The notes beneath the pieces are model-generated. The model was not told where the DNA came from. It did not search any database and worked only from the letters and a program-made list of their open reading frames with translations. From Lachnospiraceae bacterium (GTDB lineage Bacteria; Bacillota; Clostridia; Lachnospirales; Lachnospiraceae), in the NCBI GenBank assembly GCA_017614155.1, contig JAGACK010000017.1:157706-221705 (forward strand): 64,000 nt of DNA, read 5' to 3'. Shown here piece after piece: positions 1 to 64,000 of this stretch (the first letter of the stretch is position 1; every line of letters starts with the position of its first letter). The position numbers and the translations under genes were made by a program.

Positions 1-975
1 GTAAGATGCGACAGCTATCGAAGCATCCAGAAAACCCGTCAGTTCAAAAAGCTCCCGGATGTCATCATGCTTGTCTCTGACTATTGCCAGCATTATATTG
101 AATTTGATGAGATCGAGATGAAAGAAGATCCGCAGATAATCGAGGACCATGTCAAGAAAACCGCCAGTCATGCCCCTTCCGGAAAACAGGATGAAGGTGT
201 TGATATTCAGTCCCCGCAATCCGTTTGAAAGCTCATCTATCCTCTTTGTATACTCAGCGGTCTCGCTGCACTTTATCTTTACCAGTTCCCTCGAAGACCT
301 GATCATCCGCGTGATATAGGCAAAGGATACTATATACGGCTCTATGTCACCCTTTCTTCTGAAATAGGTCGCCACATTGTAGATGAGGACCACAAAAAAG
401 ACCGGAAAGCCGATTACCGGTCTTACAAACACCATAATAAGCGCTGCTATTGCAAACAATATGCATAGTATGTGCCTGAAATTATTGTCGCCCGAAACAC
501 CTTCCAGATCATTCAGGTAATCGGAAACTGAGATCTTTGAAAGCCTCCCCATCTTTGCAAAGCATATCTGACAGGCAAGTCTTTCCGTCTCATTTTCGGA
601 AAAGAAACTGATGATCCTGTCCCGCCTCTTTATCACTTCTTCATCCTTTACGGGACGTCTGAGGATATCATACAGGACCTCTTTCCCTGTTTGTGAAAGG
701 GTGCTGTCCATTGACAGGAAAACCTCATCCATATCCAGATCATTCCAGGTAATATCATCTATTATCTGGCATCCTTTTCTGTGATGGAGATTGTTTCTGT
801 GAAAATGTGTGAGGGTGTCAAATTCCTCTGCGGAAAGAGATCTTTCCGTTTTTTTCCCGAAGGAGTTCTTCAGTTTCTCCCTTAATTTCTTTTTTCCGGC
901 CACCTCATCATATATTCCCCTGATCAAGAGGAGAATCATGACAAGCGCAGCTATCGCGACAACAATCACACCCAT
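1..975 (-). CDS. MutS-related membrane protein, partial (C-terminus beyond left edge)
   Basis: The leftward frame is open from the left edge to an ATG at 975-973 and gives 325 residues with no stop, so the gene continues outside the window. It starts with a membrane segment (MGVIVVAIAALVMILLLI). Near residues 80-110 is a segment (DDITWNDLDMDEVFLSMDST) typical of MutS lever/clamp-like regions in clostridial MutS-family proteins that carry membrane segments and lack the mismatch-recognition domain. A second hydrophobic stretch lies near residues 165-190. The ATPase domain would be in the missing part. A weak AGGGAAAG site precedes the start, 12 bp after the upstream mtaD stop, so it is probably the last gene seen in the leftward train. 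Its role is unknown; canonical mismatch repair is unlikely. The family call is by motif resemblance. Confidence 0.6.
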   Translation of the reverse strand, partial: MGVIVVAIAALVMILLLIRGIYDEVAGKKKLREKLKNSFGKKTERSLSAEEFDTLTHFHRNNLHHRKGCQIIDDITWNDLDMDEVFLSMDSTLSQTGKEVLYDILRRPVKDEEVIKRRDRIISFFSENETERLACQICFAKMGRLSKISVSDYLNDLEGVSGDNNFRHILCILFAIAALIMVFVRPVIGFPVFFVVLIYNVATYFRRKGDIEPYIVSFAYITRMIRSSRELVKIKCSETAEYTKRIDELSNGLRGLNINTFILFSGRGMTGGFLDMVLDYLRIFFHLDLIKFNIMLAIVRDKHDDIRELFELTGFLDASIAVASY

Positions 976-987
976 TTTATGCTTTCC

Positions 988-2262
988 CTATCTTAACCTG
1001 TCCGCAAGGTCCCCGACATATGAGTAAACAGCCTCAGGTTCAATGCCGATATTATATTCCCGGTCCTCATATCTGATCACACCGTCTATCATTGTCATTT
1101 TCACATTTATCTTTGATCCCGAATAGACAATGTTCTTTGTGATATTATTCAAGGGCTGCATATTAGGACTCATCAGATCGATCATGATGATATCTGCTTT
1201 TTTTCCTTCCTTCAGGCAATCACAGTCTGACAGTCCCATTGCTTTTGCTCCGCCTTTTGTCGCCATGATAAGCACATCATTTGCGTCAACGACCGATGCA
1301 TCCTCTTCTTTCAGTTTTGAAAGCCCCGTCACAAGAAACATTTCCCTGAACATATCCAGACAGTTATTGCTTGCGGGACCGTCTGTCCCGATAGCAAGAT
1401 CGATGCCCTCATCCAGATACCTTCTGATGTCGGCTATACCGCTTGCAAGCTTTGTGTTCGATCCCGGGTTCAGGACAATGGAAAGGCCCCTTTCCCTGAA
1501 TATCGCGATGTCCTCGTCCGACAGAAAAACGCAGTGATAGCCGCCTCCGCCATTATCAAACAGCCCAAGGCTGTCAGCAAGCTGCGTGGGCGTCATTTTA
1601 TATCTTTCGATGCAGCCTCTGACCTCCGATGCGGTCTCCGAATTGTGTCCGAAAACAGGAGCGCTGTATTTATGCGCCAGATCAGACAGTCCCATCAGCA
1701 GTTCCTTTGAACAGGTATATTCAGCATGATATCCAAACATATAAGATGTCAGCGGGTTGCCTGCATTTATTTTTTTATACCATTCCTCCTGTTCCTTTAA
1801 GGACTGGGAAAAATTATTCATCCCGCCGACCTGTACACATCTCATTCCGCCGGCAATACAGGCCTCGTCTATTGTTTCAGGCGTCAGATACATATCAAAG
1901 ATCGCAGTTATCCCCGATGAAAGATATTCCATTATGGCAAGCATCGTACACATCTTTATATCTTCACCGGTAAGCTTTGCCTCCCTTGGAAAGATCTGTT
2001 CATTCAGCCACCTGTCTAACGGAAGATCATCTGCCATGGACCGAAGAAAAGTCATCCCGGAATGGGTATGAGCATCCTTGAATCCCGGCATGAGAAGATT
2101 TCCCTTCACATCTATCTGCCTGTCCCAGATTATATCGCTGTCATTTTTAATCTTTCCGATGTACGATATCCTGTCATCAAAAACCCACAGTTCACTGTCC
2201 GGGGTGATATCCATGTTCCCGTTCATCGAAAGGATCCGCGCATTATAAAATCTTATCTTCAT
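988..2262 (-). CDS. mtaD: amidohydrolase, probable 5-methylthioadenosine/S-adenosylhomocysteine deaminase
   Basis: A 424-residue metal-dependent hydrolase of the amidohydrolase superfamily (TRZ/ATZ/MtaD group). It has the HxH metal motif in DAHTHSGMTF after the first beta strands, a His in HNSETASE, and the catalytic Asp in GTDGPASNN. Family members deaminate methylthioadenosine (MTA) or S-adenosylhomocysteine to the inosine derivatives. The start ATG overlaps the mtnA stop by 4 bp, so translation is probably coupled. Lying next to mtnA and a purine nucleoside phosphorylase, it most plausibly feeds MTA into salvage by way of methylthioinosine. Other substrates such as guanine, chlorohydrolase-type compounds or deoxyadenosine cannot be excluded from sequence alone. 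Confidence 0.82.
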   Translation of the reverse strand: MKIRFYNARILSMNGNMDITPDSELWVFDDRISYIGKIKNDSDIIWDRQIDVKGNLLMPGFKDAHTHSGMTFLRSMADDLPLDRWLNEQIFPREAKLTGEDIKMCTMLAIMEYLSSGITAIFDMYLTPETIDEACIAGGMRCVQVGGMNNFSQSLKEQEEWYKKINAGNPLTSYMFGYHAEYTCSKELLMGLSDLAHKYSAPVFGHNSETASEVRGCIERYKMTPTQLADSLGLFDNGGGGYHCVFLSDEDIAIFRERGLSIVLNPGSNTKLASGIADIRRYLDEGIDLAIGTDGPASNNCLDMFREMFLVTGLSKLKEEDASVVDANDVLIMATKGGAKAMGLSDCDCLKEGKKADIIMIDLMSPNMQPLNNITKNIVYSGSKINVKMTMIDGVIRYEDREYNIGIEPEAVYSYVGDLADRLR

Positions 2263-3314
2263 GACATCACCTTTTTTATGGAATCCTTAAATGGAGGATA
2301 CAAAATGCCCTTATCGGTTATGATTGCCGTAATCAGGTCATGATCAGTCACATCGAAAGCCGGATTATAATACTTTGCGCCCTCTACAGTCAGAGGCTTT
2401 TCGTACCACATGGTGCTGATCTCCTCCGGGTCTCTTTGTTCGATCTTTATATCCTTCCCGCTGTCGCAGTTCATATCAATCGTGGAATACGGACCAAGAA
2501 CATAGAACGGTATTCCGTGATGTTTTGCCAGAACGGCCAGTCCGCTTGTACCAATCTTGTTTGCAGTATCACCATTTGATGCGACCCTGTCACACCCAAC
2601 CAGAACCGCGTCAATTCTTCCCTCGCTCATGCATATATTGGCCATATTGTCACAGATCACGGTCACATCAACGCCCGCTTTTGCAAGTTCATAGGCCGTA
2701 AGCCTGGCCCCCTGAAGCAAAGGACGGGTCTCATCCGAATAAACACGAAACTCATATCCCCTTTCTTTTCCCAGAAGGATAGGTCCAAGTCCCGTGCCGT
2801 ATCTTGTTGTTGCCAGCGCTCCGGCATTGCAGTGCGTGAGGAGGCCGTCACCGTTTTTTAAAAGCGAAAGACCGTTTTCAGAAATTGAAAGACACATCCG
2901 GATATCTTCCTCATGGATCCTTTCCGCCTCTTCAAAAAGCGCTCTGCTCATATCTTCGGGACCACTGTCTGTCATGCTTTCGATCTTTCTGATCTGACGC
3001 GAAAGCGCCCAGCTTAAGTTTACGGCGGTCGGCCTTGAAAGATTGAGCCTGTCGGCATTCTCCTTCATGGCCTTTATAAAGCCGTCATGATCTGCGCCCC
3101 TTTGCTCCAGCGAAAGAACTGCCATACAGTAGCCCGCGAAAACGCCTATGCAGGGCGCCCCCCTGACAGACAGCGTCTTTATGGCATCATACATTTCCTC
3201 AAGCTTCTTCAGCTCTAAAAAAACCGTCTCTTTCGGAAGCCGTGTCTGATCGATGATCACAACAGCATCTTTGGGACCGTTCAGTTTTACCGGATCGTTA
3301 TCAAGATATTTCAT
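2259..3314 (-). CDS. mtnA: S-methyl-5-thioribose-1-phosphate isomerase
   Basis: A 351-residue protein of the eIF2B-like MtnA family, which converts 5-methylthioribose-1-phosphate (MTR-1-P) to methylthioribulose-1-phosphate (MTRu-1-P). Visible signatures are LSVRGAPCIGVFAGY near residue 50, LTHCNAGALATTRYGTG with the catalytic Cys near residue 160, and VGCDRVASNGDTANKIGT with the catalytic Asp near residue 240. Length is normal for the family. It lies 6 bp after the PNP gene and overlaps mtaD by 4 bp. None of mtnB, mtnC, mtnD, mtnK or a clear shunt aldolase is visible in the window, so the fate of MTRu-1-P is not shown here. Confidence 0.93.
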   Translation of the reverse strand: MKYLDNDPVKLNGPKDAVVIIDQTRLPKETVFLELKKLEEMYDAIKTLSVRGAPCIGVFAGYCMAVLSLEQRGADHDGFIKAMKENADRLNLSRPTAVNLSWALSRQIRKIESMTDSGPEDMSRALFEEAERIHEEDIRMCLSISENGLSLLKNGDGLLTHCNAGALATTRYGTGLGPILLGKERGYEFRVYSDETRPLLQGARLTAYELAKAGVDVTVICDNMANICMSEGRIDAVLVGCDRVASNGDTANKIGTSGLAVLAKHHGIPFYVLGPYSTIDMNCDSGKDIKIEQRDPEEISTMWYEKPLTVEGAKYYNPAFDVTDHDLITAIITDKGILYPPFKDSIKKVMS

Positions 3315-3320
3315 GATTAT

Positions 3321-4142
3321 TCAAAAGCTTTCAATCGAAGCCGTCACAAGCTTTTCAAAAAGAGGCGCTGCCTTCTGTCCGGCGGCTATAACCTCTTCCC
3401 CGGTCAGCTCATGATCGGCTATGCCTGCAGCCAGGTTGCAGACACAGGATATGCAGCAAATCCTGAAGCCGCAGTGATTTGCCGCAATGGCTTCCACAAC
3501 TGTGCTCATGCCGACAGCATCCGCTCCGAGCATCCCGAACATGCGTATCTCCGTGGGCGATTCATAGGAAGGTCCTGTAGTCTGAACATAGACTCCCTCC
3601 TTCAGATCGATCTTCAGTTCTTTTGCAGCATCTTTGATCTTCTTATTAAGTCCGGGATCGTAAACATGGCTCATGTCCGGGAATCTGACACCGAATTCAT
3701 CTATATTGCAGCCTATGAGAGGATTGGGCGCAAAGGATGAGATATGATCCTTTACGAGCATGAAGTCTCCTGCCCGAAAAGACGGATTTATGCCCCCGGA
3801 CGCGTTTGTCAGAAACAGTATCTTTGCCCCCATAAGTCTCATGAGCCTTGCCGGAAGCACAACATCCTTTATGTCATATCCTTCATAATAGTGGATCCTG
3901 CCCTTCATGCAGACCACCTTCTTTGAGCCCACCCGGCCGAAGATAAACCTGCCGTCATGTCCCGGTGCCGTAGAAACCGGAAAACCCTTTATCTCGCTGT
4001 AGGGAATCTCTACCTCAACCTCCATGTTCTTTGCGTAATCTCCGAGTCCCGAGCCCAGCACAAGGGCAATCTCCGGTTCAAAATCAGTTATCTTTCTCAC
4101 ATCCTCAAGACATCTCTTTACTTTCTCGTACACTTCACTCAT
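3321..4142 (-). CDS. punA: purine nucleoside phosphorylase (trimeric type)
   Basis: A 273-residue PNP of the trimeric family, which cleaves purine nucleosides with phosphate to ribose-1-phosphate and base. Signatures are LVLGSGLGDY (phosphate loop), APGHDGRF, KGRIHYYEGY, LTNASGGINPSF, TTGPSYESPTE with the conserved Glu, and CVCNLAAG with the base-contacting Asn. The frame is open further upstream to 4214, but that extension is lysine- and arginine-rich and overlaps the preceding gene. The ATG at 4142 has an AAGGAAG site and gives the normal family length. In this operon it may act on methylthioinosine made by MtaD, releasing MTR-1-P for MtnA. That pairing is an inference from gene order. Confidence 0.9.
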   Translation of the reverse strand: MSEVYEKVKRCLEDVRKITDFEPEIALVLGSGLGDYAKNMEVEVEIPYSEIKGFPVSTAPGHDGRFIFGRVGSKKVVCMKGRIHYYEGYDIKDVVLPARLMRLMGAKILFLTNASGGINPSFRAGDFMLVKDHISSFAPNPLIGCNIDEFGVRFPDMSHVYDPGLNKKIKDAAKELKIDLKEGVYVQTTGPSYESPTEIRMFGMLGADAVGMSTVVEAIAANHCGFRICCISCVCNLAAGIADHELTGEEVIAAGQKAAPLFEKLVTASIESF

Positions 4143-4485
4143 TTTTTTCTTCCTTTCCGCCTTCGTTTTGAGAAGCTTCCTCTGCTTCCGTTTCCGCGCC
4201 TGCCGCTTTTTCACTCATAACCTGTTCCTCCTGTATGGCAGATCTGTAAGGGACAGACCTCTCCTGTCTGTACAGATCGAGGATATCGGCTGCGCGATCA
4301 TACTGATTGGCATTTACATATATCACGCAAAGCTCCTTTGCGCCGTTGTATTCCTTTCTCTTGAAAAACGGGATCCTTTCCCACTTTTCAAGATAGGATA
4401 TCCCCCCGTTTACAAGACGGCTTACCACACCCTCTTTTGTTCTGACATTCGTTGTGCAGAATAATTCTATATCATTGTTTTCCAT
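4135..4485 (-). CDS. small protein of unknown function
   Basis: A 116-residue cytosolic protein that I do not recognise. The first about 80 residues look folded (MENNDIELFCTTNVRTKEG, then a mixed helical segment with YDRAADILDLYRQER). The last about 35 residues are a low-complexity acidic tail rich in Glu, Ala and Lys (AAGAETEAEEASQ), probably disordered. The stop overlaps the PNP start by 8 bp, so the two are translationally coupled. It lies 19 bp after the CDF transporter. There is no signal peptide or membrane segment. Its reading frame, ribosome site and packing support it being a real gene, but no function can be assigned. Confidence 0.65.
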   Translation of the reverse strand: MENNDIELFCTTNVRTKEGVVSRLVNGGISYLEKWERIPFFKRKEYNGAKELCVIYVNANQYDRAADILDLYRQERSVPYRSAIQEEQVMSEKAAGAETEAEEASQNEGGKEEKNE

Positions 4486-4504
4486 CTTATCTTACCTTTT
4501 ATCT

Positions 4505-5383
4505 TCAGGAATGATCATCCTCAAACGGGTTTACATGTATCATGATATGCTTCACGTTCGGAAACTTCTTTTCAACCGCATCATGTACATTCTCCGCGAT
4601 AGAATGCGCATCGATCAGGGAGATATCGCTTTGCACTGCAATCTCAAGATCTATGTAGATTCTGTTCCCGAACTGTCTGGTATGCAAAAGATCGATATTC
4701 AACACTCTCGGCTGCTGCAAAATGAAGTCTTTCAGCTCATCTTCAAATTCATTGCCGCAGGAGGTATCAAGCATTCTGCTAAGCGCATCCTTTGATATGT
4801 CAAATGCCACCTTGAATATAAAGATGCATATGATGAGACTTGCGATCGGATCCATGATGGGAAAGCCCAGTTTTGCCAGACCTATTCCTATAAAAGATCC
4901 GACAGACGAGATCGCATCCGAACGATGATGCCATGCATCCGCCCTGAAAGCAGGCGAGTCAAGTTTTTTTGCATAATGCATCGTATACCAGAACATTCCT
5001 TCCTTGACTACGATCGAAACTATCGCAGCAACAAGAGGAAGCATTGTGGGTACTATCAGCTCTTCACGGGCAATGACTTTTCGGATGCCCGAATAACCGA
5101 TCATCGCAGCAGTCCCGAAAAGGATGATCCCGAGAACCAGAGATGCGACACACTCAAGCCTTTCATGACCGTAAGGATGCTCCTCATCCTCGGGACGTTT
5201 TGCAAGCATCACTCCGATAAAAGCGATCAGTGTCGCAAAAACATCGGACAGGGAATGCACCGCATCGGAAACCATCGCGCCGGATCTTCCAAATAGACCG
5301 GCAAAGAGCTTGAATCCGGCAAGAAACACATTCCCCAGGATACCGACTGCGGACATCTGTTTTATGATCTTTTCCTCATCCAA
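4505..5383 (-). CDS. cation diffusion facilitator (CDF) family metal transporter
   Basis: A 292-residue CDF transporter, which exports divalent metal ions (Zn, Fe, Mn or Co) in exchange for protons. It has about six membrane helices in the first about 200 residues. The metal-site motif in TM2 is DAVHSLSD, the family motif HPYGHERLE follows, and the second site in TM5 is ADAWHHRSD. The C-terminal ferredoxin-like cytoplasmic domain has the His residues expected (IAENVHDAVEKKF, IMIHVNPFEDD). HxxxD type sites in TM2 and TM5 fit Zn/Cd or Mn subgroups; specificity cannot be decided. It starts 5 bp after the acyl-CoA synthetase stop, inside the long leftward train. Confidence 0.92.
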   Translation of the reverse strand: MDEEKIIKQMSAVGILGNVFLAGFKLFAGLFGRSGAMVSDAVHSLSDVFATLIAFIGVMLAKRPEDEEHPYGHERLECVASLVLGIILFGTAAMIGYSGIRKVIAREELIVPTMLPLVAAIVSIVVKEGMFWYTMHYAKKLDSPAFRADAWHHRSDAISSVGSFIGIGLAKLGFPIMDPIASLIICIFIFKVAFDISKDALSRMLDTSCGNEFEDELKDFILQQPRVLNIDLLHTRQFGNRIYIDLEIAVQSDISLIDAHSIAENVHDAVEKKFPNVKHIMIHVNPFEDDHS

Positions 5384-5388
5384 TGCTG

Positions 5389-7023
5389 TCAGCTCCTGTT
5401 TTCCAGCGCAACAAGCCCCTCGGCGCCATGCATCTTCCGAAGCTTTGGCTTTTCAATCTTTCCGGTGGCATTTCTGGGTATCTCCTCAAAGAATATCTCT
5501 TTTGGGCGCTTGTATCTGGGAAGTCCCATGCAGAATTCATCTATTTCTTCTTTGGAGCTTTCCATCCCGTCTTTCAGCTCTATGATCGCCGCGGTTCGTT
5601 CTCCAAGTCTTGGATCCGGCATTCCTATGACCGCCACATCCTTGACCTTTTCAAATTTGCGTATAAAGTTTTCTATCTGCACAGGGTAGATATTCTCCCC
5701 TCCGCTTACGATAACATCCTTCTTTCTGTCCACGAGGAAGATAAATCCTTCCGGATCCTGCATGGCCATGTCTCCCGTATACAGCCAGCCGTCTTTCAAC
5801 ACCTCAGCCGTTGCCTCGGGATTGTTATAGTAGCAGGTCATTACTCCGGGTCCCTTTACGCATAATTCTCCAACCTCTCCCTGCTTCACATCCTTTCCGT
5901 CCTCTGATACTATCCTGCATTCCCATCTGTAACCGGGAACACCAATTGCGCCTACCTTATCCACATTCTCAATACCAAGATGAACGCAGCCCGGACCCGT
6001 GGATTCGGAAAGACCGTAATTTGTATCATAATCATGATCGGGGAAGTATTTCTTCCAGCGTTTGACAAGAGAGGGCGGAACAGGCTGGGCGCCTATATGC
6101 ATGAGCCTCCATTGTGAAAGCTCATAATCCTCAAGACGGACACTTCCGTTTTCAATCGAATCAAGGATATCCTGCGCCCACGGCACCAGAAGCCAGACTA
6201 TGGTACATTTTTCGGAAGAAACGGCAGAAAGAATGATATCCGGCTTTGCCCCCTTTAAAAGGACTGCCCTGCTTCCCGCAACCAGAGAACCCATCCAGTG
6301 GAACTTTGCGCCCGTATGATAAAGCGGCGGGATACACAGGAAATTGTCTTCCCTTCCCGTCATATGATGCTTCTGTTCCATCTCGGCAGCCTGTGTGAGA
6401 CTTTGATGTTTATGGAGGATAGCCTTCGGAAAACCGGTCGTACCGGACGAAAAATAGATGGCACCGAAATCCTCCTCAGTGATCTTTACATCCGGCGCGC
6501 TGCTTGGACAGTCAGCGACTAGATCCCTGTAGCTTTCCGAAAAGCTGGGACAGTTGTCGCCCACGAACAGCAGGAGCCTTCCCTTGCTGAGCCTCTCCGC
6601 ATTTATCTCGATACGTCCTATGAATTCGGGACCGAAAACTATCATGTCAACTTCTGCAAGTTCCGCGCAGTACAGTATCTCCTCCGCATCATAACGGAAA
6701 TTGAAAGGGACAGCGATAGCTCCTGCCTTCAGGACACCGAAATAGATAGGCAGCCATTCCAGGCAGTTATACATGATAATCGCAACCTTGTCTCCTTTTT
6801 TTATCCCCCTGGCTATCAGAAGATTGGCAAAACGGTTTGCTTTTTCGTTAAAGACTTTCCACGTTATCTCTCTTCTGTAGGGTTCAAAATGCGACGGTTC
6901 AATAAGATCGTATTCCTTCCATGTAATCCTCCTGGTATCAGCCATTTCCGGATTCAGCTCTACAAGCGCGACCTCATCGGCATAGAGTTTTGCATTCCTT
7001 TCAAGGTACTCAGTTACTGGCAT
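5389..7023 (-). CDS. AMP-dependent acyl-CoA synthetase/ligase
   Basis: A 544-residue adenylate-forming enzyme of the ANL family that activates a carboxylic acid as acyl-AMP and then forms the CoA thioester. Motifs in order: the P-loop YFSSGTTGFPKAI near residue 195, YGLSESTGPG near 340, YTGDMA near 425, the hinge DRKKDVIVSGGENIYP, and the C-terminal catalytic Lys in RNATGKIEKPKL. It resembles medium- or long-chain fatty acid CoA ligases. The substrate is not evident. The start has a GAGGAGG site. It lies 6 bp after the HD-GYP gene and 5 bp before the CDF gene, so it is probably cotranscribed with signalling genes without an obvious functional link. Confidence 0.9.
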   Translation of the reverse strand: MPVTEYLERNAKLYADEVALVELNPEMADTRRITWKEYDLIEPSHFEPYRREITWKVFNEKANRFANLLIARGIKKGDKVAIIMYNCLEWLPIYFGVLKAGAIAVPFNFRYDAEEILYCAELAEVDMIVFGPEFIGRIEINAERLSKGRLLLFVGDNCPSFSESYRDLVADCPSSAPDVKITEEDFGAIYFSSGTTGFPKAILHKHQSLTQAAEMEQKHHMTGREDNFLCIPPLYHTGAKFHWMGSLVAGSRAVLLKGAKPDIILSAVSSEKCTIVWLLVPWAQDILDSIENGSVRLEDYELSQWRLMHIGAQPVPPSLVKRWKKYFPDHDYDTNYGLSESTGPGCVHLGIENVDKVGAIGVPGYRWECRIVSEDGKDVKQGEVGELCVKGPGVMTCYYNNPEATAEVLKDGWLYTGDMAMQDPEGFIFLVDRKKDVIVSGGENIYPVQIENFIRKFEKVKDVAVIGMPDPRLGERTAAIIELKDGMESSKEEIDEFCMGLPRYKRPKEIFFEEIPRNATGKIEKPKLRKMHGAEGLVALENRS

Positions 7024-7029
7024 TTCTGA

Positions 7030-9189
7030 TCAGTCCTCCTCTTTCTTATTTTCTCTTGCCGCAAACCTGTCAGCGACTTCAGTGACTTCTTTTTCACACT
7101 TGAGGAAAGCATCGGCGACCAAAGGATCAAAGTGTGTGCCTGCCTCCTCTTTTATTATGTTCATGGCCTTCTCGTATGAGAACGAGTCCTTGTAGCAGCG
7201 CTTTGAGACAAGGGCATCAAATACATCCGCTACAGCCATGATACGCGCCGACAGCGGTATATCCTCTCCTGCAAGTCCTTCGGGATATCCGGAACCGTCC
7301 CACTTTTCATGATGGTAGCCGGCAACATTCTTTGCTTCCTCCATATAGTCAGCTTCCGGCATTGCCGCAATGACCTGTTCTATGACATTCTTTCCGGCGG
7401 TAGTGTGTTCCTTCATGAGCTCAAATTCCATGTCGTTGAGCCTTCCGGGCTTATTCAGGATAACATCGGAGACAGAGATCTTTCCGATATCGTGAAGCGG
7501 AGCCGAACGAATACAGTCGCGTATGAACCTGTCTGTCATCAGATCCTTGTAATAACCGAGTTCCTTCATCTTGCGTGCCGTGATCCCGACATAGGCCGCT
7601 GTCTTTCTGACATGGTCTCCGGTACCTTCGTCACGGTTTTCCACCATATCGGCAAGGACAAGGATCAGGCTGTTCTGCATAGCCTCGATCTTTTCCATCT
7701 TCTCGTTGTTTTCTTCAAAGAACCTGGTGCTTTCCTCAGTAGTCTTGAGAAATGCCCTGTACAGCCTTTCTATTTCATCATCCGTACTGATATCCAGCTG
7801 TGAAAGAATCTCCACATTGTTCTTCCTTGCAAATTCATCCTCATATTCAAACCTGCCGGCAGCATAGGACATGGCATTGATGGGCAAAACCAGATGATAT
7901 CTTGCAAACCACGATGCTACGGCAAACAGAAGCATGATAAAACCGGCAAATATCATTATCGCCTTGAACACAAATTCCGACTCATATGTACGAAGACCCG
8001 ACATATCGATGTCCACTCCGGCATAACATACGCAGCTTCCGCTCGAATCATAAATGGGCTCATAATAGGTCAGCAGCCAGCCATAGGTATCCCTTGATAC
8101 CACGGGATCGATCCTTTTGCCCGCAAGAAGACTCGGCAGATATACCATGAAGGATTCATCAAACGGGATCACTTCTCCGGGTTCCGCGCCTGCCAGTCCT
8201 TCCGTATCGACATCAAATACCACATGGCATCCGTCTGACATGATCTTGTAAACATATACATATTTGACATCCTGACTGTTCTTGTAGAGATTTACCAGCT
8301 GTTTTTCTGTCTCCTCATATCCCTCGGCCGCGCTCCCCATGTCAATAAAATCATTTACCCTGTCTCCGTCAACTATATCGGATGCCATCTTTGCAACGCC
8401 TTGCGCAAGATATGAATGCTGTTCGGTGGAATAGTTCCTGAAAAGCATCATGCACACACTCGTACATATAGTCGCAATTGTAACTGAAAAGACAACGAGC
8501 ACCGTCATGAGCTTTGCATTGAGTGTCCATCTGCCTTTGGCTTTTTCTCCGCTCTTTTTCTCCTTCGGTATCGTTATGGGTTCCTGTTTCCATCCAACAA
8601 ATTCAAACCTGGACCAGAGTCTCCTGGGGATGAGATAAAGAAGGATCCTGACAATTATCACTGTCACGGCTTTATCGAGCAGATCGAATACATAATTGCT
8701 CGCAAACCACGATGGGAATTCACCGAGACCAAGATTGTAAAGGAAACTTACCAGGCCCGTGCTGAAAACACTTTGGTCGATGAAATGCAGATACCATGTT
8801 ATGATACCGCCCAGACCGCCTCCTATAAGACCAAGCACGAAAATGTAAAGGATCATGAACCGGATTTTTTTCAGATATCCCTTTTTGGAAAAAAATACAG
8901 TTATAACGGCTATCAGAACGCTTACAGGCGCATAATAGATCGAAACCCCGTCGGAAAAATTATTAATTATTGTTGAGATAAGCGCAACAGCTATACCGGG
9001 AACATATCCTCCCAGAAAAGCGACAAGCACCGTCCCGACCGTATCAAGATAGAGCATCAGCCCGGTCGCCTCAACAACGACTCTCCCTCCGATATTCAGT
9101 ACCAGTCCCACGAGGATCATCATCAGCGGCAGAAGCAGCTGTCTCCGCCTGCTTCCCGTTATCACCTCTTTGTATTCGGGATTATTCAT
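7030..9189 (-). CDS. HD-GYP cyclic-di-GMP phosphodiesterase with ECF-S-like membrane domain and extracellular sensor
   Basis: A 719-residue protein predicted to degrade c-di-GMP. The N-terminal about 190 residues form a six-helix membrane domain resembling substrate-binding (S) components of ECF transporters (VLNIGGRVVVE, LYLDTVGTVLVAFLGGYVPG). A helix near 245 and another near 410 bracket an extracellular cache-like sensor. A HAMP-like linker follows, then the HD-GYP domain: DHVRKTAAY near residue 525, the HD pair in LHDIGK near 565, and the GYP motif WDGSGYPEGLAG near 630. The metal-binding His and Asp residues are all present. An in-frame ATG 24 bp upstream exists, but the one at 9189 has AAGGA at good spacing. 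It overlaps or abuts the hybrid kinase stop, so the two are one unit. Confidence 0.88.
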   Translation of the reverse strand: MNNPEYKEVITGSRRRQLLLPLMMILVGLVLNIGGRVVVEATGLMLYLDTVGTVLVAFLGGYVPGIAVALISTIINNFSDGVSIYYAPVSVLIAVITVFFSKKGYLKKIRFMILYIFVLGLIGGGLGGIITWYLHFIDQSVFSTGLVSFLYNLGLGEFPSWFASNYVFDLLDKAVTVIIVRILLYLIPRRLWSRFEFVGWKQEPITIPKEKKSGEKAKGRWTLNAKLMTVLVVFSVTIATICTSVCMMLFRNYSTEQHSYLAQGVAKMASDIVDGDRVNDFIDMGSAAEGYEETEKQLVNLYKNSQDVKYVYVYKIMSDGCHVVFDVDTEGLAGAEPGEVIPFDESFMVYLPSLLAGKRIDPVVSRDTYGWLLTYYEPIYDSSGSCVCYAGVDIDMSGLRTYESEFVFKAIMIFAGFIMLLFAVASWFARYHLVLPINAMSYAAGRFEYEDEFARKNNVEILSQLDISTDDEIERLYRAFLKTTEESTRFFEENNEKMEKIEAMQNSLILVLADMVENRDEGTGDHVRKTAAYVGITARKMKELGYYKDLMTDRFIRDCIRSAPLHDIGKISVSDVILNKPGRLNDMEFELMKEHTTAGKNVIEQVIAAMPEADYMEEAKNVAGYHHEKWDGSGYPEGLAGEDIPLSARIMAVADVFDALVSKRCYKDSFSYEKAMNIIKEEAGTHFDPLVADAFLKCEKEVTEVADRFAARENKKEED

Positions 9190-9193
9190 AAGA

Positions 9194-12100
9194 CTATTTT
9201 CCTTCCATCTCATTTATGATCTCATTTGCAAGTTCTTCGTCCATGTCTTTTACTGCCGCATTGAGTTTTTCAACCAGTTCATCCATATCCTGTCCGAAGG
9301 TATGCGAAGTCATGTCAAACATGATCCCGTCCATCCTGTCGGTATCGAGTATCTCTATGGCCTCCGTAAGGGTCTTTAGCATATCATGAAGCCATGCCCT
9401 GTCTCCCGGCTTCTTTTTGGTATTCTCAAGGCCAAGTCCAAACACGCCTTTCAGCTTTTCCCTGTATGAGACCCACTCTATCCTGAACGGTTCATGAACG
9501 GCATGTATGACCTTCATATTCTTGTCCTTTGCCGCAGATTCAAGGAGTTTTGCAGTACCGGCAAGAGGAACTATGCCAACCGTTGCGGCAGTGCTCTTCA
9601 TTGCATGCACCTGGATCCTGTAAAGGTCCAGAGGAGAATCCTCGCCTTCATTCTTCTTTTTTTCAGGCGATCTGTTTCCTGCCTTCGGGACAAGGGCTTC
9701 ATAGCATCTTTGAAGCCGTTCAGCCTGAAGTCCTATGACCTCATAGAAGGTCTCAACACCGTCACGCAGCATATCCATATCAGGCATATGAAGCCATGCA
9801 TAGCTCCAGTCGAGTCCGTCGACCACGGGCAGATCATCAGGTACAGGATTTGAGCTGCCCGCAAAACTTTCCCTCATATTCGCTTTTTCTTCCTCAGTCA
9901 AAGGCCTGATCAGTTCGGGAGGGAGTGCTTTCCTAAGCGTTTCGCCAAGCATCTCAAAGGAAGCAGGCTTGCTGATGAATCCGTCAAAGCCCTGTTTGAT
10001 ATATTCCTCTTTCGCACCTGTCACGGCGTTCGCAGTCAGCGCAAAAATCGGCAGTTCCTTACCGCCATCAAGTTTTCTTATGCGCTGCATGGTCTCGACA
10101 CCATCCATGCCCGGCATCATATGATCCATGAATATCAGATCGAACTTTTCATGTTCAACCCTTGCCAGCGCCTCAGCGCCTGATGCTGCCTCACTTACCT
10201 GTATCCTGACGGGTTTCAGCAGGCTTCTTAAGACCTTCCTGTTCATGGAATTGTCATCCACAACAAGGATCCTCGCATCCGGAGCGGTAAACGCCTCTTC
10301 CTCATTCCCGCCGAAAAGATCGTCCTTCGCGGCCGCCTTGATACGGCTGTATTCACCGATCGGCGCGGGATTTATTATCTTCTGATCCAGGTCAAAGGAT
10401 ATCTTTGTTCCCTTGCCGTAGATACTGTTCACTTCCAGACGGCTTCCCATCATCTTTAACAGCTGCTCGGTGATGTTCATTCCCAGTCCGGTACCCTCAA
10501 CATTTCTGTTCTTTCCCTCATCAAGTCTGCGGTATGCTTCAAAGAGTCTCGGCAAATCCTCCTCCTTGATACCTATGCCTGTATCCTCTACCTCCACATG
10601 AAGTTTCAGTATATCATGTTCCTTTTTTCCGCCTATCCTGAACCACACGCTTCCCGAAACGGTATACTTCACTGCATTTGTCAGAATATTAGTGATGACC
10701 TGGCGGATCCTGACATCATCACCGTACAGCACCTTCGGAAGCTCGGGATCAACCGTGACCTCAAGCAGAAGATCCTTTTCCTGCGCCCTTCCCGAGATCA
10801 TGTTCTCCAGTTCCCTGACCATCGATACCGTTTCATACTCTACCGGTACGATCTCCATCCTTCCGGATTCGATCTTTGACGAATCGAGGATATCATTTAT
10901 CAGCGAAAGGAGGGTATTTCCCGCCTTATAAATATCCTTGGCATAGGATCTGATGTCAGGCTCCCTGCTTTCCCTGAGGATCATCTCATCCATACCCAGG
11001 ACAGCATTGATAGGAGTCCTGATCTCATGAGACATCTGTGCAAGGAAACGTGATTTTGCCTGATTAGCGTAGTCGGCATCTTCCTTTGCTTCTCTGATCT
11101 GATCATACTGTCTGCTGATTATGGCCATATTGCCCATCTTTGAAAGCATCCACACGATGATGACCAGAAGGATCGTGAGATTTACGGCCAGATAGATCTT
11201 GAAATATGTGTGCTCATAGAGTTTTGCATCCTTGTATATGAGGAATACCATCTCCTTGAGCACATTCCTGCCTGAATCGTCAAGAACCTGAACGATAAGC
11301 CTGTGCCTTCCGTACGGAAGAGACGGATAATAAATGCTTTCCAGTTCGGACTGCCTCATTATCCTGGGTTCGGGATCGATCCCTTCAAGCCTGATACCGA
11401 CAAGGGGATCCGATATGGTATAGTTTAATACCGCGGGAGTCACAATGATCTGTCCGGGACCTTCGGGTATCTCATAGACACCGTTGTGGAAGCCGACTTC
11501 ACTGCCATCCTTTTTCACACTTCTGAGGACTATCTGATAATGGCTGTCAAAATTTGAATAATCCTTCATGTCGAGGATGAAAACACCCTCCGAGCAGCAA
11601 AGGTAAAGCTTTCCGTCCTTTACGGCAAAGTAGGCATTTGCCGTAAGCGTTGAAGTCAGACCGCACTTACGGTTCAGGAGCGAATATGAATAATCCGCGC
11701 TGTCTTCTATCAGATCCTCCTCACTGACTATATACAGTCCCGCAGCCGAAAGGACAAACGCCCTTCCGTCATCGGCAAGATAAATATCATAATCATTTGT
11801 GAACGGGAAGTTTTCGAGCTTTCTTACATTCTTTCCTTCCTCATGATAATAAAGGCCGTTGCTGGCTACATAGATCTTTCCGCCTGTACACGGAACTATC
11901 TTCATCACAACCTCAGATAAAAGTCCCTGATCCTTTCCGATATTAAAGACAACCTTGTCATTCTTTATCTTGTAGACTCCGCCTCCATCCGTTCCTACCA
12001 GCAGGCTGCCGTCAGGGTCTTCGCAGTACGAAAGTACCTTTGGAACAGTCATGCCATCATCCGCTCCGATAGTATCCATGACTTTTCCGTCCTTCATGAA

Positions 12101-14104
12101 ACTCAGTCCGTCAGTGGACGCTACCATTATCCTGCCATCCAGAAGTTTTGCCGTAAATCTGAATCTCGAGCCGAGCACATCCGAGTTTTCACTGTTGTAC
12201 GTGGTCACGCCTCCGTCCGAAGCCACCTTTACCAATCCGTCATGCCCATAGGTCGAGTAATACATGTCCCCGTTATCATCCTTCATGATATGACGGATTC
12301 GTGTACCGTCGAGCATATCAGGGATATCCTTCACAGATCTGCTGTTTGTCTTCAGATCTGCCTTTACGACACCCTCATCGGTGCCTATATAGATATCATT
12401 ACCATCGATAAGAACGGAATTGACCGCTTTTTCAGCCTGTCTGATCTTTTTGAAATAGTCTGTAAACGGATTTAATGACAGCTTCAGGACACCGTCCTTG
12501 TCAGACGAGAACCAGATATTTCCCTGTTTATCCGTCAGGACATCGGACGCGGATGCGCCAAAACTTTCGGTGGTCAGATCCTGCCATACGCCTTCACTGT
12601 CTATGAATCCGAAGCCGTTGTTGCACGCAAAGAAATATCCATCGTGTATCCTGTCATATATGATTTTGTTGAAACAGTTGAATTTCTCGACCTTCACGGA
12701 TGACATCTTTTTGAAACCCGCATCCGTATACTTCAGATAGTCCAGATTGTTGACATTGGATCCGGCAAGAAAGACATCATTTCCGGCATATGCTGCGCTG
12801 TAGATGATCTCTCCTTCCACATCGCACTCATACGAAGCCAGGATCTTTCCGTTCTTCATGACAAAGAGTTTCCCGTCCCCGGTAACTCCCATTATCCGTC
12901 CGCCGTCGATGGCTTCTAGCGAGCTCACAAAAGTGATATCCTTCAGTCCTCCGTACACCTTTACTTTGGGCTTGTGCTTTTTTTCATCCTCCTCTGAAAC
13001 GGCATCGGATGTATCGACATTCTTTACCGAACAAAGATACGATGCAGTGCTGATGTAGACAGTTCCGGTCTCATCCTCACAGATGCCCCTGACTGAATCC
13101 GAACAGAGACCGTCTTCTGTCGAGAAAAAGACAATATTTCCGGAATTCGGATCATAGCAGGCTACTCCGCTGTCGTTTGTCCCTATCCAGAGCCTTCCCT
13201 TTTTATCAGTGTACAGCGAGATGGCATTGCTGATCCTCTGATCTATATCCGCCTTCTCAAAAAAACTGCCATTGTATCTGTAGAGACCCGAATACGCCCC
13301 TGCCCAGATATATCCGTCACCTGACTGGGCTATGGCATTTATCTCCGTTGATGTCAGTCCCTCGTCTATACCGTAAACAGTGTTCACACAGTTGGACTGA
13401 AAATCAAAATACTTTCCCGCATAAGCCGGACGGGAAACAGAAAAAGAAACAAGGGCCGCCGTAATGAATATCAGAGGCGTCTTCATTCTATTTTTTCTTG
13501 CTTCCTTTCTCTTCTGCTCTATCTCGGCTGCTTCCTCCTCCGTTATGATCTCGATCCCTTCTTTTCTGAAAAATCTGATTATCAGTGTAAGGAGCATGAG
13601 GGTCAGGATCTTGTCCGGGATATTGACTATGAGTTCACCCGCAACACAGCAGACTGTCCTGAGATCTATATACTGCAAAAGCATTTCAGTAAGGGCATCC
13701 CCCCACAGATTGCCTGTCATACCTGAATTGAAGATCATATTGATAGGAGTTGAGATGGCCGTCATCACAAAACCTGTTGCAACACTTGCGGAAATTATCC
13801 TGAAGGAATCAATATCATCCTTTTGGAAAAAATAATGGCTCACAGTCACTGCGCCGCTGATACTGACCATGGCGTACAGCCATTGAGTTACGGTAAGTCC
13901 GCCCACCATTATATTCATGATGATCCCCGTAAGCGATCCTGCGATAGGACCTAAAAGCATCGAAACGACAAAGGTACCCACGCTGTCCATGTAGAGCGGC
14001 AGCTTGTAATATGAGGCTATGCTCTCGCCGGCCACATTCAGCATGACTCCTGCAAAAATAATCGCCAGACTTCTTTTGCTCAAAGGAAAAAGGAATTTTT
14101 TCAT
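9194..14104 (-). CDS. giant hybrid sensor histidine kinase: ECF-S-like membrane domain, propeller sensor, kinase, receiver, Hpt
   Basis: A 1636-residue signalling protein. Residues about 1-195 are a multi-helix membrane domain clearly similar to that of the adjacent HD-GYP protein (GVMLNVAGESI, YMDSVGTFVVSMLLGPIAGS). After a second hydrophobic stretch near 212-225 (FITAALVSFSVSRPAYA) come many two-component-regulator propeller repeats (for example GEGYIWAGAYSGLYRYN-like blades) to about 890, then a Y_Y_Y domain and a membrane helix near 970-990. HisKA has MSHEIRTPINAVLGM (phospho-His near 1025); the ATPase domain has NAVKYT, DTGIGI and GTGLGM; the receiver has phospho-Asp in LIFMDHMMPGMDG near 1325; a C-terminal Hpt-like segment has VHAMKSTAATVG near 1500. 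No DNA-binding domain is present, unlike Bacteroides HTCS proteins, so output may go to other regulators or the c-di-GMP enzyme beside it. Confidence 0.9.
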   Translation of the reverse strand: MKKFLFPLSKRSLAIIFAGVMLNVAGESIASYYKLPLYMDSVGTFVVSMLLGPIAGSLTGIIMNIMVGGLTVTQWLYAMVSISGAVTVSHYFFQKDDIDSFRIISASVATGFVMTAISTPINMIFNSGMTGNLWGDALTEMLLQYIDLRTVCCVAGELIVNIPDKILTLMLLTLIIRFFRKEGIEIITEEEAAEIEQKRKEARKNRMKTPLIFITAALVSFSVSRPAYAGKYFDFQSNCVNTVYGIDEGLTSTEINAIAQSGDGYIWAGAYSGLYRYNGSFFEKADIDQRISNAISLYTDKKGRLWIGTNDSGVACYDPNSGNIVFFSTEDGLCSDSVRGICEDETGTVYISTASYLCSVKNVDTSDAVSEEDEKKHKPKVKVYGGLKDITFVSSLEAIDGGRIMGVTGDGKLFVMKNGKILASYECDVEGEIIYSAAYAGNDVFLAGSNVNNLDYLKYTDAGFKKMSSVKVEKFNCFNKIIYDRIHDGYFFACNNGFGFIDSEGVWQDLTTESFGASASDVLTDKQGNIWFSSDKDGVLKLSLNPFTDYFKKIRQAEKAVNSVLIDGNDIYIGTDEGVVKADLKTNSRSVKDIPDMLDGTRIRHIMKDDNGDMYYSTYGHDGLVKVASDGGVTTYNSENSDVLGSRFRFTAKLLDGRIMVASTDGLSFMKDGKVMDTIGADDGMTVPKVLSYCEDPDGSLLVGTDGGGVYKIKNDKVVFNIGKDQGLLSEVVMKIVPCTGGKIYVASNGLYYHEEGKNVRKLENFPFTNDYDIYLADDGRAFVLSAAGLYIVSEEDLIEDSADYSYSLLNRKCGLTSTLTANAYFAVKDGKLYLCCSEGVFILDMKDYSNFDSHYQIVLRSVKKDGSEVGFHNGVYEIPEGPGQIIVTPAVLNYTISDPLVGIRLEGIDPEPRIMRQSELESIYYPSLPYGRHRLIVQVLDDSGRNVLKEMVFLIYKDAKLYEHTYFKIYLAVNLTILLVIIVWMLSKMGNMAIISRQYDQIREAKEDADYANQAKSRFLAQMSHEIRTPINAVLGMDEMILRESREPDIRSYAKDIYKAGNTLLSLINDILDSSKIESGRMEIVPVEYETVSMVRELENMISGRAQEKDLLLEVTVDPELPKVLYGDDVRIRQVITNILTNAVKYTVSGSVWFRIGGKKEHDILKLHVEVEDTGIGIKEEDLPRLFEAYRRLDEGKNRNVEGTGLGMNITEQLLKMMGSRLEVNSIYGKGTKISFDLDQKIINPAPIGEYSRIKAAAKDDLFGGNEEEAFTAPDARILVVDDNSMNRKVLRSLLKPVRIQVSEAASGAEALARVEHEKFDLIFMDHMMPGMDGVETMQRIRKLDGGKELPIFALTANAVTGAKEEYIKQGFDGFISKPASFEMLGETLRKALPPELIRPLTEEEKANMRESFAGSSNPVPDDLPVVDGLDWSYAWLHMPDMDMLRDGVETFYEVIGLQAERLQRCYEALVPKAGNRSPEKKKNEGEDSPLDLYRIQVHAMKSTAATVGIVPLAGTAKLLESAAKDKNMKVIHAVHEPFRIEWVSYREKLKGVFGLGLENTKKKPGDRAWLHDMLKTLTEAIEILDTDRMDGIMFDMTSHTFGQDMDELVEKLNAAVKDMDEELANEIINEMEGK

Positions 14105-14136
14105 ACATCCCCCGATTTACGCAATAATACAAAGTA

Positions 14137-14165
14137 ATTTTACTCCTATATCAACGGTCATTCAA
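14137..14165 (-). promoter_or_regulatory. probable promoter of the hybrid kinase gene train
   Basis: On the minus strand TTGAAT (14165-14160) and TAAAAT (14142-14137) are separated by 17 bp and lie about 35 bp upstream of the start codon of the hybrid kinase. A GGGGG site sits 5 bp before that ATG. The match is moderate and the assignment is by sequence only. Confidence 0.5.
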
Positions 14166-14210
14166 CTTTTTTTTACCATTGAACCATCAGGCTTATCATG
14201 CAGATCGGAC

Positions 14211-14242
14211 AAAAAGAGACGGCCCTCAAAAAGAACCGTCTC
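14211..14242 (-). terminator. rho-independent terminator after tpiA (REP-like core)
   Basis: On the minus strand, about 30 bp after the tpiA stop, GAGACGG and CCGTCTC form a 7-bp perfect stem around a 13-nt loop and are followed by TTTTT. The loop-side sequence AAAGAACCGTCTCC on the plus strand is close to the REP-like AAGAACCGTCCCC core found near 58.6, 60.4 and 63.8 kb, so this terminator may derive from that element. Confidence 0.85.
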
Positions 14243-14272
14243 CCTGTCTTTGTCTTTATTGCTGATGATCGA

Positions 14273-15022
14273 TCACTTATAATTTACTATCTTTCCGAAA
14301 TCGGGCTTCAGTGATGCTCCGCCCACGAGTCCGCCGTCTATATCGGGCTTTGCAAAAAGCTCGGCGGCATTTCCGGCATTTACCGATCCGCCGTACTGGA
14401 TGATGATTGCTTCAGCAACATCGGCATCATAGAGTTCCCTGATGCAGGCTCTGATTGCGCAGCATACTTCCTCTGCCTGATCCGAGGTTGCAGTCTTGCC
14501 TGTTCCGATAGCCCAGATAGGTTCATAGGCGATAACAGCCTTCTTTGCCTGATCTGCTGTCACATCAATGAAAGCAATCTTGATCTGCTGGCGTATCCAG
14601 TCGATCGTGATGCCCTGTTCTCTCTGCTTTAAAGACTCGCCGCAGCAGATGATGGGGGTAAGGCCGTGTTCAAAAGCCTTCAGAACCTTTTTATTCACTG
14701 TCTCATCAGTCTCCGCAAAATACTCACGTCTTTCGGAGTGTCCGATTATGACATAGGTTGCACCGGAATCAACAATCATGTCGGGAGAGATCTCTCCGGT
14801 AAATGCGCCCTTCTCCTCGAAATACATATTTTCTGCACCGATCTTTATATTGCTTCCCTTTGCGGCTTCAACAGCAGCAGGGATATCGATAGCCGGAACG
14901 CAGAATACAACATCCACATCATCGCTTGCAACCAAGGGCTTTAATGTGTTTACGAGCTCGGTCGTCTGGGTAGGTGTCATGTTCATCTTCCAGTTGCCGG
15001 CTACAAGTTTACGTCTTGCCAT
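14273..15022 (-). CDS. tpiA: triosephosphate isomerase
   Basis: A 249-residue TIM-barrel enzyme interconverting dihydroxyacetone phosphate and glyceraldehyde-3-phosphate. Signatures are LVAGNWKMN with the catalytic Lys, [11 protein letters not shown] with the catalytic His, [14 protein letters not shown] with the catalytic Glu, and [10 protein letters not shown] and LVGGASL for phosphate binding. The length is normal and GGAGG precedes the ATG. It is the last gene of the gap-pgk-tpiA glycolytic cluster and is followed by a strong terminator. Confidence 0.98.
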
Positions 15023-15078
15023 TTTTTTCCTCCATAATCATAAAAGATGTATTTATTTGCTCAAGCCAATATGTAAAT

Positions 15079-15178
15079 TCAGGCGCGAGCAGGGGGCGCA
15101 TACCGTCCGGTGGACGGTAGTCCTGCGCCGACCGAAGCGGAGCGTAGAACCCCATGCCGAGCACCTGCGAGAGCCTGA
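15079..15178. repeat. 100-bp nested palindromic element between pgk and tpiA
   Basis: The 194-bp gap between pgk and tpiA holds a GC-rich foldback. Outer arms beginning TCAGGC (15079) and ending GCCTGA (15178) are complementary over about 15 bp with mismatches. Inside, TACCGTCC (15101-15108) and GGACGGTA (15112-15119) form a perfect 8-bp stem with a GGT loop, extended by GGCGCA/TGCGCC after a 4-nt bulge. The composition is richer in GC than the flanks. It may be an intercistronic RNA structure that sets relative expression or stability of pgk and tpiA messages, or a palindromic repeat. There is no T-run, so it is not a standard terminator. Confidence 0.6.
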
Positions 15179-15216
15179 CGATATATAAGTTTTTTAATGT
15201 GAATTTAACAAAATAC

Positions 15217-16452
15217 TTATTTATCGTCTGCTGCTACTACGCCGGGAAGCTCCTTGCCCTCAAGGAATTCAAGGGATGCTCCGCCGCCTGTAGAGATGTG
15301 AGTCATCTTATCGCCGAAACCAAGGTTGTTTACAGCGGCTGCGCTGTCGCCTCCACCGATGATAGTGGTGGCATCCGTATCTGCAAGTGACTGGGCAACT
15401 GCGATGGTTCCCTTTGCAAGAACAGGATTCTCGGAAACACCCATGGGGCCGTTCCATACGACTGTCTTTGCGCTCTTTACGGCATCAGCGTAGATCTTTG
15501 CTGTCTCGGGACCGATATCAAGTCCTTCTTTGTCTGCAGGGATCTCGCTTGTCTTTACGACAACAGTCTTTATGGACGGATCATCTATGGGATCCGGGAA
15601 AGAATCTGCAGCAACAGTATCTATGGGAAGAAGCAGCTTCTTGCCAAGCTTCTCAGCCTTTGCCATCATCTCCTTGCAGTAATCGATCTTTTCATCATCA
15701 ACGAGAGACTTTCCTACAGAGCCGCCCTGAGCCTTTACGAAGGTATAGGCCATGCCGCCTCCGATGATGAGAGTATCGGCCTTTTCAAGCAGGTTGTCGA
15801 TGACCTTGAGCTTGTCTGCCACCTTTGCTCCTCCGAGAATAGCCACGAAAGGACGTACCGGATTCTCAACAGCGTTTCCGAGGAAGTCGATCTCTTTTTG
15901 CATCAGATATCCGACTGCGCAGTTTCCGCCCTTTTCACGGACAAACTTCGTAACGACAGCAACCGACGCGTGAGCCCTGTGAGCCGAACCGAACGCGTCG
16001 CATACATAGTCATCGCAGAGATCTGCAAGTTCTTTAGCGAAAGCCTCGCCTGCATCCTCGGGCTTTGTTTCTTCCTTGCCCCTGAAACGCGTATTCTGAA
16101 GCAGCACGACATCTCCGTCATTCATCGCGTTCACTGCAGCTGTGGCCTTATCTCCTGTAACATTGTCATCAGCCACAAAGTTAACATCCTTTCCGAGCTT
16201 TTCGGAAAGTCTCTTTGCAACCGGCGCAAGGGATTCTCCCTCATTGGGGCCATTCTTCACCTTTCCGAGATGCGAACAGAGGATAACCTTTCCTCCGTCT
16301 GCGATGAGCTTTTTGATGGTAGGCAGAGCCGCCACTATACGTGTCTCGTCCGTGATGGCTCCGTCCTTTAACGGAACATTGAAATCACAGCGGACAAGGA
16401 CTCTTCTTCCCTTGACGTTGATATCGTCAACTGTCTTTTTGTTAAGTGCCAT
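15217..16452 (-). CDS. pgk: phosphoglycerate kinase
   Basis: A 411-residue phosphoglycerate kinase, which makes ATP and 3-phosphoglycerate from 1,3-bisphosphoglycerate. Signatures are [12 protein letters not shown] at the N-terminus, [55 protein letters not shown] and the nucleotide-binding GGGDSAAAV and [21 protein letters not shown] site precedes the ATG. It is transcribed leftward after gap, across a terminator-like hairpin, and is followed by a structured gap before tpiA. Confidence 0.98.
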
Positions 16453-16469
16453 ATCTTTCCTCCTTTGTT

Positions 16470-16498
16470 AAAAAGGTCCGGCCCTTTTGGACCGGACC
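16470..16498 (-). terminator. intercistronic terminator/attenuator between gap and pgk
   Basis: On the minus strand GGTCCGGTCC (16498-16489), an AAAA loop and GGGCCGGACC (16484-16475) form a 10-bp stem with one G-U pair, followed by TTTTT (16474-16470) and then the pgk ribosome site. It has the form of a rho-independent terminator. Since no clear pgk promoter is visible in the 74-bp gap, it is likely leaky and would leave gap transcript in excess of pgk-tpiA. Confidence 0.8.
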
Positions 16499-16526
16499 CT
16501 TAAGTAATCCTTAAAATCCGTATTTA

Positions 16527-17558
16527 TCAGCCAAGCTCTGCGAAATACTTGATTGTACGAACCATCTGTGATGTGTAGGAATTCTCGTTGTCATACCATG
16601 AAACAACCTGAACCTCATAGAGGTCATCGCAGATAGGATTGACCATTGTCTGGGTTGCATCAAAGAGTGATCCGAATCTCATACCGATGATATCGCTTGA
16701 AACGATCTCCTCTGTGTTGTATCCGAAGGACTCTGTTGCAGCAGCCTTCATAGCTGCGTTGATGTCTTCCTTGGTTACGTTTGCCTTCTTTACAACTGCG
16801 GTAAGGATGGTTGTTGAGCCTGTAGGTGTAGGGATTCTCTGAGCAGCACCGATGAGCTTGCCGTTCAGCTCAGGGATAACAAGTCCGATAGCCTTTGCAG
16901 CTCCGGTCGAGTTGGGAACGATGTTGATCGCGCCTGCTCTTGATCTCCTCTTGTCACCCTTTCTCTGAGGTCCGTCAAGGATCATCTGGTCACCTGTGTA
17001 AGCGTGGATCGTGCACATGATACCTGACTGGATGGGAGCGTACTTATTAAGCGCGTCAGCCATGGGAGCAAGGCAGTTTGTCGTACATGAAGCAGCTGAG
17101 ATGATCTTGTCATCCTTTGTAAGTGTCTTGTGGTTAACATTATAAACGATTGTAGGAAGATCATTTCCGGCAGGAGCTGAGATAACAACCTTCTTTGCAC
17201 CGGCATTGATGTGTGCCTGAGCCTTGTCCTTTGATGTATAGAAGCCTGAGCACTCCAGAACAACGTCTACGCCGATCTGGCCCCAGGGACAATTGTTTGC
17301 ATCGGGCTCTTTGTAGATCTTGATGGTCTTGCCCTTAACAGTGATTGTTCCTGCCTCGTCATCAGCAGTCACCTGATCCTCCTGTCCGATTTCCACATAA
17401 CGTCCCTGTGAAGAATCATACTTCAGAAGGTGAGCGAGCATTGAAGGTGTTGTCAGGTCGTTGATAGCAACTACCTCATATCCTTCAGCTCCGAACATCT
17501 GCCTGAAAGCAAGACGACCGATACGACCGAAACCATTGATTGCAACTTTTACTGCCAT
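16527..17558 (-). CDS. gap: type I glyceraldehyde-3-phosphate dehydrogenase
   Basis: A 343-residue NAD-dependent GAPDH, which oxidises glyceraldehyde-3-phosphate to 1,3-bisphosphoglycerate. Signatures are [14 protein letters not shown] (NAD fold) at the N-terminus, the active site [31 protein letters not shown], and [12 protein letters not shown] at the C-terminus. The frame is open two codons upstream to a TTG, but the ATG at 17558 has AGGAGG at 8-nt spacing. It heads the gap-pgk-tpiA cluster under its own promoter. Confidence 0.98.
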
Positions 17559-17610
17559 TTTCAAATCCTCCTATAATAAAATATATTTGATTGAACTAAA
17601 GACTTTTTCT

Positions 17611-17645
17611 GACGGCGCTTTATGCCAGCTGTTTCTGCCGCCGTC
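17611..17645 (-). promoter_or_regulatory. hairpin in the gap leader RNA
   Basis: In the predicted leader of the gap transcript, GACGGCG and CGCCGTC form a 7-bp perfect stem around a 21-nt loop, about 50 nt upstream of the ATG. No poly-T follows. It could stabilise the abundant gap message at its 5' end. Function is inference. Confidence 0.45.
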
Positions 17646-17659
17646 AATTCAGCTTTTCT

Positions 17660-17688
17660 ATAATACTTGATTTGATGGCAAAATTCAA
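17660..17688 (-). promoter_or_regulatory. sigma-A-type promoter of gap
   Basis: On the minus strand TTGAAT (17688-17683), a 17-bp spacer and TATTAT (17665-17660) make a good vegetative promoter. The predicted start near 17653 would give a leader of about 95 nt carrying the hairpin listed separately. Confidence 0.7.
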
Positions 17689-17744
17689 GTACATTATTCA
17701 AGAGTTTCAAGAGTTGAAATTAAGTCATACAGGAGAAAACCATC

Positions 17745-18836
17745 ATGGAAAAATTCAAAAGCTTCCTGAAGCGAAAAGACATTGAGATCTCTGTTAAACG
17801 TTACCTCATCGATGCCATGGGCGCGATGGCCCAGGGACTTTTCTGTTCGCTTCTGATAGGCACCATCCTCGATTCTGTCGGAAGACAGTTCGGGATACCC
17901 TTTCTGACACAGACGGTTGCGGAAGTATCGGGGATATCATATACTGTCGGCGGCATAGCATCTGCCATGAGCGGACCGGCCATGGCACTTGCCATAGGAC
18001 ATGCGCTGAAATGTCCTCCGCTTGTCCTGTTCTCCATGGTCGCCGTCGGTTTTTCAGCCAATGCCCTTGGCGGAGCAGGCGGACCTTTGGCTGTTCTTTT
18101 CGTTGCCATCATAGCCGCCGAGATCGGAAAGGCTGTTTCAAAAGAAACAAAGATCGATATCCTCGTCACTCCTCTGGTCACCATCGGGACAGGTATCTTT
18201 TTTTCCTGGCTCATCGCGCCGTTCCTCGGAAAGATTGCCAATCAGTTCGGGCAGCTGATCATGTGGACCACTATCCTCCATCCCTTCCTGATGGGCATAC
18301 TTGTTTCCGTCCTTGTGGGCATTGCCCTGACTCTTCCGATTTCATCAGCCGCCATATGCGCCGCTCTCGGCCTGACCGGACTTGCCGGAGGAGCCGCGGT
18401 TGCAGGCTGCTGCGCCCAGATGATCGGATTTGCGGTTATCTCGTTTAAGGATAACAAATGGGGTGGTTTCATATCACAGGGGATCGGAACCTCCATGCTT
18501 CAGATGGGAAATATTATAAAGAATCCGAAAATATGGCTCCCGCCCATTCTGGCCTCTGCCATCACGGGACCTATGTCCACCTGTATCTTCAACTTCAAGA
18601 TGAACGGAGCCCCTGTGTCTTCGGGAATGGGCACCTGCGGGCTTGTGGGACCGATAGGAGTCTATACGGGCTGGATAAATGACATCGCATCGGGAGCAAA
18701 GTCTGCCATATCCTTAGGAGACTGGCTGTCCATGCTGCTCATCTGTTTCATCCTTCCCGCAGTCTTTTCATACATGTTCTATCTTCTCTTTTCGATGTTG
18801 AAGTGGATAAAGCCCGGCGACATGAAACTGAACTGA
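17745..18836 (+). CDS. PTS IIC-like membrane permease (PTS_EIIC_2 type)
   Basis: A 363-residue polytopic membrane protein with about ten helices and Gly/Ala-rich loops (ASAMSGPAMALAIGHALKC, ANALGGAGGPLAVLF, GLTGLAGGAAVAGCCAQ). It resembles the PTS EIIC_2 family of putative sugar permeases. There is no IIA or IIB domain fused or nearby, so transport by phosphotransfer is not proven. AGGAG lies 8 nt before the ATG. It is transcribed away from gap; the next gene is convergent. Substrate unknown. Confidence 0.75.
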   Translation: MEKFKSFLKRKDIEISVKRYLIDAMGAMAQGLFCSLLIGTILDSVGRQFGIPFLTQTVAEVSGISYTVGGIASAMSGPAMALAIGHALKCPPLVLFSMVAVGFSANALGGAGGPLAVLFVAIIAAEIGKAVSKETKIDILVTPLVTIGTGIFFSWLIAPFLGKIANQFGQLIMWTTILHPFLMGILVSVLVGIALTLPISSAAICAALGLTGLAGGAAVAGCCAQMIGFAVISFKDNKWGGFISQGIGTSMLQMGNIIKNPKIWLPPILASAITGPMSTCIFNFKMNGAPVSSGMGTCGLVGPIGVYTGWINDIASGAKSAISLGDWLSMLLICFILPAVFSYMFYLLFSMLKWIKPGDMKLN

Positions 18837-18872
18837 TTTTAAGACACAGGTTCTGTTTCGCTTGTTAATTTT

Positions 18873-20069
18873 TTATTCATTCAGGATGCGGACAGCGCGC
18901 CCGAGGGCAAAATAGACTATAGGCGCGCAGATCTGCATCTCAAGGACATTTGACCCTATCGACATCAGGATCGCGCATACTATGACCGTTATCTCGGGAA
19001 TAACTGCTGACGGCTTTTTAACAGCCTTCAGAAAAACAAGAACAAGAAGAAATATGATGAGCGATGTTCCTATTATGCCCATCTCCGTATACAGCTTTAC
19101 AAGTCCTCCGTCAGCCACTATATAGGTCCGGAACGGAGCCGCCCTGTGGCCGCGGCTTCCAAGCCCGTCTCCAAGCCACATGTTCTTCATGTCATTTACC
19201 GCGGCGACCCATGTCTCCGATCTTTCACCAAAGCCTTCCGGTATGGATGCCAGCCTCGCATAGAACTTTTCAAATACTCCTCTTGCAAAAACAAATACCC
19301 CGGCAACAGCGGCTGCGGCGATCCCAATTTCGATCCACAGCGTCTTTTTCGACCTCTTTCCTCCTGCAAGATATCCCTCCAGGATGAAAAACAGCAGCAC
19401 AAGGATGATGCAGAACATCGAAGAACGCTGGTTAGCCATGAAGGCAAAGACAAGAGAAAGCGCAAGGCATACAAAGCCCGCTATCTTCTGCTTTTTTTTG
19501 CTGTTTTTGAAAAAGAATGAAGATATGCACAGGGCATAGGTCGCAAACACTGCCATGGCTCCGGATCCGATGAGCGAATTCATCCTCACCCTTGAAGTCG
19601 GCACATCCGCGACAGAAATGAAAAGGTTGTCATAGGAAAAATCAAGATAAAACTGCGGCGCCAGAATATACAGGATCACGCCGATAAAGCCCATTCCAAG
19701 CGAAGCCGCCAGATATCCTTTGTAATACAGCGCAGTTTCGGCTTCATCAAAAGATCTTCCGGCATAATAAAAAAACATCGGCAGCGCCGTTGTTGAAACT
19801 TCACCTGCATAGACAGAAAACGGGATTCCGTAATACATGCACCATATCCCTGACAGGAGATTGAATGCCAGATAAGCCGCAAAGACTTTGTCCATAGGCG
19901 TCTTCACGGTAAAACAGCCGGCAGGGAACAGAAAAGCAGCTGACAGCAGCAGAACCGCGCTCATGCAAACTCCCGGCCTTACCGCATCAAAAAAAAGATA
20001 TGCCAGATATATGACCGTCAGCAGCGGATATACAAGACAGATCAGTTTTTTAATCAGGTCTTTTTGCAT
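18873..20069 (-). CDS. O-antigen ligase/polymerase-like membrane protein
   Basis: A 398-residue membrane protein with about ten helices. The most conserved part is a loop near residues 280-330 (RSETWVAAVNDM, WLGDGLGSRGHRA) that resembles the large periplasmic loop of the Wzy_C/O-antigen ligase family, which joins or polymerises surface glycans using lipid-linked donors. It is the last gene of a leftward cluster with an acyl carrier protein, an SGNH hydrolase and an MBOAT acyltransferase, which fits a role in a surface polysaccharide that is acylated. Exact activity (ligase or polymerase) cannot be told. Confidence 0.7.
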   Translation of the reverse strand: MQKDLIKKLICLVYPLLTVIYLAYLFFDAVRPGVCMSAVLLLSAAFLFPAGCFTVKTPMDKVFAAYLAFNLLSGIWCMYYGIPFSVYAGEVSTTALPMFFYYAGRSFDEAETALYYKGYLAASLGMGFIGVILYILAPQFYLDFSYDNLFISVADVPTSRVRMNSLIGSGAMAVFATYALCISSFFFKNSKKKQKIAGFVCLALSLVFAFMANQRSSMFCIILVLLFFILEGYLAGGKRSKKTLWIEIGIAAAAVAGVFVFARGVFEKFYARLASIPEGFGERSETWVAAVNDMKNMWLGDGLGSRGHRAAPFRTYIVADGGLVKLYTEMGIIGTSLIIFLLVLVFLKAVKKPSAVIPEITVIVCAILMSIGSNVLEMQICAPIVYFALGRAVRILNE

Positions 20070-20075
20070 CCTCTC

Positions 20076-20300
20076 TCAGCCCTTCAGTTTTTCTATAAGC
20101 GCAAGGATCGCCTCTGCGCTGTTGAAATTTGCGGGAACGATCTGCGGTGCAGGGATCGCAATATCATACTCGTCATCTATCGCGCCTATTATCTGGATGA
20201 TATCAAAAGAAGTCAGTATCTTCCCGTCGACCAGTTTTGTTTCGTTTTCAAAATCCACATCATCGCGGATATCTCTCAAGATCTTCAGCAGTTCTTCCAT
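20076..20300 (-). CDS. acyl carrier protein, DltC-like
   Basis: A 74-residue acyl carrier protein. The helix-2 motif that carries the phosphopantetheine Ser reads GKILTSFDIIQII, with Ser near residue 31. The usual Asp before that Ser is Thr here, which is unusual and may affect recognition by the carrier-protein synthase. The frame is open one codon upstream to a TTG, but the ATG at 20300 has GGAGG at 7 nt and overlaps the SGNH gene stop (TGATG). It sits between the SGNH hydrolase and the ligase gene, as DltC sits with DltB and DltD in D-alanylation systems. Confidence 0.82.
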   Translation of the reverse strand: MEELLKILRDIRDDVDFENETKLVDGKILTSFDIIQIIGAIDDEYDIAIPAPQIVPANFNSAEAILALIEKLKG

Positions 20301-21220
20301 CAATGATCCTCCCTCTCCTTCAGAACCCTTATCAGTTCCTTTGTATACTCTTTCCTGCCCTTTGCTGACATATGGTTCATATCTTCAAAGTATTCGGCAT
20401 TGCCGCTGTCAAAGGACACATCCTGTGCAAGGATGAACGGGGCGTCGTTTTCCTTCAGGATCGCCAGATATCTTTCCCGGCACTCCTTATATTTTTCATC
20501 TTCCTGAAGCCTGTGATAACAGGGACTTTCCACAAAGATAAAATCCTGTCCGTCCCCCCGGCACGCTTTTATTATATCACTTACAGCCCGGATCTGCGCA
20601 TCAACATATTCTTCCCGGGATATATCAAACTTTTCATTCTCAAGAACATCCTTTCCCGGAGATACTGTCTCATCAGTCTTTGCGCCTTTATAATACCTGG
20701 TCGAATAAAAAGGCTCCGTGACCGGAAATGTAATCAGATCATCCATCCCGGAGGTCACAAAGTACTCATACATCATGGAGGCATCGGTATTTCCCGATTC
20801 CTTCATCCTCTTCCACAGTTCCCTCTTTCCTTCCCATGAAAGATCCCATATGACCCTTGAATCAGACAATGATACATCCTGTGTCAGCATCATCGGGCCC
20901 AGTTCGAATACAAAAAGGCCGTACTCATGATCTGATCTTTTTCTGATCTCCTCATACTGAATGACCGTCGCCACGAGCTCATTTCCGCCGTAGGAAATGT
21001 CATAGACCTTCCCGTCATAAGCCTCATCCATCATAGGCATGTCAATATTAGCACGGAATGTGGACGATCCCAGAAAGACCGTCTTCAGGTCGCCTGCATT
21101 TATGGCATCCCGGATTCCGCGGTTTTTTATGGGCATTTCGCAGGAATATGCATTTTTGAATGCCACGGCCGCACAGATCAATGCAAAAGCCGCAACAATA
21201 GTGAGCACTGTTTTTTTCAT
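20300..21220 (-). CDS. SGNH/GDSL-type hydrolase-fold protein, DltD-like, membrane-anchored
   Basis: A 306-residue protein with an N-terminal signal anchor (KTVLTIVAAFALICAAVAF). Outside the membrane is an SGNH-like domain: FLGSSTFRANI holds the Ser of block I, and EDMNHMSAKGRKEY near the C-terminus holds the Asp and His of the triad. Such proteins act with MBOAT O-acyltransferases to transfer or remove acyl groups on surface glycans, as DltD does. The frame extends two codons to a TTG, but the ATG at 21220 is preferred. The MBOAT stop lies 2 bp before it, suggesting translational coupling. Confidence 0.8.
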   Translation of the reverse strand: MKKTVLTIVAAFALICAAVAFKNAYSCEMPIKNRGIRDAINAGDLKTVFLGSSTFRANIDMPMMDEAYDGKVYDISYGGNELVATVIQYEEIRKRSDHEYGLFVFELGPMMLTQDVSLSDSRVIWDLSWEGKRELWKRMKESGNTDASMMYEYFVTSGMDDLITFPVTEPFYSTRYYKGAKTDETVSPGKDVLENEKFDISREEYVDAQIRAVSDIIKACRGDGQDFIFVESPCYHRLQEDEKYKECRERYLAILKENDAPFILAQDVSFDSGNAEYFEDMNHMSAKGRKEYTKELIRVLKEREDH

Positions 21221-21222
21221 GG

Positions 21223-22650
21223 TCAAAAGGTCTGGTACATGAAATTTGAAGCCCCCGAAACACCAAACAGGACTATGGTCACCATCATTGCCAACGCATA
21301 GATGTACCTGTGCCCCGTGAAGGCTTTCTCATCCCTCTCCTTTGCTATCTCTATTATAAGCTGAGCAAGGATCAGCACCGAAAGGATCAGCACTGATGCC
21401 GCCGCCTGATTCCCGTTTCCGAAAGGCGTCATAGCCTGCGCGATCGATGAAGCATTTATGCGCGTATCTGTCACTATTTTCCTGAATATGGCAACGGCAT
21501 CCGAAAAGCTTTCCGATCTGAATATCACCTCACCGATACCTACTATGACAAATGTCCTGACTACCTGAAAGACCTTCACAAATACATTGTCTTTGTTCCA
21601 GTGTATCTTTTCGTTCAGTTTTTTCACATATGACTGGGTAGTAAACGAAAGGAGCATCACTATCGCAAAATACACTCCCCATCCCAGATACGACAACCTG
21701 GCTCCGTGCCAGATACCGGTTGTGATCCATACGATGATCGTCGGAAGGATCAGGCGCAGCGTTCCCTTTTTTGCTTTTCTGAATACCTTTGCAAGTCCCT
21801 TGGCAAAGTTTCTGTTAAAACCTGATGTGACGCAGGGCATGAAAAGATGAGTCTTGTACCATTCATTCAGCGAGATATGCCATCTCGTCCAGTATTCCGG
21901 GATATTCTTTGACAGATAAGGCCTTTTGAAATTCTCTTTCAGATTTATGCCCATCATCTTTGAAATGCCGCAGACTATATCCATATAACCGGAAAAATCC
22001 GCGTAGAGCTCTATAAGATAAAAAAAAGTCGCAATGATAAGTGTCAGCCCGGGAAAGCCCTCCGGATCGGAATAAACCGTATCGATATAATAAGCCACCC
22101 TGCCTGCTATCACCATCTTTTTGAATATGCCGATCAGGATCCTGTATGCGCCTTTTTTTATGTTGTCGGGATCAAACCCGTGATACTCTTCAAGCTGCGG
22201 CATCATCTCCTGATAGACGCCAATCGGTCCCTGAGTCATCTGCGGAAAGAAAGACACGAACAGCGCGTACCGGAAAAGATCCCTTTGCGGCTCGATCTTT
22301 TTATCGTAGCAGTCATGGGCATAGCCTATGGTCATGAAGGTATAATAAGAGATTCCCAGCGGCGCGGCCAGATCCTTCACTCCCAGATTGACACTGTATT
22401 TGAACGCGATGAGGATCCCCAGATTGATCACAAGCACCCATATAAAATGGGATTTGACCGGATTTAGCATCAGCTTCCAAGTCGCAAATACAGATATCAG
22501 CAGAAAGATGATCATAAAAGGGTCTGACCATACATAAAAGAACAAACCGGCAAGCAGAAGCACCTTCCACTGGTCCTTTTGCCGCACCCTGTAATAAAGC
22601 AGCAAAAGCACGCACATAAAGATATAAAACGGCAGAGAGACCAGGCTCAT
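21223..22650 (-). CDS. MBOAT family O-acyltransferase (DltB/AlgI-like)
   Basis: A 475-residue polytopic MBOAT acyltransferase, which passes acyl groups across the membrane to extracellular polysaccharide or teichoic acid. Typical motifs are YWTRWHISLNEWYKTHLF with a conserved His and TGIWHGARLSYLGWG with the catalytic His. YADFSGYMDIVCG is also family-typical. An AGGAGAG site overlapping the symporter stop precedes the ATG. Together with ACP and the SGNH protein it forms a DltBCD-like acyl transfer module, but no DltA-like ligase is adjacent, so the acyl donor may not be D-alanine. Confidence 0.92.
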   Translation of the reverse strand: MSLVSLPFYIFMCVLLLLYYRVRQKDQWKVLLLAGLFFYVWSDPFMIIFLLISVFATWKLMLNPVKSHFIWVLVINLGILIAFKYSVNLGVKDLAAPLGISYYTFMTIGYAHDCYDKKIEPQRDLFRYALFVSFFPQMTQGPIGVYQEMMPQLEEYHGFDPDNIKKGAYRILIGIFKKMVIAGRVAYYIDTVYSDPEGFPGLTLIIATFFYLIELYADFSGYMDIVCGISKMMGINLKENFKRPYLSKNIPEYWTRWHISLNEWYKTHLFMPCVTSGFNRNFAKGLAKVFRKAKKGTLRLILPTIIVWITTGIWHGARLSYLGWGVYFAIVMLLSFTTQSYVKKLNEKIHWNKDNVFVKVFQVVRTFVIVGIGEVIFRSESFSDAVAIFRKIVTDTRINASSIAQAMTPFGNGNQAAASVLILSVLILAQLIIEIAKERDEKAFTGHRYIYALAMMVTIVLFGVSGASNFMYQTF

Positions 22651-22656
22651 CTTGTA

Positions 22657-24198
22657 TTATCTCTCCTCTTCGGGCAGCGCATATTTCTGCTCCACCATAT
22701 GCTTTTCATCATAGCACCTGAAGGCAAAATCTATTTCGCCCTGCTCCATCTTCGGAGTGAAGATACTTACGACCGGAACAACAGCAAGACCTGCTATCAT
22801 GGCTGCAGCGCCGGCATTGATCGGGCTTTGTATGAATTTAGTAGCAGGGAACATATTGAGCACGGTGATAAGGATCCCCGATGCAAAGCTCGCCCAGACT
22901 GCAGCCCTTGTGACTTTTTTCCAATACAGTCCGTAAAGGAAGGGCGCCAGGAATGCGCCTGCCAGCGCTCCCCAGGAGATACCCATGAGCTGAGCTATGA
23001 ATGTGGGCGGATTGAGCGCCATTATAACGGATATCACAATAAAGACAACAAGAAATACCCTCATCACAACAACCTGCTTCTTTTCATCCATTTCCTTTAC
23101 GATATTGCCCTTTATCAGATCGATGGTCAGTGTCGAGCTTGATGTGAGCACAAGCGAGGCCAGCGTCGACATTGAAGCCGAAAGAACGAGCATTATCACG
23201 ACCCCTATCAAAAGATCCGGAAGAGTCGAAAGCATCGAAGGCACTATCGCATCATATGAAATCTTTCCCTCTGCGCCATGAATGGCAGGAGAATCGAAAA
23301 GCCTCGCAAACCCTCCGAGGAAATAGCATCCACATGATATTATTACCGCGAAGACCGTAGAGATCACTGTTCCGGTCTGCACAGCCTTTTCATCCCTTAT
23401 CGCATAGAATTTCTGGACCATCTGCGGAAGGCCCCAGGTGCCGAGAGATGTAAGTATCACTACTCCGAGAAGATTTACCGCGTCAGGCCCGAAAAATGAA
23501 GTAAATGCGCCCTGCTGGCCCTCGGTGACAGCGATATCCGAAGGGATCTTTGCAAGTTCTGCCACCGCGTTGTAAAAGCCTCCCTGTCCGTTGAGTATGG
23601 AAACTATGACTGCGATTATACCCACTATCATGATCAGTCCCTGGATGAAATCGTTGATCGCCGTCGCCATATACCCGCCAAGGATCACATACACGCAGGT
23701 AAGCGCCGCCATCACGATAACGCATGCCGTGTAGGGAACATTAAAAGCCATCTCAAAAAGTCTTGAAAGTCCGTTATATACGGATGAAGTATAGGGAATC
23801 AGGAATACAAAGCATATGACAGCAGCTGCTACCCTCAAAGCTTTGCTGTGATAGCGTTTTCCGAAAAAATCGGGCATTGTCTTTGCCTCAAGGAACTTTG
23901 TCATTATCCTTGTTCTTCTGCCCAGAACCACCCATGCAAGGAGGGAGCCGATAAAGGCATTTCCGATGCCTATCCATGTGGCTGCAATACCGTACTTATA
24001 TCCGAACTGTCCGGCATAACCGACAAAAACCACCGCGCTGAAATATGAACTCCCGTAAGCAAATGCGGTAAGCCAGGGGCCCACCTTGCGTCCGCCAAGA
24101 ACAAAATCGTTCACATTTGTCGTAGTCTTTCTGGAATAAAGTCCCACTCCGATCATCACGGCAAAAAAAGCAACCAGTAAAAGAATCTTTATTATCAC
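22657..24198 (-). CDS. sodium:solute symporter (SSS family, PutP-like)
   Basis: A 513-residue transporter with about 13 helices of the sodium:solute symporter family. The N-terminal DFVLGGRKVGPWLTAFAYG and the later QGLIMIVGIIAVIVS and SASMSTLASLVLTSSSTL segments match PutP-type proteins that take up proline, pantothenate or other solutes with sodium. The start is a GTG at 24198 with AGGAGG at 8 nt. It lies 6 bp before the MBOAT gene and may be cotranscribed. Substrate not determined. Confidence 0.9.
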   Translation of the reverse strand: MIIKILLLVAFFAVMIGVGLYSRKTTTNVNDFVLGGRKVGPWLTAFAYGSSYFSAVVFVGYAGQFGYKYGIAATWIGIGNAFIGSLLAWVVLGRRTRIMTKFLEAKTMPDFFGKRYHSKALRVAAAVICFVFLIPYTSSVYNGLSRLFEMAFNVPYTACVIVMAALTCVYVILGGYMATAINDFIQGLIMIVGIIAVIVSILNGQGGFYNAVAELAKIPSDIAVTEGQQGAFTSFFGPDAVNLLGVVILTSLGTWGLPQMVQKFYAIRDEKAVQTGTVISTVFAVIISCGCYFLGGFARLFDSPAIHGAEGKISYDAIVPSMLSTLPDLLIGVVIMLVLSASMSTLASLVLTSSSTLTIDLIKGNIVKEMDEKKQVVVMRVFLVVFIVISVIMALNPPTFIAQLMGISWGALAGAFLAPFLYGLYWKKVTRAAVWASFASGILITVLNMFPATKFIQSPINAGAAAMIAGLAVVPVVSIFTPKMEQGEIDFAFRCYDEKHMVEQKYALPEEER

Positions 24199-24273
24199 AC
24201 CAATATCCTCCTTGTGGTAAAATTACCGTAAGAATATACCACAAAAAAAAATCTCAGTAAACAATTGGCAATT

Positions 24274-24301
24274 TTTGTTATGCCCAGGGCAATTATTATA
24301 A
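24274..24301 (+). promoter_or_regulatory. candidate promoter with palindrome upstream of GH43
   Basis: TTGTTA is followed by a 16-bp spacer and TATAAA. The spacer contains the perfect palindrome TGCCCAGGGCA, which could bind a repressor or activator. The site lies about 105 bp upstream of the GH43 start and about 80 bp from the divergent symporter start, so it might control either. Sequence-based only. Confidence 0.4.
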
Positions 24302-24338
24302 AGAAACCGGCTTGTAAAGAATATATTATAAACAGCAA

Positions 24339-24382
24339 GGGGAGCCGCACAAAAGGAAACATCCCTTGTGTGTGGTTCCCCC
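24339..24382 (+). promoter_or_regulatory. long hairpin in the GH43 leader
   Basis: GGGGAGCCGCACA and TGTGTGGTTCCCC pair over 13 bp with G-U pairs, and the stem continues inward through CACAA..TTGTG. It ends about 10 bp before the GGAGG of the GH43 gene. The following bases (AATCTATTTT) are only weakly T-rich. It may be an attenuator or a translation-control structure. Confidence 0.45.
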
Positions 24383-24406
24383 AATCTATTTTACCGGAGG
24401 TGGATG

Positions 24407-25381
24407 ATGAGAAGACCAAATGAGAGAAAACCCCTTGTAAGCCACATTTATACCGCAGATCCTTCTGCGCATGTTTTTGACGGAAAGATCTATATTTATC
24501 CATCCCATGATGTAGAAAGGGATGTTCCCGATGACGATGACGGTGAACAGTACATGATGGAGGACTATCACATCCTCTCAATGGATGATCTCGACAGTCC
24601 CTGTATCGATAACGGACTTGCGCTGTCACAGGATGATGTTCCATGGGTATCAAAACAGATGTGGGCTCCGGATGCAGTAAAAAAGAACGGAAAGTACTAT
24701 CTGGTCTTTCCCGCAAAAGATAAAGAAGGCATATTCAGGATAGGAGTAGCAGAAAGCGACAAACCCGCCGGGCCCTTTACTCCCCAGGAAAACTTCATAG
24801 AGGGAAGCTACAGTATAGATCCTGCGGTTTTTACAGACAAAGATGACAAAACCTATTGCTACTACGGCGGGCTCTGGGGCGGCCAGCTTGAAATGTGGCA
24901 GTCCGGAAGCTTCGACAGGGATGCTCACAGGCCCGAAGGTGATGAAGACGCTCTCGGCCCGATGTTTGCGCAGTTTTCGGATGACATGACACGCTTCATT
25001 ACCACGCCGAAGCATCTTTCCATTCTTGATGAAAACGGAAAACCGCTGAAGGCAAAGGATGAGGACAGACGTTATTTCGAAGGCCCGTGGATGCACACCT
25101 TCAAGGGCAGATACTATCTTTCCTACTCCACCGGAACAACACATTTCATCTGCTACGCCGAATCCGACAGGCCTGACGGCCCCTTTACATACAAGGGACG
25201 CATCCTGGAGCCTGTCAAAGGATGGACCACGCATCATTCGATTGTTGAGATCGACGGACAATGGTATCTCTTTTACCATGATATAGAGCTTTCGGGAGTC
25301 ACGCATGAACGTTGCGTGAAATATACAAAGCTGAACATCAGCGAAGACGGCACTATCGAAACGATACACCCGTACGACTGA
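24407..25381 (+). CDS. glycoside hydrolase family 43 (xylosidase/arabinofuranosidase type)
   Basis: A 324-residue five-bladed propeller glycosidase of family GH43, which removes xylose or arabinose from plant oligosaccharides. The catalytic trio is visible: base Asp in YTADPSAHVFDGKIY near residue 20, pKa-setting Asp in YSIDPAVFTD near 145, and acid Glu in RRYFEGPWMHTF near 225. HHSIVEIDGQWYLFYHD near the end is typical. No signal peptide, so it acts on imported oligosaccharides. Of two adjacent ATGs, 24407 has GGAGG at 6 nt; the frame is open upstream without a ribosome site. A PHP phosphatase and an AraC regulator follow. Confidence 0.9.
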   Translation: MRRPNERKPLVSHIYTADPSAHVFDGKIYIYPSHDVERDVPDDDDGEQYMMEDYHILSMDDLDSPCIDNGLALSQDDVPWVSKQMWAPDAVKKNGKYYLVFPAKDKEGIFRIGVAESDKPAGPFTPQENFIEGSYSIDPAVFTDKDDKTYCYYGGLWGGQLEMWQSGSFDRDAHRPEGDEDALGPMFAQFSDDMTRFITTPKHLSILDENGKPLKAKDEDRRYFEGPWMHTFKGRYYLSYSTGTTHFICYAESDRPDGPFTYKGRILEPVKGWTTHHSIVEIDGQWYLFYHDIELSGVTHERCVKYTKLNISEDGTIETIHPYD

Positions 25382-25414
25382 TGCTATAAGGACATCACCA
25401 ATTGAACAATCGAA

Positions 25415-25650
25415 CCGCGGGCGTCAGGCATATATGTTTTGTGAACACCCAGCCGGCAGTTCTTAGCGAATCCGAGGCTTATAAATTTCGCGGGTGCGAA
25501 GGCCGGACTTGCTAACTATTATTTTCATCCTGCATGTAACTATGAATGAGCAAGGCCGGAACGGCGCAGAGCGAAATTTTGTTTATAAGACGACGGATGA
25601 GCTTAGAACTGTCCGAGCCGTGAACAAAACATGTATGCTGACGCCCTGTT
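25415..25650. repeat. about 230-bp imperfect inverted repeat between convergent genes
   Basis: The whole gap between the convergent GH43 and PHP genes folds on itself. The left arm begins GGGCGTCAGGCATATATG (25419) and the right arm ends CATGTATGCTGACGCCC (25646). Further inward, GGCAGTTCTTAGCG and TTATAAATTTCGC on the left match CGAAATTTTGTTTATAA and GAGCTTAGAACTGTC on the right, then GGCCGGACTTGC matches GCAAGGCCGG. The centre is about 35 bp of unpaired AT-rich sequence. No coding frame runs through it. It could be a transposable foldback (MITE-like), a long bidirectional terminator, or a structured RNA. Confidence 0.7.
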
Positions 25651-26460
25651 CTATATTATGATCTCCGCTCTTTCCCTCTTTCTGAATATTGAATAGGAGT
25701 TGTACCCGGTTTCCCTCAGGATCTGCTCAACTGCTTCAAATTCATACGCAATAAATGCAGTCTCATGCGCATCCGACCCTATCGTCGGCGGAAGACCTCC
25801 AAGCTCTCGATAGCGTTTTATTATGGATACTGCAGGATTCGGTCCGTTCATTCCGGCCTTGAAACCCGAAGAATTGATCTCTATGACCTTCCCCTTTTTT
25901 ATTATGGCAGACAGCAGAGGATCCAGAAGATCGGCATATTTTTCATATGTGAAATCAGAATTCTTTCCAGGACCGTATCTGAGGGCATAATCCAGATGAC
26001 CGTATGAATCATAGCATTCAAACAGCTCCGCTCTTTTCAGCTCAGACGCAAAATAATATCTGTAAGCTTCTTCCGTAGTATCAAAACGGGTATAGTATTC
26101 CGGAAAGTAGGGATCGTAAACGCCGGCAGTATGACTTGAGCCGATCACGAAATCAAAGGGATACTTTTCAACATAATCCTCAAAAAAGGCCTTTTCTTTC
26201 TCCATGAGACCTATCTCAATGCCGAAGAGAACTTCTATCTCTTCGCTGTATTTTTCCGAAAGCCTCACATAGCCCTCATAATACTCATCCGTATCAACCA
26301 CGAAAGTCCCGCCCTCAAAAAAACCGGCGCCGTGATCGTTGTGTTCGGTAAAACAGATGCTTTTCAGACCCTTTTTGATCGAAGCATTTATCATGCTCTC
26401 CATGTCCGAATGTCCGTCAGTCGAATAGGTTGTGTGCATGTGGCAGTCTGATATTATCAT
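25651..26460 (-). CDS. PHP-domain phosphatase, HisJ-like histidinol-phosphatase family
   Basis: A 269-residue PHP-fold metal-dependent phosphoesterase. Metal ligands are visible in SDCHMHTTYSTDGH at the N-terminus, CFTEHNDHG near residue 40, GIEIGL near 80, GSSHTAG near 110, GHLDYALRYG near 155 and GSDAHET near 230. This pattern is the HisJ type of histidinol-phosphatase. No other histidine-biosynthesis gene is nearby, so another phosphoester substrate is possible. It is transcribed leftward, divergent from the AraC gene. Confidence 0.85.
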   Translation of the reverse strand: MIISDCHMHTTYSTDGHSDMESMINASIKKGLKSICFTEHNDHGAGFFEGGTFVVDTDEYYEGYVRLSEKYSEEIEVLFGIEIGLMEKEKAFFEDYVEKYPFDFVIGSSHTAGVYDPYFPEYYTRFDTTEEAYRYYFASELKRAELFECYDSYGHLDYALRYGPGKNSDFTYEKYADLLDPLLSAIIKKGKVIEINSSGFKAGMNGPNPAVSIIKRYRELGGLPPTIGSDAHETAFIAYEFEAVEQILRETGYNSYSIFRKRERAEIII

Positions 26461-26526
26461 TGTTTTTCTCCCTCAAATATTCTATGATTGTAGGGTCAAA
26501 AAGACATATATCCCCGGAGGAGCTTT

Positions 26527-27384
26527 ATGATAGAAACACTCAAGGGTTTCCACGAGACCGTAAACTTCAGCAGACAGCCTCTGTTCAAGCTTTATCACAA
26601 TTCCGAAGCCGAGGATTATCCCCCTCACTGGCATGCATCACCCGAGATAATAATGCCCCTTAAGGGAGGCTATGATGTCATCATAGGCGATGAGTGCTAC
26701 AGCCTTGAGCCCGGTGATATTATAATCATCTCCTCAGGGACCATCCACACTCTCAAAGCCCCGAAAAGCGGGGAACGGCTCATATTCCAGCCCGATCTTT
26801 CTCTCATAACAAATATGACCGAGCTATCATTTGCCATGACCATGCTCTCTCCCGCGACCGTGATATGGCACAAAAAAGATCCCGAGACGGCGCAGATGAT
26901 ACAGGATCTGATGCTCTCAATAGAAAAGGAATACTTTTCCGATGACGCCTATTCCGGCGCATGGATCTATTCCGGGCTCATCAGCATACTTGTGACTGCA
27001 GTGAGGCGATACGGCACCTCGGTATCGGATCCCGAAACTCCCTTCGACCGGCAGCAGGAATACTCTGCCCGTTTTTTCGGGATATGCGAATATATCAATT
27101 CGCATTTCTCAGAGGATCTGTCACTTGAGGATGCCGCAGAAATGGCAGGCTTTTCAAAATACCATTTTGCCCGTCTTTTCAAGCAGTTTACCGGAAAGAC
27201 CTTTTACAGATATGTGAACATCAAGCGTATTGAAAATGCGGAGATCCTTTTGTCCGATCCCGATGTCACCATAACCGAAGCCGCGATACAGTCAGGCTTT
27301 TCTTCTCTCCCATCCTTTGTAAGGATGTTCAAGCTGATCAAAAACATCACTCCAACGCAGTTTCGGAAAATGCATGACAAATAG
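26527..27384 (+). CDS. AraC family transcriptional regulator with cupin sensor domain
   Basis: A 285-residue regulator. The N-terminal cupin has PPHWHASPEIIMPLKGGY and LEPGDIIIISSGTIHTL, a sugar-sensing type of fold. The C-terminal about 100 residues hold two helix-turn-helix units: LEDAAEMAGFSKYHFARLF and TEAAIQSGFSSLPSFVRMF, ending with the AraC signature ITPTQFRK. GGAGGAG precedes the ATG. It probably responds to a sugar and may control the nearby GH43 gene, though the intervening PHP gene runs the other way. That link is inference. Confidence 0.93.
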   Translation: MIETLKGFHETVNFSRQPLFKLYHNSEAEDYPPHWHASPEIIMPLKGGYDVIIGDECYSLEPGDIIIISSGTIHTLKAPKSGERLIFQPDLSLITNMTELSFAMTMLSPATVIWHKKDPETAQMIQDLMLSIEKEYFSDDAYSGAWIYSGLISILVTAVRRYGTSVSDPETPFDRQQEYSARFFGICEYINSHFSEDLSLEDAAEMAGFSKYHFARLFKQFTGKTFYRYVNIKRIENAEILLSDPDVTITEAAIQSGFSSLPSFVRMFKLIKNITPTQFRKMHDK

Positions 27385-27390
27385 TGTCCC

Positions 27391-28482
27391 TTAGTTTCCG
27401 GTTATTATCCCGCCTCCGAATATCACATCTCCGTCATAAAAAACAGCTGACTGTCCGGGAGTCACGGCCCGAACCGGTTCTTCAAATGAAACTGTAAGCT
27501 CATCCTTTCCCGATCTGACTACACTGCACCACTGTCCCTCATGCCTGTATCTGATCTTGCAGAAAAGCCTTTTTTCCGTACCCTCCGGCAGGTCTTCCTC
27601 TGACATGAAATTCAGGCTGCTGCAGGAAAGGCTTTCGGAAAACACATCCTCTCCGTCTCCTATAATGACCTCATTCTTCTTTGGATCAATCTTTGTCACA
27701 TAGACATGCTTTCCCATCGGCAGGTTCAGCCCCCTCCTCTGCCCGATCGTATAGTGTGTTATCCCTTTATGCCTGCCAAGGACCCTTCCGTCGGAAGTCA
27801 CAAAATCCCCCGGCCCCGGTACTGCAATTCCCGGATACCTGTCTATGAAACCTGCATAATCATTATCCTCTATAAAACAGATCTCCTGGCTGTCAGGCTT
27901 GTCGGACACAGCAAGCCCTGCCTTTCTTGCCATCTCCCTGACTGTTTCCTTATCATAGTCACCTACAGGCATTATCGTATGCGAAAGCTGTTCCTGGGTC
28001 AGACTGTACAGCGCATAGGTCTGGTCCTTTGCGGCGGTTTTGGATCTGGCTATGGCATACCGCCCGTTTTCAAGCCTTTGTATCCTTGCATAATGTCCGG
28101 TGGCTATATATCCTGCTCCGTTATCAAGAGCCCATGAAAGAAGCGCATCCCATTTCACATATCTGTTGCACACTATGCACGGATTCGGCGTCCTTCCATT
28201 CAGGTATTCATGCACAAAATTCTCTATCACCTTTTCACGGAAAATGTCCCTGAAATTCAGAACCCGATGCTCTATGCCTATCCTTTCACACACTTTTTGG
28301 GCATCATCTACCGCGCTCAGAGAACAGCATCCGTCCATGCGCGCAATGTCATAAAGCGAATCCGATAGCCAGATCTGCATGGTGACACCAATCACATTAT
28401 AACCCTGTTTTTTTAATAAAAGCGCCGCGACAGAAGAATCCACTCCTCCGGACATTCCCACGACAACTGTATTCCGATCCAT
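27391..28482 (-). CDS. mnmA: tRNA-specific 2-thiouridylase
   Basis: A 363-residue enzyme that puts sulfur at position 2 of the wobble uridine-34 in tRNAs for Lys, Glu and Gln. The N-terminal PP-loop is VVVGMSGGVDSSVAALLL. The catalytic cysteines lie in RTPNPCIVCNRYVKW near residue 100 and SQEICFIEDNDY near 200. GRHKGITHYTIGQRRGL and the C-terminal beta-barrel ending AVTPGQSAVFYDGD are typical. Full family length. It ends 6 bp from the convergent AraC gene. Confidence 0.97.
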   Translation of the reverse strand: MDRNTVVVGMSGGVDSSVAALLLKKQGYNVIGVTMQIWLSDSLYDIARMDGCCSLSAVDDAQKVCERIGIEHRVLNFRDIFREKVIENFVHEYLNGRTPNPCIVCNRYVKWDALLSWALDNGAGYIATGHYARIQRLENGRYAIARSKTAAKDQTYALYSLTQEQLSHTIMPVGDYDKETVREMARKAGLAVSDKPDSQEICFIEDNDYAGFIDRYPGIAVPGPGDFVTSDGRVLGRHKGITHYTIGQRRGLNLPMGKHVYVTKIDPKKNEVIIGDGEDVFSESLSCSSLNFMSEEDLPEGTEKRLFCKIRYRHEGQWCSVVRSGKDELTVSFEEPVRAVTPGQSAVFYDGDVIFGGGIITGN

Positions 28483-28496
28483 ATATTTACCCGCTG

Positions 28497-28525
28497 TTGA
28501 AAAATCCTGTCCTATTATATAAAAT
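28497..28525 (+). promoter_or_regulatory. promoter of the lipid kinase gene
   Basis: TTGAAA (28497-28502), a 17-bp spacer and TAAAAT (28520-28525) form a good sigma-A-type promoter about 45 bp upstream of the ATG at 28571, in the gap divergent from mnmA. Confidence 0.6.
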
Positions 28526-28570
28526 ATAAACTGTTTTATAAAGACATTGGATCAGAAAGTGATTTAGAAA

Positions 28571-29494
28571 ATGTTTCATATCATCATCAATCCGGAAACT
28601 GCATCAGGACACGGCATTCAGGCATGGAAAGACCTGAAGCCCCTTGTGGATGCACAGGACATGGACTACAAGCTTTATGTCTCGACCGAAAGAAACGACT
28701 TCGGAAAGATCATCTCAAAGCTCACATCAAGACTGTCAGGATCCGATCATGCGGATATAATCATAATCGGCGGCGACGGCTCCATGAATCAGGCAGTCAA
28801 TTCCATAAAAGACTTCCGGAGGACCCGTATCGCATTCATCTCAAAAGGCAGCGGCAACGATCTTTCAAGAGCACTCTGCGCCGGGAAAACCAGGGAAGAA
28901 ATAATAAAAGATATATCCGATGGAAAGATAAAACGCAGCGTCGATATCGGAGTAATGGAATCAGGCGACAGGAGGATCCTGTTCAATATCAGCTCCGGTC
29001 TCGGCTTTGACGCGGAAAGCTGCGAAAAAGCAAACAGAATGAAGCTGAAGAAACTGCTCAACCGGGTCCGTCTGGGCAGACTTGTTTATGTCCTGACAGC
29101 CATATCAATGATAATAAAAAACAGGACTTTTCTGTGCAGGATAACATATGATGACAGCACGGAAAGGGTTTATGAGAAATGCCTCTTTGCAGTTGTTATG
29201 AACACCGCATTTGAGGGCGGAGGCTTTAAGTTCTGCCCCGAAGCCGACAATACGGACGGCATGCTGGATCTGTGCATAACCGACAGGATTCATCCTTTCA
29301 GGTTTTTCACCCTGTTTCCGAAAGCCTACAGCGGAAAGCATGCCGGAAGGCGCGGAATAAAGATTGAAAAAGCCCGTAAAGTACGGATCTCTTCGGATGA
29401 ACCGGTATGGATACACACCGACGGAGAGGTATCATTCAAGGTCAGTGATGCATCCTTCTCGATACATGAAGAAAAGCTGAACCTTCTCATGTAG
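28571..29494 (+). CDS. diacylglycerol kinase-family lipid kinase (DagK/YegS type)
   Basis: A 307-residue soluble lipid kinase of the DAGK catalytic-domain family. The nucleotide-binding motif IIIIGGDGSMNQAVN is near residue 75, and SKGSGNDLSRAL near 100 is the second signature; FNISSGLGFDAE follows near 135. Such enzymes phosphorylate diacylglycerol or related lipids to recycle them to phosphatidate. The ribosome site is weak. Its 3' end overlaps the convergent larC gene by 8 bp. Confidence 0.9.
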   Translation: MFHIIINPETASGHGIQAWKDLKPLVDAQDMDYKLYVSTERNDFGKIISKLTSRLSGSDHADIIIIGGDGSMNQAVNSIKDFRRTRIAFISKGSGNDLSRALCAGKTREEIIKDISDGKIKRSVDIGVMESGDRRILFNISSGLGFDAESCEKANRMKLKKLLNRVRLGRLVYVLTAISMIIKNRTFLCRITYDDSTERVYEKCLFAVVMNTAFEGGGFKFCPEADNTDGMLDLCITDRIHPFRFFTLFPKAYSGKHAGRRGIKIEKARKVRISSDEPVWIHTDGEVSFKVSDASFSIHEEKLNLLM

Positions 29495-30719
29495 AACCGG
29501 GCTTTTTTTCAAGAAGCGCTCTTGCTTCCATTAAGCTGATATCATGTTTTTGGGCTATGCGCGCCAGATCCTCAAATTCATATTTGGTTTTGCGCACCCC
29601 CAAACCGCACGACTCCTTTATCCTTATTTTACCTTCTTCAGTCTCCTTTTCGATCACATGACGGTCAAGAATGCTTCTTCTGCATTCATACTGTCTGATG
29701 CCGATAGTGGATGTATGTCTGAATATCAGCGCCTTCATCCCTTCGGTATCTTCTTTTTTGCAGATTACCTCTATGATTATGCCGGGTCTTGATTTTTTCA
29801 TGTTGACAGGAACTGTAAAGGCTTCGCAGGCGCCGGCCTCCAGAAATCTCCCGAGAGCAAAGCCGATCTCCTCACCTGTCATGTCATCCACATTGCATGA
29901 AAGAACATTTACCGTCTCTAAATCTTTATCTGTACTTCCTTCATCGGACCTTCCCAAAAAAGCCCTCAGTGCATTAGCTCTTTCAAACTCCTTTGTCCCC
30001 ATACCATATCCGACGGATTCTGTCTTCATGACAGGCATATATGCAAAATCATCCGCAAAATACCTGATAAGCGCCGCACCTGTAGGCGTACAGAGTTCTG
30101 ATTCGATATTCCCCTGATATACCGGGACATCCTTTAATATGCAGGCTGTAGCCGGAGCCGGGACCGGAAGTATGCCGTGAGCGCATCTGACATTTCCTCT
30201 TCCCGTACATACAGGCGAAACCACTACCCTGTCCGGCGCTATCGCATGCATCAGGAAACAGACGGACAATATGTCGATCAGGGCATCCTTTGTTCCCACC
30301 TCATGAAAATGGATCTGTGATATATCCGTACCATGAACGATGCTTTCTGCATCTGCAAGGATCCTGTACACCTTTGCCGCATCTTTTTTTATGCTTTCAT
30401 CTGCATCCAGTGACGCGATCAGTTCCATCATCTCATCTAAGGAGGTGTGTCCGTGATGAGCATGGAGATCTTCATCATGATGACAGTCATGCCCGAAAAG
30501 CTCTGACTCATCCTTTCCGTCAACCAGCACCTTCATGTGTGTGCCGGTTATACCGCACCTTTTTACTTTTTCAAATACTGTTTCCGTACCCTTCAGGCCT
30601 GTGGAATTTATCCATTTTATGAACCCGTTCTTTTCCTCATCCGGCAGGAGCTCGAAAAGAGCAGCGCAAAGCATATCTCCGGCCGCTCCCATATTGCATT
30701 CAAGATACATTACTCTCAT
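29487..30719 (-). CDS. larC: nickel-pincer cofactor nickel insertion protein LarC
   Basis: A 410-residue protein of the LarC (DUF111) family, which inserts nickel into the pincer cofactor of lactate racemase-like enzymes using CTP. The N-terminal YLECNMGAAGDMLCAAL is the family signature, and a His-rich, metal-binding stretch (HDCHHDEDLHAHHGH) lies near residues 75-95. SQIHFHEVGTKDALIDI and CNVDDMTGEEIGFALGRF are also typical. It is one continuous frame, unlike Lactobacillus plantarum where larC is split in two and joined by frameshifting. AAGGAG precedes the ATG. It follows larB by 10 bp. larE and larA are not in the window. Confidence 0.92.
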   Translation of the reverse strand: MRVMYLECNMGAAGDMLCAALFELLPDEEKNGFIKWINSTGLKGTETVFEKVKRCGITGTHMKVLVDGKDESELFGHDCHHDEDLHAHHGHTSLDEMMELIASLDADESIKKDAAKVYRILADAESIVHGTDISQIHFHEVGTKDALIDILSVCFLMHAIAPDRVVVSPVCTGRGNVRCAHGILPVPAPATACILKDVPVYQGNIESELCTPTGAALIRYFADDFAYMPVMKTESVGYGMGTKEFERANALRAFLGRSDEGSTDKDLETVNVLSCNVDDMTGEEIGFALGRFLEAGACEAFTVPVNMKKSRPGIIIEVICKKEDTEGMKALIFRHTSTIGIRQYECRRSILDRHVIEKETEEGKIRIKESCGLGVRKTKYEFEDLARIAQKHDISLMEARALLEKKPGST

Positions 30720-30729
30720 ATGGTTCTCC

Positions 30730-31473
30730 TTATCTGATATGATTTATGAGCGAAGCCTGATAGCCGGCTCCAAATCCATTGTCTATATTTACGACCGAAA
30801 CTCCGCTTGCGCACGAGTTCATCATGGAAAGCAGGGCCGAAAGCCCGTCAAAAGATGCTCCGTAACCGACGCTTGTGGGAACGGCGATGACAGGCACGCT
30901 GACAAGGCCCCCTACCACGCTGGCCAGAGCCCCCTCCATCCCCGCAACCGCTATGACGACCTTTGCAGTCATCAGCTCATCAAGATTTGACAAAAGCCTG
31001 TGGAGGCCGGCCACACCGGCATCATATATCCTCACTGTCTCGTTTCCGAAAAAACGGGCGGTTATCACTGCTTCTTCAGCCACCTTGAGATCGCTTGTTC
31101 CTGCGGATACCACCGCTATCTTTCCGATGCCGTCAGCACACCTCATGCCTCCGATGACAGCAATCTGCGCATCATCATAATAAGAAAAACCTTCAATGTC
31201 TTCCAGTTCCTTTTTCCTGTCAGCAGACAGGCGGGTCACAAGCACATTTTTCTGACCTGCATCAAGCATCGTTTTTATTATCTTCCTGATCTGTTCCGTG
31301 CTCTTCCCCTGTCCGTATATAACCTCTCCGTTGCCCTGGATGATGCTTCTTTTCTGATCAACCTTTGCAAAATCGATATCGGCATAGGGTTCTTTTTGAA
31401 AATAAAGCAGGGCCTCGTCTGTACTGACTATGCCCTGCCTGACATCTTCAAGTATTTTTTTTGCATCTGTCAT
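30730..31473 (-). CDS. larB: nickel-pincer cofactor biosynthesis protein LarB (NAAD carboxylase/hydrolase)
   Basis: A 247-residue protein of the LarB family, related to PurE. LarB carboxylates nicotinic acid adenine dinucleotide and cleaves it at the first step of pincer cofactor synthesis. The C-terminal PurE-like half has VVSAGTSDLKVAEEA, VIAVAGMEGALASVVGGL and AVPTSVGYGASFDGLSALL. Near residues 30-60 the N-terminal part has YADIDFAKVDQKR, typical of LarB. It follows the PBP-GGDEF gene by 16 bp and precedes larC, so all three may be cotranscribed. Confidence 0.93.
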   Translation of the reverse strand: MTDAKKILEDVRQGIVSTDEALLYFQKEPYADIDFAKVDQKRSIIQGNGEVIYGQGKSTEQIRKIIKTMLDAGQKNVLVTRLSADRKKELEDIEGFSYYDDAQIAVIGGMRCADGIGKIAVVSAGTSDLKVAEEAVITARFFGNETVRIYDAGVAGLHRLLSNLDELMTAKVVIAVAGMEGALASVVGGLVSVPVIAVPTSVGYGASFDGLSALLSMMNSCASGVSVVNIDNGFGAGYQASLINHIR

Positions 31474-31489
31474 CTTCGTTTTCCTTATC

Positions 31490-33439
31490 TCAAATCCTGA
31501 TCACTGTATCACGCCTGTTCTTTTTTGCTTCATACAGCATATTGTCCACTTTTGCGATCAGCTGCGAGAAATCCATGCCGGAATCACTTGTAATCTCAAC
31601 CGCACCGACTGACATTTCAACATAATAAGGCCTTTTTGAATTGCTGTTATACTTTTCAGTCTTTTTCCTGATGGCTCCTTCCATCCTTTCTATCCATTCC
31701 TGCTTGTCGTCATCCTCGCGTATTGCCATGATGACCAGGAATTCATCTCCACCGTACCTGCCCACATAACCGCGGTTTCCGATCAGCTTCTTCAGGATGC
31801 CGGCCGTGACCTTTATCGCGTTATCGCCTTCCGCATGACCGAAATTGTCATTGATCTCCTTGAGATGATCCAGGTCGACCATCATGACGATCATATGATC
31901 GCTTTCATGACCGTTGAGACAGGATACTGTCTTCTCATAAATCCCGCGTCTGTTCAGTACGCCGGTAAGACCGTCCGTGTACGCATTTATGTTCAGCAGG
32001 CTGTTCTGCTCCTCCAGTCTCTTTCGAAACTCCACTCTCTCCAGCGAAAGCTCAAGGAAGTGCATGGCCGTCCCAAGCTGAACGGATATCATATAAAAAT
32101 CCGTTACCATTTCAGGAGATATCTCACATTCAAGCACGCCGTAATTTCTGTTTCCGTCAAACAGCAGGAAATTAAAAAGAGACCTGTGCCTGTCCTCACT
32201 AAAGAAATCCGACATCCATTCGCTTGACTGCCGGGTAAACTCTATCGGGACATCAAGAACATTTATCTCCTCTCCTTCCTGGAACGCCTTCAGGAACAGC
32301 AGTTCCGGCATCTTCCAGTCGTCAGCATCATTTATGACACAGACCTTTGGCAGGACAAATATCTTTGATGTCAATGCTCCGTGCGCACATAATATCTCAC
32401 ACACCCTTTCATAGAACCTGTGCTCGTCTTCGGCAAGAGTGATCAGTTCCTTTATCAGATACGGACCTAAAAGAGATCTTTGATAAGATTCCCTGACAGT
32501 CTTGTACTGATCCATAAAATCTTCATCTTCTTCAGGTGAAGCAACATCTGCATCCGGAGCGCAGCCGCACGAGCATCTGACAATGAATTCCGAGGGTACC
32601 ACGACATTTTCGGCCCTTATGCCCTCTATCAGATTCTCAGCCTGCTGCAGAGCGGCTTTTCCCATTTTCAGGCCGTTCTGCCTGACAGTAGTAAGAGGAG
32701 GTTCAACATATGCTGAAAATGCAATATTATCAAAGCCGGTCACGGACAGATCCACCCCAACTGTATATCCTCTCTCCGCGCACACCCTGTAGACAGATGT
32801 TGTCATCTCATCATTGGCAGAGACTATAGCCTGGGCATCCGGATTGTCATCCAGAAGTTTTTTTACCTGTTCATCGGCATATTCGGTATAATCTCCCTTG
32901 GTGACATTCCTGAACGAAAACTCAAGACCGTTGTCGGTCATCGCGGTTCTGTAACCTTCAAGCCTTTCCTTTGCGTCGGCATTTATATCATAAGGCCCTG
33001 CCAGATGAAGGATATTTTTCAGTCCATGTTCCTTTATCAGATGCTCCGTACAGCTGTATATACCCCGGTAATTGTCAGTCCTGACACTCACTCCCATTTT
33101 GGGATCCACCTTATCTGAGATGACTACACAGGGTATGCCGTTGAGTTTTTCATAAAATTCTTCCAATGCGATCTTGTGAAAGGTTGTGATGGTGCCGTAA
33201 GCTATGATCACTGCATCAAGAGATGAAAAAAACGCATAATCATATATGGTACTGTACTGAAAATCCATATCAGTACTGCTGCTTACATCATCACCCATGA
33301 ACTGGGCATACTCCAGCCCCAGATAGAAGTGAAGATCATAGTCCTCTTTTTTTGAATTGTCATATATGGCTTTCATAAGCGATCTCGGAAAAAAAGTATG
33401 AGTATTCCCGATGAACACGCCTATTTTCTTTTTTTTCAA
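31490..33439 (-). CDS. diguanylate cyclase with LacI-type sugar-binding domain
   Basis: A 649-residue protein. Residues about 1-290 are a LacI/PurR-type ligand-binding fold (KKIGVFIGNTHTFFPRS, VVISDKVDP, AIVSANDEMTTSVYRVC, LSVTGFDNIAFSAYV) without the helix-turn-helix or a signal peptide, so it is cytosolic. A middle region follows, then a GGDEF domain at about 480-640 with DGLTGVLNRRG, VDLDHLKEINDNFGH and an intact active site GRYGGDEFLV. It should make c-di-GMP under control of a small ligand, probably a sugar. The start is a TTG with GAGGGG at 6 nt; the next in-frame Met is residue 23. Downstream genes are larB and larC. Confidence 0.9.
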   Translation of the reverse strand: MKKKKIGVFIGNTHTFFPRSLMKAIYDNSKKEDYDLHFYLGLEYAQFMGDDVSSSTDMDFQYSTIYDYAFFSSLDAVIIAYGTITTFHKIALEEFYEKLNGIPCVVISDKVDPKMGVSVRTDNYRGIYSCTEHLIKEHGLKNILHLAGPYDINADAKERLEGYRTAMTDNGLEFSFRNVTKGDYTEYADEQVKKLLDDNPDAQAIVSANDEMTTSVYRVCAERGYTVGVDLSVTGFDNIAFSAYVEPPLTTVRQNGLKMGKAALQQAENLIEGIRAENVVVPSEFIVRCSCGCAPDADVASPEEDEDFMDQYKTVRESYQRSLLGPYLIKELITLAEDEHRFYERVCEILCAHGALTSKIFVLPKVCVINDADDWKMPELLFLKAFQEGEEINVLDVPIEFTRQSSEWMSDFFSEDRHRSLFNFLLFDGNRNYGVLECEISPEMVTDFYMISVQLGTAMHFLELSLERVEFRKRLEEQNSLLNINAYTDGLTGVLNRRGIYEKTVSCLNGHESDHMIVMMVDLDHLKEINDNFGHAEGDNAIKVTAGILKKLIGNRGYVGRYGGDEFLVIMAIREDDDKQEWIERMEGAIRKKTEKYNSNSKRPYYVEMSVGAVEITSDSGMDFSQLIAKVDNMLYEAKKNRRDTVIRI

Positions 33440-33511
33440 GGAAATCCCCTCTCTTCTGCCCCTCTTGTATCAGAAATTATACTCTCTTTTATTATAACCG
33501 AACTTTTCTCC

Positions 33512-33539
33512 TTGACAACAAAAATAAAACAGATATAAT
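33512..33539 (+). promoter_or_regulatory. strong promoter of the Zn/Cd efflux operon
   Basis: TTGACA (33512-33517), a 16-bp AT-rich spacer and TATAAT (33534-33539) match the vegetative consensus perfectly in both hexamers. The predicted start falls inside the palindromic operator that follows. Confidence 0.85.
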
Positions 33540-33541
33540 AA

Positions 33542-33573
33542 ATGAATATATGAACGATTGTTCATGTATTCAT
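33542..33573 (+). promoter_or_regulatory. ArsR/SmtB-type operator
   Basis: A 32-bp inverted repeat: ATGAATA and ATGAAC on the left mirror GTTCAT and TATTCAT on the right, with one mismatched pair and a GATT centre. Its core TGAACGATTGTTCA resembles known SmtB/CzrA-family operators. It covers the transcription start just after the -10 box, so binding of the ArsR protein encoded at the end of the operon should block transcription until Zn or Cd releases it. Confidence 0.85.
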
Positions 33574-33604
33574 CAAGTATATCGTTTTATTCAAGGAGGT
33601 AGCT

Positions 33605-33823
33605 ATGAAGAAAACATATCCCATCGAAGTAGACTGCGCAAACTGCGCCGAAAAAATGGAAACTGCAGCAAAAAACACCGAAGGAGTAAAGGATGCAACC
33701 GTAAGCTTCATGACCCTGAAGATGAAGGTTGAATTCGATGAAGGCGCCGACCCCGAGGCAGTCATGAAAAATGTGCTTTCCAACTGCAAAAAAGTTGAAG
33801 AAGACTGCGAGATCTTTATTTGA
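33605..33823 (+). CDS. heavy-metal-associated (HMA) domain protein
   Basis: A 72-residue ferredoxin-like HMA protein with the metal site VDCANCAEKME near the N-terminus. The Asp before the CxxC is typical of Zn/Cd-binding HMA domains rather than CopZ copper chaperones. AAGGAGG precedes the ATG. The P-type ATPase that follows lacks an N-terminal metal-binding domain, so this protein probably supplies that domain as a separate subunit or metallochaperone. Confidence 0.9.
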   Translation: MKKTYPIEVDCANCAEKMETAAKNTEGVKDATVSFMTLKMKVEFDEGADPEAVMKNVLSNCKKVEEDCEIFI

Positions 33824-33882
33824 GGGACCGGCCGAAAAACACAAGGATGATCCCGGAAATCACTCTTTTGGAGAAATAATAA

Positions 33883-35790
33883 ATGAAGAAAAAAGAAAAG
33901 AAACTGCTTATCAGGATAATAACAGCTGCCGTGCTTACCGTCATCTGCATCTTCTGCGACAGATACATCACTCTATGGTACCTGAAGCTTCTGCTATATA
34001 TGATACCCTATCTTTTAGCCGGATATGATGTCCTGAAAAAGGCCTTTCACGGCATCAGGAACAGACAGGTATTTGACGAGAATTTCCTCATGACTGTCGC
34101 AACATTCGGAGCTATCTTTACCGGTATCACAAATGCTGTCAGGGGCGGAGACGGCGATTATCTTGAGGCGGTTGCTGTAATGGTGCTTTATCAGACAGGA
34201 GAACTCTTCCAGTCGATCGCAGTCGGACGCTCCAGAAAGAACATCTCCTCTCTCATGGATATCCGCCCGGACTATGCAAATATTACGGATGCCGACGGAA
34301 AGCTTGTCAGGGTCGACCCGGATGAAGTTGAGACAGGCAGCATCATCACAGTAAATCCCGGTGAAAAAGTCCCCATCGACGGCATAATAAAAGAAGGCAC
34401 CTCGGCCCTGAACATGTCTGCCCTCACGGGCGAAAGCATCCCCATAGATGTCGGCGCGGGAAGCCAGGTCCTTTCCGGGAGCATCAATCTGTCCGGTGTG
34501 CTGAAGGTTGAGACAACGGCAGATTTTGAATGCTCCACAGCATCAAAGATCCTGGAGCTGGTTGAAAATGCAGCCTCCAGAAAATCCAGGTCCGAAAACT
34601 TCATATCAAAGTTTTCGCGCTATTATACTCCTGCTGTATGCTTTTCGGCTCTTGCGCTTGCCCTTCTGCCCCCGCTTTTTCTTCTTGCCGCAGGAGGGGA
34701 CCCGATGGTCTTTGACTGGATCTACAGGGCATGTACATTTCTCGTTATCAGCTGTCCGTGCGCTGTCGTGATAAGCATACCCTTGAGTTTTTTTGCAGGT
34801 CTCGGCGGTGCGGGAAGCAGAGGCATCCTCATCAAGGGATCAAATTACCTTGAAACGCTTTCAAAGGTAAAATATGTCGTATTCGACAAGACCGGAACCC
34901 TCACTCATGGGTCATTTGAAGTAACTGCGCTACACCACAGCCCGCTTTCAGCAAAAGAGCTTTTACGGATCACCGCGCATCTTGAGGCGCACAGCAGCCA
35001 TCCGATAGCGCTGAGCATAAAAAAAGCCTGCGGCATGCAGCCGGATCCCGGTCTGGTAACAGACATCAGAGAGATCAGCGGAAAAGGAATCACCGGTATC
35101 GTGGAAGGAAAGAAGGTCGCCGCCGGAAATGCCGCCCTCATGCAGGAGCTTGGTGTTGATTATATTGACTGCCATCATACAGGAACCATAATACATGTAG
35201 CTCTCGACGGAAGCTATGCGGGACACATAGTCATAAGCGATACGATAAAGCACGGTTCAAAGGCAGCCGTTTCCGAGCTTAAAAAGGCCGGTATCAAAAA
35301 GACGATAATGCTTACGGGCGATTCTGAAAAGGTTGCGTCGGCGGTAGCAAAAGAAGTTGGCATAGATGAGTATCATGCAGGACTTCTGCCTGATGAAAAG
35401 GTTAATCTGGTCGAAGAGATCCTCAGATCAAAAACTCCGAAAGAACGGCTTGCTTTTGCCGGGGACGGGATCAATGACGCACCGGTGCTTTCCATCTCCG
35501 ATATAGGCATAGCCATGGGAGCGCTGGGATCTGATGCAGCGATAGAGGCTGCTGATGTTGTACTCATGGATGATGATCCCCAAAAGATTGCAAAGGCCAT
35601 AAGGATATCAAAAAAATGCCTTCGCATCGTCCATGAAAACCTGATATTCTCAATATCCGTAAAGGTCCTGTGCCTGATACTCGGCGCCGCAGGGCTTGCC
35701 AACATGTGGATAGCAATACTCGCAGATGTCGGTGTGATGATACTTGCCGTACTGAATGCGATACGCGCGCTTTTTGTAAAGGGGGTATGA
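33883..35790 (+). CDS. P1B-type Zn/Cd/Pb-exporting ATPase
   Basis: A 635-residue heavy-metal P-type ATPase. Motifs in order: TGES (ALTGESIPID) in the actuator domain near residue 185, the transmembrane metal site SCPCAVVISIP near 290, the phosphorylation site FDKTGTLTHG near 335, an HP motif in SSHPIALS, GDGINDAPVL near 530, and ADVGVMILAVLNAIRA with the conserved membrane Asp near the C-terminus. CPC with that Asp is the ZntA/CadA (P1B-2) pattern. No fused N-terminal HMA domain. It exports Zn, Cd or Pb. Confidence 0.95.
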   Translation: MKKKEKKLLIRIITAAVLTVICIFCDRYITLWYLKLLLYMIPYLLAGYDVLKKAFHGIRNRQVFDENFLMTVATFGAIFTGITNAVRGGDGDYLEAVAVMVLYQTGELFQSIAVGRSRKNISSLMDIRPDYANITDADGKLVRVDPDEVETGSIITVNPGEKVPIDGIIKEGTSALNMSALTGESIPIDVGAGSQVLSGSINLSGVLKVETTADFECSTASKILELVENAASRKSRSENFISKFSRYYTPAVCFSALALALLPPLFLLAAGGDPMVFDWIYRACTFLVISCPCAVVISIPLSFFAGLGGAGSRGILIKGSNYLETLSKVKYVVFDKTGTLTHGSFEVTALHHSPLSAKELLRITAHLEAHSSHPIALSIKKACGMQPDPGLVTDIREISGKGITGIVEGKKVAAGNAALMQELGVDYIDCHHTGTIIHVALDGSYAGHIVISDTIKHGSKAAVSELKKAGIKKTIMLTGDSEKVASAVAKEVGIDEYHAGLLPDEKVNLVEEILRSKTPKERLAFAGDGINDAPVLSISDIGIAMGALGSDAAIEAADVVLMDDDPQKIAKAIRISKKCLRIVHENLIFSISVKVLCLILGAAGLANMWIAILADVGVMILAVLNAIRALFVKGV

Positions 35791-35791
35791 A

Positions 35792-36097
35792 ATGGAGTCT
35801 GAAAAATTCTCTCTTCCCGATGAAGGAAAAACCATCCTGCTTGCCGAGCTGTTCAAGAATTTCGGAGATCCGACGAGGATCCGTATCATGTACGCTCTCT
35901 ACAGCGATGAGATCTGTGTAAACGAACTGGCAGAAAAGCTCAATATGACTCAGTCCGCCATCTCCCACCAGCTTCGTATACTGAAACAGAACCGGCTCAT
36001 AAAAGGGCGGCGTGAAGGAAAGCTGATACTGTATTCTCTTTCCGACGAACATGTACGGACACTGCTCAGTGTCGGTATGGAGCATGTATCAGAATAA
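35792..36097 (+). CDS. ArsR/SmtB family metal-sensing repressor
   Basis: A 101-residue winged-helix repressor with FGDPTRIRIMYAL, DEICVNELAEKLNMTQSAISHQLRILKQN (helix-turn-helix) and the wing REGKLILYSL. The Cys in EICVNEL is at the place of the alpha-3 metal ligand in CadC, and His in SDEHV near residue 90 is close to the alpha-5 site of CzrA/SmtB. It starts 1 bp after the ATPase stop, so it is cotranscribed and probably autoregulates through the palindrome in the promoter. Confidence 0.93.
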   Translation: MESEKFSLPDEGKTILLAELFKNFGDPTRIRIMYALYSDEICVNELAEKLNMTQSAISHQLRILKQNRLIKGRREGKLILYSLSDEHVRTLLSVGMEHVSE

Positions 36098-36113
36098 GAC
36101 AGCAAATATAAAA

Positions 36114-36139
36114 ACGGCACAGAGATCACTCTGTGCCGT
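36114..36139. terminator. bidirectional terminator between ArsR and MCP genes
   Basis: ACGGCACAGAG (36114-36124) and CTCTGTGCCGT (36129-36139) form a perfect 11-bp stem with a 4-nt loop. On the plus strand CCTTTTGC follows; on the minus strand TTTTATATTTGC follows. It can therefore end both the metal-efflux operon and the convergent chemoreceptor gene. Confidence 0.9.
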
Positions 36140-36154
36140 CCTTTTGCATCCATA

Positions 36155-37870
36155 TCAGAGTTTGAAGAATTCCATCTCCTTATGAAGCTTTTCTGCAAGT
36201 TCCCTTAAGTCCGAAGCGGAATGGTTTATGACCTCGAAGGTCGCATTCAGTTCCTGCATGGAAGCGTTTGTCTCCTGCGTCGATGCCGCATTCTCCTCTG
36301 AGATCGCCGACAGGTCGTCTATGACTCCGACAACGGCATTCTTTGCATTGTTCAGGTTGTCTACCATAGCCGTGATGTCCATGGAACTGTCAGATACAGC
36401 CTGCACTCCGACTGCCATATCCTCCATATCCTTCCTGGTAGAATCAAGCTGCTCGTTCTGGGCCTCGAATTCCTTGTTGAGGTCGCCGAGCCTCTGTACG
36501 CTCTTTTGTGACTCGGTTACCAGGTCGGTAACTATCTGTCCTATATTGACTGCCGCATCGCCTGACTGCGCCGCCAGCGAACCGATCTCGGTAGCAACGA
36601 CCGCAAATCCCTTTCCTGCCTCTCCTGCCCTTGCAGCCTCGATCGATGCATTCAGTGAAAGCAGATTGGTCTGCTCGGAAATTGCCGTTATGACATTTGA
36701 TGCTTCAGCTATCTTTTCGACAGCCTCATTGGTTGCCCTGATCTGCCTGTCTATGACACCGACTGACTCAACGACTCCCGCATTCTGATCTATCAGCTTG
36801 TTCAGGGCGTCCATCGCGTTCTGGCAGGACTCCTGCATATCCTTTGCCTGCTTTGAAAGCTCTTCTATGCTTGCCGTTATGCCGTCTATGTCATTGCCCA
36901 TATCGGCAGTATTCGTGGCAGCAGTCTGAATGCTCTCAGCCTGGGAAATCGCGCCCTTTGAAATCTCCTCAACTGCCGAGCTGACCTGTCCTGATGCATC
37001 GGCTGCCTGCGAAGCCGATCCTGAAAGCTCATCTCCGGAGCTTGTAACCTCTTCAGACATCTGCTTTGCATCCCCGATGATCTCCTTCAGCTTGTCTCTC
37101 ATGACAACCGTGCTCTCGGCGATGATGCCGATCTCGTCCTTCCTGTTGTAAGCCTTGTCTTCGATCTCAACACTAAGGTTTCCGTCAGCAAGGCCAAGGA
37201 TTGATTGCTGGATGGAAAGCATGGCTCCGCTGATCTTTATTTCCAGATATATTGCAAGCGGTATGGCAACGAGGAGGAAAAGGAGCGATATGCCACCCAT
37301 GGTAAATATCGCGCTTCTCGTATTCTTTGAAATATCCTCGCTCTCTCTTCCGGCAAATATCATTCCGTTTATAACACCGCTGCTGTTCGTCAGAGGCACA
37401 TAATATCCGTAGTATTTTTTTCCTTCTATGGTGATGTTTTTTGCAAGATAAGGCTTTCCGCCCTCCAGCACTTCCTTGATGACAGCATCGGCAGCATCCG
37501 TACCGACTATCCTGTCAGTGGAACCGGCCTTTGTCAGTGTGGTTATCCTCCTCGTCTTTCCGATGAAGATGGTATAATCAACGCCTGTAAGCTCCTTCAG
37601 CCTGTCCATGTCGGCCATGATATCCTCTTGCCTGTTATAGCCGTTTATGATGACCTCGTCATTGAAATCGACCGTCCAGCTGCCGTGATAAGCAGCCTCC
37701 AGAAATACATCCAGATGATTGCAGGTAGCCTTCAGCTCTTCTTCGATCATACCCTCATAGGTCTTTCTAATCCTTATCGTACCTACGACGGTCAGCAGCA
37801 CCGAAAGCGCCAGCAGAGCCGCTATGGCTATGATCACGATCTTGCGTATAACCTTTCCTTTTCTTACCAT
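36155..37870 (-). CDS. methyl-accepting chemotaxis protein with extracellular cache domain
   Basis: A 571-residue chemoreceptor. A membrane helix at about 10-33 ([20 protein letters not shown]) is followed by an extracellular single-cache-like domain to about 185 ([38 protein letters not shown]), a second helix at about 187-210, and a HAMP domain. The cytoplasmic signalling domain has the hairpin tip [19 protein letters not shown] and [20 protein letters not shown]. It would pass ligand signals to CheA/CheW, which are not in the window. It ends at the bidirectional terminator. Confidence 0.95.
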
Positions 37871-37969
37871 ACCGTTTCCCTCACATTTCTAATTCTTCAT
37901 CTCCAAAGCAAAACAGAAATGAGCATACAAATATAAGCAGATTGTATCACATATCAGGGCGATTCACAA

Positions 37970-38002
37970 CAAAAAACCCACGGCATGAAGAATGCCGCAG
38001 GT
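37970..38002 (-). terminator. terminator after metA
   Basis: On the minus strand ACCTGCGGCAT, a TCTTC loop and ATGCCGTGGGT form an 11-bp stem with two wobble pairs, followed by TTTTTT. It closes the pfkB-to-metA train shortly after the metA stop. Confidence 0.9.
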
Positions 38003-38008
38003 TCTTAT

Positions 38009-38917
38009 TTATCCAATATCATAGGGGGTCAGCTGATATACATAATAGTTCAGCCAGTTCGTATACAGATTATTGGCATGTGACCTCCACTGCAGATGAG
38101 GCATGGCTTCGGGATCATCGCCCGGATAATAATTTACCGGAACGGCCGTATCAAGGCCCTTGTCCCTGTCCCGACGATACTCCCTGTCAAGCGTCATCCT
38201 GTCATATTCGGGATGTCCCATAACAAATACAAATCTCCCGTTCTCCGCCGTACACAGATACACACCGGATTCATCCCCCTCCGCAAGCACCTTTATCTCA
38301 GGGCAGGAGTGGATATCCGATGAAGAATTCTGCGTATATCTCGACGCAGGAGCATAAAAAATATCATCAAAGCCTCTTACGAGAGGATCCTTTCTGTGAA
38401 GCAGCTTTTGCGGAAAGATTCCGAACAGTTTCCTTTCAAGAGGATGCTTTCTGATTCCATAGTGATAATAAAGACCGGCCTGGGCTCCCCAGCACAGATG
38501 CACGGTGCTGGTGACATTTTTCTTTGTCCACTCAAAGATTTCCTTCAGCTCATCCCAGTAGTCAACTTCTTCAAATTCAAGATTTTCGACCGGTGCCCCG
38601 GTAATGATGAATCCGTCAAATCTCTGATCCTTTATATCAGACCAGACCTGATAAAACCTGTTCAGATGATTTGCCGAAACATTCTGGGAAATATGGCTCT
38701 CGACTATGACAAAGGTAATGTCGATCTGAAGGGGTGTGTTTGAAAGCTCCCTTAAAAGCTGAAGCTCGGTATCTTCCTTCAGCGGCATGAGATTCAGGAT
38801 TCCGATCTTTAGGGGCCTGATATCCTGATGGATGGATCTGTCATCATCCATCACAAATATATTTTCATCCTCAAGAATGCTGCGGGCAGGCAGATCCCTT
38901 TGAACCTTTATCGGCAT
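38009..38917 (-). CDS. metA: homoserine O-acetyltransferase/O-succinyltransferase (MetA family)
   Basis: A 302-residue MetA-family acyltransferase for the first committed step of methionine synthesis. Catalytic Cys142 is in HLCWGAQAG; His235 and Glu237 are in VMGHPEYDR. Residue 111, which separates acetyl-CoA from succinyl-CoA users, is Glu (TGAPVENLEF), the form seen in acetyltransferases such as that of Bacillus cereus. So acetyl-CoA is the more likely donor. It is the last gene of a leftward train after a lipoprotein gene (6-bp gap) and is followed by a terminator. I see no SAM riboswitch nearby. Confidence 0.95.
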   Translation of the reverse strand: MPIKVQRDLPARSILEDENIFVMDDDRSIHQDIRPLKIGILNLMPLKEDTELQLLRELSNTPLQIDITFVIVESHISQNVSANHLNRFYQVWSDIKDQRFDGFIITGAPVENLEFEEVDYWDELKEIFEWTKKNVTSTVHLCWGAQAGLYYHYGIRKHPLERKLFGIFPQKLLHRKDPLVRGFDDIFYAPASRYTQNSSSDIHSCPEIKVLAEGDESGVYLCTAENGRFVFVMGHPEYDRMTLDREYRRDRDKGLDTAVPVNYYPGDDPEAMPHLQWRSHANNLYTNWLNYYVYQLTPYDIG

Positions 38918-38923
38918 TTCTGA

Positions 38924-39712
38924 TCACTCCTCCAAAACATATTCCGGTCTGCCGGCAGCGCTTCTGACGATAAGACTCAGTGTTTCTATGTTTTCCGCGT
39001 CAGCTTCGGACATCTCGCATATCAGGACCGTATCCGCGCTGTCTCCCGCAGGTATGACGGAGGAATATTTAGACAGATCGTTTTCAAGTATCGTCTGCTG
39101 AAGAGTCCTTCTTTCACCGTTGACCCTCAGCCTGAACTGGGGCTTGACCGAAAGAACATCGCATTCCATATCCTGATCCGATTTGTTTGAGACCAGAAAA
39201 TGAACTATCAGCAGCCTGTCTCCCTGGGCCGCTGTCATTCCCATGATTATATTATCGGACATCGAACTGTCCGGATATGAAACGGCAACATCATAGCCTG
39301 TGTATTCCACATCAAATTCCGGTATATCTATGGCTTCTGCTATGGATATCTCCGGCACCGGCACAGCATCCCCGGCATTTCCTTCTCCGCCCGAACCGTT
39401 GCCGTCTGACGGCTGATCCTGCGCGTTAGCGGATACTCCCCTCTGCATTGCTATGAAATTCTTCTTTTTGGCATCCAGATCTATCTGCTTCTGATACTCT
39501 TTCCGAACAGTCTTCAGATCAACAAGCCTGGAATTGGAATACTTGTTGTGCTTTGAAACCACATCGGTAGAATAATCAGTCACGATCTGCGAATTCTCAT
39601 CGGTCAGTTCTACATGCTGTCCGAAAGCACATCCTGCAGCAAAAAGGGAAATCATTATGATCATTGTCAAAACAGACGCTTTTCTCACTTTTTCCTCCCG
39701 AGGCCTTTTCAC
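38924..39712 (-). CDS. predicted lipoprotein, function unknown
   Basis: A 262-residue protein with a signal peptide and lipobox (MIIMISLFAAGCAFG), so the mature protein is anchored outside the membrane at the Cys near residue 28. A helical segment (SRLVDLKTVRKEYQKQIDLD) and a low-complexity Gly/Ser/Asn linker near 95-115 lead to a beta-rich C-terminal domain (VHFLVSNKSDQDMECDVLS) resembling DUF4352/DUF5067-type immunoglobulin-like folds found in Firmicute lipoproteins. Its start overlaps the stop of the histidine kinase gene by 4 bp, so it may serve as an accessory to that sensor. No specific function can be given. Confidence 0.7.
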   Translation of the reverse strand: MKRPREEKVRKASVLTMIIMISLFAAGCAFGQHVELTDENSQIVTDYSTDVVSKHNKYSNSRLVDLKTVRKEYQKQIDLDAKKKNFIAMQRGVSANAQDQPSDGNGSGGEGNAGDAVPVPEISIAEAIDIPEFDVEYTGYDVAVSYPDSSMSDNIIMGMTAAQGDRLLIVHFLVSNKSDQDMECDVLSVKPQFRLRVNGERRTLQQTILENDLSKYSSVIPAGDSADTVLICEMSEADAENIETLSLIVRSAAGRPEYVLEE

Positions 39713-41289
39713 GCTCTGTCAAGTTCAAAATAAAAGGCGACTCCGTTATCATAGTTTACCACACCGCAGTCATTACTTAAAGAGTCCATTACAGCCTTTA
39801 CGATCGAAAGCCCTATCCCGGTGCCTCCCACCTCACGGCTCCTTGCCTTGTCCACCTTGTAAAATTTCTCCCAGATATGCCCTATCGCCTCTTCAGGGAT
39901 CGGTTCACCGGTATTAAATACAGTCACTCTGACTTTTTCTTCCGTTTCCTTCATGGATACATCTATACGTTTTTCTCCGCCGCAATAATGGATGGCGTTT
40001 GAAAACAGGTTCAGGAATACCTCTTCGACCATAAACTCATCCCCCCACACATAGAAGGGATCATTATTCTCAAGAGTAGCCGATGCGTCAAACTGCTTGA
40101 GCATGATATCCGAGGAAGTCATGCAGTTTTTTATCAGTTCCGTCAGGTCAAACCTTTCAAGCTTGACTTCTTCATTTCCAAATTCCAGCCGGTTGAGCGT
40201 CAGCAGGTTTTTGACCATCTTGTTTATCCTTTCGGACTCATCCATGATCACATCACAGTAAAAATTCCTGCTTTCCTCATCAGAACTGATATTATCCTTC
40301 AGTCCCTCGGCATATCCCTGGATCAGTGCTATGGGCGTCTTGAGCTCATGAGATACGTTCGAGACAAATTCCATCCTCATGTTCTCGATTTCTTCTCTTT
40401 TTTCGATATCCTTCTTCAGCTCGTTGTTGGCAGTGCGGAGATCCGACATGGCTTCCTTCAGCTTCACTGATAACTCGTTGATATGCGCACCGAGCTCATC
40501 TATCTCATTTTTGCCTTTTGAATCATATCTGGCTTCGAAATCCAGATGTGCCATCCTGTCGGCAACATCGGTCATCTTCAGCACAGGATCCGTTATCTTC
40601 TTTGAGATGATCCATATGGCAGCTATGCCTATCGCCGCGGTACCTGCCATAATGTAAAACAGGAATGTATTGGCTATGGATACATTTTCCCTGATGCTTT
40701 CAAGAGGGGTCCGCATAAAGATAAGGTCGCCGTTTCCGAGCAGTCCCCACAGTTCGATATACTGTGACGAGACCATTGGGTCGTTTGTGATCGCCATGGC
40801 ATAATCATCCGTCTGCCTGAGGATCTTTTCCCTTGCGGGATTTTTGGGTGCATTCTTTCCGTCTTTATCAGTATCACTGGCATTTTCCGGCTCATCGGGG
40901 CCCTCGCGTGAAGGCGCTTTCCGTTCATCATTTGAAAGTATATGCCAGACCAGACGCGAGATCAGTATCTCCGATCTGTTCTCGGAACTGTATCTGATAT
41001 CCAGGGATGATGTCACCACGACCGCGCTTATATTATTATCATTCACAAGACTTGCGCACTCTTCGGCAAAATCATCCGAGCCGGTATCATATCTGTCCGC
41101 AAAGGAATCTATCTGTGAGTATATCCTCTCAAGCCTCTGCGTCTTGTTTCTGACATAAAAATCCTGAAGGAAAAATCTGTTGATAACGATACTTGATGTG
41201 ACTACGAGAACAAGGGCTGATATGAAGATACAAGCCAGCTGGACCCTGATCGAATGCCTGATTTTTATCTTTTTTCCGCCTGACGACAT
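39709..41289 (-). CDS. membrane sensor histidine kinase
   Basis: A 526-residue sensor kinase. TM1 is at about 14-34 (VQLACIFISALVLVVTSSIVI). An extracellular region of about 150 residues contains a Pro/Glu/Asp-rich, disordered-looking stretch (APSREGPDEPENASDTDKDG). TM2 is near 192-212, then HAMP, HisKA with FVSNVSHELKTPIALIQG (His near 311), and an ATPase domain with NAIHYCG, KVDKARSREVGGTGIGLSI. No response regulator lies in its operon; the only OmpR-type regulator in the window is at 62.0-62.7 kb. It sits between a GGDEF gene and a lipoprotein gene. Confidence 0.93.
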   Translation of the reverse strand: MSSGGKKIKIRHSIRVQLACIFISALVLVVTSSIVINRFFLQDFYVRNKTQRLERIYSQIDSFADRYDTGSDDFAEECASLVNDNNISAVVVTSSLDIRYSSENRSEILISRLVWHILSNDERKAPSREGPDEPENASDTDKDGKNAPKNPAREKILRQTDDYAMAITNDPMVSSQYIELWGLLGNGDLIFMRTPLESIRENVSIANTFLFYIMAGTAAIGIAAIWIISKKITDPVLKMTDVADRMAHLDFEARYDSKGKNEIDELGAHINELSVKLKEAMSDLRTANNELKKDIEKREEIENMRMEFVSNVSHELKTPIALIQGYAEGLKDNISSDEESRNFYCDVIMDESERINKMVKNLLTLNRLEFGNEEVKLERFDLTELIKNCMTSSDIMLKQFDASATLENNDPFYVWGDEFMVEEVFLNLFSNAIHYCGGEKRIDVSMKETEEKVRVTVFNTGEPIPEEAIGHIWEKFYKVDKARSREVGGTGIGLSIVKAVMDSLSNDCGVVNYDNGVAFYFELDRA

Positions 41290-41295
41290 GGCTCA

Positions 41296-42378
41296 TCACC
41301 TTTTGCCGGCAACAGTGATACGGTTCCTTCCCGCTTCCTTCGACCTGTAGAGAGCTTCATCGGCATCTTTCAGCGCCTCCTGGAAGGAAACCGGCTTGCT
41401 GCAGTACCTGATCCCGCCGCTCAGGGTTATCTTCTTGTCGGTAAAATCATATATCTGCTTTGAAAACTTCTCCCTGATATCTTCCATGACCATGACATGA
41501 GAATCAAAATCACCGCCCTCAAAAACAAGGACAAATTCCTCTCCTCCGAACCGTCCGGCTATCAGGAAATCATTCATGTAATCAGAGATGATCTTTCCAA
41601 AGGTCTCAAGGACCTTGTCACCGTTCTCATGTCCAAACCTGTCATTTATAGTCTTGAACTTATCAAGATCGATCATGGCGATGGAACATGGATTATCCTC
41701 GCTGCAGTAGGTCAGGGCTTCTGTTGCCTCTTTTTCAACATACTCCCTGGAAAAAAGCTTTGTCAGGAAGTCGGTTTCAAGCTTCTCCTTGTACTCCATC
41801 TGCTTATCGTGGAAATTCCTGGTCAGCCCGACCATTTCCTGATTGTACTTATTCATGACCGAAGCGATCATATTGAAAAGAGTTGCGACAAGAAGAACCA
41901 CAACAGCATTCTGGATGTAATAGGATGTATTGTAGGGATTTTCCCATGAGACGACTGCGCATCCAAGCAGTATTATGATGTAATTGTATATGAGAAGCCA
42001 CCTCTGAAGCCTGTCACTGTGAAAAATAGTACAGAAGATCATCACAAGTGACGGCGTCAGCCAAAGCGGCACATAATAGCCATGACATATGGCGGCCGAT
42101 CCCGCTATGGTTGTAAGAGCAAAGGCACAGACCACATTCTTGTTCAGCATGCTGTGGTCCCTGTTATCGTTATACTTTTTGAAGAATATAAAAGTTGCCA
42201 GATTGATCAGAAACGGCAGCAGGATCTTGAAGATTATATAGGACTGAACGCTCCTTGTCAGGCCATCGGTATAATAGAAAAAGACAAAGAAAACTATGTC
42301 TGCCGCAAGCTCCGACCAGACTATGATCCTTGTTATCTTTATGACTGTTTTTCTGATCCCGTTATTTATTGTTCTCAT
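41296..42378 (-). CDS. membrane-bound diguanylate cyclase (GGDEF)
   Basis: A 360-residue protein with six predicted membrane helices in the first about 185 residues, a short coiled linker (NFHDKQMEYKEKLETDFLTK) and a GGDEF domain. The cyclase motifs are DFLTKLFSREYVE, IDLDKFKTINDRFGHENGD and the active-site signature GRFGGEEFVLVF, all intact. No RxxD inhibitory site is obvious. The frame extends one codon to a TTG; the ATG at 42378 has GGAG at 6 nt and overlaps the pfkB gene. It should make c-di-GMP in response to a membrane or small-molecule cue. Confidence 0.92.
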   Translation of the reverse strand: MRTINNGIRKTVIKITRIIVWSELAADIVFFVFFYYTDGLTRSVQSYIIFKILLPFLINLATFIFFKKYNDNRDHSMLNKNVVCAFALTTIAGSAAICHGYYVPLWLTPSLVMIFCTIFHSDRLQRWLLIYNYIIILLGCAVVSWENPYNTSYYIQNAVVVLLVATLFNMIASVMNKYNQEMVGLTRNFHDKQMEYKEKLETDFLTKLFSREYVEKEATEALTYCSEDNPCSIAMIDLDKFKTINDRFGHENGDKVLETFGKIISDYMNDFLIAGRFGGEEFVLVFEGGDFDSHVMVMEDIREKFSKQIYDFTDKKITLSGGIRYCSKPVSFQEALKDADEALYRSKEAGRNRITVAGKR

Positions 42379-43312
42379 CAAAGACTCCGTCAGTAACAGA
42401 TCTTGTTTTCCAGATCAGGCTTCTCCACTGCTCAAGCTGCTCCACTGTCATGAAACCGTTCGAGGTTCCCATGTATCCGATCTTGTATGAAGCAAAAAGC
42501 ATGGCATTCTTTATTGAAAGCCTGAAATCGCCGGTCTCCTGGAAATAATGCAAAAAGCAGGCAAACAGTGCATTTCCGGCACCGGTTGTGTTTACAACCT
42601 CATTTGTCTTTACCGTATCGTAATGGATGTTCTCATTATTCTTTTTGTCATAGATTATCAGTCCCTTTGAACCCTGGCCAAGGATGATGATATCGTTATT
42701 GTACCTGTCCGCTATCTCGCGCACGAAATCAAAGGGATCCGTCTTTATCGTGTCATCACTGAAATAAAGGATGGATGCATTTTCAAGGAAATCCTTGTTG
42801 TAAACTTCCTTTTCGGGCAGATAAGAATGGATGTTGACCGCAATCTTTTTGTCAAATTCTTTTGCGACCTGTATGAAGGGCCTGCAGAAATTTGCATTTG
42901 AAAGCACCACCATATCGCACGCTGCTATCATTGGCGGGATCATAGACATATCATACTCGATATCACGGAGTCCCTTGATATCCTCAAATATCTGCTCTCT
43001 CCTCTCCCTGTCGTAAAGGACTACCTGGGTGGGGGTGCTGTCCATGATCCTCAGGATATGGTCGGTACTAAGCGTCACTTCCCTGCCTGTCGGATTGAGG
43101 ATGCTCATATCCTGATTTCTTCCGACAGCTGAAAGGAACTCCACTGTGTCTCCAAGCCATGAAAACGCCAGGGATTCATTATAGGCATCTCCTCCGGCCG
43201 AGGTAAAAATCGTATCGGGAATACTCCTGACCGGTTCATACTGGACCGGTATGCTGTCAACCTTTACTATCGTCTCTATCTGTGTCAGGCCTGCAACGAC
43301 AAATCTGCTCAT
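42362..43312 (-). CDS. PfkB-family carbohydrate kinase-like protein with altered catalytic residue
   Basis: A 316-residue ribokinase/PfkB-fold protein. The N-terminal substrate region has FTSAGGDAYNESLAFSWLG, and the ATP-side has IIILGQGSKGLIIYD. The anion-hole motif, normally DTxGAGD, reads NTTGAGNALF here: residue 247, where the catalytic base Asp is expected, is Asn, and the Asp at the head of the motif is also Asn241. That suggests a pseudokinase or a binding protein, unless another residue substitutes. AAGGAG precedes the ATG. It heads a train with GGDEF, kinase, lipoprotein and metA genes. Confidence 0.85.
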   Translation of the reverse strand: MSRFVVAGLTQIETIVKVDSIPVQYEPVRSIPDTIFTSAGGDAYNESLAFSWLGDTVEFLSAVGRNQDMSILNPTGREVTLSTDHILRIMDSTPTQVVLYDRERREQIFEDIKGLRDIEYDMSMIPPMIAACDMVVLSNANFCRPFIQVAKEFDKKIAVNIHSYLPEKEVYNKDFLENASILYFSDDTIKTDPFDFVREIADRYNNDIIILGQGSKGLIIYDKKNNENIHYDTVKTNEVVNTTGAGNALFACFLHYFQETGDFRLSIKNAMLFASYKIGYMGTSNGFMTVEQLEQWRSLIWKTRSVTDGVFDENNK

Positions 43313-43347
43313 ATGATCTCCTTTCGGCTCGCTTAACCTAAAATATT

Positions 43348-43376
43348 ATGTTACCATAAACCGGGAGTTTTTACAA
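43348..43376 (-). promoter_or_regulatory. promoter of the pfkB-GGDEF-kinase-lipoprotein-metA train
   Basis: On the minus strand TTGTAA (43376-43371) and TAACAT (43353-43348) are separated by 17 bp in the 76-bp gap after fumC, about 35 bp upstream of the pfkB start. Moderate match. Confidence 0.5.
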
Positions 43377-43388
43377 TGCCGTGTTAAT

Positions 43389-44786
43389 TCACTCTTTTGC
43401 CATTTCCTCAGGATGAAAGACTTCATCAAATTTTTCCGCGCTTAAAAATCCCAGAGCAACACACGCCTCCTTCAGCGATATGTTTTCTTCAAAAGCCATG
43501 TGCGCAACCTTTGCCGCGTTTTCATAACCAATATAGGGATTCAGCGCCGTGGTGAGCATCAGTGAACGGTGAAGGTTTTCATGCATCTTTTCCGTGACAG
43601 GCTTTATGCCCGTGACGCAGTTCTTTGCAAAAGAAATGATCGATTCGGATAAAAGCCTTGCAGACTGGATGAAGTTATATGCGATCACCGGCAGGAATAC
43701 ATTGAGCTCAAAATTCCCCTGGGATGCCGCAAATCCAATAGCCGCATCATTTCCCATGACCTGTACGGCCACCATGGTGACCTGTTCGCACTGCGTAGGA
43801 TTCACCTTTCCCGGCATGATCGAGCTGCCCGGCTCGTTGGCCGGTATCGTGATCTCTCCAAGACCGCATCTCGGGCCGGAAGAAAGCCACCTGACATCGT
43901 TTGCGATCTTCATCATATCCGCAGCCATCGCCTTTATCGCGCCGTGAGCAAACACTATCTCATCTCTTGATGTCAGGGCGTGAAATTTATTCTCCGCGCT
44001 TATAAAATGTGTTCCTGAAAGACCCGTAACCTCTTTTGCTGCCAGTTTTCCGAAGCCTTCCGGAGCGTTGAGACCTGTCCCGACTGCCGTTCCCCCGAGC
44101 GCCAGTTCCCTCAAAGGATCCAATGCCAGTTCCAGCATCTTTATGTCCCTTTCTACGGAAGCTCTCCACCCGCTTATCTCCTGCGCAAAGGAAACCGGGA
44201 CCGCATCCTGCAGATGTGTCCTTCCGGTCTTGACTATCCCTCTGTTTTCCTCTTCAAGCCTTTCAAACTCAAGAATAAGCTGTTTTGCCGCCGGTATCAG
44301 CCTGTCTGAAATAATAAGGACAGCCGCGATATGAAGCGCAGTCGGGTATGTATCGTTTGAGGACTGGCTCATGTTAACATCATCATTTGGATGAAGAAGT
44401 TTTTTCCCTGCAATGGCATTTGCATAGCCCGCTATGACCTCATTGACATTCATGTTTGACTGTGTCCCTGAACCTGTCTGCCATACCACCAGCGGGAAAT
44501 CATCCCACAGCTTTCCTCCGGATATCGCATCACAGGCTTCGCAGATCGCGTCACATTTTTCAGCAGTCATACGATCAGGCACAAGAGACCTGTTTGCCAG
44601 CGCTGCCGCCTTTTTCAGGACAGAAAAAGCAAGGATGATCTCGCGCGGCATGGTCTCGTTTCCCACACCGATCATGAAATTCTCCCTGCTCCTCTGGGTC
44701 TGTGCCCCCCAGTATCTGTCTGAAGGCACCTTCATCTCTCCCATGGAATCATGTTCGATCCTGTATCCATCAGTGTTATTATCCAT
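43389..44786 (-). CDS. fumC: class II fumarate hydratase
   Basis: A 465-residue fumarase converting fumarate and malate. Signatures are VWQTGSGTQSNMNVNEV near residue 95, GRTHLQDAVPVSFAQE with the catalytic His, GGTAVGTGLNAPEGF and the mobile loop GSSIMPGKVNPTQCEQV with the catalytic Ser near 318. The frame extends two codons to a TTG; the ATG at 44786 has AAGGAG at 9 nt. It follows the malic enzyme gene by 15 bp, so both are probably cotranscribed and link fumarate, malate and pyruvate. Confidence 0.97.
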   Translation of the reverse strand: MDNNTDGYRIEHDSMGEMKVPSDRYWGAQTQRSRENFMIGVGNETMPREIILAFSVLKKAAALANRSLVPDRMTAEKCDAICEACDAISGGKLWDDFPLVVWQTGSGTQSNMNVNEVIAGYANAIAGKKLLHPNDDVNMSQSSNDTYPTALHIAAVLIISDRLIPAAKQLILEFERLEEENRGIVKTGRTHLQDAVPVSFAQEISGWRASVERDIKMLELALDPLRELALGGTAVGTGLNAPEGFGKLAAKEVTGLSGTHFISAENKFHALTSRDEIVFAHGAIKAMAADMMKIANDVRWLSSGPRCGLGEITIPANEPGSSIMPGKVNPTQCEQVTMVAVQVMGNDAAIGFAASQGNFELNVFLPVIAYNFIQSARLLSESIISFAKNCVTGIKPVTEKMHENLHRSLMLTTALNPYIGYENAAKVAHMAFEENISLKEACVALGFLSAEKFDEVFHPEEMAKE

Positions 44787-44801
44787 GATCAAAAGCTCCT
44801 T

Positions 44802-45986
44802 TTACCCTTCATTCCCCAGACGCGCAACGCCGCTTTTTACCGCTGCTTCGGCCACAGCCTTTGCGACAGCGGGACCCACCTTGGGATCAAACGCGTAAGG
44901 GATGATATAATCGCTTTTCAGCTCGTTTTCCGGTATGAGTTCAGCGAGCGCTTTTGCAGCCGCCATCTTCATTTCTTCGTTGATGTCTTTTGCCCTGACA
45001 TCAAAGGTTCCCCTGAAGATCCCGGGAAATGCCAATACATTGTTGATCTGATTCGGATAATCGCTTCGCCCTGTCGCTATCACAGCCGCGCCGCCCGCCT
45101 TCGCATCATCCGGGAATATCTCCGGCGTAGGATTGGCGCATGCAAATATGATGGCATCTTTATTCATGGTCTTTACCATTTCGGTCGTAACCGTTCCCGG
45201 TGCCGAAACTCCTATAAATACATCCGCTCCGCAAAGGACATCAGCTATGCTGCCTTTCTTTTTTTCGAGATTCGTAACCTTTGCCATCTCTTCTTTGATC
45301 CAGTTAAGGCCTTCCCTTCCTTCGTAAATGGCCCCCTTCCTGTCACACATGATCACATTCTTAAAACCCGCGGACAGGAGAAGCTTTACTATCGCCACGG
45401 CAGCCGCGCCGGCTCCCGATGTAACTATCCTTACTTCTTCCTTCTTCTTTCCCACTATCTTCAATGCATTTGTCAGGCCTGCCAAAGTGATTACCGCAGT
45501 CCCGTGCTGGTCATCATGAAAGATGGGGATATCAGTCCTTTCCTTCAGTTTTCTTTCTATCTCAAAGCATCTGGGCGCGGAGATATCCTCCAGATTGATC
45601 CCGCCGAAGGATTTTGATATGAGGGCAACCGTGTTCACAAACTCATCCACATCCTTTGTATCCACGCAGAGCGGAAACGCATCAACATCTCCAAAGGATT
45701 TAAAGAGGACGCATTTGCCCTCCATTACCGGCATCCCCGCCTCCGGTCCGATGTCTCCGAGTCCCAGGACAGCGCTTCCGTCCGTTATCACTGCGCACAT
45801 GTTATGACGGCGCGTCAGTTCATAGGATCTGTCCGTATCCTTCTGTATCGCAAGACACGGCTCGGCAACGCCGGGCGTATATGCAAGCGAAAGATCCTCT
45901 CTGTCCTTTACGGGCACTCTCGATATCACTTCTATCTTTCCCTTCCACTGCTCGTGAAGCTTCAGGGATTCTTTGGCATAATCCAT
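44802..45986 (-). CDS. NAD(P)-dependent malic enzyme
   Basis: A 394-residue short-type bacterial malic enzyme that decarboxylates malate to pyruvate. Signatures are LSLAYTPGVAEPCLAI near residue 30, the catalytic Lys in CVLFKSFGDVDAFPLCVD, metal ligands in IPIFHDDQHGTAVITLA, and the NAD(P)-binding VTSGAGAAAVAIVKLLL. The C-terminal region has FACANPTPEIFPDDA. There is no fused phosphotransacetylase domain. AAGGAG precedes the ATG. It heads a two-gene unit with fumC. Confidence 0.96.
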   Translation of the reverse strand: MDYAKESLKLHEQWKGKIEVISRVPVKDREDLSLAYTPGVAEPCLAIQKDTDRSYELTRRHNMCAVITDGSAVLGLGDIGPEAGMPVMEGKCVLFKSFGDVDAFPLCVDTKDVDEFVNTVALISKSFGGINLEDISAPRCFEIERKLKERTDIPIFHDDQHGTAVITLAGLTNALKIVGKKKEEVRIVTSGAGAAAVAIVKLLLSAGFKNVIMCDRKGAIYEGREGLNWIKEEMAKVTNLEKKKGSIADVLCGADVFIGVSAPGTVTTEMVKTMNKDAIIFACANPTPEIFPDDAKAGGAAVIATGRSDYPNQINNVLAFPGIFRGTFDVRAKDINEEMKMAAAKALAELIPENELKSDYIIPYAFDPKVGPAVAKAVAEAAVKSGVARLGNEG

Positions 45987-46173
45987 AATTTTTCTCCTTT
46001 ATAAATCTTCCGGCCGGTTTTCTTCCCATATGTCTGCTTGTTTCTTCAGGTCAAACAGTAACAGAATGCCACATAGACCCGGCCGTGTCAACGCCTGCAC
46101 TGTAGCATACACTTGAGAAATATGATAAAATCAACAGCAAATATATCTTACTAAAGGGGTATGATACTGTCCT

Positions 46174-49100
46174 ATGGAAAACAAGGAAAAAATCGACAAA
46201 AGACATATCGCTTACAGAAAGCGGACCGTCATGGTCCTATCGATCTCCGCGGCTGTGATAGTTATCTTTTTTCTGCTGATGCAGCTGATCCTTGATATCG
46301 AAGCGAGAAAAGACCAGGAACTCGACAATGAGAGATTCTTTTCTTCCGTCATTTCCAATCTGTCAAAAAATGAAAATGAGATAGATACGATAAGCGAAGG
46401 TTTTGACGAGAACAATGAGATCCTGCTGGACAATCTGGTGGAGGCATATTCGGATAATAATTACCGGAAGATGAAATCAATCCCTGTCAGCGACCAGAGC
46501 GATCTTCTGCTGTCCGCATCATATGCCATGACAGACTGTGCCTGGCTTCTCATTGTCAACAGCAATGCAGACATCCTTATATCCAGCGTGAAGGAAAACA
46601 ACAGCACAAACCTCCTTGAATATGAAGATATCAAACTGTCCCGAAAACAGTTTGATGAGCTTTGCGACGGCACAGTAGACAAGGTGGTCATCGAATCCCC
46701 ATATAAAGAATATGTCGACGAGCTGGGCCGCAGCCTGTATCTGTACTGCAAGCCCATTCCGGGCACCTATGACAGGGACGGTTACAAATATATACTGCTT
46801 GCCTTTTCCTCGCATATCATTGACACGGCTACCGACAGGATGATGGATCTGTCTGCGTGGCTGAACGAAACCTCTGTCGGGACTAACGGTTCGGTATTTA
46901 TGATCGATGCGCTGTCCGATAAGATCATGTACGGATCCGTAAAGGACGAAGACATGACCGGAAAAAAGCCTGCCGATATAGGCATCGACAAACTCCTTCT
47001 GTCTGACAGGTACCGCGGTAAAGCCACTATCTGCGGAACCCGCTGTTATGTCTCAACCCGGTCGTATTCATCAAAGCTTTACGGAAAGGACACCTACATC
47101 ATAGCTGCCGTGCCCGAAAGGGATCTGTACGGGATGAATTTTACCGTTGTGATCTGGAATATCTGTCTGGTTCTGATATTTACCATACTCATAACTGCGT
47201 ATTCGGCTTACATGCGTTCGGAAGCTTTGAAGAACAAGGAGGATCTGCGTACCTTCAGGCTTTCAAAAAAATACAGTTTTTCACGCCATCTCTCAGGCAG
47301 GATAATCCCGGTTGTCCTGCTTTGCTCCGTCATTGTCTTTTTCATGGCCTTTTATTTCAAAGACCTGCTTGAGCTTTCCGATGCGTTCTCGGAATCCGTT
47401 GCCATCGAAGAAGAGATAACAAATACCGTGGACAGCGCAAACAGTATCCAGAAGGACTTTCAGGCTTACCACGATGAACAGTATCTGGGCCGTGCGCAGC
47501 TGATGTCCTACATCATCGAGCTTGGAGCGTCCGTATACTTCGATCCCAAAAAAGCGCAGGTCATGGAGCTTTATGATGAATCGCCGGTAACAAAAGACCG
47601 TGTGGCTGTAAGGGATCAGTACAACAATGTCATCCGTGTACTGAACAATTCCTCGGCACTGAACGATCTTTGCAATAAAAACAATATAAACAGCATCCAT
47701 CTCATTTCCGACACAGGTGTGACCCTTGCCACTTCAACATCATACTGGAACTACTCACTTGGCACGGACAGCAGCAGACATTCGGATGAATTCTGGGATG
47801 TCATTTCAGGAAAGAAAGATTCAGTAGTAAAGGATATCACGACAGGCGAAGACGGAAAGCCCTCCCAGCTCATGGGCTGTGCGATGTATTACTACACATG
47901 CCTTGATGATGACAAAAACACCGTTTATATGAGCCTGACCGATTATCAGAATCAGAATAACAAAACCTATGCCGGCAGCGAGATCACGCGCCACAGAGGG
48001 CTGCTGCAGATAGAGACAGATCCCGACAGCGCTGTGGTGGTCATGGAAGCAGCAAAGCCCGAATACATACTGGCAAATACCAAGGTCTCAAATCACGGTT
48101 TTTTGATGGGGTTCAAGTATGATGAAGATGAGGAAGACTACATGGTCTTTTATTCCCCAAAGGAATCCATGAACGGCAGATATGCATCAGAACTGGGGAT
48201 ATCGAATACGGCTTTCAGCGGAGACTACAACGGTTTCCAGACTCTCGATTCGGAACACTATCTGCAGAGCTTCCGCAAATCCGAAGACTACTATATCGCC
48301 ACAGCCATGCCCGTCAGCTCACTGAGTATGAGCTGCGTGGAGACATCAGCCTTCTGCGCACTCTTCTGTCTTCTTATCATGCTGACCATCTCCTGCTATG
48401 CGATGATAGTCTGGGACATGGACAGGGAAGAAAGATACCGTGAAGAAACCGACCCGCTTGCTATCTTCGGACACTGGAAGAAACCCGGAAAATGGGGCAA
48501 CACTCCTCCCTTTGAAAAGTTTGAGATGATCATCTGGAACTGTCTGATACTCCTCGGATGTGTCTTTCTGGCTTCCATCTTTTTTGAGGCGAACCGTTTC
48601 GGCAGGAATTCCGCGATCCTTTACATCCTCAGCGGAGAATGGGACCGCGGCGTGCATATATTCTCACTGTCAGCCTGTTTTGTCATCATCATCATCTCCT
48701 TTGTACTGATAAAGATGTTCGGCCATGTGGCCTGTCTGATAGCATCAGTCTTCGGAAGCCGCGGAGTGACCATGATGAGACTCATCACCGGACTCATAAA
48801 AGTTGCTGCCGTGGCAGTAGTGATAATGTATTGTCTTTATCTGATGGGAATCGATGCAACGAGGCTTTTGACCTCCGCCGGGATCATTACCGCTATCGTA
48901 GGTCTGGGAGCCCAGAGCCTGGTCGGTGATCTGCTTGCCGGCATCTTTATCATCATGGAAGGCGCGCTTCATGTAGGTGATTATGTCCTGATTAACGGGG
49001 TCCGCGGCAAGGTCGTTGAGATCGGACTTCGTACTACGAGATACGAGGATGATAATCAGAACATCCGCATCATCTGCAACAATGAGCTGAAGAACTTTGC

Positions 49101-49458
49101 AAATATGTCAATGAAATACTCTGTCGTGCTTTACAATATCCCTGTACCCTACGAAGAAGACTATCAGAAGATCAAAACAGTATTAAACATTGAGTTCCTG
49201 CAGCTTTACGAGGATAACAGATTCCTGAAGGGCATACCCGTCTGTCAGGGCATCGAAGAATTTTCCGAAAGTTCCGTGGATCTGAGGGTCATGTTCATGT
49301 GCGATGAAAAAGACCGGTACAATGTACAGCGTTTCATGCACGATAATATAATGCGGATACTTACGGAAAACGATGTCCATATACCGTTCAACCAGATCGA
49401 TATCCATGTGGACCGTCTGATCGCAAAAGAAGAAAAAGAAGACAGTGAACGGGAATGA
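46174..49458 (+). CDS. MscS-family channel with two large extracellular sensor-like modules
   Basis: A 1094-residue membrane protein. TM1 (about 16-38) is followed by an extracellular region of about 280 residues with a cache-like pattern (GTNGSVFMIDALSDKIMYGSV), TM2 (about 324-347), TM3 (about 376-395) and a second extracellular region of about 320 residues (SIHLISDTGVTLATSTSYW, GLLQIETDPDSAVVVME), then TM4 (about 724-747). Four or more helices follow, with a pore helix LTSAGIITAIVGLGAQSLVG near 900-920 and the MscS beta domain (GDYVLINGVRGKVVEIGLRT). The C-terminus resembles a short MscS tail. Most MscS proteins are 280-800 residues with no such paired sensors, so gating by a ligand is possible. 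The AAGGGG site is about 14 nt from the ATG. Confidence 0.88.
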   Translation: MENKEKIDKRHIAYRKRTVMVLSISAAVIVIFFLLMQLILDIEARKDQELDNERFFSSVISNLSKNENEIDTISEGFDENNEILLDNLVEAYSDNNYRKMKSIPVSDQSDLLLSASYAMTDCAWLLIVNSNADILISSVKENNSTNLLEYEDIKLSRKQFDELCDGTVDKVVIESPYKEYVDELGRSLYLYCKPIPGTYDRDGYKYILLAFSSHIIDTATDRMMDLSAWLNETSVGTNGSVFMIDALSDKIMYGSVKDEDMTGKKPADIGIDKLLLSDRYRGKATICGTRCYVSTRSYSSKLYGKDTYIIAAVPERDLYGMNFTVVIWNICLVLIFTILITAYSAYMRSEALKNKEDLRTFRLSKKYSFSRHLSGRIIPVVLLCSVIVFFMAFYFKDLLELSDAFSESVAIEEEITNTVDSANSIQKDFQAYHDEQYLGRAQLMSYIIELGASVYFDPKKAQVMELYDESPVTKDRVAVRDQYNNVIRVLNNSSALNDLCNKNNINSIHLISDTGVTLATSTSYWNYSLGTDSSRHSDEFWDVISGKKDSVVKDITTGEDGKPSQLMGCAMYYYTCLDDDKNTVYMSLTDYQNQNNKTYAGSEITRHRGLLQIETDPDSAVVVMEAAKPEYILANTKVSNHGFLMGFKYDEDEEDYMVFYSPKESMNGRYASELGISNTAFSGDYNGFQTLDSEHYLQSFRKSEDYYIATAMPVSSLSMSCVETSAFCALFCLLIMLTISCYAMIVWDMDREERYREETDPLAIFGHWKKPGKWGNTPPFEKFEMIIWNCLILLGCVFLASIFFEANRFGRNSAILYILSGEWDRGVHIFSLSACFVIIIISFVLIKMFGHVACLIASVFGSRGVTMMRLITGLIKVAAVAVVIMYCLYLMGIDATRLLTSAGIITAIVGLGAQSLVGDLLAGIFIIMEGALHVGDYVLINGVRGKVVEIGLRTTRYEDDNQNIRIICNNELKNFANMSMKYSVVLYNIPVPYEEDYQKIKTVLNIEFLQLYEDNRFLKGIPVCQGIEEFSESSVDLRVMFMCDEKDRYNVQRFMHDNIMRILTENDVHIPFNQIDIHVDRLIAKEEKEDSERE

Positions 49459-49481
49459 TCCCGCTCACTGTCCGGCAATTT

Positions 49482-52046
49482 CTACATCTGCCTGACGGCC
49501 ATCTCGTAAAAGAACCCTTTCCGGGACATGAGCTCATCAAATGTACCCTCTTCAATGATCCGTCCCTTTTCCATCACGATGATACGGTCACAGTGTCTGA
49601 TCGTGCTGAGTCGGTGGGCTATGACTATCTTTGTTGCATCCAGCCTCTCAAGAGTCTCCACTACCATGTTCTGGGTCAGATTGTCAAGCGCGCTGGTAGC
49701 TTCATCAAAAAAGACCATTTTCGGCTTTCCAACAAGCGCTCTTGCTATGAGGATGCGCTGCTTCTGTCCTCCCGATATGGTTCCCGCTCCCTCTGTCACG
49801 ACCGTGTGTATGCCCATGGGCATGTTATCTATATCATCCTTCAGGCCTACCTCTTCTATGACCTCTTGAACCCGTTCGAGGCCTGTCGTTGGCGCAGTTA
49901 TGACAATATTATCAAATATGCTTCCGGCTATCATTCCTCCGTCCTGAAGCACGACACCGAATTTCTTTCGAAGCTCTCTCTTGTCCATTTCATCTATGTC
50001 TTTATTATCATAATATATCTTTCCGGTCTTCGGCTTTTCAAACCCCAGCAGGAGCTTTAACAGCGTGGATTTGCCGCAGCCGGACGGCCCGACTAAAGCC
50101 ACATACTCTCCGGGCTCCACCTGAAGGTTTATGTCCGAAAGGACCTGCTCCTCGGAATCGCTGTAGCCGAAAGAAACATGTGACACTTCAAGCCTCCCGA
50201 TAATATCGCCGGGCAGGCTTGCATCGCTGACTGATTCAGGCATGGTTTCCAGCACAGGCTTCACGCTCTCATACATGGGCTTTACCATATTCACTGCCAG
50301 AAAGCTGACCGCCACGGACAGAAATGCTGTGGAAAGAGCAGAAAAAGCAGCTGTAAATCCGGCATACTGACCGATTGAAAGAGGGATGGACTGTCTGATC
50401 ATCATATGATAAAAGATGAGCGAAAAGACGGTCGGCGCAATCTGCGTAACTACCCCGACCATAATAGTCGTTCTTTCTTTCTTTGCGGTGATCCCCTGCT
50501 GTCTGGTAAAGATCTGCAGGTATTTCAGTATGGCCCGGTTTTCGGATGCTGAGATCCTGAGCTTTTCTATGCCTGAAACAAACTGGAATATCGAGGATCT
50601 CGCCTTCATGTCCGCTTCAACTTTCTGTGACTCATACTTTGTCTGCCTGATGCCCAGCCAGATGAGCACAGTCATAAGAATGCCGAGCAGAAGTAGCGAC
50701 ACTGCTGCCATTTCCTTTGAATAAGAAAACATCGCAAAAAGATATCCGACTGAGAAAAGCGCCGTCAGCGCGACATTGACTATACTGTCCGAAAGAATCT
50801 GATATATGACGGAAAGGTTCATCACTCTCCCTGCAAGTTCCGCTGCGTCATAATCCCTGAAAAAGCTTTCCGGGAGATTGAACAGTCTGTCTATGGCTGC
50901 GGTCTGCACCGCATACTCCATTGATTTCATTGATCTGAAAGAAGCCAGGTTCTTTACCAGGTTAAATGATATATTCCCCAAAGTACAGGAAAGTATGACT
51001 CCTCCTATCGCCAGGAGTCCGCCCGGGTCAGCGAACGGTATGTAACGGTCATAGACCTGCTGGTTCAGTAACGGCAGCAGAAGCCCGACAAGAAGCCCTG
51101 CCAGTGACAGCAGCAGAAACCTGACGATATCGGATTTATATATCTTTTGAAATCCGAAAAGGATGATATCCGTCATCGTGAGCTTCTTTTGCGGGAAAGG
51201 CCTGTAAAAGACATAACCCTGAGGCTGCATTTCTTCCGCCACCAAAGCATCTACCCTTTTGCTCAGCCCCGTACCGGGATCATGGCACAGATACCCTGAA
51301 GGCCCGGAGGGTATGCAGGGAACGGGCATGCCGCCTTCTTTTTTGAACATGAGCATCGGACCGCTGTCCTTTTTGTACCATTTCTCAGCCGGGACCACTT
51401 CCCTGATCGAAAAATGAGATACACGGGCGATATCCTGCAGTGTGAAATTTCTCCCTGCAGCCTGCCTGACTTTTTCAAAGTCCGCTACGGTAATCTTCTC
51501 TTTCCTGCAGATAAAAGCAGCTGCATCATAAAGCGCATTTCCGGAGCTTACAAAATCCGGGTCATCCTCCTTTCCCGTCGTAAAAAACCGGCGGATCAGG
51601 TCGGTGGCTGCCATAAGGGTATTTCTGCTCTCTTCCTTTGTCGCATAGATAAACCCTTCCTCTTTGATGGAAAGCAGGTTGTACTTTTCTATGAGTTCCT
51701 CTTCGAGTTCTTTGCCCGAGGATGCCTTTATCCTGAGCCTGTTTGCAAATGAGAGTAGCTTTTCTTCATCTGCGCTCTCATCAGACACGGAGATTACTGC
51801 ATGATCAAGAGCAAGAAACAGGAATCTCCAGGCGCCTAAAAGATCCGACTCATGGCACAGAGCCGGGATCTCCTCTCCTTCAACAGCCTCAAACAGAAGC
51901 TTCCTTCTGCCGCAGACAATGCTTCCGTCCTTAAATGAAACAGGTACGATATAAACAAGAACATGTCCGCTGATCACCCTGTAAATACTGCCTTTTTCGT
52001 TCGTTATATGATATTTTCCGCCGTCTAATCTTATCTCTTTCATCAT
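49482..52046 (-). CDS. NHLM-type bacteriocin ABC transporter, permease/ATPase without peptidase
   Basis: An 854-residue ABC exporter half. The first about 270 residues are a non-peptidase N-terminal region (IRLDGGKYHITNEKGSIYRV), typical of the second ABC protein of NHLM peptide export systems. Then come six membrane helices (about 290-560) and an ATPase domain: Walker A GPSGCGKSTLLKLLLGF, signature TISGGQKQRILIARAL, Walker B PKMVFFDEATSALD and the H-loop VIAHRLSTI. The frame begins at a TTG 6 bp upstream; an ATG pair at 52046/52043 is more likely. It is the last of the leftward hydrogenase-like/HlyD/C39-ABC/ABC train and may pair with the C39 protein to export the precursor peptide encoded at 58.0 kb. 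Confidence 0.9.
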   Translation of the reverse strand: MMKEIRLDGGKYHITNEKGSIYRVISGHVLVYIVPVSFKDGSIVCGRRKLLFEAVEGEEIPALCHESDLLGAWRFLFLALDHAVISVSDESADEEKLLSFANRLRIKASSGKELEEELIEKYNLLSIKEEGFIYATKEESRNTLMAATDLIRRFFTTGKEDDPDFVSSGNALYDAAAFICRKEKITVADFEKVRQAAGRNFTLQDIARVSHFSIREVVPAEKWYKKDSGPMLMFKKEGGMPVPCIPSGPSGYLCHDPGTGLSKRVDALVAEEMQPQGYVFYRPFPQKKLTMTDIILFGFQKIYKSDIVRFLLLSLAGLLVGLLLPLLNQQVYDRYIPFADPGGLLAIGGVILSCTLGNISFNLVKNLASFRSMKSMEYAVQTAAIDRLFNLPESFFRDYDAAELAGRVMNLSVIYQILSDSIVNVALTALFSVGYLFAMFSYSKEMAAVSLLLLGILMTVLIWLGIRQTKYESQKVEADMKARSSIFQFVSGIEKLRISASENRAILKYLQIFTRQQGITAKKERTTIMVGVVTQIAPTVFSLIFYHMMIRQSIPLSIGQYAGFTAAFSALSTAFLSVAVSFLAVNMVKPMYESVKPVLETMPESVSDASLPGDIIGRLEVSHVSFGYSDSEEQVLSDINLQVEPGEYVALVGPSGCGKSTLLKLLLGFEKPKTGKIYYDNKDIDEMDKRELRKKFGVVLQDGGMIAGSIFDNIVITAPTTGLERVQEVIEEVGLKDDIDNMPMGIHTVVTEGAGTISGGQKQRILIARALVGKPKMVFFDEATSALDNLTQNMVVETLERLDATKIVIAHRLSTIRHCDRIIVMEKGRIIEEGTFDELMSRKGFFYEMAVRQM

Positions 52047-52065
52047 CCTCAAGATATATATTTCT

Positions 52066-54237
52066 TCACATCGTTTTTATCAGATCCTGATAGTGTCCCG
52101 GTATGCTTTTCAGTTCATCGTGAGTCCCCCTCTGGACGATCTTTCCGTGCTCCATTACGATGATCTCGTCACAGTCCCTGATTGCCGACAGCCTGTGCGC
52201 TACGATGATGCAGGTACAGCCCCTGCGCTTTATATTGTCGATTATCTGTTTTTCAACATTGGGATCGAGCGCGCTGGTCGCTTCATCCATGATAAGGATG
52301 CTCGGATTCGTGACCAGGGCACGGGCTATCTCAAGCCTTTGCCTCTGCCCGCCCGACAGATTTGCTCCGCCTTCCGAAAGCTCATAATCATAGGCTCCCG
52401 GCTTATTTGTTATCATGTCATGTATACAGGCATCCTTGCACGCCTCTACCAGATCCTGATCCTGGATATATTTATTCCACATGGTCAGATTATCTCTTAT
52501 GGTGCCCGTAAAAAGCGATATCTTCTGACTGACGGTTGAAACACTCGATGCCAGCACCTCCTGGGGTATCCTTTCGGCAGGTATGCCGTCAAACAGAAGC
52601 TTTCCATCCCATGGCCGGTAGAGCCCTGAACATATCTTTGACATGGTTGACTTGCCGCAGCCCGAGGAGCCTACAAAAGCAATGGAGCTTCCGCAGGGAA
52701 GATCGAATGAAAAATCACTGATCAGCGGCTCATCAAGTATGTTGTAGCCGAATGATACCTTTTCGAGACGGATGTCACCGATCAGTTTTTCCGTCAGGTT
52801 TTCCTTATCATTTTCACGGAACTTGTCATCCTCCCGGTATCTCATGATATCGTCCACCCTGGAAAGATCCGCCTTTGTGGTCTGTATCTGCCCGATAAAG
52901 CCGGCAAGTTCAGCAACCGATACTGTTATGCCAAGCAACAGCTGAAGAAAGGCCGTGAGCATTCCTGCAGTCATATTCCCGTTGATGACCTGTATGCCCC
53001 CGGCAATAAGAACCACGATGCTTGTCAGGTTTCCCGAGACTTCCGGGATAACATTCATGGCTTCCTGACGAAGTCCGAGTTTTTGTTCGAGGATGGCGGA
53101 TTTGGCAAAAAATCCCTGGAGTCTGGATATGTATTCGTTTTCTGTTCCGGAAGCCTTCAGGGTATCTGTTACGGTAAGACCGGCCATGAGGCTGCCCACA
53201 TACTTTCCCTGATCTATCTGTGCCTTCATCGTCAGGTCAGAGATTGAATCGGAAGAAAACTTCATCAGGACCAGGCTCAGTACAACAAGCGAAACACCGA
53301 TCACTGTAAGAAACGGACTGTAGAAGACCATCAGGATAATGTAAAACAGAGATACGAAGATGTTCAGAACTGTCTGGGCAAGCTCACTGGTCAGGAATAC
53401 GGATATGTTTATATTATTGTCCACTCTCTGTGAAAGATCGCCTGCATATCTCTGGTCAAAAAAACTGATCGGCAGACGGAACATATGATGGAGCATCCTG
53501 TATCCCGACAGCAGCGTCAGCTTGTTCTGCAGACGCTGAAGTATGATGCCCCGATAATAGGAAAAACCCGCCTGATAAATGACAGTGATGATCATTGCGG
53601 AAATGAGGACTGTCACCCAGTCCCGGTTCCCGCCAATCAGGATATCGTCTATGAACACCCTTGAATACACAGGTATCACTATGCCCGGAACCACAAGAAA
53701 GAGCCCCATGACAAGCAGTGACATGATCGGGGCCTTTTCGCCCTTGAGACGGTCTGCGACCAGGCCGATCATCCTGTTTTCCTTGTGTGATCTGGTAAAA
53801 TTCTCAGTAGGCTCAAATGTCAGGACCACCCCGGTGAAACAATTGTCTATATCCTCGTAGGTAAGCTTCCTTCGTCCCATCGCCGGGTCATTGATATAGT
53901 AATGCTTCCCCCTGCGCCCTTCCAGGACCACGAAATGGTTGAAATTCCAATGCAGGATACAGGGCATCGGAAGCTTAAACAGATTATCCACGCTTTTTTT
54001 GTAGCCATGGACCTCAAGCCCGAATCTTTTTCCGGCCCGCATGATATTCTTTGCGGTGCTTCCGTCCCTTGAAATGCCGGCCTCTATCCTGACCTGCTCT
54101 AAGGGCACATATTTCCCAAAGTAGGCAAGTATCATCGCAAGGCTCGCCGCTCCGCACTCAGTTGCCTCCATCTGAAAGACAGTCGGAGTCTTTTCATAGC
54201 CGCCTATCCTGTTGTTCCGGTCACCCTTTGCCGCCAT
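52066..54237 (-). CDS. NHLM-type peptidase-containing ABC transporter (C39 peptidase)
   Basis: A 723-residue exporter that cuts double-glycine leaders and moves the peptide out. The N-terminal C39 peptidase has the catalytic Cys in FQMEATECGAASLAMILAY near residue 27, His in HWNFNHFVVLEG near 105, and Asp in YYINDPAMGRRKL near 121. Six membrane helices follow (about 165-440), then the ATPase domain: GSSGCGKSTMSKICSGL, ANLSGGQRQRLEIARAL, LIMDEATSALDP, IVAHRLSAI. All residues needed for peptidase and ATPase activity are present. Its start overlaps the HlyD-like gene stop (TGATGG). The likely substrate is the GG-leader peptide divergently encoded nearby. Confidence 0.95.
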   Translation of the reverse strand: MAAKGDRNNRIGGYEKTPTVFQMEATECGAASLAMILAYFGKYVPLEQVRIEAGISRDGSTAKNIMRAGKRFGLEVHGYKKSVDNLFKLPMPCILHWNFNHFVVLEGRRGKHYYINDPAMGRRKLTYEDIDNCFTGVVLTFEPTENFTRSHKENRMIGLVADRLKGEKAPIMSLLVMGLFLVVPGIVIPVYSRVFIDDILIGGNRDWVTVLISAMIITVIYQAGFSYYRGIILQRLQNKLTLLSGYRMLHHMFRLPISFFDQRYAGDLSQRVDNNINISVFLTSELAQTVLNIFVSLFYIILMVFYSPFLTVIGVSLVVLSLVLMKFSSDSISDLTMKAQIDQGKYVGSLMAGLTVTDTLKASGTENEYISRLQGFFAKSAILEQKLGLRQEAMNVIPEVSGNLTSIVVLIAGGIQVINGNMTAGMLTAFLQLLLGITVSVAELAGFIGQIQTTKADLSRVDDIMRYREDDKFRENDKENLTEKLIGDIRLEKVSFGYNILDEPLISDFSFDLPCGSSIAFVGSSGCGKSTMSKICSGLYRPWDGKLLFDGIPAERIPQEVLASSVSTVSQKISLFTGTIRDNLTMWNKYIQDQDLVEACKDACIHDMITNKPGAYDYELSEGGANLSGGQRQRLEIARALVTNPSILIMDEATSALDPNVEKQIIDNIKRRGCTCIIVAHRLSAIRDCDEIIVMEHGKIVQRGTHDELKSIPGHYQDLIKTM

Positions 54238-55178
54238 CAGTATCCTTCCTTCGTACCGGTTCCTCCGGCAAGCTTCTCCTTCAGTACCGGCAACAGCATC
54301 GTAATCGGCGCCTTTTTATCCGTCACTATATCCGCAGTCAGAAGCGTACCGGGTGAAAGTGAAACCTCTGCCCCCTTCGCACCCGACCACTTATAACCGC
54401 TCTTTGTGGAGGCATCGGAATCCATCCTGCAGACCACCTGGACGACAGGACCGTTCCCGGCAAATGACTGCGCCAGCGCCTCATCTCCAAGCCTGTTCTT
54501 TATGGATTCCATACCTGTGACATACTCGTCAACATGATCGACTTTTGCCAGAATATGTCCGTATTCCTGCTTGTTCACGGTCGACGGATAGATCTTGACA
54601 TCCATCCCCTTTTTTATCTTTTTCCCGCTGTCTACGTCAACATAGAGAATGGCAGCCATCCTGCCGCTAAAACCCGGGCCGTTGTCACCTGCCTCGTCAG
54701 TATCCTTATTATCTCCTTCTCCACCGAACAGATCATAGACATTCTCCGCAACGATGCTGCAGATTGCGCTTCCCTGGGTAACAAACTGTCCTTCCGTGAT
54801 GTTCATCCCTATCAGATAGCCGTCACAGCTGCTCTTTATCCGGGTTTCGGGCATATCGGACTTTGGATCCCCGTTTGAAAAGTCTGCTATGATATCGCCC
54901 TTTTTTACCTTCTGTCCATCTGTAACCCATATTTTTTCTATGATCCCCGTCTGCCCGGAATAGATTACCTTCAGGCCGTCTGTCGTCATATATATCCCGG
55001 AGGCATTCACATTTTCGGGTATTCTGCCCGCGATCGACCATATCAGCGCAGATGCAAGCATCACCGCGATCCCGATCACCGCCAGCCAGAATAGCGGAGG
55101 AGTGATCTCTATCACCCGGTCAAGCTGATCAGGTGAAGAAATCTTTTCCAATGCTGTTTTTCTGAATATGCTTCTCAT
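54237..55178 (-). CDS. HlyD-like membrane fusion/adaptor protein of the NHLM export system
   Basis: A 313-residue adaptor with a short cytoplasmic N-terminus (RKTALEKISSPDQLDRVIEI), which is characteristic of NHLM-system secretion proteins, a membrane helix at about 32-52 (LFWLAVIGIAVMLASALIWSI), and an extracellular domain with a biotinyl-lipoyl-like hairpin (TGIIEKIWVTDGQKVKKGDIIADF) and beta barrel (SGKKIKKGMDVKIYPSTVNK). It links the ABC transporter to the cell envelope. It lies 30 bp after the hydrogenase-like/GGDEF/EAL gene and overlaps the C39-ABC gene, so all are one transcription unit. Confidence 0.9.
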   Translation of the reverse strand: MRSIFRKTALEKISSPDQLDRVIEITPPLFWLAVIGIAVMLASALIWSIAGRIPENVNASGIYMTTDGLKVIYSGQTGIIEKIWVTDGQKVKKGDIIADFSNGDPKSDMPETRIKSSCDGYLIGMNITEGQFVTQGSAICSIVAENVYDLFGGEGDNKDTDEAGDNGPGFSGRMAAILYVDVDSGKKIKKGMDVKIYPSTVNKQEYGHILAKVDHVDEYVTGMESIKNRLGDEALAQSFAGNGPVVQVVCRMDSDASTKSGYKWSGAKGAEVSLSPGTLLTADIVTDKKAPITMLLPVLKEKLAGGTGTKEGY

Positions 55179-55208
55179 ATCTTTATCTTCCCTTTAGCTG
55201 CTGCTTTT

Positions 55209-57842
55209 TTATTTATTATCACCAATCTGCCTGACCCTGAAACAGATGGCTTCATCAGGCGGTATGGGCTTGCTGAAATAGAATCCCTGTATCGTATCTG
55301 CCCCGAAATCCCTCAGGCGGTCAAACTGCCTTTTTTCCTCAACGCCTTCGACTATCATCTTCTTCCCGAGATCATGTATCAGATGGATCACGTTATCTAT
55401 GAAACTGTCCTTGCCGTCAACAAGATAATTATCCACCAGCGATTTATCCAGCTTGATTATATCTACAGGAATATAGGTCAGATATCCAAGAGATGAGTAT
55501 CCTGTCCCGAAATCATCCATCAGCAGGCGTATGCCCAGTCGCTTGAACCGGTCAAACAGATCATTTGCCTGCGCCGTCCTGTCAAGGAATACTCCCTCCG
55601 TGATCTCTATCTCGATGTACTCAGGTGAAACGCCGTACTTTTTAAGCGTGCTTTCAAGAAAATCAATGTAGCCCGAGTCACTGAGCTGATTGCTTGAAAA
55701 ATTGATGGAAACCGGATGCAGCTCGAATCCCTCTTCCTTCCACTTCGCGATCTGCTTTATCACAAGCTCGGTTGTGATCCTTCCGATCCGCCATATCCAT
55801 CCGTTTCTTTCCGCGACAGGTATGAACTTGCTCGGGTACAGCTCCGGTTCCTTCATACGTACCAGCGCCTCATATCCACTGGTCTCCTCTGTGCGCGAGT
55901 CGATCTGCGGCTGATACAGGATCAGAAAACCGTCATTATCGAGAGCTTCCTTTATCCTCTCGCTTATCCATTTTTCTTCCCTGGCCTTTTCCTTTAATTC
56001 CTCGGCATAGAGGAAGATCTTGTTCCTCTCGCGCTGTTTGGCTTCGGACACTGCAGCTTCGGCATTTATTATATGCTCCTCAGCATCCGCTATCCTGTCG
56101 GCCTGGGAAATCCCGATACTGACATTCATTGACAGATGATTGTGACCGATGTGGATCGGATCAGTGAATGCCTTTTGGATATCCGCCACGATCCTGCTGT
56201 CGGGCCCGACATTTTCACCCGGTATCAGGAACATGAAGACATCCCCGCCGTAACGCACTATCTGTACTCCCTGACTTTCAACAGTTTCCTTCAGCCTTCC
56301 CGTAAGTATCTTCAGAAACTGATCCGCGATCGAATGTCCATAGGTGGCATTTACATTCTTAAAGCCGTCAATATCAGCGATCATAACGGAAAATTCCGTG
56401 TTTCCGTCCATCATATCCCGAAGGAGCGAAACAGCGCTTCTCCGGTTCCATATCTCCAGAACATCATCATGTGTTGCCTGATAAAGCAGATGCTCCTTTT
56501 CGTCTTCAACTTCCCTCTTCAGATAATAGACACAGTTGTCGCGGTGGTTGAACCCGTTATAAATGGCGCACGCCATCTCGTGACAGGTTTCATATCCGCA
56601 GGAGGAACAGTTGATCTTTCTTGATTCCTCCGTATCCTTGCGCATGGAATGGTAGACCGGTTCAAGCTCCTCCGGTGTCGGGATGAAGTTTTCGCAGGTT
56701 TCGGAGAGGTCAGTGTATTCGCGCAGATAATCAGAAAGATCAAGTGAAGAAAACTGCTCGTTCAAAAGCTTCAGACGCTGCGCAGGAGTCAGGTTTCTCG
56801 CCCATGCGCTGTCAGTGTCCTTTTTGACGCTCTCACGGATCGTAAGCAGATTTGAAAATGCCCTGTCCGCATCCGCAACCAAAGGATCCACCGCTGTACC
56901 GCAGATACATCCGTTTTCACAGTTCAGCGCATCATACAGAAGAAACGGAGTATCACCTTTTGCTATCTGTCCGGCTTTTTCACGCAGGTAATTATACAGA
57001 TGCTTCTCGCCTCCTATCTCGCGGATAAAAACATCCTCTCCTATAAGCCATTTAACATTCTCCATCAGCCCGCCGGGTGTGGGATAAAAGGAGCCGAGAC
57101 CGTACTCAACCTCATCCGTTACCGGATCTGCCTCTATTCCCAGACTTTCTATATATTTCATGAGATGGGAAAAGGTAACATTATATGACACATATCCGTG
57201 ATTGTTCGGATCGTCTATCTCCAGTTTCTTTGCAATGCACGGACTGATAAAGGCAAGTCTGTCTGTCACGCCCATTTCCTTTCTTGCATAGATCGCCGCG
57301 CACATGAGAGGACTCTGGACCGGAAACAGCTTCGGGATAAGCTCCGGATGATATTTTTCAATATATGAGACTACTGCCGGACATGGCTGGGATATACCCC
57401 CGTAGAAACCGCGTTCCTGGATATACTTTATATAGCCCCAGGTCGTGATATCCGCGCCGAAGGAAACACTTATCATCCGGCTGACCCCGAGTTTTTTCAG
57501 TATCCCGAGCACACGGGCATATTCATCAGGATAATTGGCTTTGAACGCAGGTGCGATGAGCAGGGATATCTTCACTCCTTTTTTCAGATCATCGAAAAAC
57601 GCAGCCGTATCATCAAGATACTCTCTTGCGTTATGTTCACACGCATCAAAACAGGCACCGCAGGAAATGCAGCGGGACGGATCCACAATGATCTTTGACC
57701 TGCCGCTTTCATCAGCCTCGGTCGAAACACAGGCGCCCACACAGCTGCAGGATGCAATGCATTTATTGCATCCCACGCAGTTTTCATTTGTATATACAAG
57801 ACCTGTATTCATTTCTGAAAACGCCTGTCTTCCTTCATTCAT
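55209..57842 (-). CDS. [FeFe]-hydrogenase-like sensor fused to degenerate GGDEF and EAL c-di-GMP phosphodiesterase
   Basis: An 877-residue fusion. Residues 15-75 are a two-cluster 4Fe-4S ferredoxin (CVGCNKC; CISCGACFDAC). Residues about 90-370 are an [FeFe]-hydrogenase large-subunit fold. All four Cys expected to hold the H-cluster are present: C154 (QPCPAV), C202 (SPCIAKKLE), C308 and C312 (NCENGC). The proton-relay Cys before C154 is Pro, as in putative sensory types. Residues about 405-440 form another FeS motif (NCSSCGYETC). A GGDEF domain (455-610) has GGDVF instead of GGDEF (532-536), so is probably inactive. The EAL domain (625-865) has YEALVRM, MDDFGTGYSSL and VEGVEE intact, so should cleave c-di-GMP. 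It leads the NHLM export operon. Confidence 0.92.
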   Translation of the reverse strand: MNEGRQAFSEMNTGLVYTNENCVGCNKCIASCSCVGACVSTEADESGRSKIIVDPSRCISCGACFDACEHNAREYLDDTAAFFDDLKKGVKISLLIAPAFKANYPDEYARVLGILKKLGVSRMISVSFGADITTWGYIKYIQERGFYGGISQPCPAVVSYIEKYHPELIPKLFPVQSPLMCAAIYARKEMGVTDRLAFISPCIAKKLEIDDPNNHGYVSYNVTFSHLMKYIESLGIEADPVTDEVEYGLGSFYPTPGGLMENVKWLIGEDVFIREIGGEKHLYNYLREKAGQIAKGDTPFLLYDALNCENGCICGTAVDPLVADADRAFSNLLTIRESVKKDTDSAWARNLTPAQRLKLLNEQFSSLDLSDYLREYTDLSETCENFIPTPEELEPVYHSMRKDTEESRKINCSSCGYETCHEMACAIYNGFNHRDNCVYYLKREVEDEKEHLLYQATHDDVLEIWNRRSAVSLLRDMMDGNTEFSVMIADIDGFKNVNATYGHSIADQFLKILTGRLKETVESQGVQIVRYGGDVFMFLIPGENVGPDSRIVADIQKAFTDPIHIGHNHLSMNVSIGISQADRIADAEEHIINAEAAVSEAKQRERNKIFLYAEELKEKAREEKWISERIKEALDNDGFLILYQPQIDSRTEETSGYEALVRMKEPELYPSKFIPVAERNGWIWRIGRITTELVIKQIAKWKEEGFELHPVSINFSSNQLSDSGYIDFLESTLKKYGVSPEYIEIEITEGVFLDRTAQANDLFDRFKRLGIRLLMDDFGTGYSSLGYLTYIPVDIIKLDKSLVDNYLVDGKDSFIDNVIHLIHDLGKKMIVEGVEEKRQFDRLRDFGADTIQGFYFSKPIPPDEAICFRVRQIGDNK

Positions 57843-57874
57843 ATCCTTTACCTGATATCGGAATATACAGAGTT

Positions 57875-57880
57875 ATTATA
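57875..57880 (-). promoter_or_regulatory. extended -10 promoter of the export operon
   Basis: On the minus strand TGTTATAAT forms an extended -10 (TGn plus TATAAT) about 35 bp upstream of the hydrogenase-like gene start. No good -35 is seen, as is common with extended -10 promoters. Confidence 0.5.
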
Positions 57881-57916
57881 ACACAGATCGATACTCTATG
57901 ACAGACTCGAAAAAAC

Positions 57917-57951
57917 TTGGCCTTTTCCATCCCGTTATCGTATATTATAAT
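57917..57951 (+). promoter_or_regulatory. candidate promoter of the precursor peptide gene
   Basis: TTGGCC (57917-57922) and TATATT (57941-57946) are 18 bp apart; an overlapping TATAAT occurs at 57946-57951. The -35 is weak, so an activator may be needed. It lies back to back with the export operon promoter, about 60 bp upstream of the peptide start. No c-di-GMP riboswitch is recognisable in the leader. Confidence 0.4.
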
Positions 57952-58008
57952 AACAAGCATTAAGCAGTATATTATTTTTCAACTAAATTCATGGGAAAGG
58001 AGGACCAG

Positions 58009-58197
58009 ATGAGCTCGATCGATGATCTTAAAAACCAGGCTGAAAACGATGCCGAACTGACAGAAGGCGAAATGGATGCGGTAGCAGGTGGACTTCCCGG
58101 CGTCCAGATCCCCGGAGCGAAAGATTACATTCAAGAGGTAGAGGTTACCGATAAATTCGGGAGAATAACTAAACATAAAGTACAGGGAGTTCCGTAA
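58009..58197 (+). CDS. double-glycine leader precursor peptide for the NHLM exporter
   Basis: A 62-residue peptide. The leader (residues 1-28) is acidic and amphipathic and ends ELTEGEMDAVAGG, the classic double-glycine cut site for C39 peptidases. The predicted mature peptide is 34 residues, LPGVQIPGAKDYIQE... to ...HKVQGVP, with nearly balanced charge, five basic Lys/Arg and four acidic residues. It has no Cys, Ser or Trp, so lanthionine or disulfide formation is not possible. The frame extends 6 codons to an ATG at 57991, but the ATG at 58009 has GGAGG at 5 nt, within that extension. It is divergent from the export operon, and no modification enzyme is nearby. It could be a signal peptide or an unmodified bacteriocin. 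Confidence 0.88.
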   Translation: MSSIDDLKNQAENDAELTEGEMDAVAGGLPGVQIPGAKDYIQEVEVTDKFGRITKHKVQGVP

Positions 58198-58199
58198 AA

Positions 58200-58424
58200 T
58201 CAGTGATAATAAAAGCCTTCCCGGGTTTCGGGAAGGCTTTTATTAAACCTATTCAGAGCCTCATTTTCTTCAAAATTGAAATACGCAACATTTTCAAACC
58301 ATTCTTTTCCAAATTGCTTTACTATATATGTCTTTCCGCATTGCCTGACACCGAGAAGCAAAAGCGGTTTACGCTTCTTCCTGTCTTTCCATTTGACCAG
58401 ATCCTTCATTATCAATCTATCCAT
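58200..58424 (-). pseudogene. truncated DUF4143-type AAA ATPase (N-terminal fragment)
   Basis: About 74 residues similar to the start of the complete ATPase at 58.7-60.1 kb: MDRLIMKDLVKWKDR, then the Walker A region LLLLGVRQCGKTYIVKQFG and AYFNFEENEAL. A GGAGGAG site precedes the ATG at 58424 (the frame extends further upstream to 58472). The frame ends inside the terminator of the precursor peptide gene and has lost the Walker B, the rest of the ATPase core and the DUF4143 part. The fusion to the terminator looks like the result of a deletion or of insertion of the peptide locus. Confidence 0.8.
58212..58245 (+). terminator. terminator of the precursor peptide gene
   Basis: AAAGCCTTCCC (58212-58222), a GGGTTTC loop and GGGAAGGCTTT (58230-58240) form an 11-bp perfect stem followed by TATTAAA. 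It begins 14 bp after the peptide stop, so the peptide is a single-gene transcript. Confidence 0.9.
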
Positions 58425-58555
58425 TGAACACTCCTCCAACAGACATTCCCAAAACTTAAATCTATTCCCCACTTTAACATGTTAAGTAAGAAGGTTCAAT
58501 AAGAAATCACATTATTCATATGAATTTCTGGCATCCGCTCACATTTTACATACCT

Positions 58556-58715
58556 TATTTTGGATTATAGTAGAGTCTGAACAGCCGTATATAGCTTCTA
58601 CCGCAGGGACGGTTCTTCTGGTACTCATAATGATCCAAAAGAACCGTCCCCTTGTCTTCATTTTTGTCGAGAAGCGGTCCGTACTTGTCAACATAGACGG
58701 TATAGCCGTTTTCAT
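58556..58715 (-). other. possible remnant reading frame, inter-ATPase gap
   Basis: The 324-bp gap between the ATPase fragment and the complete ATPase holds an open leftward stretch without a start codon that reads YENGYTVYVDKYGPLLDK, continues through the REP-like inverted repeat, and ends at a TAA near 58556. It looks protein-like and may be the tail of a decayed gene. The rest of the gap (58425-58555) is AT-rich with no recognised feature. Confidence 0.3.
58606..58650. repeat. REP-like inverted repeat
   Basis: GGGACGGTTCTT (58606-58617) and AAGAACCGTCCC (58639-58650) form a perfect 12-bp stem around a 21-nt loop, then CTTGTCTTC. The same core recurs at 14.2, 60.4 and 63.8 kb, in line with a dispersed REP-type palindrome. 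No RAYT transposase gene is in the window. Confidence 0.8.
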
Positions 58716-58748
58716 AGTTTGGGTGTTATTATGGGTGTGGCTAAATCA

Positions 58749-60146
58749 TTATTCCGGCACCTTAAGTTTTGACACATCCACAACAGGAACTATGGTTGCA
58801 GGCTCAGGCTCTTCCAGAAAACCCAACGCGTACAGCGGATATGTTCTAAAGCCTTCGCCTGAACCGACATTAGTATCCGCATATTTCACTGCCGGATGTT
58901 TCCCGTATTTTTTCGGATGAGACAGCACAAACTTCATGCTTGTAGCCCTGTTGTTGGAAGATTTGCATTCCGCTATCACAACCTCGCCTTCCTGTTCAAA
59001 AAGAAAATCCAGTTCAGGGGAACCGCTTGGTGCATGAAAATAATACAGAGTCCTGCCATTTTTTGCAAACGCAGATGCAACCATGTTTTCAGCGATCGCC
59101 CCCTTGTAAGAACTGATATCGCCGGAAAGTATCTTACCGGGAACCTCATTTCCCATTTGTGAAACCAGCAAACCGGTGTCTATGAAAAAAGCCTTGAATT
59201 CAGAGGAGATCCTGACCCCATCGAGAGGATAGGAGATTTCCGTTGTGTTGAATGCGCGTACCACCAGTCCCACATCCACAAGATATTGCAGCCCATCAGC
59301 TTTTTCGGGTGAATGTCCTTTCACATTAACAAGGCTGTACTTGAACTTCTTGTATTCCTTTGAAAGCTGGGCAGGCATGGAATCCAGACACGCCTCAGCC
59401 CGCAGCTTCAAAACTTCGTTTACTTTATCGTTTCCGTGTATATCCCTGTATCTTCCAAAATCATCCCGAATGGAAGCCAGTATCCTGCGCTGGATCCTTC
59501 TGACCTCATTTAGATCATGGTTTTCAAAAAATACCTTTACAGCCTCAGGCATGCCTCCGACCACAAGATACTGATAATATAAAGCACGCAGACTTTCATG
59601 GATCGTTTTTTCAACAGCAGTATCATTTTTCAGCGAATCTCTGACATATTCCGTTACTCCTTCATCCATACCCGTGTTTTCCAGAAATTCCCCGAAAGTC
59701 AGCGGATACATGATAAGCTGCTGTTCATATCCTACCGGAATTCCTCTGATATACGGCTCCCTGAACCCCTTAACCCCAAGAAAACTGCCGGTGGCGATGA
59801 CATCATATCTCCCGTCCGTATCCCAATACTTAAGGGAACTTCTTGCGTTTGGGCAATCCTGTATCTCATCAAAGATGATCAGGGTCTTCCCCGGTACAAA
59901 CCGTACCGAAGGCTTGACCGCAGAAAGCATCATCACCATCCTGTCCACATCAAAATCACCATCAAAAACATCATGAACTGTCTTGTCCGCACGCAGATCG
60001 ATGTATACCGTGCTTTCGTAATATTCCTGTCCAAATCTTTTAGCGATATATGTTTTCCCTGTTTGGCGCAGTCCCTTTATTATGAGCGGATGATGCTCTC
60101 TCTCCTTCCATTCTATGAGTTTTTTCCATATTTTTCGTTTAAGCAT
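58749..60146 (-). CDS. AAA ATPase with C-terminal DUF4143
   Basis: A 465-residue ATP-binding protein of the AAA_14/DUF4143 family. Walker A is in LIIKGLRQTGKTYIAKRFG near residue 25; Walker B in KTLIIFDEIQDCPNARSSLK near 90; sensor-1-like VIATGSFLGV near 120; the C-terminal half has the nuclease-like DUF4143 features TGLLVSQMG, KGAIAENMVASAF and SPELDFLFEQEGEVVIAECKS. Full length. AAGGGGG precedes the ATG. Members are common in anaerobes and their cellular role is unclear. It lies just downstream of a 33-bp tandem repeat that occupies its promoter region. Confidence 0.92.
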   Translation of the reverse strand: MLKRKIWKKLIEWKEREHHPLIIKGLRQTGKTYIAKRFGQEYYESTVYIDLRADKTVHDVFDGDFDVDRMVMMLSAVKPSVRFVPGKTLIIFDEIQDCPNARSSLKYWDTDGRYDVIATGSFLGVKGFREPYIRGIPVGYEQQLIMYPLTFGEFLENTGMDEGVTEYVRDSLKNDTAVEKTIHESLRALYYQYLVVGGMPEAVKVFFENHDLNEVRRIQRRILASIRDDFGRYRDIHGNDKVNEVLKLRAEACLDSMPAQLSKEYKKFKYSLVNVKGHSPEKADGLQYLVDVGLVVRAFNTTEISYPLDGVRISSEFKAFFIDTGLLVSQMGNEVPGKILSGDISSYKGAIAENMVASAFAKNGRTLYYFHAPSGSPELDFLFEQEGEVVIAECKSSNNRATSMKFVLSHPKKYGKHPAVKYADTNVGSGEGFRTYPLYALGFLEEPEPATIVPVVDVSKLKVPE

Positions 60147-60185
60147 CCTGATCCCCCTTGTTTTCTGACATTATACAATATGGAT

Positions 60186-60350
60186 TGTCATTTTTCAAGG
60201 GTTTGCAGGGACTGTTTTTGTCATTTTTCAAGGGTTTGCGGGGACTGTTTTTGTCATTTTTCAAGGGTTTACAGGGACTGTTTTTGTCATTTTTCAAGGG
60301 TTTACAGGGACTGTTTTTGTCATTTTTCAAGGGTTTACAGGGACTGTTTT
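60186..60350. repeat. 33-bp tandem repeat, five units
   Basis: Five consecutive 33-bp units begin TGTCATTTTTCAAGGGTTT at 60186, 60219, 60252, 60285 and 60318, with a partial sixth at 60351. Units differ at only one or two bases (TTTGCAGG, TTTGCGGG, TTTACAGG). Since 33 is a multiple of 3, all frames stay open, giving repeat-peptide frames on both strands that I do not take as genes. The array ends in the REP-like AAGAACCGTCC and lies 40 bp upstream of the ATPase start. Units are contiguous without unique spacers, so this is not a CRISPR array. Confidence 0.93.
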
Positions 60351-60356
60351 TGTCAC

Positions 60357-60413
60357 AAGAACCGTCCACTTTTTAAGGGTAAGACAAAAGAACCGTCCCC
60401 TTGTCTTACCCTT
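60357..60413. repeat. REP-like element beside the tandem repeat
   Basis: AAGGGTAAGACAA (60375-60387) and TTGTCTTACCCTT (60401-60413) form a perfect 13-bp stem, and the 13-nt loop is AAGAACCGTCCCC, the REP-like core. A second core (AAGAACCGTCCAC) lies at 60357-60369. No run of T follows on either strand, so it is a poor terminator. Confidence 0.8.
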
Positions 60414-60450
60414 GTCTTATATTTCCCTGTTTTTCAACAATATCCCGGTA

Positions 60451-61962
60451 TTATTTGGCAGCGTTCCCGTATGCGGAATCCGGAGAATCGGATCCGCCGT
60501 CCTGCATACGGGCGTTCAGCCAGTCTGACATGCCCTCGAAGTAAAGCTGATCCGCCTGCTCCAGGGCTTTCGTGCCGACAGAGTCAAAAATCCGCGCCGC
60601 GGCACCGGAGCTGCAGCTATTGGCCATGTAATCTGTATCCCGATCTTCCGTCTTATCGATCAGATCTTTCTGCATGTCTTTCCAGCTTTTGCGAACCTTT
60701 TTCCCGAATCCCTCACGATCATCGGCAGCGAGAATGCCTGTCCTCAGGAAACGGTAGTAAGCCGTCTGCTCATCATAGGTTTGAGTCGGAGCCAGGCTGT
60801 AGGCCTCCGGGAACTCCTTGGTGTTCTTGTACATCGGAAGGAAGACGCTCATCTCCGGATTGGCGAAACAGTTCCACATGATCTCCGGTTTATCCGGACG
60901 CAGCCAGAAGATAGAGGTTTGCCGGGTCCGATTGATACCGATAGCCCGAACCTCGGGATGCTCATTCACATCATATTCAGTGCCTTCGTAGCGCCAACGG
61001 CACAGTTCCATCACATCCTCCAGGCTGATCTTCTGATCCGGCTTCAGGGCAAAGGGATAATATGTGTTGACATCGTAGGTTTTGGATGTCACGGAGGGAC
61101 TGAATCTTTGCTGCGTCTCCCATGCACGGATCTGACTGTAATTTCGCAGCTTAGTACAATAGGTGCGGGTGGTGTCGATCACATCCCCGTTTCCGACGAA
61201 GAAGCCGCCTTCCTTTGCAAGCTCCACCAGATGTGCGGAAACGATCACGTTTTTCGTATCCGAGACATCGATCTTCCCGATCCGGCCATCATTTGGCGCG
61301 ATAACATAACAATCGTCAGGGATTTTGACTGCTGCCCATTGGTGGCCGGCATAGATCTCCATATACCAGACCTCGTCCCGGTCACCGAAGATAACACCGT
61401 TGCCTTCATCTGCATTACCGTACCGGTCGATCAGCTTTCCCAGATATTCCACTCCCTCGCGGGCTGTATGGATGTAAGGGGCGGTCACGGCATGAATGGA
61501 CTGCTCCCCGATGCCGTTTTCCACTAATGGATCCGCTTCTTTTGCCTTATCGTTGGTATATATGCTTTCCGTAGCGCTGATGCAGACGCCGTGGTCGTTG
61601 ATGGTAGCTTCATCCCAGCTGCCGTTGGTTCCTATATCGATACCGGGCATGGTCAGATAGCCGCAGGCGTTCCCCGGCAAAGGGCATGAAAACCCGTTGG
61701 AAGGGTCTGTAAAGAAGCCGGCATCTTCCCGCGCTTCCCGGTACTCAAAACGGACCGGATTGAGCCCGTGGGTATCAGCCGTACGGCCGAATATAATACT
61801 GCCATCGGCGGAGGCTTTCTTTCCCACTATGATCGTGGTGCATGCTAAGGCGGTGTCGGCTCCTGCCAGCACAAAAACGAAAAGCAGCAGAATAAACCGC
61901 CAAAGCAAACCTGACGCGAAACGGCCGTGCACTTTTTCAGAGTTTTTTGCAAAAGTCTTCAT
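60451..61962 (-). CDS. pepD: secreted C69-family dipeptidase
   Basis: A 503-residue N-terminal-nucleophile dipeptidase of MEROPS family C69. A signal peptide at residues about 20-40 (LLWRFILLLFVFVLAGADTA) ends just before Cys in ALACTTIIVGKKASADGS, so cleavage exposes the catalytic Cys; DGSIIFGRTADTHG and DEVWYMEIYAGHQWAAVKIP match family blocks. YYPFALKPDQKISLEDVMEL follows. A TTG-start extension of 7 residues exists; the ATG at 61962 has GGAGAG. It is exported, unlike many intracellular C69 enzymes, and lies next to REP-like and tandem repeats, so its local context is repeat-rich. Confidence 0.93.
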   Translation of the reverse strand: MKTFAKNSEKVHGRFASGLLWRFILLLFVFVLAGADTALACTTIIVGKKASADGSIIFGRTADTHGLNPVRFEYREAREDAGFFTDPSNGFSCPLPGNACGYLTMPGIDIGTNGSWDEATINDHGVCISATESIYTNDKAKEADPLVENGIGEQSIHAVTAPYIHTAREGVEYLGKLIDRYGNADEGNGVIFGDRDEVWYMEIYAGHQWAAVKIPDDCYVIAPNDGRIGKIDVSDTKNVIVSAHLVELAKEGGFFVGNGDVIDTTRTYCTKLRNYSQIRAWETQQRFSPSVTSKTYDVNTYYPFALKPDQKISLEDVMELCRWRYEGTEYDVNEHPEVRAIGINRTRQTSIFWLRPDKPEIMWNCFANPEMSVFLPMYKNTKEFPEAYSLAPTQTYDEQTAYYRFLRTGILAADDREGFGKKVRKSWKDMQKDLIDKTEDRDTDYMANSCSSGAAARIFDSVGTKALEQADQLYFEGMSDWLNARMQDGGSDSPDSAYGNAAK

Positions 61963-62019
61963 GAATTCATTCTCTCCTTTCAATCATGTAATTAAACTGT
62001 TATATGATCATAAAATCTC

Positions 62020-62694
62020 TCAAGCCTCGAACTTATAACCCATGCCCCAGATAGTTTTGATCAGGTCGCCTTTTTCACCCATCTTGGCGCGGAGTTTTTT
62101 GACATGGGTGTCTATGGTGCGGGCATCGCCGAAATAATCATAGTCCCAGACACTGTTGAGGATCTTTTCCCTCGAAAGCGCTATGCCGGCGTTTTCCATG
62201 AAGTACATCAGAAGCTCGAATTCCTTGAATGAAAGATCTATCGGCGCCCCGTCTACCGTAACGGAATGCGCTGTTTCATCAAGCACGATCCCGTCTATCT
62301 CATAACGCTTCGCCTCGCCCAGCGCGTTGCTGCGCCGCAATATGGCATCCACTCTTGCTACAAGGATCTTTGGCGAAAATGGTTTTGAGATATATTCATC
62401 AACACCGAGCTCAAAGCCCTGAAGCTCGTCCCTTTCCTCTCCTCTGGCGGTCAGCATGATGATGGGAACCTTTGAATACTCCCTGATCTCACGCAGCACC
62501 TGCCATCCGTCCATCTTGGGCATCATGACATCAAGTATGATGAGAGCGATATCCTTTATCTCAAAGAACTTATCCACAGCCTCCTGTCCGTCGGCCGCTT
62601 CTATGACCTCATAACCCTTCTTGGAAAGAAAGTCACCCACCAGCTTTCTCATGCGGCTTTCATCATCAACTACCAGTATCTTAATCTTCTCCAT
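62020..62694 (-). CDS. OmpR/PhoB-type response regulator
   Basis: A 224-residue response regulator. The receiver has [18 protein letters not shown] with the acidic pocket, the phospho-Asp in IILDVMMPKMDGWQ near residue 53, and the conserved Thr and Lys (IIMLTARGE; YISKPFSPK). The C-terminal winged helix has RTIDTHVKKLRAKMGEKG and IKTIWGMGYKFEA. No sensor kinase is adjacent: upstream is a membrane protein gene that overlaps it by 14 bp, and downstream is a dipeptidase. The orphan kinase at 39.7 kb is one possible partner. Confidence 0.97.
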   Translation of the reverse strand: MEKIKILVVDDESRMRKLVGDFLSKKGYEVIEAADGQEAVDKFFEIKDIALIILDVMMPKMDGWQVLREIREYSKVPIIMLTARGEERDELQGFELGVDEYISKPFSPKILVARVDAILRRSNALGEAKRYEIDGIVLDETAHSVTVDGAPIDLSFKEFELLMYFMENAGIALSREKILNSVWDYDYFGDARTIDTHVKKLRAKMGEKGDLIKTIWGMGYKFEA

Positions 62695-63361
62695 TTTGAA
62701 CGCTCTCCATCTGTTTTTCTTTTTCCCTCAAAAGATTTTCTCTTTCCTGAAGGCTTTCTTCCCATTCTGCGTACTGATTTTCAATAACTGTCCTGTAATT
62801 GAGTATATTCGGGTTGTCCGAATTCAGCGCTATGGCAAACAGCGCAATGATGACTGCAACCAGAAAGATATTGACGATCACCGAGATCCTGTACCCGTTT
62901 CTCATCCTCTTTAACTCTGCCTTGACATTAGGCGCAGCAGGGGGTCTCATCGATGCCCTTGCCTCATTCCTTGCCCTCTGGGTAAAAAGCGAATCCGTAT
63001 TGATCGTATAGATCCTGTCCCTGTCCATTCCCGGAGCCTGTGTCAGAAAAGACCTGATCTCGAAAAGAAACTCATGGCCCGTAGGAGTGACAAAGAGCTT
63101 GTTTTCGATCATCTTGTTGTATATCGCAAGAACCTCCTCCGGGTTATTGTAATTCATGCGGCTTTTGATATACATGATCTTTTTCAGTTCTTCCCTTGCT
63201 GCCGCAGCATCATGGATCGAAGCATACCTGACTCCCTGTACGATCAGCTGTGACGCGTTCGCCTTTAATACTTCGTCATCGTTTTCTCCGACCTGTCTGG
63301 CCGTATCGCTGCTCTTTGAGGATGCTTTGTTTTCGGCCTTAATTTTTTCCTGTACTTCCAA
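62681..63361 (-). CDS. membrane protein of unknown function, single TM helix
   Basis: About 226 residues. The N-terminal part is charged and low in complexity ([15 protein letters not shown]). A helical middle ([20 protein letters not shown]) leads to a membrane helix ([21 protein letters not shown]) near 75% of the length and a coiled-coil-like tail ([20 protein letters not shown]). The start is unsure: the frame is open to a TTG at 63403, within dut; the TTG at 63361 has AGGGG at 5 nt and a shorter overlap, and I prefer it. Its 3' end overlaps the response regulator start, so it may modulate that regulator. I do not recognise the family. Confidence 0.65.
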
Positions 63362-63770
63362 AACCGCCCCTGTCCTTTCCTTCAAGCCTGTCAGTTTCTT
63401 CAAATTCTATGACCGGCTGATGCTCATATATCCTGAACTGGCATATCCTGTCATTCAGGCTGATCTTTGTATCCCTCATAGCCAGGACCGGCATGTACCA
63501 CTGATCATTATCCCCGCAGTATGTTTCATCAATGATACCGCAGCTGTTTGTCTGTATTATACCGAAATTCTTGAAGGTGCTGCTTCTCGGTACGACATGT
63601 GCCTCAAAGCCTGCCGGAAGCTCTATAGCCACGCCGAGCGGTATGAGTTTGAACTCGCCCTGCTTCAGGCTGATATCCTCAGCGCAGCGAAGGTCGATCC
63701 AGTCGGATTTCCCCTCGATATATTCAAGCTTATCAATCTTATCTGTGAAATACTTTATCTTTATCTTCAT
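63339..63770 (-). CDS. dut: dUTP diphosphatase
   Basis: A 143-residue trimeric dUTPase, which hydrolyses dUTP to dUMP and keeps uracil out of DNA. The five motifs are seen in order: [58 protein letters not shown] and [19 protein letters not shown] precedes the ATG. It is the first gene of the leftward dut-membrane protein-response regulator group. Confidence 0.96.
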
Positions 63771-63800
63771 GCTTTAAATCCCTCCTTAAACATCCTTATA

Positions 63801-63830
63801 ATAATACCATTCTCAAACACTATTGTTCAA
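63801..63830 (-). promoter_or_regulatory. promoter of the dut group
   Basis: On the minus strand TTGAAC (63830-63825) and TATTAT (63806-63801) are 18 bp apart, about 30 bp upstream of the dut start. Confidence 0.6.
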
Positions 63831-63842
63831 CCATCAGAGGGA

Positions 63843-64000
63843 GACAAAAGGACCGTCCCCACTGTGGTCAACTTAAGGCTGAAAGTCAGATAAATACTGG
63901 CTTTCAAGCCTTTTTATTTTGCTTAAAAATACCAAAAATTTCATAAAAAACACTTGACATAGGTCTCCAAAAATGCGGCCGCTTCGCGGCCCTTGTTAAC
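63843..64000. repeat. REP-like copy and hairpins at right edge
   Basis: The last 160 bp hold no gene. GACAAAAGGACCGTCCCC (63843-63860) is a diverged REP-like core. AAGGCTGAAAG (63875-63885) pairs with CTTTCAAGCCTT (63901-63912), one-base bulge, followed by TTTATTTTG, so it reads as a rightward terminator although no rightward gene is nearby. GGCCGC and GCGGCC (63977-63991) make a short GC hairpin at the edge. Confidence 0.5.

Follow-up and report, generated by a model that had tools for sequence, protein, structure and literature searches.

Exporters of the NHLM/NHLP type are described as three-gene transport clusters (TIGR03794, TIGR03796 and TIGR03797) in the excerpts of PMC2887384 used here. 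The rows of HydDB compared here (PMC5037454, in part) list group C1 as histidine kinase-linked, C2 as chemotactic, C3 as phosphatase-linked and [NiFe] 2c as diguanylate cyclase-linked. The available portions of PMC8163306 and PMC13104023 leave open how the putatively sensory [FeFe]-hydrogenases relay their signal. Among the papers listed from open-licence PMC text, none was seen on a fusion of an [FeFe]-type sensor with GGDEF or EAL, and the sections seen of PMC10787695, PMC12727194 and PMC11509735, which hold both kinds of words, describe no such fusion.

Here we analyze a 64,000 nt stretch of DNA from a Lachnospiraceae bacterium (the window), in which a gene for a hydrogenase-like/GGDEF/EAL fusion is directly upstream of a small-peptide export set. 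The analysis draws on sequence, namely domains, residues, gene order, the non-conserved pairing and HydF/HydG searches. We consider it rather probable that two independent modules lie adjacent, an exporter of an unmodified peptide and a redox-gated phosphodiesterase sensor, which would have evolved independently and come to stand side by side in this lineage. The unusual part is the sensor more than the pairing: it is hydrogenase-like, in a genome where no diiron-cofactor genes were found.

The export set and its precursor

The features of the locus are:

49440..49473, minus strand: terminator-like hairpin that closes the leftward unit (49473-49440; 15 pairs followed by a run of T)
49482..52052, minus strand: second ABC permease/ATPase (TIGR03797, 792 bits, cut-off 709; match begins at residue 171)
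52066..54237, minus strand: C39-peptidase/permease/ATPase ABC protein (TIGR03796, 995 bits, cut-off 853)
54237..55178, minus strand: short HlyD-like adaptor of NHLM type, 313 aa (TIGR03794, 217 bits, cut-off 156)
55209..57842, minus strand: HydS-like/GGDEF/EAL fusion, 877 aa (Fer4 pair, Fe_hyd_lg_C, FeS, GGDEF, EAL)
57843..58008, no strand assigned: intergenic region between the divergent genes, with a promoter-like site on each strand (consensus matches only)
58009..58197, plus strand: 62-aa precursor (28-aa leader, 58009-58092; 34-aa core, 58093-58194)
58207..58245, plus strand: hairpin of 17 pairs that serves as the precursor's terminator (−26.9 kcal/mol, z −7.3)
58200..58472, minus strand: remnant of a second AAA_14-type ATPase gene, truncated at the edge of the peptide/export block

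Fusion, adaptor, C39-ABC protein and second ABC protein follow one another on the minus strand with a 30 bp gap, a 1 bp overlap and a 13 bp gap, which bears out the leftward unit of the initial annotation. Judged by spacing alone, the four genes may share one transcript, and co-transcription would make the redox sensor and the exporter rise and fall jointly, without any wider system. The promoter-like sites of the divergent region run from 57904 to 57875 on the minus strand and from 57924 to 57951 on the plus strand, each with 10 of 12 consensus matches; such sites are frequent in the region (20, compared with a mean of 11.8 in shuffles). The AAA_14-type remnant (42.8 bits) matches the intact gene at 58749-60146 at 39.7% over 58 aa, and may mark a junction. 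A c-di-GMP riboswitch was considered as well and rejected, as no Rfam family, c-di-GMP riboswitches included, reached its gathering score in the window.

All three genes of the NHLM/NHLP set score over their curated cut-offs and are adjacent, and the adaptor is 47–49% similar to those in three relatives' stretches (L140, L141 and L143). The C39-ABC protein has a Pfam match to Peptidase_C39 (132 bits) and also matches two solved structures, 4ry2 ('ABC-type bacteriocin transporter', residues 18-719) and ComA 8hf4 (residues 22-720). It is expected to cut after Gly-Gly and to export the product.

Double-glycine leaders end in GG and have hydrophobic residues at −4, −7 and −12. The precursor has this leader pattern with a C39 exporter nearby, as a putative peptide of the double-glycine (class II-type) kind. 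A ribosome site, AGGAGG, at 57998-58003 precedes its start at 58009, and together with the 17-pair hairpin this agrees with the divergent 62-residue precursor with its own terminator that had been proposed. In a strict scan for an ATG, a ribosome site, hydrophobics at −12/−7/−4 and GG, the precursor was the only ORF returned from the window, and 100 dinucleotide-shuffled windows returned none. Its match to Nif11 is 13.9 bits (E 0.05), below the cut-off of 32.3, and no other NCBIfam model matched; in 47 other genomes of the genus no convincing homologue was found, the best E of 0.099 being at chance level. The window has 49 ORFs of 90 aa or more that are largely non-overlapping, and the Pfam scan covered 47 of them. 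No RiPP-modifying enzyme was recognised among these 47, 8 of which are without a family match at the thresholds used, and the earlier statement that the locus carries no modification enzyme holds within that scope. The 34-aa core is cysteine-free, and the exporter most likely secretes this peptide unmodified: the 28-residue leader would be cut off and the 34-residue peptide released, perhaps as a bacteriocin-like product or as a signal.

The hydrogenase-like sensor and its output

The fusion matches Fer4, Fe_hyd_lg_C, FeS, GGDEF and EAL, in keeping with the [FeFe]-hydrogenase-like/GGDEF/EAL protein first annotated, the FeS domain (PF04060) scoring slightly below its gathering score (22.9 bits, compared with 23); Pfam gave no PAS match in it at E up to 0.1. 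The GGDEF site is degenerate (GGDVF, residues 532-536) and departs from the GG(D/E)EF active site, whose Glu is kept in 7 of 37 full-length proteins. The EAL site is intact (E658), with EAL residues invariant in all 37 full-length proteins, the window's own copy and repeats being counted. The catalytic set we take to be EAL, Asn, Glu, Asp-Asp, Lys, Glu and Gln. Because the EAL site is intact and the GGDEF site degenerate, the fusion is probably a phosphodiesterase, specifically a redox-gated one acting on c-di-GMP.

The sensor half is group C/D-like by its motifs, as defined in the excerpts of PMC8163306: it has the cluster motifs, lacks Cys299 and has Cx2Cx4Cx16C, here the C-terminal cluster motif at residues 412-437. 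Placed by motif, M353 is replaced by Ser and M497 by Leu. Every one of the 136 aligned proteins, again counting the own copy and repeats, retains the 16 motif cysteines, apart from C28, which is retained in 135, and all four H-domain cysteines and Lys205 are present in 136 of 136, including proteins from genomes without HydF. Relatives carry the same kind of sensor module joined to MCP and histidine-kinase outputs. In the sensor tree, which makes no distinction between gain and loss, the c-di-GMP-degrading form would occupy two distinct clades. The named relatives are mostly Lachnospiraceae, many of them from ruminant guts.

We picture a soluble sensor in which two N-terminal [4Fe-4S] clusters are followed by an H-domain of the putatively sensory group C/D type and then by a C-terminal [4Fe-4S] site. 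A redox change would be relayed to the degenerate GGDEF domain and the active EAL domain, and the latter would hydrolyse c-di-GMP.

Pairing across relatives and alternative readings

An NHLM export set was found near the sensor module in none of 140 relatives' stretches (60 from relatives and 80 named, which by length share at least ten contigs), among them three with full-length orthologues that are 75–80% identical. Some of these stretches stop at contig ends. Of the full-length relatives, 32 of 36 have at least 1 kb downstream of the sensor gene in view, as do 88 of 99 others, enough to reveal an adaptor 30 bp away. The fusion, in turn, is absent from all 45 NHLM stretches besides the window's own; upstream of the transporter genes, 37 of these extend for 1 kb or more and 8 for less than 1 kb. 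A conserved fusion–exporter system is thereby rejected, and the junction looks specific to the lineage. The search for co-occurrence suggested initially has returned what was named there as a sign of chance adjacency: NHLM loci lack the fusion (45 of 45) and the fusion or its sensor module is found elsewhere (140 of 140). Of the proposed coordination of redox state, c-di-GMP and export, the parts survive separately. Export of an unmodified peptide is plausible on its own, and so is redox-gated c-di-GMP breakdown, but the link between them is unsupported.

A conserved neighbour of the fusion was likewise rejected. Among 16 full-length orthologues (60–80%) neighbours are common only within small groups, e.g., L170/L171 and L195/L203/L237, and no neighbour of the window's fusion recurs in the 7 of these 16 that were compared with the window. 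Single ABC ATPase-like ORFs, scoring as high as 115 bits, occur in several sensor stretches; for the 80 named stretches, such matches were considered from 150 bits upward. In L243 two ABC exporters (26–38% similar) lie beside the sensor gene, with no HlyD or precursor match. A GGDEF-EAL protein is encoded about 7 kb away from the NHLM pair of L162, and a weak hydrogenase-like ORF lies at 2.7 kb from that of L167. In the flanks of L169, L181, L187 and L246 there are genes related to distant genes of the window, which belong to common signalling families.

The tight leftward spacing and the shared divergent promoter region are what a functional unit would show, and they count against two independent modules; together with the terminator-like site after the last gene they favour a dedicated signalling unit, in which redox or H2 would lower c-di-GMP through the EAL domain and so govern peptide export. 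Such a unit is nevertheless very unlikely: the pairing recurs in none of the 140 sensor and 45 other NHLM stretches, and no Rfam family reached its gathering score in the window. The N-terminal extension of the second ABC protein (∼170 aa) could in principle bind a ligand, but it also aligns in ten NHLM loci that lack the fusion. A recent, species-specific junction might even so be functional. The exporter might also serve other precursors in trans, or the precursor might be modified by an enzyme encoded elsewhere, and the source genome does have other loci of NHLM-type ABC genes, two that exceed the TIGR03797 cut-off (C32 and C39) and one that falls slightly short of it (C7); the C32 locus (stretch L137) has a precursor that is Nif11-like by eye with a cysteine-rich core, and the nearest NHLM module, L140, lies beside a radical-SAM gene and a cysteine-containing precursor. 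With a core free of Cys, a peptide gene beside the exporter and no modification enzyme recognised among the 47 ORFs scanned in the window, we consider this unlikely.

As to the input of the fusion, iron-sulfur redox sensing is likelier than H2 sensing. HydF and HydG help build the diiron part of the H-cluster. In the source genome, which is 94.67% complete, HydF was not over its cut-off, HydG gave no match and a second Fe_hyd_lg_C protein was not found, the maturase search comprising HydF and HydG. A true H2 sensor with a complete H-cluster could still be encoded here if the maturase genes were merely in the missing part of the draft, and the retention of the H-domain cysteines in all 136 proteins may reflect a full H-cluster that is still made or obtained; Lys205 is likewise present in all 136. 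HydF is also present in 11 of 22 near-complete genomes with the module and HydG in 9 of these 11, a count that leaves out G002, G018 and G039 (sensor truncated or split) and more distant matches, and 14 of 78 chemotaxis-type modules (same-contig repeats counted) have hydF nearby, at distances between 34 bp and 3.5 kb. However, 11 of the 22 genomes, each at least 90% complete, have neither HydF nor HydG matches, too many for gaps alone, and hydF is near none of 37 GGDEF-EAL-type modules in the stretches examined, which makes the H2 sensor a doubtful reading. Because HydF and HydG were not found, the H-domain here probably holds just a [4Fe-4S] cluster, and the input would be cellular redox or oxygen rather than H2; the 'hydrogen state' of the initial annotation is thus in doubt for this genome.

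A wider account can be offered only tentatively: a Lachnospiraceae lineage of hydrogenase-like proteins with all iron-sulfur ligands kept may serve in many species as a [4Fe-4S] redox sensor without H-cluster builders, its c-di-GMP-degrading form standing in two clades beside chemotaxis and histidine-kinase forms, and one such protein may have been captured upstream of an exporter, so that a redox-linked transcript would govern the secretion of an unmodified peptide. Related sensor modules are joined in single chains to three outputs, and half of the near-complete genomes examined gave no HydF or HydG match. If this is real, many proteins of these gut bacteria that annotation would label as hydrogenases or H2 sensors respond to another input, with consequences for inferring rumen hydrogen metabolism from metagenomes.

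Comparison with described systems

As in the NHLM/NHLP cluster (PMC2887384, excerpts), all three transport genes are adjacent here and a leader-peptide gene is nearby, but the precursor combines a short double-glycine leader with a core that lacks cysteine, and no modification enzyme was recognised. The likeness to the C39 exporters 4ry2 and 8hf4 is nearly full length and includes the C39 domain, with a double-glycine substrate close by, whereas the exporter here shares its gene cluster with an adaptor and another ABC protein.

For the sensor, the comparison with the HydDB rows (PMC5037454, in part) is by description of the module. The MCP and histidine-kinase outputs of the same kind of module in relatives resemble C2 and C1, and among the rows examined no [FeFe] class has a c-di-GMP output, which here is phosphodiesterase-like. 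The fusion resembles TamHydS (group D) and TmHydS (group C), as presented in parts of PMC8163306 and PMC13104023, in its two N-terminal [4Fe-4S] motifs, four-cysteine H-domain, C-terminal Cx2Cx4Cx16C and lack of Cys299; with TamHydS (PMC8163306, same portion) it also shares the Ser and Leu at M353 and M497. It differs from both in coming from a genome in which the searches for HydF and HydG found neither. In place of the PAS domain, or no output, of TamHydS and TmHydS (PMC8163306 and PMC13104023, as excerpted), it carries a GGDEF-EAL output on the same chain.

Layout of the export unit and the divergent peptide

The window comes from a draft genome of 2.64 Mb (94.67% complete), and its four-gene leftward unit stands as initially annotated, with gaps or overlaps of 30 bp or less. 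From the fusion to the second ABC protein the genes are spaced by 30 bp, a 1 bp overlap and 13 bp, and a 15-pair terminator-like site closes the unit:

55209-57842, leftward: fusion gene (hydrogenase-like sensor half, GGDEF, EAL)
54237-55178, leftward: HlyD-like adaptor, over the curated cut-off of TIGR03794
52066-54237, leftward: C39-ABC protein, over the curated cut-off of TIGR03796
49482-52052, leftward: second ABC protein, over the curated cut-off of TIGR03797

In excerpts from PMC2887384 this TIGR trio is described as a three-gene transport set that goes with NHLP/Nif11 precursors. Modification enzymes were again not recognised: a Pfam scan of 47 of the 49 window ORFs of at least 90 aa gave none, with eight of the 47 lacking any family match. 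No Rfam family matched in the window at gathering scores. Convergent with the unit is a 1094-aa protein (46174-49458, + strand) with a C-terminal MscS channel domain and a long N-terminal region without a Pfam match. Elsewhere, at 29490-31500 (- strand), lie nickel-insertion and AIR-carboxylase genes by Pfam family, which we take to be LarC-like and LarB-like, suggesting a nickel-pincer cofactor pathway.

The proposed 62-residue double-glycine precursor with its own terminator was likewise recovered. Its divergent 62-codon ORF is preceded by AGGAGG, carries the leader ...ELTEGEMDAVAGG and a cysteine-free core of 34 residues, and is followed by a strong hairpin; it is the sole strict match of the leader scan in the window, and 100 shuffled windows gave none. 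We regard the window's exporter as an NHLM set of the ordinary kind whose precursor is unusual. The peptide's terminator overlaps, and lies within the reading frame of, an AAA_14 ATPase gene remnant (58200-58472, - strand), which may mark a junction; the intact AAA_14/DUF4143 gene beside it (58749-60146, - strand) is only 40% similar. Upstream of the DUF4143 gene, a short repeat (60139-60376) contains a - strand ORF that reads repeated DKNSPCKPLKN units.

The pairing of fusion and exporter among relatives

Seen from the exporter side, none of 45 NHLM stretches (40 plus five) shows the fusion; three of the 40 are other loci of the same genome, and in 37 of the 45 the view reaches 1 kb or more upstream of the transporter genes. 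The second ABC protein's N-terminal part aligns in ten loci without the fusion, and so gives no sign of a special link to it. The nearest modules (stretches L140, L141 and L143) match the C39-ABC protein at 69%, the second ABC protein at 57-59% and the adaptor at 47-49%. Each encodes a 340-aa protein, related by eye (L140:13668-14699, L141:7977-8993, L143:10330-11355), that may be a RiPP maturation partner; the L140 copy matched no Pfam family. L140 also encodes a radical-SAM protein, identified by Pfam, and a leader peptide with a short core at its end that contains cysteine, and L141 has a cut-off ORF resembling that radical-SAM protein by eye. The window's module is therefore a variant in which no such partners were found, their place being occupied by the fusion and the cysteine-free peptide. 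A second NHLM locus of the same genome (L137, contig C32) has at 7208-7621 a precursor that is Nif11-like by eye, with a Cys/Ala-rich core.

Seen from the sensor side, a conserved co-occurrence with NHLM ABC genes was not seen in the stretches examined either. Searches for the sensor half covered 117 genomes, the window's own and 116 relatives, and with the window proteins as queries none of 60 sensor stretches from relatives contained an NHLM-like ABC pair or adaptor. Scanning named genomes with a 13-row alignment added 80 stretches, none longer than 21 kb, taken as the 80 best out of 561 confirmed; none of these 80 contained the NHLM set. Judged by length, the two collections have at least ten contigs in common. 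Because the adaptor starts 30 bp past the fusion, 1 kb downstream is enough to reveal it; outside the window's genome, 32 of 36 full-length aligned proteins and 88 of the 99 others have this much in view. L169 (80%), L170 (76%) and L171 (75%) hold the closest full-length orthologues; in these and four more of the 16 orthologues, the seven compared with the window, none of the genes flanking the window's fusion is found again, and neighbours are common to the 16 only inside small groups. A search of 397 family genomes gave one further orthologue at E <1e-220 (genome G397, 63%), with no NHLM match above 90 bits within 19.5 kb. The pairing looks specific to the window's lineage.

A redox change at the iron-sulfur sites would alter the EAL domain and lower c-di-GMP, while the exporter, judging by its family and the leader, would cut the leader and secrete the peptide. 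Co-transcription could couple the two locally; nothing shows the dedicated system coordinating redox state, c-di-GMP and export that was first envisaged.

Signal and output of the sensor family

The window's genome gave no HydF match over the cut-off (best 88.6 bits against 325.55), no HydG match, and no Fe_hyd_lg_C protein besides the fusion. Across the 117 genomes HydF exceeds the cut-off in 58 and HydG in 51. Sensor modules were fetched and aligned from 36 genomes, 22 of them at least 90% complete; the count covers these, setting aside genomes with truncated sensors (G002, G018, G039) and unfetched distant matches. HydF is found in 11 of the 22, nine of which also have HydG; none of the other 11 is among the HydG matches. 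Near chemotaxis-type (MCP-fused) modules, hydF lies 34 bp to 3.5 kb away in 14 of 78, repeats included (stretches L070, L071, L072, L074, L075, L077, L109 and L213), and it is near none of 37 GGDEF-EAL-type modules in the examined stretches. We read these distributions as suggesting that part of the sensor family functions with no full H-cluster; incomplete drafts weaken this reading but do not readily account for the pattern. Genomes G032, G037, G038 and G042 on one side and G010 on the other show HydF without a HydG match, or the reverse, through draft gaps or real loss.

By output, 126 distinct proteins divide into 71 chemotaxis-type (MCP), 34 GGDEF-EAL, 19 histidine-kinase/receiver and two unassigned, the MCP and kinase types being confirmed by Pfam on eight proteins. 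In a quick tree with 42 of 123 inner branches weak, the GGDEF-EAL label changes at least twice, giving two separate clades, with gain and loss indistinguishable. The EAL residues checked are invariant in all 37 full-length proteins and the GGDEF Glu is present in only seven, so to judge from these residues the fusion's output is most likely c-di-GMP hydrolysis.

The sensor half is similar to [FeFe]-hydrogenases of solved structure. An alignment of 136 proteins, counting the window's own copy and repeats, shows no exception at the four H-domain cysteines, Lys205 or the four C-terminal cysteines; the eight cysteines of the N-terminal motifs are also kept throughout, except C28 (135 of 136), and Ser200 is kept in 135. 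With positions placed by motif, in what we take to be CpI numbering, the fusion has Pro instead of Cys299, Ser instead of M353 and Leu instead of M497. The last two changes are those reported, in excerpts from PMC8163306, for the group D putatively sensory hydrogenase TamHydS, which shares with the fusion a Cx2Cx4Cx16C motif after the H-domain (PMC8163306). The HydDB rows seen link [FeFe] C1 to histidine kinase, C2 to chemotactic and C3 to phosphatase outputs, and [NiFe] 2c to diguanylate cyclase; the portions of the open-licence literature searched gave no example of an [FeFe]-type sensor with a GGDEF-EAL output. We regard the fusion as a sensor of a known kind whose GGDEF-EAL output would be what is new.
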